Assembly: GCA_963921825.1 (NCBI GenBank)
Contig: OY997594.1
Location: 44,448,557 to 44,512,556 of the forward strand
Direction of reading: 5' to 3'
Length of the DNA stretch: 64,000 nucleotides
From: Erodium maritimum
Lineage: Eukaryota > Streptophyta > Magnoliopsida > Geraniales > Geraniaceae
How positions within the stretch are numbered: the stretch's first letter is position 1; each line of letters starts with the position of its first letter. Positions 1-64,000 of the stretch are shown piece by piece. The notes beneath the pieces are model-generated. The model saw only the letters and a program-made list of their open reading frames with translations, was not told the DNA's origin and did not search any database. The position numbers were made by a program, and so were the translations under genes.

Positions 1-849
1 TTGAGCTGAGAAATTTTGATGAGCTATGGAAAGATGGCTATTTCTGATCAGTTGTTGTTGGCGTATCACTATAGAGCCTTGAGGCCTTAAAGGTGACAAT
101 GAGGGTTTGTCAAACCTTGAGGAGGGTTTAGTTGATCTTTGGTTGCTTTCTTCAGATAAGGAGTTGATGATGACTCTTGCTCTTGTTACATATAGCTTAT
201 AGTCATTTATGGAGAAGCCAATGAAGGTGTTGATAGCCTTCTGCAATTGCTGGTGAGTGGTGAAATAGCAAAAAGCATAAAATTTACCGTGCTTGTTGAG
301 ATTTGAGGCAATGTGTGCTCTTTTGAGTCCTCCTACTTCAGAGAAGATATTAAATAACCATGGCTCAGTAGCTTTGCTGGGTAGATTGTGTATGTAAGCA
401 GCAATGCTTCCCAGATTTTGTTTAGTGCCTTGTTTAGTTTTCCTAGTGGATGTAGGATATGTCTGCTAATATTCTGCCTCCAGTAACCTACAAGGAAGTG
501 CCTTTGATTTACCTTTTGGATCTTTGAACAGGTAATTTCTTAGCTTGATAATAGAGGATGTTGGAGTTGAGTTTGATCCAGATTCAATAGGTTGAAAGAA
601 TTTGTCATAAAACATTTTTCTTCCATCCAGAAGCTTTGTGCATCCTCCAGGTGAATATTCTTGTGTTTTGTCAGTGGAAGAAGCCTGATCATGAGTATTT
701 TTCCTCAGTTTAAGCTTGGTTTCATTCTTCAAGGAGTTTTCAAACCCAGGAGGGGGACCAATGGTGGATGATGTGGAGATTTGAACTTGAACTTGTTCAG
801 CCGTAGCTGCATAAATCAACTCACCACTAAGCTCTTGGAGTGATAACAT
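1..849 (-). pseudogene. LINE ORF1 with an RRM domain (5' half; continues off the left edge)
   Basis: Reading leftward from an ATG at 849, the frame stays open to base 1 (283 codons) except for one TAG at 466–468. The first ~127 codons are low-complexity and contain a GPPPGF motif (about residues 31–36). After the TAG the frame encodes an RNA-recognition-motif fold at about 190–410: an RNP2-like segment (AAYIHNLP), an RNP1-like segment (KFYAFCYF) and a final strand KLYVTRAR. RRM-bearing ORF1 is known in one plant L1 subclade (the BNR type), where it probably binds the element RNA. No endonuclease or RT is visible because the element would continue beyond the left edge. One nonsense codon suggests fairly recent inactivation. 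A host RRM gene fragment is the alternative, but no introns are seen and the neighbourhood is LINE-rich. Confidence 0.6.
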
Positions 850-1190
850 ATTTGAAGTTGTTTCAAATCAAACTTATAGCATAAATCAAAAGTTCTTAAG
901 CTGCTAGAAGTGGATCAGAGGGAGGGAATAAAGGGGTTTAAGGTTGTTGTAATATAATGGAGTGAACTTGAAGATGTTGATGTGTGAAGAACCTGTTGTT
1001 GTAGCTGTAAAGAAGTTGAAGGAGTCTTGAGATGTTCTTCAGTTGGCTTGAAGATCTTCAGAGTTATTGTAGGAGCTTCATAGTGCTACTGTAGCAGTTG
1101 AGATAGTCTTGTATCTCTGATTTTCCCTGAAGCTTGGGATTATCTGCGACATTTGAATCATTTTCATTTAAAAATTTAATAATTCTTTTT
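850..1190 (-). other. Probable 5' leader of the RRM-type LINE
   Basis: This stretch lies upstream of the ORF1 ATG at 849 on the minus strand. It is CA/CT-rich on that strand with repeated glutamine/serine-type codons out of frame, and holds no recognisable gene. The exact 5' end and target duplication could not be placed. Confidence 0.3.
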
Positions 1191-1260
1191 GAAATAAAGC
1201 GCAATGAGTTATATTATTTGAGTATAATCTCTATACAGCGGGTTTGATATAAGTTCTTCT

Positions 1261-3015
1261 GTGGCGCTTCTTATTTTTACCACCATCGACGACCTAGTCT
1301 CAAGTCTTGTTATATCACCGCCTGCACCAGTCATACAGTTTATTACTGCTCCCATGACTCTTCTACCTCAATGTCCGTCCTCTGAACTCGTGAACCCCTT
1401 TAAGACGCGGTGTAGGAGGAAGTCGAAGCATAACACAACCAGACCAGCTCTGATGCCACCGCCAGCGTCGCACTAACTGAAGCCTCGGCAGGTCCGTTCG
1501 GTGAAAGCTCTAGTCGTTACTTCGGCAACATGTAACCCTTCGCCGGCTATCCCTCGCACCCTCGGAGATGGTCCTGAGTCTCTGACTCTGTTTCCGGAAG
1601 CCCCTATTCAAGAGAAGGCACTCGTCGACCATGGCGGCCTGAGGAAGGCCGTTTAGGCGCCTTTGTGTGCTTCAATTTTCCTCCCCAACTCTGATCGGAT
1701 TACGGTGATCCCCTCTATGTTGATTGTCCCTGCTGGCATGCTTCGGTGAGGAGAAACATCGCCGCCCCCGAAGGAAACCCTAACACCAGTAGTTCTGGTG
1801 CCACCGAGTCTACTCTAGTCCATAATGGCGTGTCTGCAAGAAAGTCTCTATACATGTTCTCTTGAGGAGGAAGAGGAAACGGAGGGACCGGTCCCCTACA
1901 CAACGGTTGATCTGTCGGTGTTGGCGCGCCTACAGTTTGCTATGGTGTGAAAGTTCTTGGCTTCAAGACCTCCCTGGAAAGAAGTTCTACTACAGATCAT
2001 TACCAATCCCTAGGGTCAATCGGCGTCGCGGTTGGTCATCAAGGATAACGGTCCGGGGATCTTTGGGTTCTACTTTGAGTCTATGGAGGCTCGTGCATGG
2101 GTCTGGGGTAATAAGCCCTGGTGTTTTGACGGTCATCCTCTCCTCCTTGGGGACATTGACTCGTTGGCCAGAGAGCTATCTGCTGTGAACCGCCTGCAAT
2201 TATGGGTTCATGAAAATGGACTTCCCCCGTTAGTTCAAAAAAAGATGGTCGGAAAAACTATCGGCACTGCATTAGGAACCTGTGTGTGGAGGTCTCGTGT
2301 GATTAATGAGTCCTTTGTTGGGGAGGGGCGGTCAAGATTTGTTTTTGGCACTCCAAGGAGCGTCCTCTTCGAGTTAATCTTCTGCTGCGGTTTAGAGAAT
2401 TTCGAGACCCTATTCGGGTTTCACTGACCTACACCAAGCTACGCACATTCAGCTTCAATGTTGGGAGGATTGAACATGTGGCTCAGGGGTGCCTTATACC
2501 CCACACTTCGACAACTCAATGTTGGAGTTCCAAAAGGACCAGAAGGCCAATTAGTACGCGATTGGTTAGGAGAATAAGGTATCCCCGGACATTCCACAAG
2601 GCTTTGGACATGTAACCCCGAACACTGTACGTAAGGGAACCTCACATCGGGGCAGAAGCTCGATAGTAACCTCGAACAATGTACCTAACCGTATAGTAGG
2701 ACGGGTAGGTACCCCAGCCGGGGTTGAAGATCCCGATTGAAAAAAATTGGTGGCTAGTCAACTCTTAAAGATACAGAAGCCTCGGGAACCTCCTCGATTG
2801 GAGTTGTAGATGTGAAGAGGGGTCAGTTAGAGAACCCCGTGATGATCAGTTGAGGGTTGGAAACAGTCTCGCAAGGAGGAATGGTATGGAACTATGGATT
2901 TAGGGCATATTGTCTTAAAGTTATGTATTCAGAACCCTTTAAAGACTCTTTATTTAAACTGTCTCTCGTATGTTTATTATTAATAAAATTTGAAATTTTT
3001 CAATGTAAAAAAATA
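1261..3015 (+). mobile_element. Decayed LINE ORF1 (DUF4283 / zinc-knuckle type)
   Basis: Several frame-broken plus-strand segments read as the gag-like ORF1 of a plant L1 LINE. A basic motif RRRKSKH lies near 1412–1432. An acidic stretch follows at about 1862–1900. A DUF4283-like segment at 2032–2300 contains FGFYFESMEARAW, NKPWCFDGHPLLL and NRLQLWVHENGLPP. A remnant resembling a CCHC knuckle region (VGRIEHVAQGC) lies near 2458–2495. ORF1 of these elements binds RNA in the retrotransposition particle. The same domain order recurs at 39471–48200, so the two are copies of related elements. There is no endonuclease or RT; an A-rich end near 3005–3015 may be the 3' tail, implying an internally deleted copy. 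Multiple stops and frameshifts make it non-functional. Confidence 0.6.
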
Positions 3016-3919
3016 GGACAAACAATCCCTATTAATGAGTATTCATAGTCTCCACTGCTAACTTGACAGGCTCATTAGCCGTACAATAGTTTTATTTTTT
3101 AGTTTTCGTTTTATCTTTTGGTTTGGAAGTAAAATAAGAATTAACCCTATACTTCGGGCCCCGGCCCAATACGAAATGAGCTCGAGCCCTACCCGAAAAT
3201 TAAGGACTAAGTCCATAGTTTGTGGGGCTGGGACTAGTACTTTACATGTGGTGTTAAAGTTACAGAGGAGTTGAGTCTTAGAAAAATAAAAAAAGATTGT
3301 TACACGAGTCATATTAATTTTGTATATTTTTCTCAAATTAACTAAGCAAGGAGTACGCCCTTTTATGTGACTATTCTGAAGTGAATCTAATCATGGGATG
3401 GCTAACTATTATCTCTATTATCACCCGTTAGACGAGAGGTGATGGTATCGATAGTCCTGACTTCTCTTTATGCTCAGACCGTGTCGGTTTTTGGGTCTTC
3501 AGACATTCTACAGTGGGGTCTTGTCGTTGATGAATGGGATGTCGAAATCGGAAAATTTAATGCTTTCTCCCTTTGTGAGGTCGATTCGATGTCGGTTGAC
3601 ACGTCGAATTAGGGAAGACGCTGTATACGACCTACGAATCTACCGACTCGGGGCAGAGTTTATTCCGCAGATTCGATGTTGACCAAACGAATCAGGGGAC
3701 TACTCCACATGCAGATGTATCGGTGCGCATAACTGACTTGGGCGGGCGATTCTGCCACACATTCATGGTCAGCAGATTCGGCTGATCAAATTAATTGATT
3801 TTTTTTTAAGATTTCCGAAAAATATCTATATATACTCTACTACAATATTGAAGAGTGTATCCCAACACAACAAATCCCACAAATTTGTTCTCTATACTAT
3901 GTGCTCATGTGTTGTCGTT
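3016..3919. other. Unassigned spacer
   Basis: AT-rich to about 3360, then a more balanced stretch with no recognisable coding similarity. It may include leader sequence of the Harbinger fragment that follows; nothing else is supported. Confidence 0.4.
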
Positions 3920-4186
3920 ATGGATTCATCGAGTAGTGAAGAGTATGATGACGGTGAAATGGACTACGCAACCTTACATGCAACGACCCGAGAAGCAGAT
4001 GAAAAGATGTTGGAGTCCATACATGCAAGGGAGAAGGAGGCAGAGGCACGTATGACGGCCCCCGTCCGGGGGAAGCAGAAAAGATAATATATTTTCAGAG
4101 ATCGCAGCGCTGCTCATGACTGGCTTATGTCCGACTACATCTTAACTAATAAGTTGTACGATGAAAAAATTTTCTACCAGTCATGA
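3920..4186 (+). pseudogene. N-terminal fragment of a PIF/Harbinger-type transposase (HARBI1/ALP1-like)
   Basis: An ATG at 3920 opens MDSSSSEEYDDGEMDYA, an acidic N-terminus typical of plant Harbinger nuclease ORFs. After a KR pair and a TAA (4085–4087) the same frame continues with FRDRSAAHDWLMSDYI, then TNKLYDEKIFY, then a TGA. The RDR-x-x-A-H-x-x-L-x-x-DY pattern followed by (N)xLYxExxF matches the segment just before the helix-turn-helix region in this family. The DDE catalytic domain is absent, so the copy is truncated and inactive. The call rests on pattern recognition of a short segment. Confidence 0.45.
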
Positions 4187-4559
4187 ATCAATAATAATCG
4201 AAATAGACCTTGTCTATTACATGTAGGATTGGATTGTAGTAGAACTATGAATATACTCATCCTTATCAACTACTTATTTGAGGAAAATCATGCTCTATTT
4301 GGCAAGTATGAACTGATCAATATGTGGATGCTTACTTCTTTTTATCTTTCCTTAACAGGAGCAGTTTCCTTCTTCTTCTTTTTCTTTTTTTGATCGGAGA
4401 TGTTTTATAAAAGCTCCCCCAAAATGAGAAAAGGAGAAATATGCAATATGTACGGTTCGATCAACTTCCTTCTTTTCAAGTGAAGGTAAAACACCATGTA
4501 ACAACTTCTCCCCACTTTCTTTTCGTCTCCATTTTCTTACCACTTTACTATAGCAATAA
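4187..4559. other. Spacer with a possible minus-strand LINE 3' tail
   Basis: A T-run followed by GATCGG at about 4383–4397 resembles the 3' end of the minus-strand LINE at 6157 (T-run then GATCGG). This could be a very short 3' LINE remnant. Nothing else is recognised. Confidence 0.25.
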
Positions 4560-4715
4560 GGGGAACCATATGTCCTAACCTACTTTGACCTTTGTTTTGG
4601 CGATCCTAACTGAGGGTAACATTTTTTTACATTTCCCATATGTGACCTTTCATCAATCTACACAAATTATCAATCACTGTCTGTTTTGATGATGTCGTTA
4701 GTTTTTTGGAAACAT
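4560..4715 (+). repeat. Left terminal inverted repeat of the Mutator-like element
   Basis: Imperfect inverted match to 5655–5805, beginning at the outer GGGGAACCAT end. Confidence 0.55.
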
Positions 4716-5654
4716 GTTGGTCACGTGCACAGTAACATTTTCCTAAATGACACATTTACCCTCATATTCGTTTAGCTTTCGTCATAGTTCCTAACGATGA
4801 ACTATCCACTTTTTACATAAAAATAATATATCTGGAATTATTAATTTTCTATATAAGAATATTTGAGTTTTTATTTTTATTTTTATATTTTACATTTTTG
4901 AACTTATTAAGTAGATTTACTTTTTATTAACAAGTTTTAAAAACTAATTATTAATCAGTGATTTATTTTTAATTCATTTTATGGAAAACAAAAATAAAAT
5001 TTTAAAAGTAATATTTAATTTCTATTTCTTTTCATTTAGTTTTTATTCCTTAAATTTTATTAATTTTCTTTTATTTCTCAATTCCATCTTCATGGATTCA
5101 GTGTTGGGTTTGATTCCCATTTTCATTATCCTCCTGAATTGCTTAATAGCTTAGATATTTATGGCATATTATTAAGAAGTGCAATGTTAGTAGAAAAAAC
5201 AAAAAGGAAAACTAGAAAATGCATAAAAGTCCAGCAACATTTTCATTTTGGCCAAAGAACGAACAATTCGACACTTTATGTACATTATATTTTATGGGAC
5301 TCCAAAATGAACATGATGAAGACAATGCTTCTGTGATTCCTTCCGCGACGTGAAACAATAAAAAAGACTATTCACATTCAAGGGATTGGATATTTTTCAG
5401 AATCGGATTCGAGATAGAGACGGAGAGAGCAGGATTTGGGTGTGTATTTAGAGAAGAGAGATTGTCAATTGAATATGGTAAATTGGGAGAAGCAGTTTAG
5501 AGGCGTAGAGGAAGAGGAATAACAGAGAAAGCCATAATCAATGGAGAGAGCTTGGAGTTGTAGAGTTTGTCTGAATTTCAATGGAGGTTCAATGAGGTTA
5601 ATGGCATATTTTAAAAAAAGTTAGAGTTATATTCAAGGGTATCTTTTCCTTATT

Positions 5655-5805
5655 CCTTCCAAAACTAACGACATCATGATTTTTTACGGTAATTGATAAT
5701 CCGTGTAAATTGTGGAAAGGTCACAGATAGGAAATGTAAAAAAGGTCAGCCTCAATTAAGATCGTCAAAACAAGGATCAAAATAGGTTAGGACGCATGGT
5801 TTCCC
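5655..5805 (-). repeat. Right terminal inverted repeat of the Mutator-like element
   Basis: Imperfect inverted match to 4560–4715, ending in ATGGTTTCCC before the ATAACAATA flank. Confidence 0.55.
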
Positions 5806-6138
5806 ATAACAATATGTACAGTTTGTTCTTTTGTGACAGGCACAAAGGATATCAAGTTTTTTTAGTAGGGATGACAACAGGACGGATATGACATTCCCAA
5901 CAGAGTATAGATCGTAATCCCATATCTCATCAAAAATAGTCCAAGGACTGGTAAGATTGTTTTAGCGTAGAAGGCCTATAGATCAAACCCCTACTCTGCA
6001 TTGAAATGCCAATTCCAATTTGTATCAACTAACCTAACTAGAAGATCTCCACCTTCTTCATCCTCACTCCTCTGTACTTATTCTTCATACTCTTCGCCTT
6101 CACCATGCCTATCAACTTTGATCTTAATTTCCAGCTAC
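5806..6138. other. Spacer, nothing recognised
   Basis: Ordinary single-copy-looking sequence between the Mutator-like element and the LINE target site; no gene or repeat recognised. Confidence 0.4.
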
Positions 6139-6156
6139 CATTCACATACATACATT
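6139..6156. repeat. Left target-site duplication of the twin-primed LINE
   Basis: The 18-bp sequence CATTCACATACATACATT recurs at 19829–19846 with one mismatch (A/G at position 6). It directly borders the T-run that is the LINE poly(A) tail on the minus strand. Confidence 0.85.
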
Positions 6157-7753
6157 TTTTTTGATCGGTTATTTTATATTAATACTTAACCTTTGAGTAA
6201 AAGGAAAGGCAAATGGATGAAACCCTAAAAGCTTACAAAACAAAGGTGCTTCTTTTTGAAGACCTAGAGCACATACTTGTGCCGCAAGCAACCAGAACAA
6301 TTTGAAAAAACTACACCAGAACCTAACTTGTGCACCAAGGCAACAAAATACTACCCATACATTTGTGAATTTTAACACCCAAGGCACCTCAATTCATCTC
6401 GACTACTGAACTTTGATCAATTTACTCAACAAATCTGCAGAACTTGTTGATCACCATTCTGCAGCAAACAAGCATCTTAATGCATCCTGGGTAATGTTGA
6501 ACCAGAGGATGGCATCAAGTAACTGTCCAAGTGATTGTGCAGTGATCACCAATGTGCAAAGATCATACATCAATGAAGCTTCCAAGCTAATGTTGAAACT
6601 GAACCAAAGCAAGGCAACAAGTGTGTGTCCAATTGATTCCTTCCAATACAACATTGTCCCTAGAAGGTGTGAAACAGCCAAGTTGTGATGTCCCTCATTA
6701 ATCAGCACAACTGGAACTTGAGATGAAACAAAACAAATAAAAGCATAAAACAAAACCCTTCACTCACTCACAGACCCACACTCAGAAATGTATTAAGAAT
6801 ACCACAGGACCAATACTACCACACTCAGTATAAATAACCCCCCAGATGTGAAAGCTGCTCACCAAAATAAACCCAAGACCACCCAAAGTACCACCCCAAA
6901 ACCCCCAAAAGTAACCAGTAAGAAGTAAATTAGCCAAGGCAATTAGGAGTTCAAGTAAGACCCTGAAAAGGCCTTTGAAACCTCCCCCTTTTAAAACAAT
7001 TTGTTGGAGACTAAACCCAAGAGATGAAAGGAAATGATTCTCCCCCAGATTTAAATCTAGCCCACAATAGTTGGTATGAGTCACTTTGAATCTTCTGAAA
7101 AATGTCTGAAGGTGATAGAGTTTTGTTATTAAAAAGGATGTCATTCCTACCCAGCCATATCCTCCAGATCACCACAAGAGCCACCATGCTCCAATGATTT
7201 TTAGACTTTGATGGACCCAAAAACCCCAGGAGATAATCCAATCTTTTATGTTTTCAGGGCTAGTTGTGCTTATCCCCCACCAATCTAGACACAAGCACCA
7301 AATATTCCAAGAAAAATAGCAGCCAAGTAGTAGATGATCAGTTTCTTCAGGCTCTTCATTACAAAAAGGGCACCATAAGTTTGAATTATATAAACCCCTG
7401 GCCAGAAGGAAGCACTTTGTGGGAATAGCTTGCATGCACACTAGCCAGGCAAAACCAGAGATTTTAGGAGGTATTAGAGATGTCCATAGCAAGGCCGACC
7501 AATCAAGACCCTGACCACTATTTGAATCAAGTGCTTTGTACATCTTCTTAACTGAGAACCCTTTATCATCAATGTTCCAAGAAACTTTGTCTTCTCCATC
7601 AGATAGCAAAGGGAACACATTCAATAAACGGCTTAACAAATTGAATTGGCCCTTTTCCCAGCCCCTCAAGTATCTTCTAAAGACCAAGATCCAATCCCCA
7701 TCAACTTTGAACTGGGAGATCATAGAATTCTTTTGTGTGCTAAGACTGTACAG
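6157..7753 (-). mobile_element. LINE 3' segment: zinc-binding RT C-terminus, 3' UTR and poly(A)
   Basis: On the minus strand this is the last part of an L1-type LINE. From 7753 leftward the frame reads LSTQKNSMISQF, then a zf-RVT region: KISGFAWLVCMQAIPTK, then CPFCNEEPEETDHLLLGC (Cys/His zinc ligands), then WCLCLDWWGI. The 3' UTR and a short T-run at 6157–6162 (poly(A) in sense) follow, next to the 18-bp target duplication. The upstream part of the same reading frame resumes at 17396, beyond the gypsy insertion, so the two halves are one LINE. Confidence 0.8.
7749..7753. repeat. Target-site duplication TACAG (left) of the gypsy element
   Basis: TACAG at 7749–7753 and 17396–17400 flank the element ends TGTCACG and TTATTACA. 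Removing the element and one copy rejoins the LINE reading frame. Confidence 0.9.
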
Positions 7754-8334
7754 TGTCACGCCCCAATTTCAGTAAAATCGAACTAGGGACGCGAACATTT
7801 AAAATAATAAAACCGTTTGAAACCTATTTTGAATAAACACTTTAAAATCAATAATTGTTCAACAAAATAATACTTACAACTCAAAATCAGTCCCAACAAG
7901 TGGAAAAAACAAGGTATCCGTCACTAGACTCAAAAGTAAAACCCAGAATCCCGCTCCTAGCTCTTCAAGCTTCAGAAGCTCACCTAGTCCAACCTGCGAC
8001 CGGTACCTGTAGGAAAAGCAGCTAGGGGTGAGCATTCACTCACCACCATGGATAACAGACTGACTACGGCATAATTAGCAGACAATGCCGGTAACACCAA
8101 CACAAACTCAACACCGGGGAACACCATCCCCAACCCAAGTATTCCAACTGAACACACACCCACTGTTACCTTCCTTGACCAACTCAACACCCTGACACGC
8201 AAAGTAGACCCGACACAACAATCACGTCCCCTCCCAATGACTCAAAAGACCACCACGCAACACCCAAGATCACAAAGGATCGCACACCAAACAAGATCAC
8301 AAAGGATCGCATACCAGCTGCCAACTGCTCAGTG

Positions 8335-8520
8335 CCAAGAACGCTCGCAACCTCCCGAGACTCTAACTCGGTCAGGCCAGCCAAAGAACGCTCGCAACCT
8401 CCCGAGACTCTAACTCGGTCAGGCCAGCCGAAGAACGCTCGCAACCTCCTGAGACTCTAACTCGGTCAGGCCAGCCGAAGAATGTTCGCAACTTACCGAG
8501 ACTCTAACTCGTAAGCCAGC
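8335..8520. repeat. Short tandem repeat inside the gypsy LTR (~61-bp unit, about 4 copies)
   Basis: Repeated units contain AAGAACGCTCGCAACCTCC, then GAGACTCTAACTCGGTCAGG. The equivalent block in the other LTR is at about 14175–14365. Confidence 0.75.
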
Positions 8521-8739
8521 CAAAGAATGCTCAAAAACCCAAACCACACACGCGCGGCCAGGACCCCTTTATTGACGGGCGGGCCCCCTACCTCGTCTGA
8601 ACATGTAGACGCGTGTGCTCGTGGACCCCCGTTTCATGAAGCGGGCCCCCAACCTCAGGTAACCACAATCACAATCACAACCACAAACAAAGTTCAACGA
8701 ACAGCAACAACACAAGATCAACACTCCACAGGCAACTCA

Positions 8740-9065
8740 TGGCCACCCAAGACACCAACAGTAAAACACGGACTCAACAACCCCACGGGCACTCACGGCC
8801 TCCCAAGACACACCAACCATAACTCACGGGCTCAACAACCCCACGGGCACTCACGGCCACTCAAAACCACCAACAGTAACTCACGGGCTCAACAACCCCA
8901 CGGGCACTCACGGCCACTCAAAACCACCAACAGTAAAGACACGGGTTCAACAACCCCACGAGCACTCATGGCCACACAAGACTCCAACAGTAAAGTACGG
9001 GCTCTCATGGCCACCCAAGACTCAACAATAATAGCACGGGCTCTCAAGGCCACCCAAGACACCAA
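8740..9065. repeat. Minisatellite inside the gypsy LTR
   Basis: About six imperfect ~58–62-bp units built around CACGGGCTCAACAACCCCAC and GGGCACTCACGGCCAC. A homologous, longer array lies in the LTR at 41157–44502. The equivalent region is deleted from the 5' LTR of the same element. Confidence 0.75.
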
Positions 9066-10933
9066 ATAAACAATCAACCTGCGGCATAACCAATGCCTCC
9101 AACAGTCCTAATATCAACAGTTTCTCAATCAACCTCCGGGCATGGTCATATGCCTCCAGTACTCCTAACATCGATAAGTTCACAATCAACCTCCGGGCAT
9201 GGTCATATGCATCCAGTAATTCTAACATCGATAAGTTCTCTGCTCCTACGACACTACTAAGTGTCACATGCATTTCCAATCTTCGACAACCTACTTACCC
9301 CACGAGACCCCAAGTGTCACATGCATTTCTAATATTCGATAACCTACTTAACCCACGACACCCAAGTGTCACATGCAATTCTACTGTTAACTTTCCCTAG
9401 TCAGGGCCGAGATCCGGCTACTTTTCCCTACCTCGTGCGTGTTCTCCGAAAAGCCAACCAACGAGCTCCGGTGATGATCTCAGTCACTCACCCAGCTTTC
9501 CCTTGCCTCGGTCCGTGGCACGATCTAAAAGAACACAATTTAAAGGCACTTAACAACTCGCAGGAATAAACTGAAAATCATTAAACTTGATGCCCAAACT
9601 TAACCCCGACAATGTCGATCACTCCCAAACTCCCCAAATACTCGACATTGTCGATAAGGGACCCGTAAAGGCCCGATTCGCCCGACGTGGCGAATCTGCC
9701 CGGGTTTTGTAAATGCCCTTTCGGGGCTCCAAAAATTCCCGTTTTCGTTTCTACGGTCTTAGAATAATTCAAGGGTCCCAATGTACTTGACAGAATCGAA
9801 TTCAGACTTACGAGTCAATTAATTACCGTTTCAAGTTTCTAAAACCCATTAATTATAACCTTTCCAATTTAATTCCAATTTTCGATTCGGTTATGGACAA
9901 ATGGTCCGGGAACGTTCTAGAACACCCGAACACGAAACCTGATCGCCCGAGCACGTGGGCCCCACCCGACCCACCTTGGCCGTGGGCCCTAGGGCTCAAT
10001 TTGGGGCTCGGCCACCATGGTGGTGGCCGGTCCCAGCTCCGGCCAGCCACCCCATGGCCGGCCGGCCACCACCCACGATGGCCAGAGCTCTTCCCGAGCC
10101 TCCGGTCACCAGAAAACGTCATACTTCGACTCCAAACACTTCCAAAACGTCTCCAACAATTCCCCCAACCTCAAAACACCCTAAACTAATAGTTTTACAT
10201 AAACCCTAACTTCCAAAATTAATCAAAACGAGAATCGGTTCGGTGTATACTGTAGAGAAGGATGAGGGGAGTGCACTTCCTCCTAGCCTCGAGACGATAC
10301 AAGGGTGGAGATGACGTGAATAGTGCTCCAAACCCTAGCTTTCTCTCTTTCCTTCTTCTCCTTCTCTCTCTTTCTTCTCTCTTCTTTCTCTTTCTAAAAC
10401 AACTTACACATTTCTCTTTTTTTTTTCTTTTAAAATGTGTGGCCGGCCACCTATATGGCTTCATCTTTATTTTCCCCCAAAAACTAACACCACCACTTGT
10501 TGGACAAGTGGAAAGGTGGGTCCCACACCTTTTGGAAAATAGAACATATTTACCACTCAGATTCGCGAAAATCGGACGTTTCGGGCCCCGAACGGGGAGT
10601 TTTTCCCAAAAATTACGAAACTTCACGGGCTACAAGGAAACGGCTCAATTAAGACCGCTGCGACGACTGTTAAGCTTTTTGGATCCAAAACGGTCCTCGA
10701 ATGGACCAAAACGTCGCTCAGTTGACTTTTCCAGCGAAAAGTCAACATTTCCCAAATTGATCAGAAAGTTTCCATGAGTCCCCCGGAACTCACTTTGGTC
10801 AATACCGGGGTAACCTTAAGTCCGGTATGACCCTCGGGGTCCAATTCCGGTTCAATTCAGTGTCTGCTCAAAAATTTTAAATTTTCCTGTTTTTCCCAGG
10901 TTTGACTGGCGTTGACCGGGAGTGGTTATTACA

Positions 10934-10947
10934 ATCTACCCCCCTTA
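10934..10947 (-). other. Polypurine tract of the gypsy element
   Basis: In minus-strand sense TAAGGGGGGTAGAT directly precedes the 3' LTR start TGTAATAACC. This is where plus-strand DNA synthesis starts in LTR elements. Confidence 0.75.
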
Positions 10948-11034
10948 GAGAAATTTCGTCCGCTAAATTTAGAACAACGCACGTCAGGAGTCGAACCGGT
11001 CGGGGTACTCCGCGCGAACCTCGTCCTCGCGTTC

Positions 11035-11830
11035 CTAAGCCGACTCGGCCTCGTGGTGTCGCCACAACACCAGTTCTAAGCGGTTAACCTTTCCGCGCAG
11101 GACCTGCTCTCGTTGATCCCTCTCCCACATCGGTTTCTCCTTACACGGGACATCACCCGTTACCTCAACATCTTCCCACTCAATGACGTACTCAAGACCT
11201 CGAAAGGCCCGATACACCGCGGGGCTAACCCGCCTCCGCCGCGGTTGAAACGCATTAGTCCACCTTTCGGACTCACCTCCAGGGATACATGACCACTGAT
11301 TGCTGACTCAAGAGGTCGGCGCCGTCTATCAGCCTAGCTTCTGCTGACTCTGCTCGGTCTTCAACCGCTCACGTTTCGGCACGACCGACTCAGCTGTCTC
11401 TCGGTCCAGTTCTAGACCCAGTAAACCCTCATTTCTCACTTCTGCCCAGCACACGGGCGATCGACACGGCCTACCACACAACGCTTCGAACGGTGCCATC
11501 ATGATACTGGCCTGAAAGCTGTTGTTGTAGGCGAACCCGGCTAACCGCTCACGAAATCCATCGTGGCGTGCCCCCATTTCCACTGTGCAACCCGCAGTGG
11601 CTGCAATAATCCAGCGGGACGCTGTTGTTCGGCTCTCACCTGCCGACGAATGAGGCATCGCGATACAATTCCGCGACCGCTCTTCGCATCCTGCTCCACT
11701 AGACATGCCACCTGATGTCGCGTTCCCCTTAGTGCTACCCATGTGCCCTGTCAGACGCGAATGTTGCGACTCTTGCAGCTCGTCGCCAGTAACAGTCGGT
11801 ATTGGATCGGTACTTCGCCAGCCCATCCAT
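11035..11830 (-). pseudogene. Gypsy integrase C-terminus and chromodomain-like remnant
   Basis: On the minus strand, 11620–11330 reads AGFAYNNSFQASIMMAPFEA, then CGRPCRSPVCWAEV, the signature end of the plant gypsy integrase core, followed by a basic RERLKTEQSQQ segment. Further on (11217–11035) GLEYVIEWEDVEVTGDVP and REQVLRGKVNRLELVLWRHH match the C-terminal end found in plant gypsy polyproteins. The catalytic DDE residues and everything upstream are missing or unrecognisable. Position next to the PPT fits the normal pol order (RT–RNase H–integrase). Frames are interrupted. Confidence 0.75.
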
Positions 11831-13576
11831 TCCCAAGACTACGTTCACAGGTTGTCATTTCGTAAGTATCCTTCCCACGGATACACGCACGAGCTCAGTC
11901 GCTGCCGATCCTCACGGATCCTCGCAGTCTCTCTAAGACCTCGCTCCCCCACCGTCGTCGTGCCCATCAACTCCGAACATACCCGATCCTCGGGGTGAGG
12001 ACTCGATCCAGCATCAGGGCTCTTGAGCCCTTTCTCGAACCTCCTGTATCGGTTTGCTTCTCCAACTCCGCGGGCACGACCGACCCTAGTCAACACCACC
12101 TCACACCTACCGGCGTGTCCAGACGCAAGTCGGAAACCGAACACCCACTCCATTAATCACCCCGGTAAGGTCTAGTGCAACCCTCACACGGTCCTCTAGG
12201 CATTTACTTGTAACTTTCCGCAACCAAACCAGTGTTCGCTACTCGTCCCTTGCGGGAAAAGTAGTAAAGGGGATGAGTGTTATGCTCACCTCCACGGACA
12301 CCCGTTCGATTATGGCATACTAGTAACGCACTAAAGACTTACCGATCTAACCAAGGCAAACCACTACCTCAAAACCGGATGCCAAACGTCACACTGCTCA
12401 CGCCATCAACACCTCAAGTACTCGCTTACGTAAGATAACCCTCGACACGGGAAACTCTTCCTCAATTCAGTAAATACTATTGTTCACCACCTCAATCACC
12501 CAAATACCCGATCACGTAGGGAAACCTCAAGACAGGGATCACGCTCTCAACTGAGCACACACCATTGCTCACACTATTAATACTTCAATTAAGATAATAC
12601 GTAAGCGAACCCTCAAATAAGCCGTACAAACGCACACTAAGCCACGCAACGACAAACCTAACCGTACAACGAAACAACCACAAAACAATTGAAACCAGCT
12701 TACTGGACCAGGCCGGCAACTGGCCCGGGCCGTACCACCTTCCGGGCCGGCATCCAAGTCGTGCCGTGCCACCTACCAGGCCGGCACACCAAATGGGCCG
12801 TGCCACCTACCAGGACGGCACGCCAAATGGGCCGTGCCCCATTCCGGGCCAAAACAGAGGCTCCAACCACGTTTTCTATCGGGCCGGTCCAAGACCCGTC
12901 CCGTAGCGGTGATGAGTTCGCACCTAAAACACCGTCACGTCGATCCTAGAACACTCGCATCCTACCCTTCTCCTAGCGACCCGCACGCTTTTGCGTCGCA
13001 CACACTCGACCACTAACCATATAACACAAGTACCAAAACAACGACCAAAACACGAGTCACTCAACCTCAATGACAAGCCAAACCGGCCAAACAACCATAA
13101 CAACCACAACAAAGACACCCGCCCATCGGGCCAACCAACTTATACACACGCCCACAAGGCCAACCAAAGCTCCACAACACGCCCACCGGGCCAACATAAA
13201 CAAGCACGCCCACCGGGCCAATCAATTTAAAAACTTTCTCCTTTTCATTACAAAACCCCATTTCTTAACATCAGGTAGTTACAACCCGGTCCAGGCGTCC
13301 CCGAACTACATTGTACCCACTTGACGTCAACACTGTCACGCTCGACCACAGGGACGCCCTTGAGTCGAGTCGCGACAGCTTAAAAAAATTTCACGCAGCA
13401 ACACACAAACAGTATGCCAGTAACCCCGTACTGCACATACACACAAACACAAGCAGGACTCACAACACAACGGGTCTACACCCGGTTCCCGACCTGCGTA
13501 CCCAACATACGACGGGACTTCACCGACTCGACTCACCCCACCTAATTGACGTATAGTCCGAGGTGTGAAACCTCGA
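11831..13576. other. Decayed gypsy interior with short GC-rich repeats
   Basis: No gag, protease or RT motif is recognisable. Two blocks of short repeats occur: a 34-bp unit (CCGTGCCACCTACCAGG…CCAAATGGG) repeated at about 12758–12840, and spaced copies of CACGCCCACCGGGCCAA at about 13115–13225. A segment near 12255–12295 resembles the hairpin region of the LTRs, so part may be old LTR or leader sequence. Confidence 0.5.
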
Positions 13577-13588
13577 GCCCTGATACCA
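13577..13588 (-). other. Primer-binding site complementary to initiator tRNA-Met
   Basis: In minus-strand sense TGGTATCAGGGC begins 3 nt after the 5' LTR end GTGACA. It differs by one base from the usual plant tRNA-Met PBS (TGGTATCAGAGC). Confidence 0.8.
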
Positions 13589-15011
13589 AGCTGTCACGCC
13601 CCAATTTCAGTAAAACCGAACTAGGGACGCGAACATTTAAAATAATAAAACCGTTTGAAACCTGTTTTGAATAAACACTTTAAAATCACTAATTGTTAAC
13701 ACAAAATAATACTTACAACTCAAAATGAGTCCCAACAAGTGGACAAAACAAGGTATCCGTCACTAGACTCAAAAGTAAAACCCAGAATCCCGCTCCTAGC
13801 TCTTCAAGCTTCAGAAGCTCACCTAGTCCAACCTGCGACCGGTACCTGTAGGAAAAGCAGCTAGAGGTGAGCGTTCGCTCACCACCACGGATAACAGACT
13901 GACTACGGCATAATTAGCAGACAATGCCGGTAACACCAACACAAACTCAACACCGGGGAACACCATCCCCAACCCAAGTACTCCGACTGAACACACACCC
14001 ACTGTTACCTTCCTTGACCAACTCAACACCCTGACACGCAAAGTAGACCCGACACAACGATCACGACCCCTCCCAAGGACTCAAAATATCACCACGCAAC
14101 ACCCAAGATCATAAAGGATCGCACACCAAACAAGATCACAAAGGATCGCATACCAGCTGCCAACTGCTCAGTGCCAAGAACGCTCGCAACCTCCCGAGAC
14201 TCTAACTCGGTCAGGCCAGCCAAAGAACGCTCGAAACCTCCCGAGACTCTAACTCGGTCAGGCCAGCCGAAGAACGCTCACCTCCCGATTCTCTAACTCG
14301 GTCAGGCCAGCCGAAGAATGTTCGCAACTTACCGAGACTCTAACTCGTAAGCCAGCCAAAGAATGCTCACAAACCCAAACCAAACACACGCGGCCAGGAC
14401 CTCTTTATTGACGGGCGGGCTGCCTACCCCGTCTGAACTTAACCCCGACAATGTCGATCACTCCCAAACTCCCCAAATATTCGACATTGTCGATAAGAGA
14501 CCCATAAAGGCCCGATTCGCCCGACATGGCGAATCTGCCCGGGTTTTGTAAATGCCCTTTCGGGGCTCCAAAAATTCCCGTTTTCATTTCTATGGTCTTA
14601 GAATAATTCAAGGGTCTCAATGTACTTGACAGAATCGAATTCAGACTTCCGAGTCAATTAATTACCGTTTCAAGTTTCTAAAACCCATTAATTATAACCT
14701 TTCCAATTTAATTCCAGTTTTCGATTCGGTTATGGACAAATGGTCCGGGAACGTTCTAGAACACCCGAACACGAAACCTGATCACCCGAGCATGTGGGCC
14801 CCACCCGGCCCACCTTGGCCGTGGGCCCTAGGGCTCAATTTGGGGCTCGGCCACCATGGTGGTGGCTGGTCCCAGCTCCGGCCAGCCACCCCATGGCCGG
14901 CCGGCCACCACCCACGATGGCCGGAACTCTTCCCGAGCCTCCGGTCACCGAAAAACGTCATACTTCGACTCCAAACACCTCCAAAATGCCTCCAACAATT
15001 CCCCCAACCTC

Positions 15012-15016
15012 AAAAC
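15012..15016. repeat. Target-site duplication AAAAC (left) of the copia LTR
   Basis: AAAAC at 15012–15016 and 16705–16709; the uninterrupted sequence CTCAAAACACCCTAAAC is preserved in the sister LTR near 10171. Confidence 0.85.
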
Positions 15017-16704
15017 TGTTAGTCTTAGTGCCCATAGCTCAATCATAAATGTCCAAATGTACATATCATCGTTAGCAATAAAATTAAAGCGGCTTTATAT
15101 TACTTATGTGTTGGAGTAATATATCGACGTATGCTCTGATCTATGCCCACCATGCGAATAGAACCATAGATCGAGATAGATCACACTCGATGGGTCCCTA
15201 GGCAACAAAGCTTCACTAGAAGCGACTAGTATGAAAGATGGCTCTTTATGGCTTACGTTCTGTTAGTCATTGGAATGGGATTCCGGAGTCTGATCATAGA
15301 TATCATGTGGGACATGATATTGGACGACCCGCCCTGAATATGTGCCATAGATTAAGTCATGAACATATTCAGTGTTGTAGCTTGTCATGTATCCTTAGAC
15401 CAAGGAGTCTATGTGATCGCTATGTAGTCAACAACTGAGTTTGACCTGAGCCTAACGTTGTCTGTAACAGGGCTTCCATAACGGCCAGGATTGGCTTGGG
15501 GACGGGCTACATGAGTGACACGAAAGGCGGCTAAGGGATTTATCCCTCATACTGAGGTATGGGAAAGATATCGGTTCTCGGCCGCTTGATCGAGAGTGAC
15601 TGAAAGAATAGCATGGTCATGCACATGATACTGGGTATCATATCTTCAGTCATCTCACATATCAAGGAACGGTGATTGAGAATAATAAGGATGACGGCTC
15701 TATGCCTTATCTCAATCAGGATATCGGAGATAAAAGGATAATGACAGGGACGACGGAAAGGTTAGAATCGACAGGGTCGATTCGTTATGTAGTATCAGGC
15801 AATACTAAAGTCTCGTTAGTTGCCACTTAAATAGGATCAAGTAAAATGGGATTTTACGTTGATCTATTGACATGCATAAACCTAAGGGTCACACCGGAGG
15901 ATGAAACTCATTGACACATTTATGGAGAATGGCCAAAAGGGAGTTGTCTCGGGACATGACCAAAACTGGGTTTTGGATCATGTGCCCGTAAGTGAATAGG
16001 ACTTTACGGATCGAGACAAGGCTTGGAGTCTTGGGATTGATCGCGTCGGATAATGTTGGACATTTCCGGTATGGAAGGCATGGAGGCGATGAGCGAATCA
16101 CGGGACCTCGTTGGAAATGGCCACGGGCCATGTTCCAAGAGGCCCATGAAAGGCCCATGCAACCAAGGCCCATGGAACTAATTAATCAAGTCTTGATTAA
16201 TTAGTACTAAGTAAGCAAGACAAGGATTAAGGTGTTGGTGATTCACCACCTAACCCAATCTTGTCTTTCCATACTTTGTCCTATTTACACCTTACTTGAC
16301 ACCATACTTGTCCCATGCCTTTAGTTGGACAAGTATGAGTTTTGTTATGTTTAAGTCATCTTTTTTCAACATAACAAACACAAGACAAGAATAGGAGACA
16401 CATTTTCTCTCCCTCTTCCATGGCCATTTCGGGTTTGGCTAGTTTCCTCCTCCATTTTTGTGTTCTTGAGTCCTCAAAGAGAAGAACTACGTGGCTTTGA
16501 TTCCCATGTGGATACGTAGGCGTCTTGGAGACTCAAGCCAATCATTCGTTAACCGGTGTTCTTGTTTTGGTAAGAACTAGTGCTGAATTTTTCTCTTGTG
16601 AATCCATTCTTTGTTAGTTGTTTCATGGTTTTAATCGTCTCTTGGTTTTCATTGATTTTCCGCTGCGAGTTGGTTCATCTCCAACCCTACCTCGAGACCC
16701 AACA
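15017..16704 (+). mobile_element. Ty1/copia solo-type LTR inside the gypsy LTR (first tandem unit)
   Basis: 1,688 bp, starting TGTTAGTCTTAGTGCCC and ending ACCCAACA, with AAAAC on both sides. Equivalent LTRs at 21438–23125 and 27860–29547 are preceded instead by copia interior and a purine tract. That identifies this sequence as the LTR of that copia element and suggests this first copy was reduced to a solo LTR by LTR–LTR recombination. ORFs inside it recur in all three copies because the LTR does; they are not genes. Confidence 0.85.
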
Positions 16705-17395
16705 AAAACACCCTAAACTAATAGTTTTACATAAACCCTAACTTCCAAAATTAATCAAAACGAGAATCGGTTCGGTGTATACTGTAGAGGAGGATGAGGG
16801 GAGTGCACTTCCTCCTAGCCTCGAGACGATCCAAGGGTGGAGATGACGTGAATAGTGCTCCAAACCCTAGCTTTCTCTCTTTCCTTCTTCTCCTTCTCTC
16901 CCTTTCTTCTCTCTTCTTTCTCTTTCTAAAACAACTAACACATTTCTCTTTTTTTTTCTTTTAAAATGTGTGGCCGGCCACCTATATGGCTTCATCTTTA
17001 TTTTCCCCCCAAAACTAACACCACCACTTGTTGGACAAGTGGCAAGGTGGGTCCCCGAACGGGCACTTTTTCCCAAAAATTACGAAACTTCACGGGCTAC
17101 AAGGAATCGGCTCAACTAAGACCGCTGCGATGACGGTTAAGATTTTTGGATCTAAAACGGTCCTCGAATGGACCAAAACGTCGCTCGGTTGACTTTTCTA
17201 GCGAAAGTCAACATTTCCCAAATTGATCATAAAGTTGCCCTGAGTCCCCCGGAACTCACTTTGGTCAATATCGGGGTCAACTTTAGTCCGGTATGACCCT
17301 CGGGGTCCAATTCCGGTTCAATATCGGGATCAGAAATTTTAAATTTTCCTGTTTTTCGCAGGTTTGACTAGCGTAGACCGGGAGTGGTTATTACA

Positions 17396-18259
17396 TACAG
17401 TCTCTGAAATTGAAATTTAAGTGGGGAATTGTTGAGCCAGTTATCTTCCCAGAATACTATTGTATTACCAGAAGCTACATGCCATTGCAAACCTTCAGGC
17501 CCAAAATTGTTAGCAAAAGCAGGGATGGATAGGAGGGATTCCATATGTTTCAAGAAACTTTGTCCATTATGGATAGACATCTTGGAAAGGTCCCAAGCAT
17601 TACAGTCCCACCCAAATTTAGCACAGATCAATTTCTTCCAAAGAGAGTCTTTCTCCACAGCAAACCTCCACCACCACTTGGCCAATAAGGCTTTATTCAT
17701 CAAATGTAAATTTGTGATGCCTAAGCCCCCAAATTTCTTAGGTCTACAAACCAGATCCCACCTAACCTTATACAACACTTTGCTGGAAATGGCCCCATTC
17801 CACAAGAATTTTCTTTTCCATTTCTCCATCTCCTTGATGACCCCTTTTGGTGCTTTGAAAAGAGACATATAATATAATGGGGGGGATGATAGAGATGACT
17901 TAATGAGTGTTAATCTGCCACCAAAGGATCTATATTTCCCTTGCCAAAGGCCCAGCTTCTTTTTAAATCTTTTCATAATAGGCTCCCAAGTCTTAAACCT
18001 CCTGGGATTGGCCCCCAATTGGAAACCCAGGTAATCAAAGGGTAAGTCAATAGAAAGACACCCAAAAATATCAGTGATCTCCCCAATGTTGACAGAACAA
18101 TGGTTTAAAACCAAGACTTTTGATTTGTGGAAATTTATCTTCAACCCAGTTGCTTGTTGAAAACATAGAAGAGTGTGTTTGAGATTTCTTGCTTCTTGAA
18201 CCCCAGCCTCAATGAAAATGAGAGTGTCATCAGCAAATTGAAGATGGGAGATTGAGGGG
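17396..18259 (-). mobile_element. LINE RT segment (FADD motif to thumb), sense part, unit 0
   Basis: Minus-strand frame reads SHLQFADDTLIFIEAG (the catalytic DD at about 18224–18238), then FDYLGFQLG, then GGRLTLIKSSLSS, then KFGGLGITNLHLMNKALLAK, the standard order after RT motif 5 in plant L1 LINEs. It continues across the gypsy insertion into 7753–6157. The segment begins at the inversion junction near 18259/18260. Its frame is open here, but upstream domains are inverted, so no functional protein is possible. Confidence 0.85.
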
Positions 18260-19828
18260 TTTAGGGTTCCAGGAGCAGTCTCAATAGTTTCAATGATTTT
18301 ATAGATGATCTGAGTGTTATAGATCTTCAGTTGAGTGGGGGTAAATACACCTGGTATGGTCATGGATCCATTGCTTCTAGAATTGACAGATTTTTAATCT
18401 CTCCTCAATTTCTGAATCACTTCCCAAATTTGACTCAAACTTGTTTAAAGAGGTGCCTCTCTGATCACAGACCTGTTGCTCTCACTAATCCACTGGTGGA
18501 TTGGGGTCCCAGGCCTTTCAAATTCATCAATGCCTGGTTACAACATCCCTCCTTCTTCAAAGATACTCTTGAATGTTGGAACTCTTTAATGCCTTCTGGT
18601 AATCCATCATATATCTTGTGGTCCAAGCTCAACCTATTGAAGAACGTTCTAAGAGAGTGGAATACCAAGATTTTTGGCAGACTTGATTCTGAGATAGAAG
18701 CTCTTAGACTGGAAATTCATGCTATTGATGACACCTTAGAGAGGAGGGATCTTTTTGAAGCAGAAATATCCTGGAGGGCCTTATTACAAGCTAGACTGAT
18801 ACAAAAAATGAAGCTGCAATCTCAACTATGGTGTCAAAAGGCCAGGTTGAAATGGTCAAGAGAAGGGGATAGGTGCACTAAATATTTCCATCTTATTGCC
18901 AATCTCAACCATGCTAGAAAAAAAATCTCTGAGCTATGGGTTGAGGGAGTAACAATTTCCTCCCCACAAGAAATAAAGCTAGCTGCTCATGATCATTTTT
19001 CTAAGAGGTTCCTACTATCTTCAGAACTATGTATTGATCTATCTGGGTTACCTTTTCTTATCCTTTCACATGCTCAATCCCTTCAACTTGAGGCACATTT
19101 TACTGAAGCTGAGATATATAAGGCAATTCATGCTTGCAATGGTGAGAAGGCTCCTAGTCCTGATGGGTTTACCATGAAATTTTATCAAGTTACTTGGTAA
19201 TTTATCAAAGAAGATATCTTGGGTTTCCTGAATCATTTTTACAATGGAGGTTCTCTGGGGAAAGGAAACAACCCTTCTTTCATCACATTGATTCCTAAAA
19301 ATGTAGCTCCTCTGGAATTCAATGATTTTAGACCTATCAGCCTTATAACCAGCCCCTAAAAGATCATCTCCAAATTACTTGCAACTAGACTCAAATCAGT
19401 GATGAATTCTTTAGTTCATGATGTTCAGTCAGGGTTTATTGCTAGCAGACAAATATTGGATGGGGTTCTTATTGCTTCTGAACTTATTCATTCCATCAAT
19501 TTTTCAAAGAAAGAGGTCATTATACTTAAAGTTGATTTTGAAAAAGCATATGATCACATCCATTGGGAGGCATTACTACAAATTCTTAAAACCATGGGGT
19601 TTGGGGCTAAGTGGATTACCTGGATCACTTATTTCCTGAATGCTTGGGCATCTGTTTTAACCAATGGCTCACCTTCACCAGATTTCAAACTTCAGAGAGG
19701 CCTAAGAGAGGGTTGTTCATTGTCTCCTCTACTCTTTGCACTTGTGGGGGAATGCCTTCATCAGCTAATGACTATAAGCATAAATGCTGGGATGTTCAGT
19801 GGTGTGCAATGTAATGGTCAGGTCCCCT
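18260..19828 (+). mobile_element. LINE endonuclease end and RT fingers/palm, inverted 5' part, unit 0
   Basis: Plus-strand frame reads FNDFIDDLSVIDLQLSGG, then KYTWYGHG, then LSDHRPVAL (end of the APE-type endonuclease), then a coiled linker, then PSPDGFTMKFY, FRPISLIT, GFIASRQILDGVLI, VDFEKAYDHIHW and LREGCSLSPLLFALV (RT motifs 0–4). It stops at GVQCNGQVP beside the right target duplication. The next residues in the family (ISHLQFADD) start the minus-strand segment at 18259. In-frame TAA codons at about 19198 and 19358 mark it as dead. The arrangement is that expected from twin priming. Confidence 0.85.
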
Positions 19829-19846
19829 CATTCGCATACATACATT
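19829..19846. repeat. Right target-site duplication of the LINE (unit 0)
   Basis: CATTCGCATACATACATT, one mismatch to 6139–6156. Copied with the tandem block at 26251–26268 and 32673–32690. Confidence 0.85.
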
Positions 19847-20195
19847 GATGTTCATGTTTATATATGGTCCTCTGAATATCTATTCTAGTGCATGCAATCT
19901 AACTAGCTTGGGAAAGGAATAACGATATGTCCATAGTTTAATGGAATCAAGTAGGGCTGAGCTGTTGCATCAGCCAACTGTCCCCTCATTATCTAAAACT
20001 GCGTCTCACCCACCATATGCTACACATTACATGCCAATATATCCTTAATTGTGTAACAATACATCCAGTATTGTACTCATTCAACCACCTGATATCAAAA
20101 CGTTTATCATGGAAGCTGTTTATATGTATAAAACACCGTTTCAGTAAGACAAAGAATAGCTCCCCGTATAAAATGTGATGCACGTGCCCTTTTTC
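19847..20195. other. Original host flank downstream of the LINE
   Basis: About 349 bp with no recognised gene. It ends CCCTTTTTC at 20195, exactly where the next tandem unit begins. In the last copy the same sequence runs on into different DNA at 33040. Confidence 0.6.
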
Positions 20196-20860
20196 CTAGT
20201 GGCTATGGTCAAAATCGATCCAAATTCTTCTTGACATAACTGCGTATCATAATTACGAGATATGGAAAGTGGATGTCAAAACCGCTTTCCTAAATGGAAA
20301 TTTGACTGAGTACATTTGTATGTCTCGGCCCAAAGGTTTTGACGATCCGAAGAATAAATGAAAGATTTATAAGTTGTTGAAATCCATATATGGATTGAAA
20401 CGAACTTCTCGGAGTTGGATCCTTCGTTTTGATGAAGCTGTAATTGGATTTGGCTTAATCAAGAACGAGGATGAATCTTGCGTTTATAAGAAGGCTAGTG
20501 GGAGCAAGATTACCTTTCTGGTTCTCATTGAAAACGACATCCCAACCTTGCACGAGACTAAAGCTTGGTTGAGGAAGTGTTTTTCAATAAAGGACTTAGG
20601 CGATGCTTCTTATATCTTAAGGATTAAGATATGTAGAGATCGCACCAAGAGGGTCTTGGATTTAAGTCAGGGAACCTATGTGAAAAGGGCATTGAGTAGG
20701 TTCTTAATGCTCGATTCAAAGAAAGGACTCTTACCCACTAGTCATGGCATTCATCTCAGCAAGACTCAGTGTCCTAAGACACCTGATGAGCTGAAAAGGA
20801 TGATGAGAATCCTATGCGCCTAGGGGCAGGATCGATCATATATGCCATGACATGTATGAG
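20196..20860 (+). pseudogene. Ty1/copia reverse transcriptase remnant, unit 1
   Basis: Frame reads AMVKSI near the start, then VDVKTAFLNGN (first catalytic Asp), MSRPKGFDDP, KSIYGLKRTSRSWILRFDEA, then CVYKKASGS. The catalytic YVDD box is replaced by IEND (20527–20538). Later motifs KDLGDASYILRIKI, LSQGTYV and HGIHLSKTQCPKTP are conserved in copia RT. A TGA interrupts at 20359–20361, and the frame shifts near 20821. The 5' end is cut at the tandem junction, so gag, integrase and the RT start are missing. Enzyme activity is impossible. Confidence 0.85.
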
Positions 20861-20999
20861 ACCAGACGTCTCGTAAGCCTTATGTTGTACCAGTAGACAT
20901 CATTCTAACCCGGGGGAAAGATGATGCTGAACTAGTCGTCGAACGATGAGTAGACGCTAGTTTTCCAAGACAAATCCAGATGACTTTAGAAGTCAATCA

Positions 21000-21420
21000 G
21001 GATATGTGTTTACGCTGAATGGCAGAGCTTTAGCTTGGAGAGCGTAAAGCAAGATATCATTGACGAATCTACGATAGAGGCCAAGTACATGGATGCTGCA
21101 GAGGCAGCTAAGGAGGCTATGTGGATTTGGAAATTCATGGCAGGGCTGGGTGTAATTAAAAACCCATACAGTCCGGTGAATCCATTTTGCGACAACACAA
21201 GGGCCATTGCGCAAGCTAAAAGCCTAGATCGCATAACAAATCCAAACATGTACTGCGGCGTATCCACCTCATCAGATAAATACTGAACTGAGGTGAAGTG
21301 AAGATAACCGATATTGCAACAGATGATAACATAGCCAACCCTTTGACTAAGGCAGTGTCACTGCCTGAACATGTTAGACATGTAAAGTCGATGGGGACAT
21401 ATTGGAGTTTAGATTGGAAC
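21000..21420 (+). pseudogene. Copia RNase H remnant, unit 1
   Basis: The frame contains STIEAKYMDAAEAAKEAMWI, then FMAGLGVI, then FCDNTRAIAQAKSLD, matching copia RNase H (E, then D-N-x-x-A). A stop near 21284 is followed by NIADPLTK-like sequence (IANPLTKAVSLPEHV), the usual C-terminus before the PPT. Frames are interrupted. Confidence 0.8.
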
Positions 21421-21422
21421 TA

Positions 21423-21437
21423 GGGCAAGTGGGAGAT
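21423..21437 (+). other. Copia polypurine tract, unit 1
   Basis: GGGCAAGTGGGAGAT immediately precedes the LTR start TGTTAGTC at 21438; repeated at 27845–27859. Confidence 0.75.
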
Positions 21438-23125
21438 TGTTAGTCTTAGTGCCCATAGCTCAATCATAAATGTCCAAATGTACATATCATCGTTAGCAAT
21501 AAAATTAAAGTGGCTTTATATTACTTATGTGTTGGAGTAATATATCGACGTGTGCTCTGATCTATGCCCACCATGCGAATAGAACCATAGATCGAGATAG
21601 ATCACACTCGATGGGTCCCTAGTCAACAAAGCTTCACTAGAAGCGACTAGTATGAAAGATGGCTCTTTATGGCTTACGTTCTGTTAGTCATTGGAATGGG
21701 ATTCCGGAGTCTGATCATAGATATCATGTGGGACATGATATTGGACGACCCGCCCTGAATATGTGCCATAGATTAAGTCATGAACATATTCAGTGTTGTA
21801 GCTTGTCATGTATCCTTAGACCAAGGAGTCTTTGTGATCGCTATGTAGTCAACAACTGAGTTTGACCTGAGCCTAACGTTGTCCGTAACAGGGCTTCCAT
21901 AACGGCCAGGATTGGCTTGGGGACGGGCTACATGAGTGACACGAAAGGCGGCTAAGGGATTTATCCCTCATACTGAGGTATGGGAAAGATATCGGTTCTC
22001 GGCCGCTTGATCGAGAGTGACTGAAAGAATAGCATGGCCATGCACATGATACTGGGTATCATATCTTCAGTCATCTCACATATCAAGGAACGGTGATTGA
22101 GAATAATAAGGATGACGGCTCTATGCCTTATCTCAATCGGGATATCGGAGATAAAAGGATAATGACAGGGACGACGGAAAGGTTAGAATCGACAGGGTCG
22201 ATTCGTTATGTAGTGTCAGGCAATACTAAAGTCTCGTTAGTTGCCACTTAAATAGGATCAAGTAAAATGGGATTTTACGTTGATCTATTGACATGCATAA
22301 ACCTAAGGGTCACACCGGAGGATGAAACTCATTGACACATTTATGGAGAATGGCCAAAAGGGAGTTGTCTCGGGACATGACCAAAACTGGGTTTTGGATC
22401 ATGTGCCCGTAAGTGAATAGGACTTTACGGATCGAGACAAGGCTTGGAGTCTTGGGATTGATCGCGTCGGATAATGTTGGACATTTCCGGTATGGAAGGC
22501 ATGGAGGCGATGAGCGAATCACGGGACCTCGTTGGAAATGGCCACGGGCCATGTTCCAAGAGGCCCATGAAAGGCCCATGCAACCAAGGCCCATGGAACT
22601 AATTAATCAAGTCTTGATTAATTAGTACTAAGTAAGCAAGACAAGGATTAAGGTGTTGGTGATTCACCACCTAACCCAATCTTGTCTTGCCATACTTTGT
22701 CCTATTTACACCTTACTTGACACCATACTTGTCTCATGCCTTTAGTTGGACAAGTATGGGTTTTGTTATGTTTAAGTCATCTTTTTTCAACATAACAAAC
22801 ACAAGACAAGAATAGGAAACACATTTTCTCTCCCTCTTCCATGGCCATTTCGGGTTTGGCTAGTTTCCTCCTCCATTTTTGTGTTCTTGAGTCCTCAAAG
22901 AGAAGAACTACGTGGCTTTGATTCCCATGTGGATACGTAGGCGTCTTGGAGACTCAAGCCAATCATTCGTTAACCGGTGTTCTTGTTTTGGTAAGAACTA
23001 GTGCTGAATTTTTCTCTTGTGAATCCATTCTTTGTTAGTTGTTTCATGGTTTTAATCGTCTCTTGGTTTTCATTGATTTTCCGCTGCGAGTTGGTTCATC
23101 TCCAACCCTACCTCGAGACCCAACA
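21438..23125 (+). repeat. Copia LTR, unit 1 (1,688 bp)
   Basis: Same length and ends as 15017–16704. Left neighbour is the copia PPT; right neighbour is AAAAC and the gypsy LTR tail. Confidence 0.9.
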
Positions 23126-23817
23126 AAAACACCCTAAACTAATAGTTTTACATAAACCCTAACTTCCAAAATTAATCAAAACGAGAATCGGTTCGGTGTA
23201 TACTGTAGAGGAGGATGAGGGGAGAGCACTTCCTCCTAGCCTCGAGACGATCCATGGGTGGAGATGACGTGAATAGTGCTCCAAACCCTAGCTTTCTCTC
23301 TTTCCTTCTTCTCCTTCTCTCCCTTTCTTCTCTCTTCTTTCTCTTTCTAAAACAACTAACACATTTCTCTTTTTTTTTTCTTTTAAAATGTGTGGTCGGC
23401 CACCTATATGGCTTCATCTTTATTTTCCCCCCAAAACTAACACCACCACTTGTTGGACAAGTGGCAAGGTGGGTCCCCGAACGGGCACTTTTTCCCAAAA
23501 ATTACGAAACTTCACGGGCTACAAGGAATCGGCTCAACTAAGACCGCTGCGATGACGGTTAAGATTTTTGGATCTAAAACGGTCCTCGAATGGACCAAAA
23601 CGTCGCTCGGTTGACTTTTCTAGCGAAAGTCAACATTTCCCAAATTGATCATAAAGTTGCCCTGAGTCCCCCGGAACTCACTTTGGTCAATATCGGGGTC
23701 AACTTTAGTCCGGTATGACCCTCGGGGTCCAATTCCGGTTCAATATCGGGATCAGAAATTTTAAATTTTCCTGTTTTTCGCAGGTTTGACTAGCGTAGAC
23801 CGGGAGTGGTTATTACA
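23126..23817 (-). repeat. Gypsy LTR tail, unit 1
   Basis: Copy of 16705–17395 (one extra base in a T-run), ending TTATTACA before TACAG. Confidence 0.85.
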
Positions 23818-26250
23818 TACAGTCTCTGAAATTGAAATTTAAGTGGGGAATTTTTGAGCCAGTTATCTTCCCAGAATACTATTGTATTACCAGAAGCTAC
23901 ATGCCATTGCAAACCTTCAGGCCCAAAATTGTTAGCAAAAGCAGGGATGGATAGGAGGGATTCCATATGTTTCAAGAAACTTTGTCCATTATGGATAGAC
24001 ATCTTGGAAAGGTCCCAAGCATTACAGTCCCACCCAAATTTAGCACAGATCAATTTCTTCCAAAGAGAGTCTTTCTCCACAGCAAACCTCCACCACCACT
24101 TGGCCAATAAGGCTTTATTCATCAAATGTAAATTTGTGATGCCTAAGCCCCCAAATTTCTTAGGTCTACAAACCAGATCCCACCTAACCTTATACAACAC
24201 TTTGCTGGAAATGGCCCCATTCCACAAGAATTTTCTTTTCCATTTCTCCATCTCCTTGATGACCCCTTTTGGTGCTTTGAAAAGAGACATATAATATAAT
24301 GGGGGGGATGATAGAGATGACTTAATGAGTGTTAATCTGCCACCAAAGGATCTATATTTCCCTTGCCAAAGGCCCAGCTTCTTTTTAAATCTTTTCATAA
24401 TAGGCTCCCAAGTCTTAAACCTCCTGGGATTGGCCCCCAATTGGAAACCCAGGTAATCAAAGGGTAACTCAATAGAAAGACACCCAAAAATATCAGTGAT
24501 CTCCCCAATGTTGACAGAACAATGGTTTAAAACCAAGACTTTTGATTTGTGGAAATTTATCTTCAACCCAGTTGCTTGTTGAAAACATAGAAGAGTGTGT
24601 TTGAGATTTCTTGCTTCTTGAACCCCAGCCTCAATGAAAATGAGAGTGTCATCAGCAAATTGAAGATGGGAGATTGAGGGGTTTAGGGTTCCAGGAGCAG
24701 TCTCAATAGTTTCAATGATTTTATAGATGATCTGAGTGTTATAGATCTTCAGTTGAGTGGGGGTAAATACACCTGGTATGGTCATGGATCCATTGCTTCT
24801 AGAATTGACAGATTTTTAATCTCTCCTCAATTTCTGAATCACTTCCCAAATTTGACTCAAACTTGTTTAAAGAGGTGCCTCTCTGATCACAGACCTGTTG
24901 CTCTCACTAATCCACTGGTGGATTGGGGTCCCAGGCCTTTCAAATTCATCAATGCCTGGTTACAACATCCCTCCTTCTTCAAAGATACTCTTGAATGTTG
25001 GAACTCTTTAATGCCTTCTGGTAATCCATCATATATCTTGTGGTCCAAGCTCAACTCATTGAAGAACGTTCTAAGAGAGTGGAATACCAAGATTTTTGGC
25101 AGACTTGATTCTGAGATAGAAGCTCTTAGACTGGAAATTCATGCTATTGATGACACCTTAGAGAGGAGGGATCTTTTTGAAGCAGAAATATCCTGGAGGG
25201 CCTTATTACAAGCTAGACTGATACAAAAAATGAAGCTGCAATCTCAACTATGGTGTCAAAAGGCCAGGTTGAAATGGTCAAGAGAAGGGGATAGGTGCAC
25301 TAAATATTTCCATCTTATTGCCAATCTCAACCATGCTAGAAAAAAAATCTCTGAGCTATGGGTTGAGGGAGTAACAATTTCCTCCCCACAAGAAATAAAG
25401 CTAGCTGCTCATGATCATTTTTCTAAGAGGTTCCTACTATCTTCAGAACTATGTATTGATCTATCTGGGTTACCTTTTCTTATCCTTTCACATGCTCAAT
25501 CCCTTCAACTTGAGGCACATTTTACTGAAGCTGAGATATATAAGGCAATTCATGCTTGCAATGGTGAGAAGGCTCCTAGTCCTGATGGGTTTACCATGAA
25601 ATTTTATCAAGTTACTTGGTAATTTATCAAAGAAGATATCTTGGGTTTCCTGAATCATTTTTACAATGGAGGTTCTCTGGGGAAAGGAAACAACCCTTCT
25701 TTCATCACATTGATTCCTAAAAATGTAGCTCCTCTGGAATTCAATGATTTTAGACCTATCAGCCTTATAACCAGCCCCTAAAAGATCATCTCCAAATTAC
25801 TTGCAACTAGACTCAAATCAGTGATGAATTCTTTAGTTCATGATGTTCAGTCAGGGTTTATTGCTAGCAGACAAATATTGGATGGGGTTCTTATTGCTTC
25901 TGAACTTATTCATTCCATCAATTTTTCAAAGAAAGAGGTCATTATACTTAAAGTTGATTTTGAAAAAGCATATGATCACATCCATTGGGAGGCATTACTA
26001 CAAATTCTTAAAACCATGGGGTTTGGGGCTAAGTGGATTACCTGGATCACTTATTTCCTGAATGCTTGGGCATCTGTTTTAACCAATGGCTCACCTTCAC
26101 CAGATTTCAAACTTCAGAGAGGCCTAAGAGAGGGTTGTTCATTGTCTCCTCTACTCTTTGCACTTGTGGGGGAATGCCTTCATCAGCTAATGACTATAAG
26201 CATAAATGCTGGGATGTTCAGTGGTGTGCAATGTAATGGTCAGGTCCCCT
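23818..26250. mobile_element. Twin-primed LINE segment, unit 1
   Basis: Copy of 17396–19828: minus-strand RT half (23818–24681), inversion junction about 24681/24682, plus-strand endonuclease/RT half (24682–26250). The same two in-frame TAA codons are present. Right target duplication follows at 26251–26268. Confidence 0.85.
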
Positions 26251-26268
26251 CATTCGCATACATACATT

Positions 26269-26617
26269 GATGTTCATGTTTATATATGGTCCTCTGAATA
26301 TCTATTCTAGTGCATGCAATCTAACTAGCTTGGGAAAGGAATAACGATATGTCCATAGTTTAATGGAATCAAGTAGGGCTGAGCTGTTGCATCAGCCAAC
26401 TGTCCCCTCATTATCTAAAACTGCGTCTCACCCACCATATGCTACACATTACATGCCAATATATCCTTAATTGTGTAACAATACATCCAGTATTGTACTC
26501 ATTCAACCACCTGATATCAAAACGTTTATCATGGAAGCTGTTTATATGTATAAAACACCGTTTCAGTAAGACAAAGAATAGCTCCCCGTATAAAATGTGA
26601 TGCACGTGCCCTTTTTC
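26269..26617. other. Host flank, unit 1
   Basis: Copy of 19847–20195; no gene recognised. Confidence 0.6.
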
Positions 26618-27280
26618 CTAGTGGCTATGGTCAAAATCGATCCAAATTCTTCTTGACATAACTGCGTATCATAATTACGAGATATGGAAAGTGGATGTCA
26701 AAACCGCTTTCCTAAATGGAAATTTGACTGAGTACATTTGTATGTCTCGGCCCAAAGGTTTTGACGATCCGAAGAATAAATGAAAGATTTATAAGTTGTT
26801 GAAATCCATATATGGATTGAAACGAACTTCTCGGAGTTGGATCCTTCGTTTTGATGAAGCTGTAATTGGATTTGGCTTAATCAAGAACGAGGATGAATCT
26901 TGCGTTTATAAGAAGGCTAGTGGGAGCAAGATTACCTTTCTGGTTCTCATTGAAAACGACATCCCAACCTTGCACGAGACTAAAGCTTGGTTGAGGAAGT
27001 GTTTTTCAATAAAGGACTTAGGCGATGCTTCTTATATCTTAAGGATTAAGATATGTAGAGATCGCACCAAGAGGGTCTTGGATTTAAGTCAGGGAACCTA
27101 TGTGAAAAGGGCATTGAGTAGGTTCTTAATGCTCGATTCAAAGAAAGGACTCTTACCCACTAGTCATGGCATTCATCTCAGCAAGACTTAGTGTCCTAAG
27201 ACACCTGATGAGCTGAAAAGGATGATGAGAATCCTATGCGCCTAGGGGCAGGATCGATCATATATGCCATGACATGTATG
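26618..27280 (+). pseudogene. Ty1/copia reverse transcriptase remnant, unit 2
   Basis: Copy of 20196–20860 with the same IEND active-site replacement and internal TGA. An extra TAG appears after HLSKT (about 27188–27190), where unit 1 has CAG. Confidence 0.85.
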
Positions 27281-27421
27281 AGACCAGACGTCTCGTAAGC
27301 CTTATGTTGTACCAGTAGACATCATTCTAACCCGGGGGAAAGATGATGCTGAACTAGTCGTCGAACGATAAGTAGACGCTAGTTTTCCAAGACAAATCCA
27401 GATGACTTTAGAAGTCAATCA

Positions 27422-27842
27422 GGATATGTGTTTACGCTGAATGGCAGAGCTTTAGCTGGGAGAGCGTAAAGCAAGATATCATTGACGAATCTACGATAGA
27501 GGCCAAGTACATGGATGCTGCAGAGGCAGCTAAGGAGGCTATGTGGATTTGGAAATTCATGGCAGGGCTGGGTGTAATTAAAAACCCATACAGTCCGGTG
27601 AATCCATTTTGCGACAACACAAGGGCCATTGCGCAAGCTAAAAGCCTAGATCGCATAACAAATCCAAACATGTACTGCGGCGTATCCACCTCATCAGATA
27701 AATACTGAACTGAGGTGAAGTGAAGATAACCGATATTGCAACAGATGATAACATAGCCAACCCTTTGACTAAGGCAGTGTCACTGCCTGAACATGTTAGA
27801 CATGTAAAGTCGATGGGGACATATTGGAGTTTAGATTGGAAC
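27422..27842 (+). pseudogene. Copia RNase H remnant, unit 2
   Basis: Copy of 21000–21420 with few differences; interrupted in the same places. Confidence 0.8.
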
Positions 27843-27859
27843 TAGGGCAAGTGGGAGAT

Positions 27860-29547
27860 TGTTAGTCTTAGTGCCCATAGCTCAATCATAAATGTCCAAA
27901 TGTACATATCATCGTTAGCAATAAAATTAAAGCGGCTTTATATTACTTATGTGTTGGAGTAATATATCGACGTGTGCTCTGATCTATGCCCACCATGCGA
28001 ATAGAACCATAGATCGAGATAGATCACACTCGATGGGTCCCTAGTCAACAAAGCTTCACTAGAAGCGACTAGTATGAAAGATGGCTCTTTATGGCTTACG
28101 TTCTGTTAGTCATTGGAATGGGATTCCGGAGTCTGATCATAGATATCATGTGGGACATGATATTGGACGACCCGCCCTGAATATGTGCCATAGATTAAGT
28201 CATGAACATATTCAGTGTTGTAGCTTGTCATGTATCCTTAGACCAAGGAGTCTTTGTGATCGCTATGTAGTCAACAACTGAGTTTGACCTGAGCCTAACG
28301 TTGTCCGTAACAGGGCTTCCATAACGGCCAGGATTGGCTTGGGGACGGGCTACATGAGTGACACGAAAGGCGGCTAAGGGATTTATCCCTCATACTGAGG
28401 TATGGGAAAGATATCGGTTCTCGGCCGCTTGATCGAGAGTGACTGAAAGAATAGCATGGCCATGCACATGATACTGGGTATCATATCTTCAGTCATCTCA
28501 CATATCAAGGAACGGTGATTGAGAATAATAAGGATGACGGCTCTATGCCTTATCTCAATCGGGATATCGGAGATAAAAGGATAATGACAGGGACGACGGA
28601 AAGGTTAGAATCGACAGGGTCGATTCGTTATGTAGTGTCAGGCAATACTAAAGTCTCGTTAGTTGCCACTTAAATAGGATCAAGTAAAATGGGATTTTAC
28701 GTTGATCTATTGACATGCATAAACCTAAGGGTCACACCGGAGGATGAAACTCATTGACACATTTATGGAGAATGGCCAAAAGGGAGTTGTCTCGGGACAT
28801 GACCAAAACTGGGTTTTGGATCATGTGCCCGTAAGTGAATAGGACTTTACGGATCGAGACAAGGCTTGGAGTCTTGGGATTGATCGCGTCGGATAATGTT
28901 GGACATTTCCGGTATGGAAGGCATGGAGGCGATGAGCGAATCACGGGACCTCGTTGGAAATGGCCACGGGCCATGTTCCAAGAGGCCCATGAAAGGCCCA
29001 TGCAACCAAGGCCCATGGAACTAATTAATCAAGTCTTGATTAATTAGTACTAAGTAAGCAAGACAAGGATTAAGGTGTTGGTGATTCACCACCTAACCCA
29101 ATCTTGTCTTGCCATACTTTGTCCTATTTACACCTTACTTGACACCATACTTGTCCCATGCCTTTAGTTGGACAAGTATGGGTTTTGTTATGTTTAAGTC
29201 ATCTTTTTTCAACATAACAAACACAAGACAAGAATAGGAAACACATTTTCTCTCCCTCTTCCATGGCCATTTCGGGTTTGGCTAGTTTCCTCCTCCATTT
29301 TTGTGTTCTTGAGTCCTCAAAGAGAAGAACTACGTGGCTTTGATTCCCATGTGGATACGTAGGCGTCTTGGAGACTCAAGCCAATCATTCGTTAACCGGT
29401 GTTCTTGTTTTGGTAAGAACTAGTGCTGAATTTTTCTCTTGTGAATCCATTCTTTGTTAGTTGTTTCATGGTTTTAATCGTCTCTTGGTTTTCATTGATT
29501 TTCCGCTGCGAGTTGGTTCATCTCCAACCCTACCTCGAGACCCAACA
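27860..29547 (+). repeat. Copia LTR, unit 2 (1,688 bp)
   Basis: Same as 21438–23125 offset by 6,422 bp; preceded by the copia PPT at 27845–27859. Confidence 0.9.
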
Positions 29548-30239
29548 AAAACACCCTAAACTAATAGTTTTACATAAACCCTAACTTCCAAAATTAATCA
29601 AAACGAGAATCGGTTCGGTGTATACTGTAGAGGAGGATGAGGGGAGAGCACTTCCTCCTAGCCTCGAGACGATCCATGGGTGGAGATGACGTGAATAGTG
29701 CTCCAAACCCTAGCTTTCTCTCTTTCCTTCTTCTCCTTCTCTCCCTTTCTTCTCTCTTCTTTCTCTTTCTAAAACAACTAACACATTTCTCTTTTTTTTT
29801 TCTTTTAAAATGTGTGGTCGGCCACCTATATGGCTTCATCTTTATTTTCCCCCCAAAACTAACACCACCACTTGTTGGACAAGTGGCAAGGTGGGTCCCC
29901 GAACGGGCACTTTTTCCCAAAAATTACGAAACTTCACGGGCTACAAGGAATCGGCTCAACTAAGACCGCTGCGATGACGGTTAAGATTTTTGGATCTAAA
30001 ACGGTCCTCGAATGGACCAAAACGTCGCTCGGTTGACTTTTCTAGCGAAAGTCAACATTTCCCAAATTGATCATAAAGTTGCCCTGAGTCCCCCGGAACT
30101 CACTTTGGTCAATATCGGGGTCAACTTTAGTCCGGTATGACCCTCGGGGTCCAATTCCGGTTCAATATCGGGATCAGAAATTTTAAATTTTCCTGTTTTT
30201 CGCAGGTTTGACTAGCGTAGACCGGGAGTGGTTATTACA
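29548..30239 (-). repeat. Gypsy LTR tail, unit 2
   Basis: Copy of 23126–23817. Confidence 0.85.
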
Positions 30240-32672
30240 TACAGTCTCTGAAATTGAAATTTAAGTGGGGAATTTTTGAGCCAGTTATCTTCCCAGAATA
30301 CTATTGTATTACCAGAAGCTACATGCCATTGCAAACCTTCAGGCCCAAAATTGTTAGCAAAAGCAGGGATGGATAGGAGGGATTCCATATGTTTCAAGAA
30401 ACTTTGTCCATTATGGATAGACATCTTGGAAAGGTCCCAAGCATTACAGTCCCACCCAAATTTAGCACAGATCAATTTCTTCCAAAGAGAGTCTTTCTCC
30501 ACAGCAAACCTCCACCACCACTTGGCCAATAAGGCTTTATTCATCAAATGTAAATTTGTGATGCCTAAGCCCCCAAATTTCTTAGGTCTACAAACCAGAT
30601 CCCACCTAACCTTATACAACACTTTGCTGGAAATGGCCCCATTCCACAAGAATTTTCTTTTCCATTTCTCCATCTCCTTGATGACCCCTTTTGGTGCTTT
30701 GAAAAGAGACATATAATATAATGGGGGGGATGATAGAGATGACTTAATGAGTGTTAATCTGCCACCAAAGGATCTATATTTCCCTTGCCAAAGGCCCAGC
30801 TTCTTTTTAAATCTTTTCATAATAGGCTCCCAAGTCTTAAACCTCCTGGGATTGGCCCCCAATTGGAAACCCAGGTAATCAAAGGGTAACTCAATAGAAA
30901 GACACCCAAAAATATCAGTGATCTCCCCAATGTTGACAGAACAATGGTTTAAAACCAAGACTTTTGATTTGTGGAAATTTATCTTCAACCCAGTTGCTTG
31001 TTGAAAACATAGAAGAGTGTGTTTGAGATTTCTTGCTTCTTGAACCCCAGCCTCAATGAAAATGAGAGTGTCATCAGCAAATTGAAGATGGGAGATTGAG
31101 GGGTTTAGGGTTCCAGGAGCAGTCTCAATAGTTTCAATGATTTTATAGATGATCTGAGTGTTATAGATCTTCAGTTGAGTGGGGGTAAATACACCTGGTA
31201 TGGTCATGGATCCATTGCTTCTAGAATTGACAGATTTTTAATCTCTCCTCAATTTCTGAATCACTTCCCAAATTTGACTCAAACTTGTTTAAAGAGGTGC
31301 CTCTCTGATCACAGACCTGTTGCTCTCACTAATCCACTGGTGGATTGGGGTCCCAGGCCTTTCAAATTCATCAATGCCTGGTTACAACATCCCTCCTTCT
31401 TCAAAGATACTCTTGAATGTTGGAACTCTTTAATGCCTTCTGGTAATCCATCATATATCTTGTGGTCCAAGCTCAACTCATTGAAGAACGTTCTAAGAGA
31501 GTGGAATACCAAGATTTTTGGCAGACTTGATTCTGAGATAGAAGCTCTTAGACTGGAAATTCATGCTATTGATGACACCTTAGAGAGGAGGGATCTTTTT
31601 GAAGCAGAAATATCCTGGAGGGCCTTATTACAAGCTAGACTGATACAAAAAATGAAGCTGCAATCTCAACTATGGTGTCAAAAGGCCAGGTTGAAATGGT
31701 CAAGAGAAGGGGATAGGTGCACTAAATATTTCCATCTTATTGCCAATCTCAACCATGCTAGAAAAAAAATCTCTGAGCTATGGGTTGAGGGAGTAACAAT
31801 TTCCTCCCCACAAGAAATAAAGCTAGCTGCTCATGATCATTTTTCTAAGAGGTTCCTACTATCTTCAGAACTATGTATTGATCTATCTGGGTTACCTTTT
31901 CTTATCCTTTCACATGCTCAATCCCTTCAACTTGAGGCACATTTTACTGAAGCTGAGATATATAAGGCAATTCATGCTTGCAATGGTGAGAAGGCTCCTA
32001 GTCCTGATGGGTTTACCATGAAATTTTATCAAGTTACTTGGTAATTTATCAAAGAAGATATCTTGGGTTTCCTGAATCATTTTTACAATGGAGGTTCTCT
32101 GGGGAAAGGAAACAACCCTTCTTTCATCACATTGATTCCTAAAAATGTAGCTCCTCTGGAATTCAATGATTTTAGACCTATCAGCCTTATAACCAGCCCC
32201 TAAAAGATCATCTCCAAATTACTTGCAACTAGACTCAAATCAGTGATGAATTCTTTAGTTCATGATGTTCAGTCAGGGTTTATTGCTAGCAGACAAATAT
32301 TGGATGGGGTTCTTATTGCTTCTGAACTTATTCATTCCATCAATTTTTCAAAGAAAGAGGTCATTATACTTAAAGTTGATTTTGAAAAAGCATATGATCA
32401 CATCCATTGGGAGGCATTACTACAAATTCTTAAAACCATGGGGTTTGGGGCTAAGTGGATTACCTGGATCACTTATTTCCTGAATGCTTGGGCATCTGTT
32501 TTAACCAATGGCTCACCTTCACCAGATTTCAAACTTCAGAGAGGCCTAAGAGAGGGTTGTTCATTGTCTCCTCTACTCTTTGCACTTGTGGGGGAATGCC
32601 TTCATCAGCTAATGACTATAAGCATAAATGTTGGGATGTTCAGTGGTGTGCAATGTAATGGTCAGGGCCCCT
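30240..32672. mobile_element. Twin-primed LINE segment, unit 2
   Basis: Copy of 23818–26250: minus-strand RT half (30240–31103), plus-strand half (31104–32672). Carries private changes near its right end (Ala to Val in ISINVGMF, Val to Gly in NGQGPS). Confidence 0.85.
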
Positions 32673-32690
32673 CATTCGCATACATACATT

Positions 32691-33039
32691 GATGTTCATG
32701 TTTATATATGGTCCTCTGAATATCTATTCTAGTGCATGCAATCTAACTAGCTTGGGAAAGGAATAACGATATGTCCATAGTTTAATGGAATCAAGTAGGG
32801 CTGAGCTGTTGCATCAGCCAACTGTCCCCTCATTATCTAAAACTGCGTCTCACCCACCATATGCTACACATTACATGCCAATATATCCTTAATTGTGTAA
32901 CAATACATCCAGTATTGTACTCATTCAACCACCTGATATCAAAACGTTTATCATGGAAGCTGTTTATATGTATACAACACCGTTTCAGTAAGACAAAGAA
33001 TAGCTCCCCGTATAAAATGTGATGCACGTGCCCTTTTTC
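32691..33039. other. Host flank, unit 2
   Basis: Copy of 19847–20195 with one private difference (TATACAACACC near 32971–32981). Confidence 0.6.
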
Positions 33040-33989
33040 AAAAACTCTATGTCCTAATGTGTGTGTTGTTGGTGTGTCCCAATGGTCGCAATTGCAACTG
33101 AGCGTTTAAGAGTGCAAGTGGCCCCCTTCTATCTGGGTCTTATTCACATTATCGTCACTCCGATTCCGGTAAGGGCGCCTCTTTCTCTCCTTAAGCTTTA
33201 GGTCTGCATCTGGAGAAAGGTATTCTTCATCTCATTTAGGTTAGCTCTCTTCGACTTCTTTTCGTTTTCTCCTTCTCCTTCTTCCTTTTCTAGTTCGTGT
33301 GTCCAGTTGTTTCATTTGTGACCTCGATTTTTGAACCGGTTGGGTCTGGTTGGTTTTTTGGCGGACAATTCACATATTTTGGATATCTTTTTGTTCTCCC
33401 GGAGAGTTTGGGTTCCTGTCTCGGTCTTGGTGCGAGTCGATAGGGACCAACTCTTGGTTGTGATGAAGTTTCTGGCTTGGAACTTTCAGGAAATGGACAA
33501 TGATTTACAGGAAAAAAAACAGTTGAAAGGTTTTATCCAGTAGTTCTGACCCACAATCATCTTCTTATCAGAAAGTTTTCTATTAAATAAGGAACTCTCG
33601 ATTAGATAAAGAAATTTGGGATTTCCTGGAGGTGTTTGGAAGGCCACCAGAGAAAGGTGACCATTTTTAGGCTAACGGGCCAACATTAGTGTGGGAACCT
33701 AATATCCACATCATATAAATATTTGGGTGACTCCCCTAGAGGAAGCCGAAATATGTCTTACTGGAATCTATGGGGAAGCAAATGGTCTCACATACATACA
33801 ACTTAAAACCTCCTCTGAACTCTGCCAGGGGATAGTACCAGAGATGTGTGGATTTTAATGGGGGATTTTAAAGGTATTCTACATCCGTTAGAGACCAAGC
33901 GGGGGTCGGCCTTATCCACCCCAACTCATTGCTGATTTCCGAGAAGTATTAATTGATATCGGGTGAAAGACATGCCTATGATGGGATAT

Positions 33990-33994
33990 CCTTT
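33990..33994. repeat. Target-site duplication CCTTT (left) of the solo LTR
   Basis: CCTTT recurs at 35836–35840. Removal of LTR plus one copy rejoins the endonuclease frame (GYPF then TWHKG). Confidence 0.85.
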
Positions 33995-35835
33995 TGTTGG
34001 TTTTTGTGCCCTAGGCCAATCGTGATCATAGACGACATTATCATTTCATTAATACATCTGCACTACTATTATCATTTGCGAAATGTTAATAGTGTGAATA
34101 ATACTCTTTCTTAAGATCATCGGGTTGCGGACCTGATAGTAAAACTCTTAGAAGTAATAGAGTATTATTCACTTGATCCCTAGTCTTACTGATATACTAA
34201 GACTAGTATGATGTTGGCTGATGATCACGTTTTACTGATCATACATATTGGATATGAAGTCAAGTCATAGATGTCATTTAGGGAAATGGCATTGGATCAC
34301 CCACTATGAGAATACTACATAGGAATTGTTATAAGTATTTCTTAGTACCGTAATATAACTTAAGTCCTTTGACCTTATAGTCATCATGATTTCTACATAG
34401 GTGGTTGTGTGCTTTTACACAGTTAAATGTTGTCTTTAACTAGGCAATTATAAAGGCTGTGATTGGGTGCATAAGTGTCTATGTGAGAGATATGGTTGAC
34501 TGATAAGAGATATGTCAATCATACAAATATGAGAGATATCGTTTGTGCCCCTTGATAAGTGGGACTACAAGAAAAGCATGGTCATGCGAATTGATAAAGA
34601 GTTATCACTAGCAGTCTACTTAAGATCAAGAAACAGCGATCGAACAAAATAAGGATGACGACCCTATGCCTTATTCGATCGAGATACATTGACAAAAGGG
34701 TTAGCATATTAGCGTGTAAAGGTTAAGTCGCATTGACGATCATCATACACGTTTGGGTAGTCATAATTCTTTGCTAGAAGACAACTATGACATGTGGACG
34801 AATCGAGGATTTTGGGCCCACTGCCGAACGTCGTATGAGCCTACAGGGTCACACCTGACAACAAGCCCAAAATCGTATTGGAATTTGGAAGTCCATTAAG
34901 TGAATGAAATAATATTATATTTGATATAATATTTATTTATTCATTAAACTCGTTTTTCGAATAGCCAATATAATAACGATTATGTTGGGCAATTAAAATA
35001 CAAAAATGACTCTTGAATTTTTGAAATTCAAAGAGGGTATTTTTTCATGACCACTACTCCTAAAATGAGACACTTGTCATAAAAGAAAGTCCAAGAGTTG
35101 GGCTTACTTAAATGACTTAGTGGAGTCATGTTTAGGAATAGTAAGCATGCAAAACCCAAGTGAGACACTTGTCCAAGTTGGAAGTCTAAGAATTGAGTTT
35201 TTCCAAATAAAATAAGTGTGGCCATGTTGGGTTAAGTAAGCATGCAAGAGAGAGAAGAAAAATCATATTTTCTCAAAGTTGTGTTGAGAATGGTTCTCAA
35301 AGACTAGAGAGAAAAACGAGTAGAGAGAAAAGAGAGAGGAAGAAGTGTTCTTCATCTTGTGCTAGCACACAAACGATTTTGGGAAGGATTGTTCAAGAAC
35401 TACGTGACTTTGATTCCTCCAAGAGGATACATAGGAGTCTTGGAGACTCAAGCCAAATCCATTTGTTTCGGGTGTTGTCTGTTTTTGCAAGAAGAGAAAA
35501 ATCTGCAAAGATTTTTCTGCCCAGAATCTGTCCGACCAGCCACTGTAAAGAGACTGATCGGAGGTTCATCTGAGATCCGATGGAGCTGATTCTTGGAGTG
35601 AACGTTCTACACATATTTTTCTTAAATATGACCAGAGGGATTTGGATTCCAACGGTTAGTTACTAAGATATACGAGCTGCAAGTTTGTCCATGTCTCGAA
35701 CCAAGCTGAAAAATTGAAAGAGGTAATCTCTCCTTTAATTTTTGTTTGTCGGTTTACTCAGAATTACATGGATCTTGAGGCTATTCTAGGGAAACTTTTA
35801 ATTTACGATGCGTTTTTCTCCCTAGAATTCCAACA
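33995..35835 (+). mobile_element. Copia-type solo LTR (1,841 bp)
   Basis: Starts TGTTGGTTTTTGTGCCC and ends ATTCCAACA with perfect 5-bp TSD CCTTT. It is a divergent relative of the 15017 LTR: shared blocks include AATAAGGATGACG followed by CTATGCCTTAT, AGCATGGTCATGC and GTCTTGGAGACTCAAGCC, in the same order. No interior remains, so it was reduced to a solo LTR by recombination. It splits the LINE endonuclease. Confidence 0.85.
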
Positions 35836-35840
35836 CCTTT

Positions 35841-38700
35841 TACCTGGCACAAAGGGAAGGATCCAACAAAAAGAATTGAGACCAAGTTGGACCGTGGCTT
35901 GGTTTCGGGGGGATTTTTCCATGCTTTTCCACAAGCTACACTTACGAACACTGGGTACTCCATTTCCGATCATATATCATTAATCTTTATTCTTGTAAAG
36001 TATCTGTTACCCAGAGATCCTCCGAAGTTTAGGTTCGACAACCAATGGGTAGAGGATCCACAATGTGGTATTTTGATCAAGCGGGGATGGGATCAGAACA
36101 ATACTAGGCCAATTGATAACAATTTCAAGAATATTTTTGCAGCTTCACCAATGGGACCAGAACATAAATAAGACTAATGAACAGAAAGTTAAATTGTGCA
36201 AGAAAAAACTAGCCATTCTGAACGGTCGGCAAGATAGATTATGCCTTATTTCAAGAGAGGCAATCTAGAAACAATATGAATCTCTACTCCGGTATCAAGA
36301 GAGTTTTAGGAGACAACAGGAAAATCAACATTGGATAAATGAGGGAGATAGAAACACAAAGTATTTTCATGCAGCAACATCCAGTCGACCACGTATTATC
36401 CTACTAACGTCCCTGAAAGATGATCATGGCACCTAGATGACCTGGGAAATAGGGCTTAAGGATCTTATCAGAAATTACTTCAAGGACATATTTACAACAT
36501 CTCCGGACTCCACTATGGAGCTTCCTTTGAAAGTGTTAGCATGGATTTCATAGGATCAGAATCAGGCATTAGTGTCCTGGGTGAAGGACTGAGAAGTTAG
36601 AGATGTTTTTTTTTCAAATGGGCACAAATAATTCCTTTGGAACTGATGGTTTAAACTGATTCTTCTATCATAAATATTGGGGGACTCTCCGGGATCAAGC
36701 TACCTTGTTCATCAGACTTGCGATTGAAAAATGAGACTTTTAAGCTGGTCTAAATGGCACTTATCTGATTCTTGTTCCAAAGAAGATGCACCAAAAAGGA
36801 TTACGGATATGAGACCTATTTCTCTATGTAACATGATCTTCAGAATTATTTCAAAGGTCTTGACGAACCAATTGAAACCTCTCCTCCAGAATCTTATTTT
36901 GGAATACCATGGTGCTTTTGTCCCAGGACGATCCATTAAGGAAAATATTTTCTTGTCATATGGGATCATACACTACCTTCGGCGCATGACCTAGGGAGGA
37001 AGCAGTTATCTGACTCTCAAACTAGACATGAGTAAAGCATATGATCACGTGGAATGATAGTTTATATTGGAGATGATGCGAAAATGTGGGTCTAGAGAAC
37101 ATTGGTTGAAATTTATGAACGCATGTCTAGCCTCGGTGCGGTATGTTGTGACCTCGAGGGGGAAATCTACTGAGGAATTTTACCTAGGTCGTGGGATTAG
37201 GCAAGGGGACCCACTATCTCTGTATCTCTTTCTTTTTGTATGGAATAACTCTCATGTCTACTTCGACAAGTGGAAAGAGAAAGGAAGTTGCATGGGGTCT
37301 CTATTGCAATGGGAGATCCAGGAATCTCTCATATGGTTTTTTTGTAGATAAATGATATATTTTCTTTAAAACAGGCTAAAGAGAGGTTGCTAACCTTCAT
37401 ACTATTATGTAACTTTTTGGGGACTTGTCAGGCCAAATGATAAACTTGGATAAATCATCTATTTTTTTTATCTCCAACACATCACAGGTTGACATCGTTA
37501 ATTCTTGTGTCATATTGGGAATTTCCGAGATTTCGAAATCTTCGATGTACCTCGGGGTTCTAAACTTGATTGGTCGAACCGAGGTGCTTACCTTCAGTTT
37601 GTTATGGATCTGGTTCTTGCCTGAATAGCTTAATGGGATGATTAATTGCTCTCCTCAGGGGGTAGGGAGGTTATGATTCGATCGGTCCCACTCTCTCTCG
37701 CGATGTATGCGTTAAGGGTCTGTTAATCTCATATGCTTTTATATCTAAGATCCATGTGGCACTCACTAGATTCTGGTGGGAAGGTACCCCTCGGGATCAA
37801 AGGCCCATCATTTGCATAACAAAATCAGAAGGGGATGGCGTTTATAAACCTATGGGACTTCGATAATGCTCTCCTAAGGAAGATAGGTTGGAAATTTTTT
37901 ACATATCCGGATAGTTTTGTAACCAGGATGTTTTAGGCAAGTTTTTCCCCTGATAGTGACTTTTTGGGGGCAGAAAAAGGTCTCAATCCGAGTTTCTTAT
38001 GGACTATGTTAGAGCAACCAAAGCTTTTCTAACTCAAGGGGCTAGGAAAGCCATAAGACCATGCTCATTGAAAAATATTATTAGCTCCTTGGTTATTGGG
38101 TAAGATCCGTAGATTCATACGATTTCCTTTGATTTGGAGGGATGCCTTGAAAACTCTCTTATGGAAACCACAAGAAGACAATAGAATCACGGGGAAATTT
38201 AGCATCTTTTTTCACCTAGAGATCAAAACTAGATACTTGCAATTCTTCTCGCCACTTCTCGGGTAGACGATGGTGGGTACTGATTAAAGGACCTAAAAGG
38301 TATCTATTTAGTGAAGGGGGGATACTTGGAGCTCCAACAAATGAAAGGAGCTTAGCCCTCGATTAGGAATGTAACCAGTTGGGCTACGACTTGGGACATT
38401 GAAGTCGCTCCACTGGTAAAAATATTTATATGTAGAGCTTTGTCGGAAACTCTCCAAGTGGTCGAATCCCTCATATCCCAATATGGCCCAATATCCCATA
38501 TATGCCCGTTATGCTAGGAAGGTACAGAAACAGTGTCTCACATCTTACTCCACTGCCTTTTTGCAAGGGACTGTTGGGCCAAGACAACCTTTAATTACCT
38601 CGTCTCGCCGATCATAGACTTTTGACTACGGTGGACAAAGGTCCTTCAACTTCCGTCCGAACACCAGAAGACCGAAATAGATATGTGGATATGAGATCTT
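35841..38700 (+). pseudogene. LINE endonuclease C-terminus and reverse transcriptase remnant
   Basis: Downstream half of the LINE ORF2 at 33040. The SDH motif closes the endonuclease; RT motifs follow at about 36800–37260. In-frame stops occur within RT (for example after IIHYLRRMT and within DHVE-W). The catalytic Asp pair of RT is not recognisable. Confidence 0.7.
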
Positions 38701-38939
38701 TTTAAAGCTTGAAATGCATGTGTTTTGAATGGGGACTCTTTATCCACGGAATCTATGGTGATTACGAGAAAAAATCCACTACAACACCTGGTCAAAGGGG
38801 AACAGAAAGTAGGAGTCGGGGTAGGGACCCCCAAATCAAGTTTGGGAACCTCCTCCAAAAGGATGGCTATCAGCAAATACGGAAGGAGTCGGATCGAACG
38901 GGCTGGGGATTCATTTATTGAAATGAGCATGACTCAATT

Positions 38940-39216
38940 ATGAAATGAAATAAAGGGGTGTTATTGGGTATTACATCATCGATATTGGTAGAAGTCCAAG
39001 CTATGCGAAAAGCTCTCTTATGGATCAAAGAAGCGGGATTTACAAGGATCATAATTCGGACGGATGCCCAACTACTGGTGAACTTAATGGATAACCGGAC
39101 TACGCTCTCTTCCTCCCTTGGGGGGATTTTTCAAGAATGTAAGTTTATGTTATCTCAAATCGAGGAAGTTAACCTCGTGTTTGTCAACAGGTCAACAAAC
39201 GCTGCAGCCCACTAGC
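38940..39216 (+). pseudogene. LINE-encoded RNase H-like domain remnant
   Basis: LGITSSILVEVQAMRKALLW, then GFTRIIIRTDAQLLVNLM, then LVFVNRSTNAAAH match the RVT_3-type RNase H that follows RT in many plant L1 elements, including the Glu and Asp positions and the final N-x-x-A-x-H. It ends at a TAG after the histidine. Confidence 0.7.
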
Positions 39217-39470
39217 TTGTTAGGGCAGGACAGAATTATTTGTCCCTATGTGGTCGGATATTTTAGTATTTGATACACTTTTTTGTATTTGATGGAAGGG
39301 AATCAATCAATCAATTGATGCACCATTTAAAAAAAACGTTTATTATCATTTGACTTTTTTTTATTTAGTTGGTCAAGACGCATGTTATTTAACATGAGTG
39401 CATAAACTAGTAACCGTAACAATTCTCTCTCGCACATCGAGAGCTATTCATAGCCCTAGCCTCTCCGACC

Positions 39471-39643
39471 ATGGTGTTGTATGTCCCTACCTCTACCGCC
39501 GACAAGACCGGCGATACTATTGATGCATTACATGTCGGCCCTGTCACGTCCCCTCCAGTGCAGTCTCCTTCCTCGAATTCTCCATCCTCTACTGTGGAGC
39601 CTTTGCCCTTAAAAACCCTGTGTGGGAGGAAGCCGAAGCAAAC
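39471..39643 (+). pseudogene. LINE ORF1 N-terminal piece, before the solo LTR
   Basis: ATG at 39471 opens a Pro/Ser/Thr-rich N-terminus ending CGRKPKQT, typical of ORF1 of DUF4283-type plant LINEs. The frame is cut at 39643 by the LTR and resumes at 45719 with TLARLPSVPPST after removal of one CAAAC. Confidence 0.65.
39639..39643. repeat. Target-site duplication CAAAC (left) of the outer gypsy solo LTR
   Basis: CAAAC at 39639–39643 and 45714–45718. Confidence 0.9.
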
Positions 39644-41156
39644 TGTAAGGACCGCTCCCGGTCAACGCCGGTCAAGTCGGCGGAAAACGGGAAATATTTT
39701 AAATTTTGGGCATCCACCTAAATAGACCTAAACTTGACCCCGAGGGTCATATCGGACCTAATTTGACTCAATATCGACCAAAATGAGTTCTGGGTGACTC
39801 AGGGTAACTTTGTGACCAATTCAGGAAAAGTTGACTTTTGCCGAAAAAGTCAACCGAGCGACGTTTGGTCCGTTCGAGACCCGAGTTGGACCCAAAAATC
39901 TTAGCCTTCGTCGCAACGGTCTTAGTTGGGTCATTTCCTTGTGGAACGCGAGATTTCTTAAAGATCTCAAAAAACGGACCGAACGAGGTCAAGACGTCCG
40001 ATTTTGACAAATATGACTGAAAAATATCTATTGTGGAATTTGGCTCCAAAATTGAAGCCCAACAATTTTGATTTTGGGCCCATAATAAAATTCCATCTCT
40101 TAAGTCCACAAGAAATAATTTGAGCCCACTTGTATTTTGGCATTTACTGGTACGAGAACATTAGGGTTTGTGTTTAAAAGAGAAGGGTGACTTCAATTGT
40201 TTGAAGAAGGACAGACAACAAGAAATGAAATGCTTATAATGGGTGTGGAGGCTTGATATTTTGGCAAGAGAGAACTTGTATTCGCCTCCTCTTCTTCTTT
40301 TGAGTGTTGCGCGTGGATTAAGGCTTGGTTCTTGGTTGATTTGTGTGATGCGGCTTGTTTTGGTGAACAAAGAAGAAGTGAATATGGGGTTCTTGGCTTA
40401 ATGGATATGGCGGCTTCATTTTCTGGACAGAGGGGGTTTGATCTTCTGGTGCAACATTAATAGATCAAACCAAGGAACTATTATGGTTTGGTGGTTGTGT
40501 TGTTAGGTAAGATCAAACAATATTTTCTATTTTTCTGTCAAGAAGTGGTAGCAAATCCAAAGGGTATAAAGATACTTGTGTGTTTCTTGGTATACTCCAT
40601 AAGCTAAGGTGTGTTCTCGAGTGTTATTTATCGGTAACAAAAGATTGGATATTTTTCTTTTGTAGATTATCGTCTTGTATTAAGAAATAGGAAATTAGGG
40701 TTTGCAATTCGTGAGAATTCGGAAATTGTGGTTAGAAACTTTAAATGCGGAGTTAGAACGCTTGGGCATCGGAAATTGATTCCGCCAAGTGCGTTGGAAC
40801 GCGTGAATATAATTAGGAATTGTAGAAACAAAATGGACATTTTCGGAGCCCCGAGGGACGTTTTCCCAATCCCGGGCAGATTCGCCAAGCCGGGCGAAAT
40901 GGGCCATTCCGAACCCATTTTGACAATGTCGAGTAATTGGAAAGTTTGGGAGTGATCGGTACTTGTCAGGGTTGCATTTGGGCGTTAGTTTCATAAAAAT
41001 CGAAGTTGGCTTGCGTATTAAAAAATGTGTTGTTTCGTCACTTTAGATTTTTCCACCGATCGCGGAAAAGGGGAGCTTTAGGCAGGTTGTCGCGAGCGCT
41101 TCTGGAGCTTACGTTCGGAGTTTTGGATGTCATCATAAGGTAGGGAAAAGTAGTCG

Positions 41157-44100
41157 TGTCACGCCCCGAATTCAGTAGAACCGAACCTGGAACGCGAACG
41201 ATGAAACAATAAAACAATTTTCAAACCTTTTAAATAAACCGCTTAAAAAACCCCATTTGAGTTAAACAACATAATATTTTACAACAGAAAAGCGTCCAAA
41301 CAATCGGACAAAAACTAGAGCGTACGTCGCTAAACTCCCAAAAACCCGGACTCCCGCTCCCAGCTCTTCAAGCTTCGAGAGTTCCCCTAGTCCGTCTCGC
41401 GACCAGTACCTGTAGGAAAAGCAGCTAGGGGTGAGCATTTCGCTCACCACAACGGATACCAGACTGACTACGGAATACTAGCAGAAAATGCCGGAAACAC
41501 CAACAACAACCCAAACACCGGGGACTACTATCCCCAAACTCAAGTAACCCGACTGACACACGAACTGTTACTTTCCCCAACCAACTCAACACCCGGACAC
41601 GTAATGTAGACCCGACACAACGGTTACGACCTCCACCAAAGACACAAACGATAACCACGCAACACCCAAGATCACAAAGGATCGCACACCAAACAAGATC
41701 ACAAAGGATCGCACTCCAGCTGCTCAGTGCCGGTTGCTAACCGGCTGGGCTCGAGCCTGCCCCACGCAACTTTCCCCGATCTCTGTCGGGCCAGGTGGTT
41801 AACCCGGAAGAATGCACAACTTTACCGGTGGTTAACCCGGAAGGCTAGCCAACCCGGAAGAATGCACAACTTTACCGGTGGTTAACCCGGAAGGCTAGCC
41901 AACCCCCACGCGCGCGACCACAGAACCCCTTTATTGTCAGGCGGGCCCCCAACCTCAGGCAGAAGAATGCACAACTGTACCGATGGTTAGTCGGAAGGCT
42001 AGCCAACCCCCACGCGCGCGACTACAGGACCCCTTTATTGTCAAGCGGGCCCCCAACCGCAGGCAATCACAATCAACACCCAAGGTTCAACACCCCAAAG
42101 GCACTCATGGCCACCCACGACACACCAACAATAATATACGGGCCAACACCCCAAAGGCACACATGGCCACCCACGACACACCAACAGTAGTACACGGGTC
42201 AACACCCCAAAGGCACTCATGGCCACCCACGGCACACCAACAGTAATACACGGGTCAACACCCTAAAGACAGACCTGACTACCCACGACACACAAACAGT
42301 AAAACACGGGTTCAACTCCCCACGGGCACTCATGGCCACCCACGACACACAAACAGTAAAACACGGGTTCAACACCCCAACGACACTCATGGCCACCCAC
42401 AACACACCAACAGTAATACACGGGTTCAACACCACAACGGCACTCATGGCCACCCACGACACACCAACGGTAATACACGGGTTCAACACCCCAACGGCAC
42501 TCATGGCCACCCACGACACACAAAAAGTAAAACACGGGTTCAACACCCCAACGGCACTCATGGCCACCCACGACACACCAACAGTAAAATACGGGTTCAA
42601 GTCCCCACAGGCACTCATGGCCACCCACGACACACAAACAGTAAAATACGGGTTCAACTCCCCACGGGCACTCATGGCCACCCAAGACACATAAACAGTA
42701 AAATACGGGTTCAACTCCCCACGGGCACTCATGGCCACCCAAGACACACAAACAATTCAATCAACCTCCGGGCACAACCAAATGCCTCCAGTATTTCTAA
42801 TGTTTGATAAGTTCACTTACCCTACGACACTACTAAGTGTCACATGCCTTTCTATTGTTCGATACGTTCACATATCATACGACACCACCCGGTGTCGACT
42901 GCCTTTCTATTATTCGATAAACTTACCTATCCCACGACACCCAAGTGTCACATGCATTTCTACTGTTAACTTTCCCTAGTCAGGGCCGAGATCCGGCTTC
43001 TTTTCCATACCTCGTAACGCTTTCCAAAAAGTCCACAACCAAGCTCCGGCGTGCTCGCGATCACTCGCCTAGCTTTCTCTTTCCGCGGTCCTCGGTACGA
43101 TCTAACAAGATCACAATTAAAACACTTTTTAAGTTTGCAGACAAAGCTGAATTTTAATGAATTTGACGCCCAAACTCAACCCCGAAAATGTCGATCACTC
43201 CCAAACTTCTCAATTACTCGACATTGTCAATAATGGGCCCGGAGAGGCCCGACTCAGCGAATCTGCCCGGGATTGGAAAACGCCCTTCCGGGCTCCGAAA
43301 ATTCCCGTTTTTGTTTCTACGGTCTTAGAATAATTCAAGGGTTCCAATGCAATCGACGGAATCAATTTCCGACTTCCGAGTGATTTAATTCGCATTTAAA
43401 GTTTCTAAACCCGTCATCTCCAACTTTTACAATTTAATTCCAAAATTCGTTCCGGGTGTGGATTAACGACTTGGGGATCGTCCTAAACCACCCGAACACG
43501 AAAACCCGAGACCCGAACACGTGGGCTCCACCCGACCATCAAGACCCGTGGGTGGCTGGACCGGTTTTGGACCGGTTCACCACCATGGTGGCCGGTCCTA
43601 GCTCTGGCCAGCCATCACCCACGGTGGCCGGAGCACCCCCGAGCCTCCGGTCACCGGAAACGATCATTTTTCGCTCCAAAACGTTCCCAACGAACCCTAC
43701 ACCTCGACTCATCCACATTTAACCCGTTTAAACACAAACCCTAACTTTTAAACGTACCAAAACGAAAATCAATTAGGTTCTCACCGTAGGGAATGATGAC
43801 GGGAGCTCGATTCTTCAATCGTTGAGACGATCCGTCGGTTGGATCGTCGGGAGATCGACAAACCCTACACCCTTTCTTCTATTTTTCTCCCTTTTCTCCT
43901 TCTCTTTCCTCTCTCCACTTTCTCTCTCTAATTCTCTTTTTTTTCTAGGTGTGGCCGAACACTTCTCTGCCAAAACCCTTTTGTTTTGTTCAAAACTATC
44001 ACCAACCCCCCTTAATTACAAAAATACCACTCCTTTCTTTTTCTTTAATTTAAAAACCAACCACCAAATGTGTGACAAGTGTCAAGTGGGTCCCACCTTT

Positions 44101-44502
44101 TAGAAAAATATCTTTCTAAATATTTTTCAGTCAGATTCGCGAAATTCGGCCGTCTTGAGCCCCGAACGGCCCATTTTCCAAGAAATTACGAAACTTCACG
44201 GGCTACAAGGAAACGGCTCAACTAAGACCTCTGTAACGAAGGCTAAGCCTTTTGGATCCAAAACGGGCCTCGAACCAAAACGTCGCTCGGTTGACTTTTT
44301 CGGCAAAAAGTCAACATTTCCCAAATTGGTCAAAAAGTTGCCCTGAGTCACCCAGAACTCACTTTGGTCGATATCGGGGTCAACTTAAGTCCGATATGAC
44401 CCTCGTGGTCAAATTTAGGTTCATTTAGGTGTTTGCCCAAAAAATTTAAATTTTCTTGTTTTTCGTCGATTTGACTGGCGTTGACCGGGAGCAGTTCTTA
44501 CA
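41157..44502 (-). mobile_element. Gypsy solo LTR (minus orientation) nested in the outer LTR
   Basis: 3,346 bp from TGTCACGCCCC to GTTCTTACA. Flanked by AGTCG (41152–41156) and AGCCG (44503–44507), a 5-bp TSD with one C-to-T change. The related LTR near 42990 shows the uninterrupted order (…GAAAAG, AGCCGGATCTCGG in sense). It contains a long minisatellite at 42070–42770 and a conserved hairpin at 41430–41448. Confidence 0.85.
42070..42770. repeat. LTR minisatellite, ~56–61-bp unit, about 12 copies
   Basis: Units contain GGCACTCATGGCCACCCAC, then GACACACCAACAGTAA and CACGGGTTCAACACCCCA. Because unit lengths often keep frame, several long repetitive ORFs arise on both strands; they are not genes. 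Confidence 0.85.
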
Positions 44503-44768
44503 AGCCGGATATCGGTTTGACTAGGGAAAGTTACTAGTAAAAATGCATGTGGGTACCTGATTGTGCCCGTAGGTTGATTATACTTGGCATGTATGTAGAA
44601 TTGTATGTGGGCACTTGGTTGTGCCCGTAGGTGTTGTATATTCCGCAAATTGTCGTGTTATACCTGTTAGCGTATGTTGTGTTTGTATATTTGACTAGTG
44701 TGCGCTTGGAGAGTTGAACTCGCGTGTGTATTGAATGACTCGTGTGACTTGATAGGTGTTAATGATGT

Positions 44769-44986
44769 GACGTGTTAAGCGCGATAATTGAGAATGTGTT
44801 GTGATAATTGGTCGAGTGTTGGTGATCAATGTGGTGATGGTTGGTTAAGGTATGGCCCGCCTGTTGATTTGTACCTTGACGTGTTAATTGCGATAATTGA
44901 TGATGTTGTGTGATAATTGGTTGAGTGTTGCTGATCAATGTGGTGATGGTTGGTTGAGGTATGACCCGCCTGTCGATTCGCCATCG
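44769..44986. repeat. Tandem duplication (period ~109 bp) in the outer LTR
   Basis: GACGTGTTAA at 44769 and 44878 starts two similar units that share GATAATTG, GAGTGTTG, GATCAATGTGGTGATGGTTG and CCCGCCTGT. Confidence 0.75.
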
Positions 44987-45718
44987 ACGAAGGGTGTCGT
45001 GGTTCCGCGATGAGGTGGGCCCACCTTCCGACTAGAAATCGGTAAAGTAATGCGATTTGTTCCCCGAAGAGGTCGGCTCGCCTTTCCGATTGGCGGTCGG
45101 AAAAAGTATTGCGGGGCAGCGCTAGGCCCAGCCGCTTTGCTACCGGAAACGGTGCAGTGTGTGTGTTGATATTGCGTGATATTGCGTGCATTTGCAACTT
45201 GATTTGTTGAGGTTGTGATCTTTGTTGGTTGTTTTCGATTGCGGAAAGGGTGGTAGAGGTGTTGGTGTGTTTGACGGTTAGTCTGTGCGGCAGTTTGATA
45301 TCATGCGTGAACTATAATTGTTTTCCATGAATTTATGTTGTTGTATTCCTGGTATTTTTACTTGTATGTCGTGGTCAGTCGGGTATCCCTGGCAGTGAGC
45401 GAAATGCTCACCCCCTGCTACTTTTCCTACAGGTATAGATCTTGAGTCTAACTAGGAGGACGTCTCGAAGCTTGAAGAGCTGGGGAGCGAGAGTCCGGGT
45501 TTCTGGGTTGTCTAGTGACGTACACACTTTGTTCTAGTTATGTTTTATTCGAACTTGAGTGTAAAACTCAGAGTGCACTTTTATTAGTTTTATTTAATAC
45601 TTGAATCGTAGATTTTAAATGTTGTCTCAATTGTTTAGCCATTTTAAATTTTCTTTGTCCTTGTTTTTCCGTTCACATCCCGGGTTCGGTTATACCGGAT
45701 TTGGGGCGTGACACAAAC

Positions 45719-46054
45719 CCTAGCCAGGCTTCCTTCAGTGCCTCCTTCAACTCTGGAGACTCTATCGATCCTCTCTTCCTCCACGAAGTTGGTACCCTTC
45801 TCCATGGGTGTCTCCAACCTACCATCTATCGGCAAACCGTGTCGAGGTCGTCCGATGAGGCCAAAGAGTGTTTCTTTGTCCACAAGGAACCCTTCTCTTG
45901 CTCTTCTTCCGTCGCCACCAACCACCGTCTCTGCTCTACCCCCTCCCCGAGTTCTTAATCTGCAACAAAATCCGACGTGTGAGAAGGCGGAGGCGTTGGG
46001 TTTGGATCGATGTCTTTCCAATCGGGATGGGATCCCGCTCATCTCCGCTCCCCT
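45719..46054 (+). pseudogene. LINE ORF1 middle piece, between solo LTR and hAT element
   Basis: Frame continues from CGRKPKQT as LARLPSVPPST, then a Pro/Ser-rich stretch with PCRGRPMRPKS and ending DGIPLISAPL at 46054. It resumes after the hAT element at 46971 with TAPPSPSDPLLRPKDG without loss of frame. No stop codon is seen in this piece. Confidence 0.65.
46047..46054. repeat. 8-bp target-site duplication GCTCCCCT (left) of the hAT-type element
   Basis: GCTCCCCT at 46047–46054 and 46963–46970, perfect. Confidence 0.9.
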
Positions 46055-46962
46055 TAGGGGTGTAATCGGACCGCATACCCGGTCCGTAGCCCATTAAAAT
46101 GTTCAGTCCGGATCATCCGGATCTCAAATATTGATGTCCATAACCAGTACGGATTAAGTCTAAAATTCCGGATTATTAAGCTTCCGGATAGGATCGGTCC
46201 GGACCTCAATGGGCTCACTGTTTTGAGCCCATTTTCCAGTGCAATTACAGGTTTTACAAGATTCTATCATCCAATTGCTACCTAATTCTTATACCAGTAT
46301 ATTTCAGTTGTCATGTCAACATTTAAAACTTACATACATCTAGACAATATTATTTTCTTACATTTAAAATTAAAATACAATTATAAAAATATCAGTAGAC
46401 ATCCATTTCTTCTCATCTGACGTTCATAATGCCTTCATCTACACGTTAAAAAATCAAAGTTGCAGAGAGGAGAACTTACTCTGATCTCTCCTAAATACGA
46501 AGTCCTTTGTGTGGCTCATGTTCATGACCTCTCTAGGGTTTGGACATGGATCTTATTTGTGAGAGAGTAGAGAGGAAACTGGGGAAATATAAATAATAAG
46601 AAGATGGAGCGAAAGAAAAGGGAAAAGTATCCCTAGAAAACGGCGAAGAAGATTGGGGAAACGAAGAGGCGCGTTAGGTTTAAGGATTGGCCATTCCACG
46701 ATTTTAGTTTCTACGAATGGACTTGATGCAGTTGTTGGGCTTCACCAATATCGATGGGACTGCTCTTGAATTGGACCGGTTCGAATTTTATCCGAAATTC
46801 GGCGGATTTCAAGTAATAGATCCGTATCCGGATCCGTATCATCCGGATATCCGAATTCCGGACCAGATTTTGTCTGATTATATCCGGATCGGTTAATTTC
46901 CGGATCGGATTTGTCCGGATTCGGTTATTTTTCCGGATTTCGGATTTTTCGACACACCCCTA
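46055..46962. mobile_element. hAT-type non-autonomous transposon (908 bp)
   Basis: Ends TAGGGGTGT…ACACACCCCTA form a short terminal inverted repeat, and the 8-bp TSD is diagnostic of the hAT superfamily. Subterminal regions carry many TCCGGAT/ATCCGGA motifs on both sides (about 46110–46215 and 46800–46945), resembling clustered transposase-binding sites. The middle is AT-rich with no transposase ORF. Confidence 0.85.
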
Positions 46963-46970
46963 GCTCCCCT

Positions 46971-48200
46971 CACAGCTCCGCCTTCTCCATCTGATCCTCT
47001 TCTTCGGCCTAAGGATGGGCCTCCATCGTCCCCTTCACTTCAACGGGACTCGGCATGTGGGAAAGCTCTGGTTAAGGAGCTTCCGAGGACGGCATCAGAA
47101 GCTTTGGGGTTGGGGTGTTCGCTCCCTAACAGGGACAGGATCCTGCTCATCCCTTCCATTCTCACATTACCAGTCGGTTTGGCTCGTGGTCGACTAACCC
47201 TATCCTCGGAGGAGCCCCCTTCTCCCACGGTGTCGGCCTTGTCGGAACTACATGATTCTCTAGCATCGCTGCAGGACGGGCTCTCTTCCTACTATCTTGA
47301 AGAAGACAATGAGGTTGAGGTGGTGGTCCCATACTCGCCGGTCAACTCCGTTGTCATTGCCTGACAGCAGTTTGGGTTGGCAGGTAAGCTTTGGGCAGCA
47401 AAGCCTCCCTGGAAGGACATGCTCCTTCGGATCATCACTACTACTTGGGGGCGTTCAACGGAGGTCCTGGTGATCAAGGTTCTTGGCTAGGGTTTGTTTG
47501 GTTTCTACTTCAATGCGGTAGCATCTCGGGACTGGTTCGGGGTAACGAGCCCTGGTGCTTTGACGGGCGTCCTCCCTTTCTCGGAGAGCTGGATCCCTAT
47601 GCTCGGAACGTTTCGGTATTGGACCGTATGCAACTCTGGGTCCATGCTCGGGGCCTCCTGCACTTGGTTCGGACGAAGGAGACAGGGGAGACGATTGGTG
47701 GTACTCTGGGGGTCTGTGTAGTCGTCACTTGTGACCAACAGGGGATGTGCGGGACTGTGAGAGGGAGCTATTGGGCACACCGAGATATGATACTTCCATT
47801 ATAGAGTATCGCAAGGACAAGTTGGCCAAGCCCTATGCAACAGACTGGACGGAGACAACAGCGCAGAGCACCTTCGCGGTTGTGGGGTATATTTCCTCGA
47901 GCATTGTATCTAACGGATCCTCTTCTAGAGGAGGGAGCCCGTGTGCTTCCCCGAGCACTCCATCTAACCATATAGGTCCTCGGGTCAGCACCCAAACTGA
48001 AAAGGTGGATCCCGGTTGGAAATACTTGGTGACCAACTAGCTCTCTAGGGGTAGGGTCATTGAAGTTTCAACGCCTATTTCGCATGGGCACATAGATAGT
48101 GAAGGAGCTGCTACTGGAGAAGTAAAGAGGATTGATGTTGATGCTCCTCGGGATGATCAGGCGAGGACTGACAAGCAGCCCCGCCAAGAAGAATGTTAGC
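46971..48200 (+). pseudogene. LINE ORF1 C-terminal piece (DUF4283-like)
   Basis: Reads TAPPSPSDPLLRPKDG, then LEEDNEVEVVVPYSPVN to a TGA (47362–47364), then KLWAAKPPWKDMLLRIITTT, FGFYFNAVASRDW and ALTGVLPF in shifting frames: the DUF4283 region seen also at 2032–2300. The tail to 48200 is a charged/Gly-rich end. The corresponding ORF2 is not found downstream, so the copy is truncated. Frameshifts are present after 47470. Confidence 0.6.
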
Positions 48201-49567
48201 CTCATTAGGCTTCAAGGATTGGCTTTGAGAGGGGTCCCTGGCGGAAGCCTTGCATCCTACTATTAATGTAGTCCACGCTCGTGATTCGGAGCATGACTTC
48301 CAGTATTATCTTCTTATCCCCATCTTTCCTTCTTACCTTTATGGCTTTCCAATACCATTTCTGACGGTTCAAGTACTTCAAAGAACTGTGAACACTTTGT
48401 TCCGTATCTGTTCTTTTCTCATGGTCAGAGAATATGTTCCCTAACGTACATTTATGTAGTTGGATTCTAAATTTATATTATTGCACCTTTTAAACAAATT
48501 CAAACACGAGTTGTAGTATTCGAAACCTAATAAAAAAACAAACATGAGTTCTAGTTTTCGAAACCTAATCGTGGTTAATTGAATTATTAGTTTACTAGTG
48601 AATTATCCTGAACACATGCACCTAGCTAAAAGTTAGTGCGAAACTGATGAACCCCATAACAAAAAAAAAAAAATCTGAGGCATGAATGTAGGTAGAGATT
48701 GTTGGTTGAGAAGGAAGGAATGTCTTCGTTGCGTGTAAATTCGCAAAAATATACGAGGAGATTAGGGATGCGAATATAATAATACTAATATTATATATTC
48801 TTGTCTAAGATCTAAGGCTAATAAGATGGTTTTTGACTGATGAACAGCCTGGTGGTGATGCTGATGCTTTTGTATCTCTTTCCATTTTATTTGGGAATCA
48901 CATTATAAAGGGTTTTGAAAAGAATGTTTGTGCCTCAAATTCAACACAAAACTTTCCCGAGAACCAAGCACCGCATAAACTATAATAAAAAATATATATA
49001 CATGTGTGCATGTAAAGTTGTAGTTGAAATAGGTTACGCCGATCTGATTTATCTTTTTAGGGCGCTCCAAATTGTTTGAGTTAAATATAACCGATTAATC
49101 TCATATTCGACTGATTAATTATCGTCTGGACGATTATTTGGGTTGACCGGTCAAACGTCGGGTCAGATTCATAATTAAAAATAACATTTCCAATCTTCTA
49201 CGGACTATAAAATTATGTTGAGTTTGATTCACGATATTTTTTTTTTTTTTTTCAAAATATAAAAAGTTCACAATCATGTACTAATTGAATTGATATTCAT
49301 ACTTATTGATCTTTTTTAAAGATTTGTATGATACTTTGATTCTAATAGAATGTTTATGTTTTTTTAATGTGTATATATATTTTTTTATAAGATTGATTCC
49401 AAAAAAGTAATCGGAATATCCTGATTCAAGAAGCAGACCAAAAAATCAACGATAAAGAAGAAGCTCTCATAAAAGAGGAAAGGGACCAAACCCGAAATAC
49501 AAAAAGACTAAAGTACAAAATAAAAACAAAGTAACAAAATCAGCCCTCATTGGGTTTTTTTAAAATG
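48201..49567. other. AT-rich spacer, nothing recognised
   Basis: A-runs, T-runs and AT-rich sequence with no coding similarity. The stretch 49380–49560 is A-rich and may be the edge of an old retroposon, but this could not be supported. Confidence 0.4.
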
Positions 49568-49577
49568 TTTAATGTTT
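49568..49577. repeat. Left target-site duplication TTTAATGTTT of a poly(A) retroposon
   Basis: TTTAATGTTT recurs at 54163–54172. The sequence is AT-rich, so a chance match is possible, but it borders a T-run on the expected side. Confidence 0.6.
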
Positions 49578-50376
49578 TTTTTTTGAGTAAAAGTGTCATT
49601 CTATTCCATTAAAAGAGTCAATACATGTTTAGGACCTCAGAGGGTAAACAGAGAGATCATGTAACTACTATCACGTCGGCGACATGTTGACGATGTTCCT
49701 TAGTGGCGTCTAGACTTAACAACCAAACATAGAAAACTCAACTCGAAACTAATAACGAAAAAGTAAAATCCATGGTAGTAAAAATCCGTCGACGAACACT
49801 GCTCAAGGTGGGGTCTGCGTACCTCTGGGTCACCCAAGGGTGACACTCTGCCTCGTTAGTGCAACCGAGCATGTGATCTTCATTGGGGGAAGGTTGGTGG
49901 GCCACCCCTAGAGACTCCTTCCTACCTCCGGGGTCTGCTTGGGGGTTCATATGAATCGGCGAGGCTGGGTTCTAGTAATTGTCGACCCCCCTAATCCTCT
50001 ATATCATGTCGCCAAAGATATTACATCTCATTAGGAGGCCTGGGAGATGCAGCAATGCGAATTCCATTTAATGTCTGACCTGGACCTCTGAAACCATCCT
50101 TGGGTCCTGCCCACAGAGAGCCATGTCTCAGGGTAGAGACTGACACGAATGGTACCTCAGTCCCCAATCTGCGGCACAACCTAATCTTAGATAATGCGTC
50201 CAGGGGAAAAGGTGAACAGATGACCCCCAAACCCAGCTTCCTCATACCACCATGGCCTTGCGGTCCTTGATGTCCTGTCTAGGGTCGAGGTCCTACCACC
50301 CGTCCCGTTGGGATATTCCATGCAGGGTCATAATACGCTATAGGCTCCACACGAAAGGGTCGCTGATATCCCAATG

Positions 50377-50381
50377 CACCC
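50377..50381. repeat. Target-site duplication CACCC (left)
   Basis: CACCC at 50377–50381 and 53300–53304. Confidence 0.85.
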
Positions 50382-53299
50382 TGTCACGCCCCAAATCCAG
50401 TATTGACCGGACTCGAGACGCGACTTAGTGAATTTCAAATAAAAGTAATTTAAGACAATTAATAATTGATAAAGATAAATAGCATAAAACAACGAAGTTA
50501 GAGTTTCTGAGTCCCACGCTCAGTAAAATACATAAGTCCAAAAATAACCGTTTCGTCACTACGAAAATATAAAACAAACATAAATTCGGACCCTCGCTAG
50601 CCCCATGCTCTGCGATGTCCTCTACTCCAAGTCATAACCACTACCTGTAGAAAACACAGTAAAATAGGGGGTGAGCTTGACGCTCAGTACGGAAAATCAT
50701 CAAAACCTCCTTATCTCGAACTTACCAAAACGCTTTTCCACAATTTAAAATATAATAACGGTTTTAACACAATACGACATTTAAACATAATAAAAGCCAA
50801 GACCCCTCTTTAACTCGGATACTCAATGTCCAACTACACCATCACCGATTCCACACAACGTCTACTCTAAGGCCACACCACGGAACAACTCAAACTCAAT
50901 TTCCTCAACACATAGTCAACGACACTCACAAGCACAATCATAAACAATCCAAGCAAAGCGCTCTCAAAGACACACTCATAACCAAGGAAAACACCCAAAG
51001 TCACAAAACAGCAATACTCATTCAATTCAGGCAATATCAAATACACCAATCGTAACGCTCAAGCGGTTTAAGGAGCAACCCTCTCGGCCCGGCGCAGCCA
51101 TACGTAACTTCCCCAACACAAAGTTGGGATAGGCGGTCGACCTCATCGCGGTGCTCAACACAGCGTTTTACCGAGTGCTAGTCGGAAGGTAGGGAAATCA
51201 CCTATCCGCAGAACACAGCGTTTTACCGACTCACGGTCGGAAAGTAGGGAAACCACCTTTCTCATGTAACCAAAGTACCACAAACCCAACACTTTACCGA
51301 TTACGCGCCGGAAGGTACGATACACCTGACGTAAGTACTTCTCTCACACTTTACCGTCCGGGCATCAAAACAATCGCAATCACACTCGCAACAGGATCAC
51401 AACCACAGGTAACCACAGTACCATCACAACAATCACGATCACGTCGGTCTATCACTCACCCGACCATATCACAAACAATGATTCAAATCAGAACAATCAA
51501 GGCACACTTGCCCACACATAACAACGACGTGTTACACCGAACATAATATGCTTTGACCCTTAAATGACACTCACAACTGTTCCGTACTTACCATCACTCA
51601 CCGACATCACACTCCACGTGGTTACCCCACCGGCTTAACCGGTATCCCCAGTCATTCCCAATCCAACATATCAAATAAAACAGGGAAAATCACTCAAATC
51701 ACGGAATCATGCGTTCTCTAATCAGTTCTACTCGTTTACATGCGTATTGTTTATTAACCGATTCAGACAGCACAACACAAATCCAACAATCAGCAATCAA
51801 TCCTACGAGCACGACATGACCCGATTCTACCAGCACAGCAATTCCCAAGACAGAAACGTAAATGTTCGCAGTTCAATCGGCTACGCTAGTTATTCTCATC
51901 TTACACGCATACTAGTTGTTTACCGGTTATTAGGTTTCCTTATATGCATTCTAGTACGATCGACTTAAAGCGGGTTTGAGGAAATCCCTACCTCTTGAAG
52001 AACCAGCAGCTGTGTCTCTGGATGCTGACGTCCTGGCGCCACCGGTCTTCTCCGTGCTCGAGGTAACGTCCTGATTTAACACAAAAGGGACGTATTAGTC
52101 CCGGTCCAACCCGTAACGGTCATCAAATTTGATAATTAAATCCAGTTGTTCGTTTTGTCCAAAAGTCCAGGTAATTAATCTGATTTAAGTCAAATATTTA
52201 TTTATTCAATTTAATTAATCTGTCTTGACCCGGCCCGGCCCGGGTCCGATCCGAACCCAGGTCCGAACCCGGACCCAGGACCTGACACGGACCCGACCCG
52301 GGTCCAGATCCGGTACAGACCCGGACCCAAGCCCGGCCAGTCCAGGCCGAGGCCCAGCTCAACCCAAGGCCCAAGTCCCGTCTCAAACCAGGCCCAGGTC
52401 AGTTCAGACCCAAGCTCAAAGCTCGTCTGAGACGATGCTCGGCTAGGGTTTCGTCTCCGACGATAGGTAGCGGCGGCGGCGGCGTTGCTCGAGGGTTTGT
52501 TCACGGCGGCGAGGGCGGTCGGAGTGAGGGTTTGACGGCGGTGGGTGGCGTTAGGGCACGGAGAGGACGAAGGGTGCGCGTCTTCGGCCAAATCTGGGGC
52601 CGTGTGAGCTCGCCGGCTTGGAGAACGCCAGATCCAAAGCGAAGAACTCCGGCGACCCTTCTCCGGCAGAGCTCGGCCGTGACAAGCCCACCTTGGCTTT
52701 ATTTCCAGCGAAGAAAAGAAGGGGAAGACAGAGTTGGGTTGGAGGGGGGTCTCATCGTCTCTGTTCGTGTGGTTCCGGCGAGATGGAGCTCGCGAAGTCG
52801 ACGGCGACGCGGGTTTCGTTGAATCGAAGAAGAAGACGACGGAGAAGAGAGGGTTTTTTGCTGGTGGTGGTTTCTATCGAGGAAGGCAGCAAGTGGAAAG
52901 GGGTTAGAAGAGGAAGAAGTGGCCGGAGGTGGGTATCGTGTCCGGTGAGGTTCGGCGACGCGGTGAGAGGTCAAGAGAGAGGAGACGGGGGAGTTCGAGA
53001 GAGTTCGGGTGAAGGAAGACGACGCCTGGGTTTTCGTGCGTGCAACTGACACCGAAAAGGCGCGTTTGAGGGTTATAAGGCTAGGGTTTTGAGGCGCATG
53101 GGCTTGACTTCGTGGGCTTCAGGCGCGATCTGGGCCTTGACTGGCTCGGCCCAAAGGGCTGCCCTGGCCTGGTCCAGCTCTAATATTTTTTTATTTTCTT
53201 TCTTCTGCTTTTTTTAATTTCTATTCAAAAATCAAACTCGTTCCCAACCTCGACGTTAATATTTAATAAGTTAAATATTAAATTTTCCTGGTCTTTACA
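50382..53299 (-). mobile_element. Gypsy solo LTR (2,918 bp), third subfamily
   Basis: Runs from TGTCACGCCCC to GGTCTTTACA with perfect TSD CACCC and no interior. It is more divergent than the other gypsy LTRs but shares the termini and the hairpin region (50671–50686). A CCCGG/GGACCC-rich low-complexity block sits at 52225–52440 and a GC-rich, CGG-containing block at 52465–53050. ORFs in these blocks are compositional artefacts. Confidence 0.85.
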
Positions 53300-53519
53300 C
53301 ACCCTGTGCTTTGCCAGCCGGCAAAGAGTCCGACCAACCCGGGAGCCAAGATTTACCCACCGATATAGTCGCATGATGGGTGTGATAAACCCTAGGGTAC
53401 GAAGGAGCCCAGCCAGACGGACGGACAAGAGTCCTGGACCGGCCCCTCACAACCCCTAGGGCACTCCGGGGATCGACTAAACCCTGCCGGACTACCTGGC
53501 CAGTCTTGCATCCAGCGAC

Positions 53520-53700
53520 ACCCTAGAGCAAGGTCATAGAATGCAGCCTCCCCAAAGCGCTCCTGATGGTCATGCTAGCCGTGCGCCCAACGACTACCTA
53601 GAGCAAGGTCATGGGTTGTAGCATGCATGAATCGTGGTTGCTGGATACCAGAACACTGGCCTTGCACCCACCGCCGACCTAGAGCAAGGTCATGGGTCAC
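53520..53700. repeat. Three decayed ~70-bp tandem repeats
   Basis: CTAGAGCAAGGTCAT occurs near 53523, 53590 and 53680, each followed by a GTTG/CTTGG-type segment. The encoded peptide repeat (THDLALG-like) on the minus strand follows from this. Confidence 0.6.
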
Positions 53701-54172
53701 CTTGGTTTTGAACCTCGGTTGCTGACTGCGAGAAGGACCACCGGAGCGAAGGGCAGACTCCCATGGCCGCCCCCGCGCAAAGCCAAGCCTTGACTGTAAC
53801 GCTTCAACCCCGAACGACGACGACATGGCTCCCATGTGGGGAACGGCGAGGTCGGAGGCGAGTGGTAGGATCGGTGCAGAGATGAAGGATTCGAGGACGA
53901 GTCGTCCGAGGAGATGACGATCATGCTCGGAGGAGAGGCGGACGATCCTATTTTCGAGCCGAGCGAGGGCCTGGTCGTGGTGACATGGGGGAAGGGAACT
54001 CCGACCAAGGCAGCGGAGAAGATCACTCCGCTGATGCAACCTCCGGAGAGCTCTGCCTGGTAGAGGCGGCGGGAATAGGAGCTAGTTCCATGGTTAGGGT
54101 TTCGGTCTTGACAGAGCAAGGAGGGGGTCTCGACAGGAGCGAGTGGTTTTTGCAATTATATATTTAATGTTT

Positions 54173-54324
54173 AATATTATTAGTATTTTTTATATACTAT
54201 AATATAAAATTTGATAACATATATAAGAAAATAATAATCCGATTAATTCTTAATTAATCTCCACCTAACGCCTAGAACTTCTTTCTATTCGATTAGCGCC
54301 TAACGTTTTTTACAACCTTATATA

Positions 54325-54355
<31 letters not shown>

Positions 54356-54998
54356 CATGAATTGATTGTCACATATAACTGCCTGGTTTTAGATCTAGAC
54401 TATCAGAAGCTGAAAATTTGATCGTTACACTCCTCATCAACCATTCAATTATACCTTTTTAAAGCCATCAACCATACTTGTCAGATAGTTTAGTTCAACC
54501 ATACAAAAGCGTGGACAAAACTTCAGGGTAGCCATCAACCATACATTTTTAGAACTCCTTTCTATTCGATTAGCGCCTAACGTTTTTTACAACCTTATAT
54601 ATATCATGAATTGATTGTCACATATAACTGCCTGGTTTTAGATCTAGGCTATCAGAAGCTGAAAATTTGACCGTTACATTCCTCATCAACCATTCAATCA
54701 TACCTTTTTAAAGCCATCAGCCATACTTGTTAGATAGTTTAGTTCAACTGATTGAATTTCCCATGTTTCTAAGAAGAATAATGAAAAATATCACAAAGAG
54801 AAAGTAGTAAAGCAACATACACGAAGGCTTATTCCGGCTTGAAGAGGAATCTTACTGTATGTAATGGCAATTGGCTGGGATTTTCAAAATATTCAATACA
54901 TTGCTTCCAGTACAAGGCAGCTATCACGTCCACTAGCCAACCCTAATCTAACCTAAGAATCTTGACCGAATCTAATCTTGACCACACAAATGAAATAA
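54173..54998. repeat. AT-rich spacer with a direct duplication and a TA microsatellite
   Basis: A block starting TTTCTATTCGATTAGCGCC occurs at about 54281 and again at about 54560; both run through AATTGATTGTCACATATAAC and AGATCTAG to CCATACTTGT. The first copy contains a (TA)n run at 54319–54353 that is much shorter in the second. A piece of MITE-like sequence (GTGGACAAAACTTCAGGGTA) separates them near 54511. Confidence 0.7.
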
Positions 54999-55416
54999 GG
55001 GATAATTGTTCAAAACTACCCTAAAATTTCGTCCACAAACAAGTTGATGTACAAAGTTTTGTCCACGCTATGTGGCTACCCTGAAGTTGTGTCCACGCTT
55101 TTGTGGGTGCATTGAAGTTTTGCCCACACTTTTGTGGGTGCATTTAAGTTTTGTCCACGCTTTGTGGATGCATTAAAGTTTTGTCCACGCTTCTATTCAA
55201 CACAGTTAGGACGTGAAAAACACATTTCCAACACAGTTAGGATCCGGCGTTATCCCATCCGGGAAGCACTGCCCAGACCATCATTCTGAACAACCTTTTA
55301 CGTAAAAACTGAAAAAGTCGTGGACAAAACTTCAGGGTAACCACACAGCGTGGACGAAACTTTGTGCATCAACTCGTTTTCAACAAAACTTTAGGGTAGT
55401 TTTGGACAATTATCCC
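54999..55416. mobile_element. Harbinger/Tourist-like MITE (418 bp)
   Basis: Ends GGGATAATTGTTCAAAAC and GTTTTGGACAATTATCCC are inverted, and the inverted similarity extends about 100 bp inward (ACTACCCTAAA, CCACAAACAAGTTGATG and counterparts). TAA on each side (54996–54998 and 55417–55419) fits the 3-bp TWA target of PIF/Harbinger. The interior has three degenerate repeats of TTTTGTCCACGCTT followed by GTGGGTGCAT. No transposase. Confidence 0.7.
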
Positions 55417-55575
55417 TAAATAATCCACAACCTAGCAATAGCATTCATTCACATAACCAAAATATTGAAAGGATTTAAGCTCTAGGGTAGTTTTGGACAA
55501 TTATCCCTAAATAATCCACAACCTAGCAATAGCATTCGTTCACATAAACAAAATCTTGATGGGATTCAAACTTTA
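55394..55575. repeat. 91-bp direct duplication spanning the MITE right edge
   Basis: GGGTAGTTTTGGACAATTAT at 55394 recurs at 55485; both continue through CTAAATAATCCACAACC to ATAGCATTC. The copy includes the last bases of the MITE and adjacent flank, so it happened after MITE insertion. Confidence 0.8.
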
Positions 55576-55885
55576 AACAGTTATCACATATTTGTTTAGT
55601 CTTCTCCAAGAAAATAAAACTCTAGGAATATAATCACTTGCACGCTAATATCAATATCAAACCACACTGTTTATAGTTAATCATATACAAGCAGCAGCAG
55701 CGCATCGTAGCAGTTTTTATAGATACAAGACAGACCAGCCGTATAATTTTTGCCTATATATGTTAATGTGTGATCTTTTTCTTCAACACATACAATACAG
55801 TACTCATTACCTAAGATCAGATCGATTAAGTAATACATATTCCATGCTAAACTCAAAATTGATTCATGTCAACAACCACAAGGCC

Positions 55886-58800
55886 TTACCTTGGCTTGGA
55901 CAGCTGTATGGCTTCTTGCTCCATTGACTCGTCCGCCCACGCAAATGGCAGAGGCATGCGCGCATACTCCTCGACCCTCTTCTCTTCGTGCTGCTCCCAC
56001 TCCGCCCACCTCTCCGCCAACCCCACTCCTTGCATCATGCTCACCACTTCTGCCATTGTTGGCCGCTCGTCTGGCGAGCTTTGAGTGCACAGCAATGCCA
56101 CCTGGATGATGGTCTCCACTTCCTTAGGATCATACGCCTTCAAGTTCTTATCCACAATGTCATCCAGCCTCTTCTCGCTCTGCAACTTTTTTATCTGTTT
56201 TTGCCACAAGTTCAATACATCAGTCCAAATACTATCATCTATGTAATAATGTCAGTTATGACATGGTGTGTAATAGCGTTTGTAATAATGTCAGCTACAA
56301 CATTATGTGTAAGGCTGCAGAATCAATAATGGCCACGCAAGGCCAAGCATAGACAAGGTCACGAACAAATAGTAAGGGTCATATGTGAACAGCCTAAAGT
56401 GTTGTGCAATCACAAGCTAGGACAGAAGGAACGGGTTTGGATGAATCTCACGTGATCTAACAGCAGCACATCTTCTTCGTCCTCAAGCCGAGAAAGATCT
56501 ATTGCACGCTGACCAGTTACAAGTTCAAGAAGCGTCACGCCGTAGCCAAACACATCAGTTTTCTCCGATGATTTGCCGGTGGACAGATACTCAGGGGCTA
56601 TGTGTCCCATGGTGCCCCGGACTTGAGTGGTTACATGAGTTAGTTTAGTATCAACCAGCCTCGCCAGCCCAAAATCTCCAAGAACAGCCTCAAAATTGTC
56701 ATCCAATAGGATGTTTGCAGCCTTAAGATCTCGATGTATGATCTTAGGATTGCAATGCTCATGTAGATATTCCAAGCCATGAGCTGCACCAACAGCCACT
56801 CGTTTCCTTGTTGGCCAGTCCAATCCTCCCTTCTCTCCAGGTTTTAAATCTGTTGCACATTTAAAAGGAGATTATACAATAAAGATCATGTTATATCGAC
56901 AATAACTGAAAACACTGGATCATAATGTGGTGTACAGTGGTGTAAAGGAATAGTTGCAAAAAGTACTATGAGGTATTCGTATTTTTGCAAATTGTAGCCC
57001 TCTTCTTTTGATAATTACAAAAAAGTGCTCTCAACTTGCCTTTTTGTTGCACACTGCAAAATTTGTTTGAAAATAACGATTTTTCCCTTTAAAAAATAAT
57101 AAGTAATAAACAAAAAAACCACAGTTTTCATCTCCCCTAATTTTCTTCCTAAGGGAGGTGAAAATTCTAGATTTTTTGTTTTTTTACTTATTTTATTAAA
57201 GGGTGAAATTTTGAGGGTAAAATCATCGTTTTGAAACAAATTTACACAAAGTGAAACAAAAAGGCAAGTTCAGGACACTTTTTTGCAATTATAAAAAAAG
57301 AGGGCTACGACTAGAAAAAAGTGAATACCACGAGGTACATTTTTACAACTATCCGTAGAGTAAATACCTCTCAAGTGGTATGCAACACTCAAATTTTGCA
57401 TAAATGGATACACGAGGACTCTCTCAGATGCAATGGTACAAAATCCGATCAAGCGCAGGAGATTTCTATGAACAGCAACACTGATCAGCTGGACTTCCCT
57501 TTGGAAGGCAGCCTCTCCCCCCGGGCTATTATAGTCTGTGAGGCGTTTTACCGCAACCTTCGTGTTGTCAGAGAGAACGCCTCTGTAAACTTTTCCAAAG
57601 CCTCCCTGTCCAATTATGTTGCTTTCGCTGAAATTGTCTGTTGCAATTTGGATTTGGCGCCACGAAAATCTTCTCAGTTGACCATACGAAACCTTGCATT
57701 CGTCTTCACCTAGAATTACAAAGTCGATAAATGTTAGTTCGACAAGCGATGAACAAAAAAAATCAATGAGGAAAAGCAAAAATTACCGGGAACATCAACA
57801 AAAACATCGTGTTTGAGTCTTTGTGTTCGGTTATAACGGTACACGAAGAGTGCCACGAGTGAAAGAAGGATGACGGCACCACATATTGCAGTAACTATAA
57901 CAGCTTTAAGTTTTGACCTGCTAGTTGAAACTGCCCGAATATATAAAAATTAGGTGCCTCCGAGATAATCGATCAAAAGGTGAGAGCGACAGCTGAACAT
58001 TACAAAAAACACAAACCTGGTACTGGAGAGCTTGAAACACAAGGCTGCTTCAAATTGGCACCACAGTCGAGATGAGTCCCTGTAAAGCTGACAAAGTGAC
58101 CAAAATGATGAAATGTAATTTAATTTTAGTGTTTAATAAGGAACTTTAATAAATGATGTATCCGTTCCAAAAGGAGTGTTCTACTAATCATTAATTTTTG
58201 CAAAACAAAAAAAAGAATACAACTCGTTATGAGACGGAGAAGTGTGAAAACCTCATACTTCCTCAGTAATACTTTTCAACACAAGTAAGATAATAACGCC
58301 AATGTATTCAATACTTTGGAATATATTTGCTCTTTTTTTTGAAAGAATATATTTGCTCTCTTGATACAAAATAAGTAAATAACTACCATCAATAAAAATA
58401 TTTTATGGCAGCAAGAAGAAATATTTCATGAATTGGGTTTTTTTGTGAAACCAAGTTTCTAAACAACTCACTTGAATGTTGAAACCGACAAGAGTTGCAG
58501 TGGGATACTTCCGGTTAAATCATTAGATGATAGATCTCTGTTGAACAAATAATTCATAAGAAGCTCAGATGAAGGAGGGATAGGAGATCAAACTTAAATC
58601 TAGAATAGATACAAAGCACAAGAGAAAAGTTGGATGACTATTCCTTACATTTCAGTCAACCCCAAAATATTTGCCATTGAATCAGGAATCAATCCCGTTA
58701 AGTGATTCCTACTTAATGACCTGATCAAGGGAAGTATCATCACATTTTCACTACTTAATTAGGCACTTGTGAAAAACAGTGGAAGAAATATATAACGTTT

Positions 58801-59479
58801 TGTTAGGAAAGTAGATATACAAATGTGTTAGATTCGAAAGTTGACCCCAGGCTGTAGGTATAGATCCGTTGAATTTATTATCAGCGAGATTCAAAATCTG
58901 TAGGTTTTCCATCCTGCCAAGGTAGTCGGGTAATTCACCCAACAAATTATTGTTCTGTAATTCCCTGCACAAAGCACGACTTACTAAAAACCATATTAAC
59001 AGTTCAAACATAAGGATCAGTCACATCTTGAATACTATCAATAACTTACAAGCTAGCCAAGAACTTCAGTTTGGTAATTGCGGGTGAAAGAGTTCCAGAA
59101 AACTCATTTGAAGCCAGACTCCTGCAAATTAGTACATTCAGAAGCTTCAATAATGTAAACTACATGGTACTCCGAGATCGAAAAATCCATTTTGTCAGAC
59201 AATCCATGTCATGATGTTATTTAAGAATGACAAAACCCTATGCACTTACAGGGAGACGACATTTTCGTTCACACACGTGACATGCGACCAGCCATAGCAT
59301 GGGCTCACAAAGTGATCATTCCAATCTGTTATGTGATTATTGGAATCATTGAGAGCTTTTAGGAGGTCAATCAAAGCTTCACCTTCGATATCAGGTCCAT
59401 TTGCTGAAAAACTCGTCCTTAAGATCATGAGGAGTATGAGCCATCTCATGGTCAACTTCAGATGAAAGGCTCCAAACAT
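55886..59479 (-). CDS. LRR receptor-like serine/threonine kinase, At5g63710-type (LRR subfamily II)
   Basis: A single-pass plasma-membrane receptor kinase; its ligand is not known. Ten exons join cleanly: 59479–59250, 59121–59050, 58964–58821, 58720–58649, 58537–58472, 58087–58017, 57930–57787, 57709–57368, 56849–56452, 56194–55886 (1,848 bp, 615 aa, the usual length). All introns are GT–AG. Signal peptide about 1–26 ([11 protein letters not shown]); LRR N-cap with [11 protein letters not shown]; about five LRRs encoded by 72-bp-multiple exons (residues 77–194); transmembrane about 228–249; kinase P-loop GQGGFGKV (300–307), Lys321, HRDLKAAN (Asp421, an RD kinase), DFG 439–441 and APE 465–467, all intact. 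The start is the first ATG after an in-frame TGA. The stop codon is TAA at 55886–55888. It appears functional; a MITE sits in intron 8. Confidence 0.93.
56947..57354. mobile_element. MITE inside intron 8 of the receptor kinase gene (408 bp)
   Basis: Ends GGAATAGTTGCAAAAAGTAC and, inverted, GGATAGTTGTAAAAATGTAC; inverted similarity runs about 110 bp inward (TAGCCCTCTT, AAAAAAGTG, CTTGCCTTTTTGTT). Flanks GTGGTGTAAA and GTAGAGTAAA match at 8 of 10 positions, hinting at a 9–10-bp TSD (Mutator-like). It fills most of the 518-bp intron and ends 11 bp from the intron's 5' splice site. Confidence 0.65.
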
Positions 59480-59538
59480 GTTACTTGTTCTAACCCTCGT
59501 GGAATATCTGATGTTTCACTTAGCTCTTTCCGGAAATC
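59480..59538 (-). other. Probable 5' UTR part of receptor kinase exon 1
   Basis: A good acceptor (TTTTGCGTAG then GATTTCC) ends at 59539, suggesting that the coding first exon is preceded by a 5' UTR intron. Confidence 0.45.
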
Positions 59539-60652
59539 CTACGCAAAACCAGTCCAATAAATCACAATTTCACTATATTTGAGTGAAAAAAACCGTAGCA
59601 ACTGACTGTCAAGAAATATGGCAGAACAATAAATTTCATGGTTAAGGTTGTCTATTTTAAAAGATTGGGGTATAATTTATTATGTTGGAAACAGGATGGA
59701 AACAGCCAATTCATTGGGTACTGACAAATATTCGAGTTGTAAGCAAAGTTCCATAGTACTATATGCACAGGTAGTTTTGAATTGGTCTCCAAGTACTCGA
59801 CCGCTTGCTGTATACTTAGGCAAAGAAAGCACACCCAACAAAGCTTCTCAAGTTGAGCAGAAACTAGAAATTGCATGATTATGAACTCCAATACAAGTAT
59901 AATTAAGCTTCAGAGATTAAAAAAACTAAGTTCACTTCACATATGAAAATTCAATGTATCTTCAAATACTAATCCCTATGACAACAGTTTGCAGAAAATA
60001 GCAAGCAATCTGAAAGCTAAGACCGACTGGTGTATGCAATACAGGTCCTCTACCAGATTGACTCACCCTGCTGCATAATTAGAACTTCTACACTGAAATG
60101 TTTATCCAGGGGAGCAAATTAGCTGAACTCAAGCCAGTCGGAAAAAAAAAACTTCTTGGCTTGAGCTCGGCTTGTTTATTAAATGAGCTTAATCTTAGGG
60201 GTTGTATTTGGATCGAGTTAGATTACATAGTAAGTTCGAGTTGAATATATATCGATTCAGGCGCGAGTGGTTCGTCATACATGGCTACTTATACTCATAA
60301 GAAAACTAATCATCAACAGATGGGGGAAATCTCACAAAACAACTTTTTTAGTCTTTACTTTGTACATATCCAAACCACAAGCTGCATCCATAAATTCAAA
60401 TTCAGCAGCTAAGAGGCACATAAAACACAAAATGCAATAGAAATGATCAAAGAACACATACTACTGATTATGAGAACAGAGAAACATCAGAAAACCCAAA
60501 AGATATCCAGAATCAAAAACAGCAAAGAACCACTGCTAAATCACAGGTTATGTAAGAAAAGCAAGCAACCCAAATGCTCAATGGAGTCAATAAACATAAA
60601 TAAAATAAACACATGTAAATGGTAAAGCAAAAGGGTAAGCAGAAAAGCTCAC
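59539..60652. other. Likely 5' UTR intron of the receptor kinase gene
   Basis: Between a donor-like GTGAGC at 60652–60647 and the acceptor at 59539 on the minus strand. AT-rich, with no other gene recognised. Confidence 0.35.
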
Positions 60653-60843
60653 CTGAGTCAGCAGTGGCTCATGAAACCACAAGCAACAATGAAACAGGAC
60701 AGGGAGGTAGCACGAGATTAAGGAGAGGATAAATAAGGAGCTGATGAATAATGAAACCATCATCACCATCAAGATCATAAGCAATGGAAGATGGGTAATT
60801 GCAAGGGACCCACAAAGCAATGACGAAAAAAAGGAGATAAATT
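60653..60843 (-). other. Candidate non-coding leader exon of the receptor kinase gene
   Basis: Bounded on the minus strand by CTTTCCAG (acceptor) and GACTCAG followed by GTGAGC (donor). A second exon end with the same GACTCAG/GTGAG junction lies at 61319, which could be an earlier leader exon with a TTAGGGTTTAG telo-box upstream (about 61380–61390), a motif common in plant promoters and leaders. Inference only. Confidence 0.3.
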
Positions 60844-61318
60844 CTGGAAAGCAAAGCCAATGAAAAAGGATTCAAGGAATTTGGAAAGGGCTAGTTGGGG
60901 TTTGAAGGTGGGATGAGAATGAGAAACCCACTAATAAAAAATGGGTCTTTCTGCTTTAAACTTGATAATGGAAAAATTAAATAATAAAAGCCCTAATAAG
61001 AATGGTCCATGGTTGATGATGCTGAGAGAGAGAGGAGGCATAGCAAATCCATAAGAAAGAGAAGCTTCCACTGATATTATGATTATATTCCCTGTTTGGA
61101 TGACAAGAAAATAGAATAGAACAATTCCATTTGCACCCACTGCTTCTCCTGTGACAGCAGAACCAACAACGAGTACACCTCTCTGGGAACCAATCCATGG
61201 TCCTACTGGCTTCATCTTTTGACACGCCACCCTGCTGTAACCCAGGTAGGTCAACGGCGGGTGATCGGAGTCTGCAATCAGGTGGAAAAGGGCACAGGAT
61301 ATGGCGGTGCAGCCTCAC

Positions 61319-61938
61319 CTGAGTCTCAATTAGAAGTGGCCATTTATCACGTTGTCTCAGATGAATGAAGAAGAAAGACTAAACCCTAATAAAATGAGAA
61401 TTATGGTATTCTGGTCAAAGGTAGGGTCAATGGCGACGATACATGCTTTTGGTGAAGCCTTTTTTGGACCAGAGACTCACACTTTCCTTCCTTTTCTTTT
61501 TTCCTTTTGTGACCAATACTGAAAGATATGTGTTTGTTTGTATCCTCTTGGCCTGTGGCCATTGCAAACGCAAGAAAACACTGAAATAATACTAACTTTG
61601 TATTTTCATTTTCAATAACAAGAATGTATAATTAATTCTCCAACCCAAAACTTGATATATATTTATTCAAAAACAATCAGTATGTTCTCGCTGTACATTT
61701 ACAAACTACACATTTCTCAGCTACTCTGCGACCAAATAATCTTTCTTTTCTCAGTGCAGAGTAGTTTCTTTTTTGCTAAGCAACCAAATGACATCAACAA
61801 GATCTGAAACCATACGCAGATGCTACCGCGCCATTTATGTGGACATAGGTAATATACATGAGATGAGCATCTGATTTTGACTCTTGCTATTAGACGATGA
61901 TTTAACTTTCAAGGATGATACTTATCACCGTGTATGAT
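61319..61938. other. Intergenic region between two minus-strand genes
   Basis: Holds the putative receptor-kinase promoter/leader (61319–61450) and the 3' UTR of the PSI-like gene (towards 61938). No other feature recognised. Confidence 0.4.
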
Positions 61939-63947
61939 TTACCTGACCATGTCAACCCTGTCAATGACATCCAATGCTTTCTCCTTGTCAATGCCAAAGT
62001 CAATGACGGGAATGCTCGAGGAAAGCCTCTTAAAGGAGAATGATTCTTTGCTTCCTCTTGTTGGGGATTGGTTGCTGCTCTTGCTCAGTCTGTCATACTT
62101 CCTCAACCTCATCTTCCCAGACCCCAAGTCCTGACTCTTGCTGATTCTTCGGCTTCTTCTCTTCCCAGTTATTACCTCCTGCAACATCTTCTGCTCTTCA
62201 ATGGTTAGAATTGGCGATGCAGTATTGGTGGGTCCGTGTTTGTGCTGCTCATTCGTATCCGGAACAGGTGACTGATTTGTGGATTTGAAGGGTGCCTTCA
62301 GGACAGCACTGGTGGTGACGGTTTTGGATTTGCTGACCAAATGGTGAAGCCAAGTCACTAGTTCCAAGATGTAGGATTCGGTTTTTTCCTTATCTGCATG
62401 GTATAGTGTCTCAATTCGAATAACATCCATCTGAGCGGGCTTCCGGTTATCGGACCTGGATGCAAGAGACATCTTCCTTAATTTCCGGAAAGAGAAATAA
62501 AAGAAAAACAAAGAAATGGCATTGTCTCTTAATTACCCAGTATTTGCCCACTCTCCAACCCAACCAAAACCATGATGTGCTCTGATTCGTACCCACATGA
62601 CAAAAACAATGGTTAGACAGAAATGGAAGTCAATCTACAAGAAAATGTGTAAAGACAAGAGTGGATATTCTTAGAAACGTTGACTATCTTACTTTGCCGT
62701 GTTCGAAGCCATTGGAACAAGCCACTGCAGAGTTTTCTCCATCTCGTCTTTGATGTCTGTAACAGTGAGCTGAAGAAAACAAGATATAAGAACAATGGAA
62801 ATAGGCAAGACATTTATTAAGTTGAGTCCAATTTTTTTTTTTGTCTTGGATAAATGGAGCAAGACAATTATCTTATCTGACTTATATGCTATGTTTTGTT
62901 ACTCGCATAGAAACATACATTATCAAAGCTTCATTCACAATGTAAGAAACTAGCTGATACCTCTTCATTAACATGAAAGGACTGTAATTTGGAGCGTAAG
63001 GCTATCTTGGTGCTGGGCGGAAGATTCTGGTACAATGTGTCCCTTGTATTGGGGGGAATAGAACTTGAACGTGCAACCTGGTTGCATTAAAACCAAGTCA
63101 ATATAAGAAACCCCTAAAACATTCAGAAGAAAGCAAATATAAACAGGAAGCCAGATGATGTATTCAAGCAGAATATAAAATGTAAGAATGAGAAAGGCTG
63201 ATGTACTTTAAAGTTTCATATCATCTAGAAAATGCAATTCATTCAATTGAAAATTTATGAGATAATATTTATTTAATTTTCAGCTATTACGAGTGATGCC
63301 AACTTCAGCAGAAGACAGGTATATGCATTACGAGATACAATACAATGAACGGAGATAATATACTCACAAGAGTGTCGATTTGCAAAATAATATTTGCATA
63401 ATGCAGAGAAAGACCAGCAGGTCCCAGTTTTTGATGATTGTTCACAGTTCCCTTCGGCGGTTTACCAATATCTGCATTGAGACCACGACAAAACATCATT
63501 AGAGCTCTAAACTCTTGTTTAGAGACACCACGACTATACAAGTGAGTTGTGCATAGTCAAATATCTAATAAGAAGGAGGTTGACTGTGGAAGCGAGTACG
63601 AAGACCTATTTTCAAGTCAGATCAAATGGAACTTTCAATGTGGGCTGAAACGTATATTGTTGCAGCATTAATGATTTAATAGAGAATCATAACCATGGGG
63701 AAACAGACTGATAATAGTGTTACTCACATGTGAACCACTAGACATGTTACACAGTTAGGATGTTTCGGGGATGATGTAACATATATAATGAAGTGTGAAT
63801 CATAGTTGTTTAAAAGATGAGGAAGAATACGCATTGGAGGAACCGTTTCGTTCAAACTTTTAAGAATGAATACATACCAGGACCGCCAAATTCAGTGTAT
63901 ATCTCTAGATACAAAAAATGGACAATATCTACAAGCTTCTCCATCAC
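61939..63947 (-). CDS. PSI-like DUF668 protein (PSK SIMULATOR family), C-terminal part; 5' end beyond the window
   Basis: Six exons of a gene entering from the right: 63947–63878, 63471–63368, 63077–62961, 62769–62693, 62581–62537, 62455–61939, joining in frame to 310 codons with GT–AG introns and a TAA at 61939–61941. The encoded order matches the plant PSI/DUF668 family: EKLVDIVHFLYLEIYTEFGG, KLGPAGLSLHYANIILQIDT, SIPPNTRDTLYQNLPPSTK, LTVTDIKDEMEKTLQWLVPM, HHGFGWVGEWANTG, RIETLYHADKEKTESYILEL, then a Ser/Arg-rich tail ending VIDFGIDKEKALDVIDRVD. Arabidopsis PSI proteins promote growth and are linked to phytosulfokine signalling; their N-terminal myristoylation and DUF3475 regions would lie outside this window. 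One 45-bp exon encodes the HHGFGW block. It looks intact; which PSI paralogue it is cannot be told. Confidence 0.88.
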
Positions 63948-64000
63948 CTGCAGTATAAACCATTAAATAATTTAGACTGCTGACTTACAATCTCTACCAG

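Follow-up and report, generated by a model that had tools for sequence, protein, structure and literature searches.

A 5'-inverted plant L1-type LINE in Erodium maritimum consistent with twin priming

In Erodium maritimum, a minus-strand LINE, to judge by its sequence a plant L1-type element, consists of a sense 3' part and an inverted 5' part within one pair of target-site duplications (TSDs), and it very probably arose through twin priming during target-primed reverse transcription. That 5'-inverted L1 insertions are made in this way was reportedly proposed by Ostertag and Kazazian in 2001. The mechanism is already known, and the locus is a clean plant example: the twin-priming outcome familiar from human L1 would here be that of a plant L1-type LINE, readable at base resolution. 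It lies in a 64,000-nt window, the whole stretch of DNA that was analysed (GCA_963921825.1, contig OY997594.1, positions 44,448,557-44,512,556).

Results

One LINE in two parts

The insertion is made up of the following pieces.

6139-6156: left TSD, CATTCACATACATACATT, 18 bp
6155-6162, minus strand: poly(A), seen as 8 T on the plus strand, the first 2 shared with the TSD
6157-7753, minus strand: distal piece of the sense 3' part, with the end of ORF2 (zf-RVT) and then the 3' UTR
17401-18259, minus strand: breakpoint piece of the sense part, with the breakpoint CCCCTCA, then ..ISHLQFADD, up to the insertion of element G (below)
18260-18266, plus strand: filler TTTAGGG, 7 nt, non-LINE, between the putative cDNA ends at the inversion joint
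18267-19828, plus strand: inverted 5' part, from the end of the endonuclease domain to the RT before FADD (..CNGQVP)
19829-19846: right TSD, CATTCGCATACATACATT, 18 bp, whose initial CA is also LINE sequence

Pfam matches lie above cut-off for zf-RVT in the fragment 7172-7753 (E 5.6e-18) and for RVT_1 in the inverted piece; the sense piece 17401-18259 alone reaches 25.8 bits for RVT_1, below the cut-off of 29.6, and the endonuclease domain in the inverted part is a weak match, also below cut-off (E 0.083). This copy carries no ORF1, and two in-frame TAA stops interrupt the inverted part (18267-19828). On human L1 ORF2p, the alignment of the inverted part ends at residue 677, leaving 23 query residues, and that of the sense part begins at residue 699 with the part's own residue 7.

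An earlier note on this DNA had claimed that the two parts belong to one LINE and occupy adjacent positions in it, and relatives bear out both statements. At the DNA level the parts are colinear and adjoin in 20/20 family copies from the same genome, with a register exact to the base in 18 and off by one in 2; in the exact-register copies they overlap by CCCCT(CA), i.e. 5-7 nt. At the protein level, 77 of the 120 relatives listed in a first set match both parts, all within -2 to +3 residues, and in a second set 67 of the 120 listed do so, 66 of them within that range (59 at 0) and one outlier at -24. In the copy L011, a single ORF2 of 1243 aa runs uninterrupted over the breakpoint and its RVT_1 domain (513-771) is unbroken, and alignment to family members turned up no copy in which the parts are non-adjacent. 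The comparison of 20 colinear copies from the same genome allows the breakpoints, the microhomology and the joint to be read directly.

This genome is rich in LINE fragments (at least 41 matches in one search and at least 77 in a 3'-end search), which would favour two independent, opposite insertions side by side. However, no second TSD pair or poly(A) was found, the inverted part lacks a poly(A) where it meets the TSD, and the base-level adjacency in the family would have to be coincidence, so that we regard such a pair of insertions as wildly improbable.

The family includes colinear copies of about 6.6 kb. In L011, ORF2 carries an endonuclease (APE-type), RVT_1 and zf-RVT, all above Pfam cut-off; in L010, ORF1 carries RRM_1 above cut-off and a DUF4283 match of 25.8 bits against a cut-off of 27.2, the corresponding DUF4283 score in L011 being 19.6 bits. 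The best-scoring relative of L011 ORF2 is 38% identical to it, and a search of IMG/VR returned no relatives. Judged from its best solved-structure match (human L1 ORF2p) and its plant LINE matches, the element is classed as a plant L1-type LINE, a kind that we take to be the one called BNR-like.

Target-site duplication and 5' junction

The 18-bp TSD that the earlier note placed at both ends is present and encloses both parts, although CATTCACATACATACATT and CATTCGCATACATACATT differ by one mismatch (17/18 identical); the single-copy form expected at an empty site, mismatch position included, would be CATTC(A/G)CATACATACATT. As a control, the best 18-mer pair in each of 60 random 200-bp zone pairs elsewhere in the window had 4 to 7 mismatches. 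Poly(A) occurs, as had been claimed, at one end only, at the TSD edge of the sense part, and is short (6-8). The sense-strand TSD begins with AA, a start also reported for L1-type target sites in the sections of PMC2848041 drawn on here. A search for an empty site with the 349 bases that follow the right TSD gave no match outside the tandem array described below.

At the other end, the internal end of the inverted part abuts the right TSD, with ..CNGQVP ending in GGTCCCCT and CATTCG following directly, and CCCCTCA is found at both breakpoints, both as the earlier note had read them. No flanking DNA is inverted: the breakpoint in the LINE falls at the edge of the TSD. The microhomology at this 5' junction is 2 bp (CA), with no extra bases. 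The position of the breakpoint, the microhomology and the absence of extra bases together fit twin priming.

Had an ordinary 5'-truncated insertion suffered a later inversion of its 5' part, through DNA breakage or recombination, the end product would be similar, and an internal overlap with filler may also be an end-joining scar. Such a history is nonetheless improbable, since one breakpoint would need to have hit the LINE/TSD edge by chance to about 2 bp, with the flank uninverted and the TSD intact; moreover, no repeat arms lie at both breakpoints among the longest 25 of 34 inverted-repeat pairs, of which pair I4 (18285-18311 / 19361-19387, 78%) falls inside the inverted part. Priming of two separate RNAs, in place of two primings on one (dual priming; Meyer et al. 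2010, PMC2837659), likewise yields opposite parts within one TSD according to the available portion of that paper. It is highly improbable here, as by the same account it leaves a poly(T) tract on the inverted part next to the TSD, where this locus has internal LINE sequence (..GGTCCCCT); an internally primed second RNA would escape this objection. Twin priming on a single RNA is the reading that we carry forward.

A telomere-repeat filler at the inversion joint

The layout of the parts given in the earlier note stands, with the correction that the inverted part is exactly 18267-19828 and that 7 extra bases (18260-18266) separate it from the sense part. No microhomology was found at this inversion joint. 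The filler, TTTAGGG, is exactly one plant telomere repeat; it is in phase and follows a 3' end in GGGG, and the telomeric match extends to 12 nt (18257-18268). It is not LINE sequence from the breakpoints, being found in 0/13 copies on the inverted side and 0/11 on the sense side, and the near flanks searched contained no match from which it could have been copied.

Short telomeric-repeat fillers are known from mammalian work at double-strand-break repair sites. The present filler may have been added in a telomerase-like manner or copied by a jump onto the 3' UTR of the LINE itself, or it may be due to chance. More specifically, a telomerase or telomere-templated step may have added TTTAGGG to the GGGG 3' end of the first cDNA before the cDNAs were joined; we consider this doubtful, though if true it would mean that in plants telomerase helps to complete LINE insertions made by twin priming. 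The filler poses a testable question, namely how plants close the two cDNA ends.

Nested elements and a tandem array

The LINE has since been interrupted and its right half multiplied, as the following features indicate.

7749-7753 and 17396-17400: TSD TACAG of element G
7754-17395, presumed minus strand: LTR retrotransposon G, nested in the LINE sense part, with two LTRs and a TSD
15012-15016 / 16705-16709: TSD AAAAC of element X
15017-16704: Copia-type solo LTR X (TGTTAG...CCCAACA), in an LTR of G
20196-21437, plus strand: 3' part of a Copia-type element, with RVT_2 (20362-20820, E 7.2e-12) and a PPT-like end
20196-26617, plus strand: second tandem unit, 6422 bp
26618-33039, plus strand: third tandem unit, 6422 bp, running into the ancestral flank at 33040

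The LTRs of G (7754-about 10934 and 13592-17395) are 91-98% alike in their main pieces. Its minus orientation and Ty3-like kind are assumed from putative PBS/PPT and integrase-like motifs; a Pfam search of its frame 11332-11838 found nothing. The recent tandem array (15017-33039) comprises an incomplete unit followed by two complete ones of 6422 bp; the second unit contains the Copia fragment, the X LTR, the end of the G LTR, the LINE sense piece, the inversion joint, the inverted part, the right TSD and flank. The right TSD accordingly recurs at 26251 and 32673, and the tandem copies of X at 21438 and 27860 are preceded by a PPT-like sequence. The finding in the earlier note does not mention the array. 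Because the right half is present three times in tandem, the ancestral right flank lies past 33039, not past 20195. The Copia fragment at 20196-21437 was considered as the LINE's target and rejected, as the flank continues at 33040 and the fragment was brought by tandem duplication.

The junctions suggest an order of events: after the LINE, G would have landed in its sense part and a Copia-type element in the LTR of G, followed by a tandem duplication that joined the flank at 20195 to the Copia interior and by LTR-LTR loss, leaving the three-copy array. The nested elements and the array would thus date the LINE before the LTR element, the Copia-type element and the duplication.

Other copies of the family

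We surveyed 26 other copies (L009-L034), a small sample biased to long or well-conserved copies, in which L028 runs off its stretch; 16 mid-LINE matches and most remaining 3'-end matches fell outside it. In 25 of the 26, all LINE matches of 40 nt or more are on one strand. L026 has an extra 60-nt opposite-strand match, truncated by the edge of its locus and some 130 bp outside a 5' end that is nearly full-length; we read this match as a putative separate fragment. Thus no clear 5' inversion was seen among the 26, and the window copy is the sole clear case in 27. For human and chimpanzee L1, about 31% are given as 5'-inverted in the part of PMC2912911 consulted, and we counted this difference against the twin-priming explanation.

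Discussion

From the structure and breakpoints observed, we infer an order of nicks, primer annealing and joining. The endonuclease would have nicked the plus strand at CATACATT/GATG, where cDNA 1, primed on the poly(A) tail, would have run about 2.46 kb up the RNA and halted at CCCCTCA, immediately short of the FADD codons. The second strand would have been nicked 18 bp away, and its 3' end (..GAATG), pairing with the CA of CCCCTCA on the same RNA, would have primed cDNA 2, which would have run 1.56 kb further 5' and halted within the endonuclease domain. Finally, the cDNAs would have been joined end to end with the 7 extra bases, TTTAGGG.

The earlier note's twin-priming reading is upheld by several features: both parts come from a single LINE, are enclosed by one TSD pair and are adjacent in the family; the sense part ends in poly(A); and the inverted part abuts the TSD with its internal end, with short microhomology there. 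Its label of "textbook" calls for a reservation, since twin priming is described in the available sections of PMC2837659 with an internal deletion, where this locus has a 5-7-nt overlap and a 7-nt filler. Microhomology at the inversion joint is common in such insertions, but its lack here is not a defining failure, because the same sections include cases in which none was found. We also counted against the reading the short poly(A), the overlap and filler, the -24 offset in 1/67 relatives, and the 2/20 copies one base off.

That plant cases are little described, as had been stated, is consistent with searches of the open-access literature, a body outside which most subscription papers fall: among the titles and abstract openings listed, no plant twin-priming study was evident. 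The portions of PMC2774510 (maize) and PMC2848041 (Sadhu) seen here treat plant LINE- or SINE-like insertions with 5' inversion unmentioned. PMC9233661, a candidate plant 5' inversion, was set aside, as its available text concerns five chromosomal inversions.

Comparison with known systems places the locus more precisely. The filler resembles those at double-strand-break repair sites in being one in-phase TTTAGGG after a GGGG 3' end; it differs in that it sits at a cDNA-cDNA joint, is a single unit, and could also be explained by the LINE's 3' UTR. The family resembles plant L1-type LINEs (RRM/DUF4283 ORF1; EN, RT and zf-RVT ORF2) in the domains of L011 ORF2 and, less clearly, in those of L010 ORF1, although no RNase H was found in L011 ORF2, a domain (PF13456/PF00075) present in several of the relatives that match it best. 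As far as the sections of PMC2912911 and PMC2837659 drawn on here extend, the locus is like 5'-inverted primate L1 in its sense 3' part with poly(A) and in the internal end of the inverted part at the TSD. It also shares a usual TSD length, a 2-bp microhomology and a clean 5' junction: in that portion of PMC2912911, TSD lengths of 5'-inverted human and chimpanzee L1 resemble those of full-length L1, and at the 5' junction microhomology of 2-5 bp is present in about 70% and extra bases in 3.9%. From these primate insertions, as covered by the same sections, it differs in being a plant LINE, with a 5-7-nt overlap in place of a deletion and a TTTAGGG filler at the joint.

Adjacency of the two LINE parts

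The LINE and the elements nested within it are arranged as follows.

17401-18259 and 6157-7753, minus strand: LINE, sense 3' part
within 7172-7753: zf-RVT domain of the sense part (Pfam)
18267-19828: LINE, inverted 5' part
7754-17395: LTR element G, interrupting the sense part, with TSD TACAG
within the right LTR of G: X, a 1688-bp Copia-type LTR flanked by AAAAC

The proposal that the two parts are neighbours in the source LINE was borne out when we mapped the breakpoints on twenty family copies, each a 10-kb stretch, from the 763-Mb assembly that contains the window. Inverted and sense parts are colinear and in the same orientation in all 20. Matches to the inverted part start at window position 18267 in 13 copies, 18268 in 2, 18277 in 1 and further in for the other 4, and matches to the sense part at 18259 in 11, 18258 in 7, 18256 in 1 and 18252 in 1. 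Positions 19824 (inverted part) and 18259 (sense part) map to one and the same copy base in 18 of the 20, L020 and L025 being out of register by a single base; therefore, CCCCT is carried by both parts. The CA that follows is LINE sequence and also the start of the target-site duplication (TSD), in agreement with the earlier observation of CCCCTCA at both breakpoints. At the breakpoint the two parts overlap by 5 nt, and the LINE shares a further 2 nt with the target as microhomology; no base of the LINE is missing. One family copy, L011, has an unbroken 1243-aa ORF2 frame with endonuclease, uninterrupted RVT_1 (513-771) and zf-RVT, and its ORF1 frame matches DUF4283 weakly; in the L010 ORF1 frame, RRM_1 is above the cut-off and DUF4283 slightly under it.

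At the protein level, the inverted part covers positions 20-133 of the Pfam RVT_1 profile and the sense part 147-205, the latter alone scoring 25.8 bits, under the 29.6 cut-off; the endonuclease piece of the inverted part is a weak Pfam match (E 0.083). Alignment to human L1 ORF2p reaches residue 677 with the inverted part (query residue 135 of 158) and starts at residue 699 with the sense part (query residue 7), and thus the two parts meet. Among the best 120 of 2821 matches in a first search for relatives, 77 matched both parts, all at -2 to +3 residues from exact adjacency, and 43 the inverted part alone. Among the best 120 of 271 in a second search, both parts were matched in 67 and the inverted part was missing in 53; the offset in the 67 was 0 in 59, -2 to +3 in 66 and -24 in one.

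Target-site duplication and poly(A)

The 18-bp TSD claimed for both LINE ends is real but not perfect: 6139-6156 and 19829-19846 differ at one base, whereas the best match in each of 60 random pairs of 200-bp zones had 4 to 7 mismatches and never reached 1. The poly(A) described at one end is also present, and is short because the plus strand shows only 8 T (6155-6162), two of them common to poly(A) and TSD.

Nested elements and tandem array

The LTRs of G are 91-98% alike in their main pieces. By its motifs, G is putatively Ty3-like; its frame at 11332-11838 had no Pfam match. Within its long LTRs, tandem repeats of 27, 47 and 57 bp are abundant. Other features of the window are listed here.

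4557-5808, left flank: inverted repeat of ~149 bp (80%) around a 1.25-kb stretch
15017-33039: recent tandem array of 6422-bp units, with three copies of a 5180-bp stretch that are 99.6-99.9% identical
34201-35493: sequence related to X but diverged from it, in two pieces (63% and 83% identical)
35782-37714, plus strand: second LINE, colinear and more diverged (23-38% protein identity to relatives tried), in the ancestral right flank
41156-44502: G-related LTR sequence, inverse at 39644-40030, 40769-40983 and 45365-45520
56410-57782, minus strand: kinase-like frames, presumably of the receptor-like kind, with a Pfam kinase match at 57273-57782

The array is centred on the Copia-type LTR and carries the LINE inversion joint three times. 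In self-comparison, 15017-26617 and 21438-33039 are 99.76% identical; aligned in pairs, the three 5180-bp copies show 20, 21 and 5 differing columns, and the two Copia 3' fragments show 3 of 1242. It may be an assembly error, but every array copy has private differences. The base before CCCCT is G in copy 3 (GGGCCCC) and T in copies 1 and 2; in the family it is G in 10 of 11 copies shown and C in L025. The LINE flank meets Copia-type sequence (RVT_2) at two junctions, 20195/20196 and 26617/26618; this sequence runs to a PPT-like end and X, and the flank goes on only past 33039. Searched against the genome, all 710 bases of the flank were found once and the first 349 at the two other array copies, along with two partial matches (74-75%) outside the 349 bases adjoining the TSD. 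In the simplest history, a Copia-type element would have inserted in the LTR of G, a tandem duplication would then have joined LINE flank to Copia interior, and the first Copia-type element would have shrunk to a solo LTR.

Inversions among family copies

The survey of family copies suggested earlier was run with a whole-element query against 26 other copies. LINE matches are confined to one strand in 25, and L026 has an additional 60-nt opposite-strand piece, cut by the locus edge; the window copy alone is clearly inverted (1 of 27). Fourteen of the 26 begin in the first 114 query bases and 12 further in, one of which (L028) runs off its stretch. The 5' ends of two copies nearly coincide, L012 starting at position 2836 of the L010 query and L020 at 2835, perhaps a common truncation point. 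Human and chimpanzee L1 include 639 inverted among 2068 (PMC2912911); with so small and biased a sample, we make no claim of a lower rate here.

Filler at the inversion joint

Seven bases, TTTAGGG (18260-18266), lie between the ends of cDNA 1 and cDNA 2, the two products proposed to give the sense and inverted parts. On the inverted side 13 family copies were compared, and on the sense side 11; none has TTTAGGG at the corresponding place. With neighbouring bases (18257-18268) it reads GGGTTTAGGGTT, a 12-nt plant telomere repeat match, 7 bases of which come from neither LINE nor target. This is the sole such match in the window besides its own two tandem copies, and none occurs in the 199,820 bases of L009-L028; single repeat units (TTTAGGG or CCCTAAA) number 20 across the 64 kb of the window, ~3 in 10,000 positions, and the telomere likeness was spotted post hoc. 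The filler could instead derive from the LINE's own 3' UTR, which has the 9-nt TTTAGGGTT (seen in L009 and in the window near 6220), if the AA end of cDNA 2 switched to that site and 7 bases were copied from it. The survey of 26 other copies yielded no second inverted copy that would tell these sources apart.

Origin of the inversion

The TSD-side end of the inverted part lies exactly at the TSD edge, with 2-bp microhomology, zero extra bases and a flank that is not inverted, which supports the twin-priming reading of the earlier note. Had part of the LINE been inverted later, after an ordinary insertion, a break would have had to hit the TSD edge by chance; two separate insertions should have produced a TSD and a poly(A) each; and dual priming, as described in PMC2837659, would leave poly(T). 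On these grounds, and because the TSD-edge features match 5'-inverted L1, twin priming is by far the best explanation of the split LINE, although its individual steps are ones we infer. Among 5'-inverted human and chimpanzee L1, ~70% have 2-5 bp of microhomology and 3.9% extra bases, according to PMC2912911, and the 5' junction features reported there are those of the Erodium LINE.
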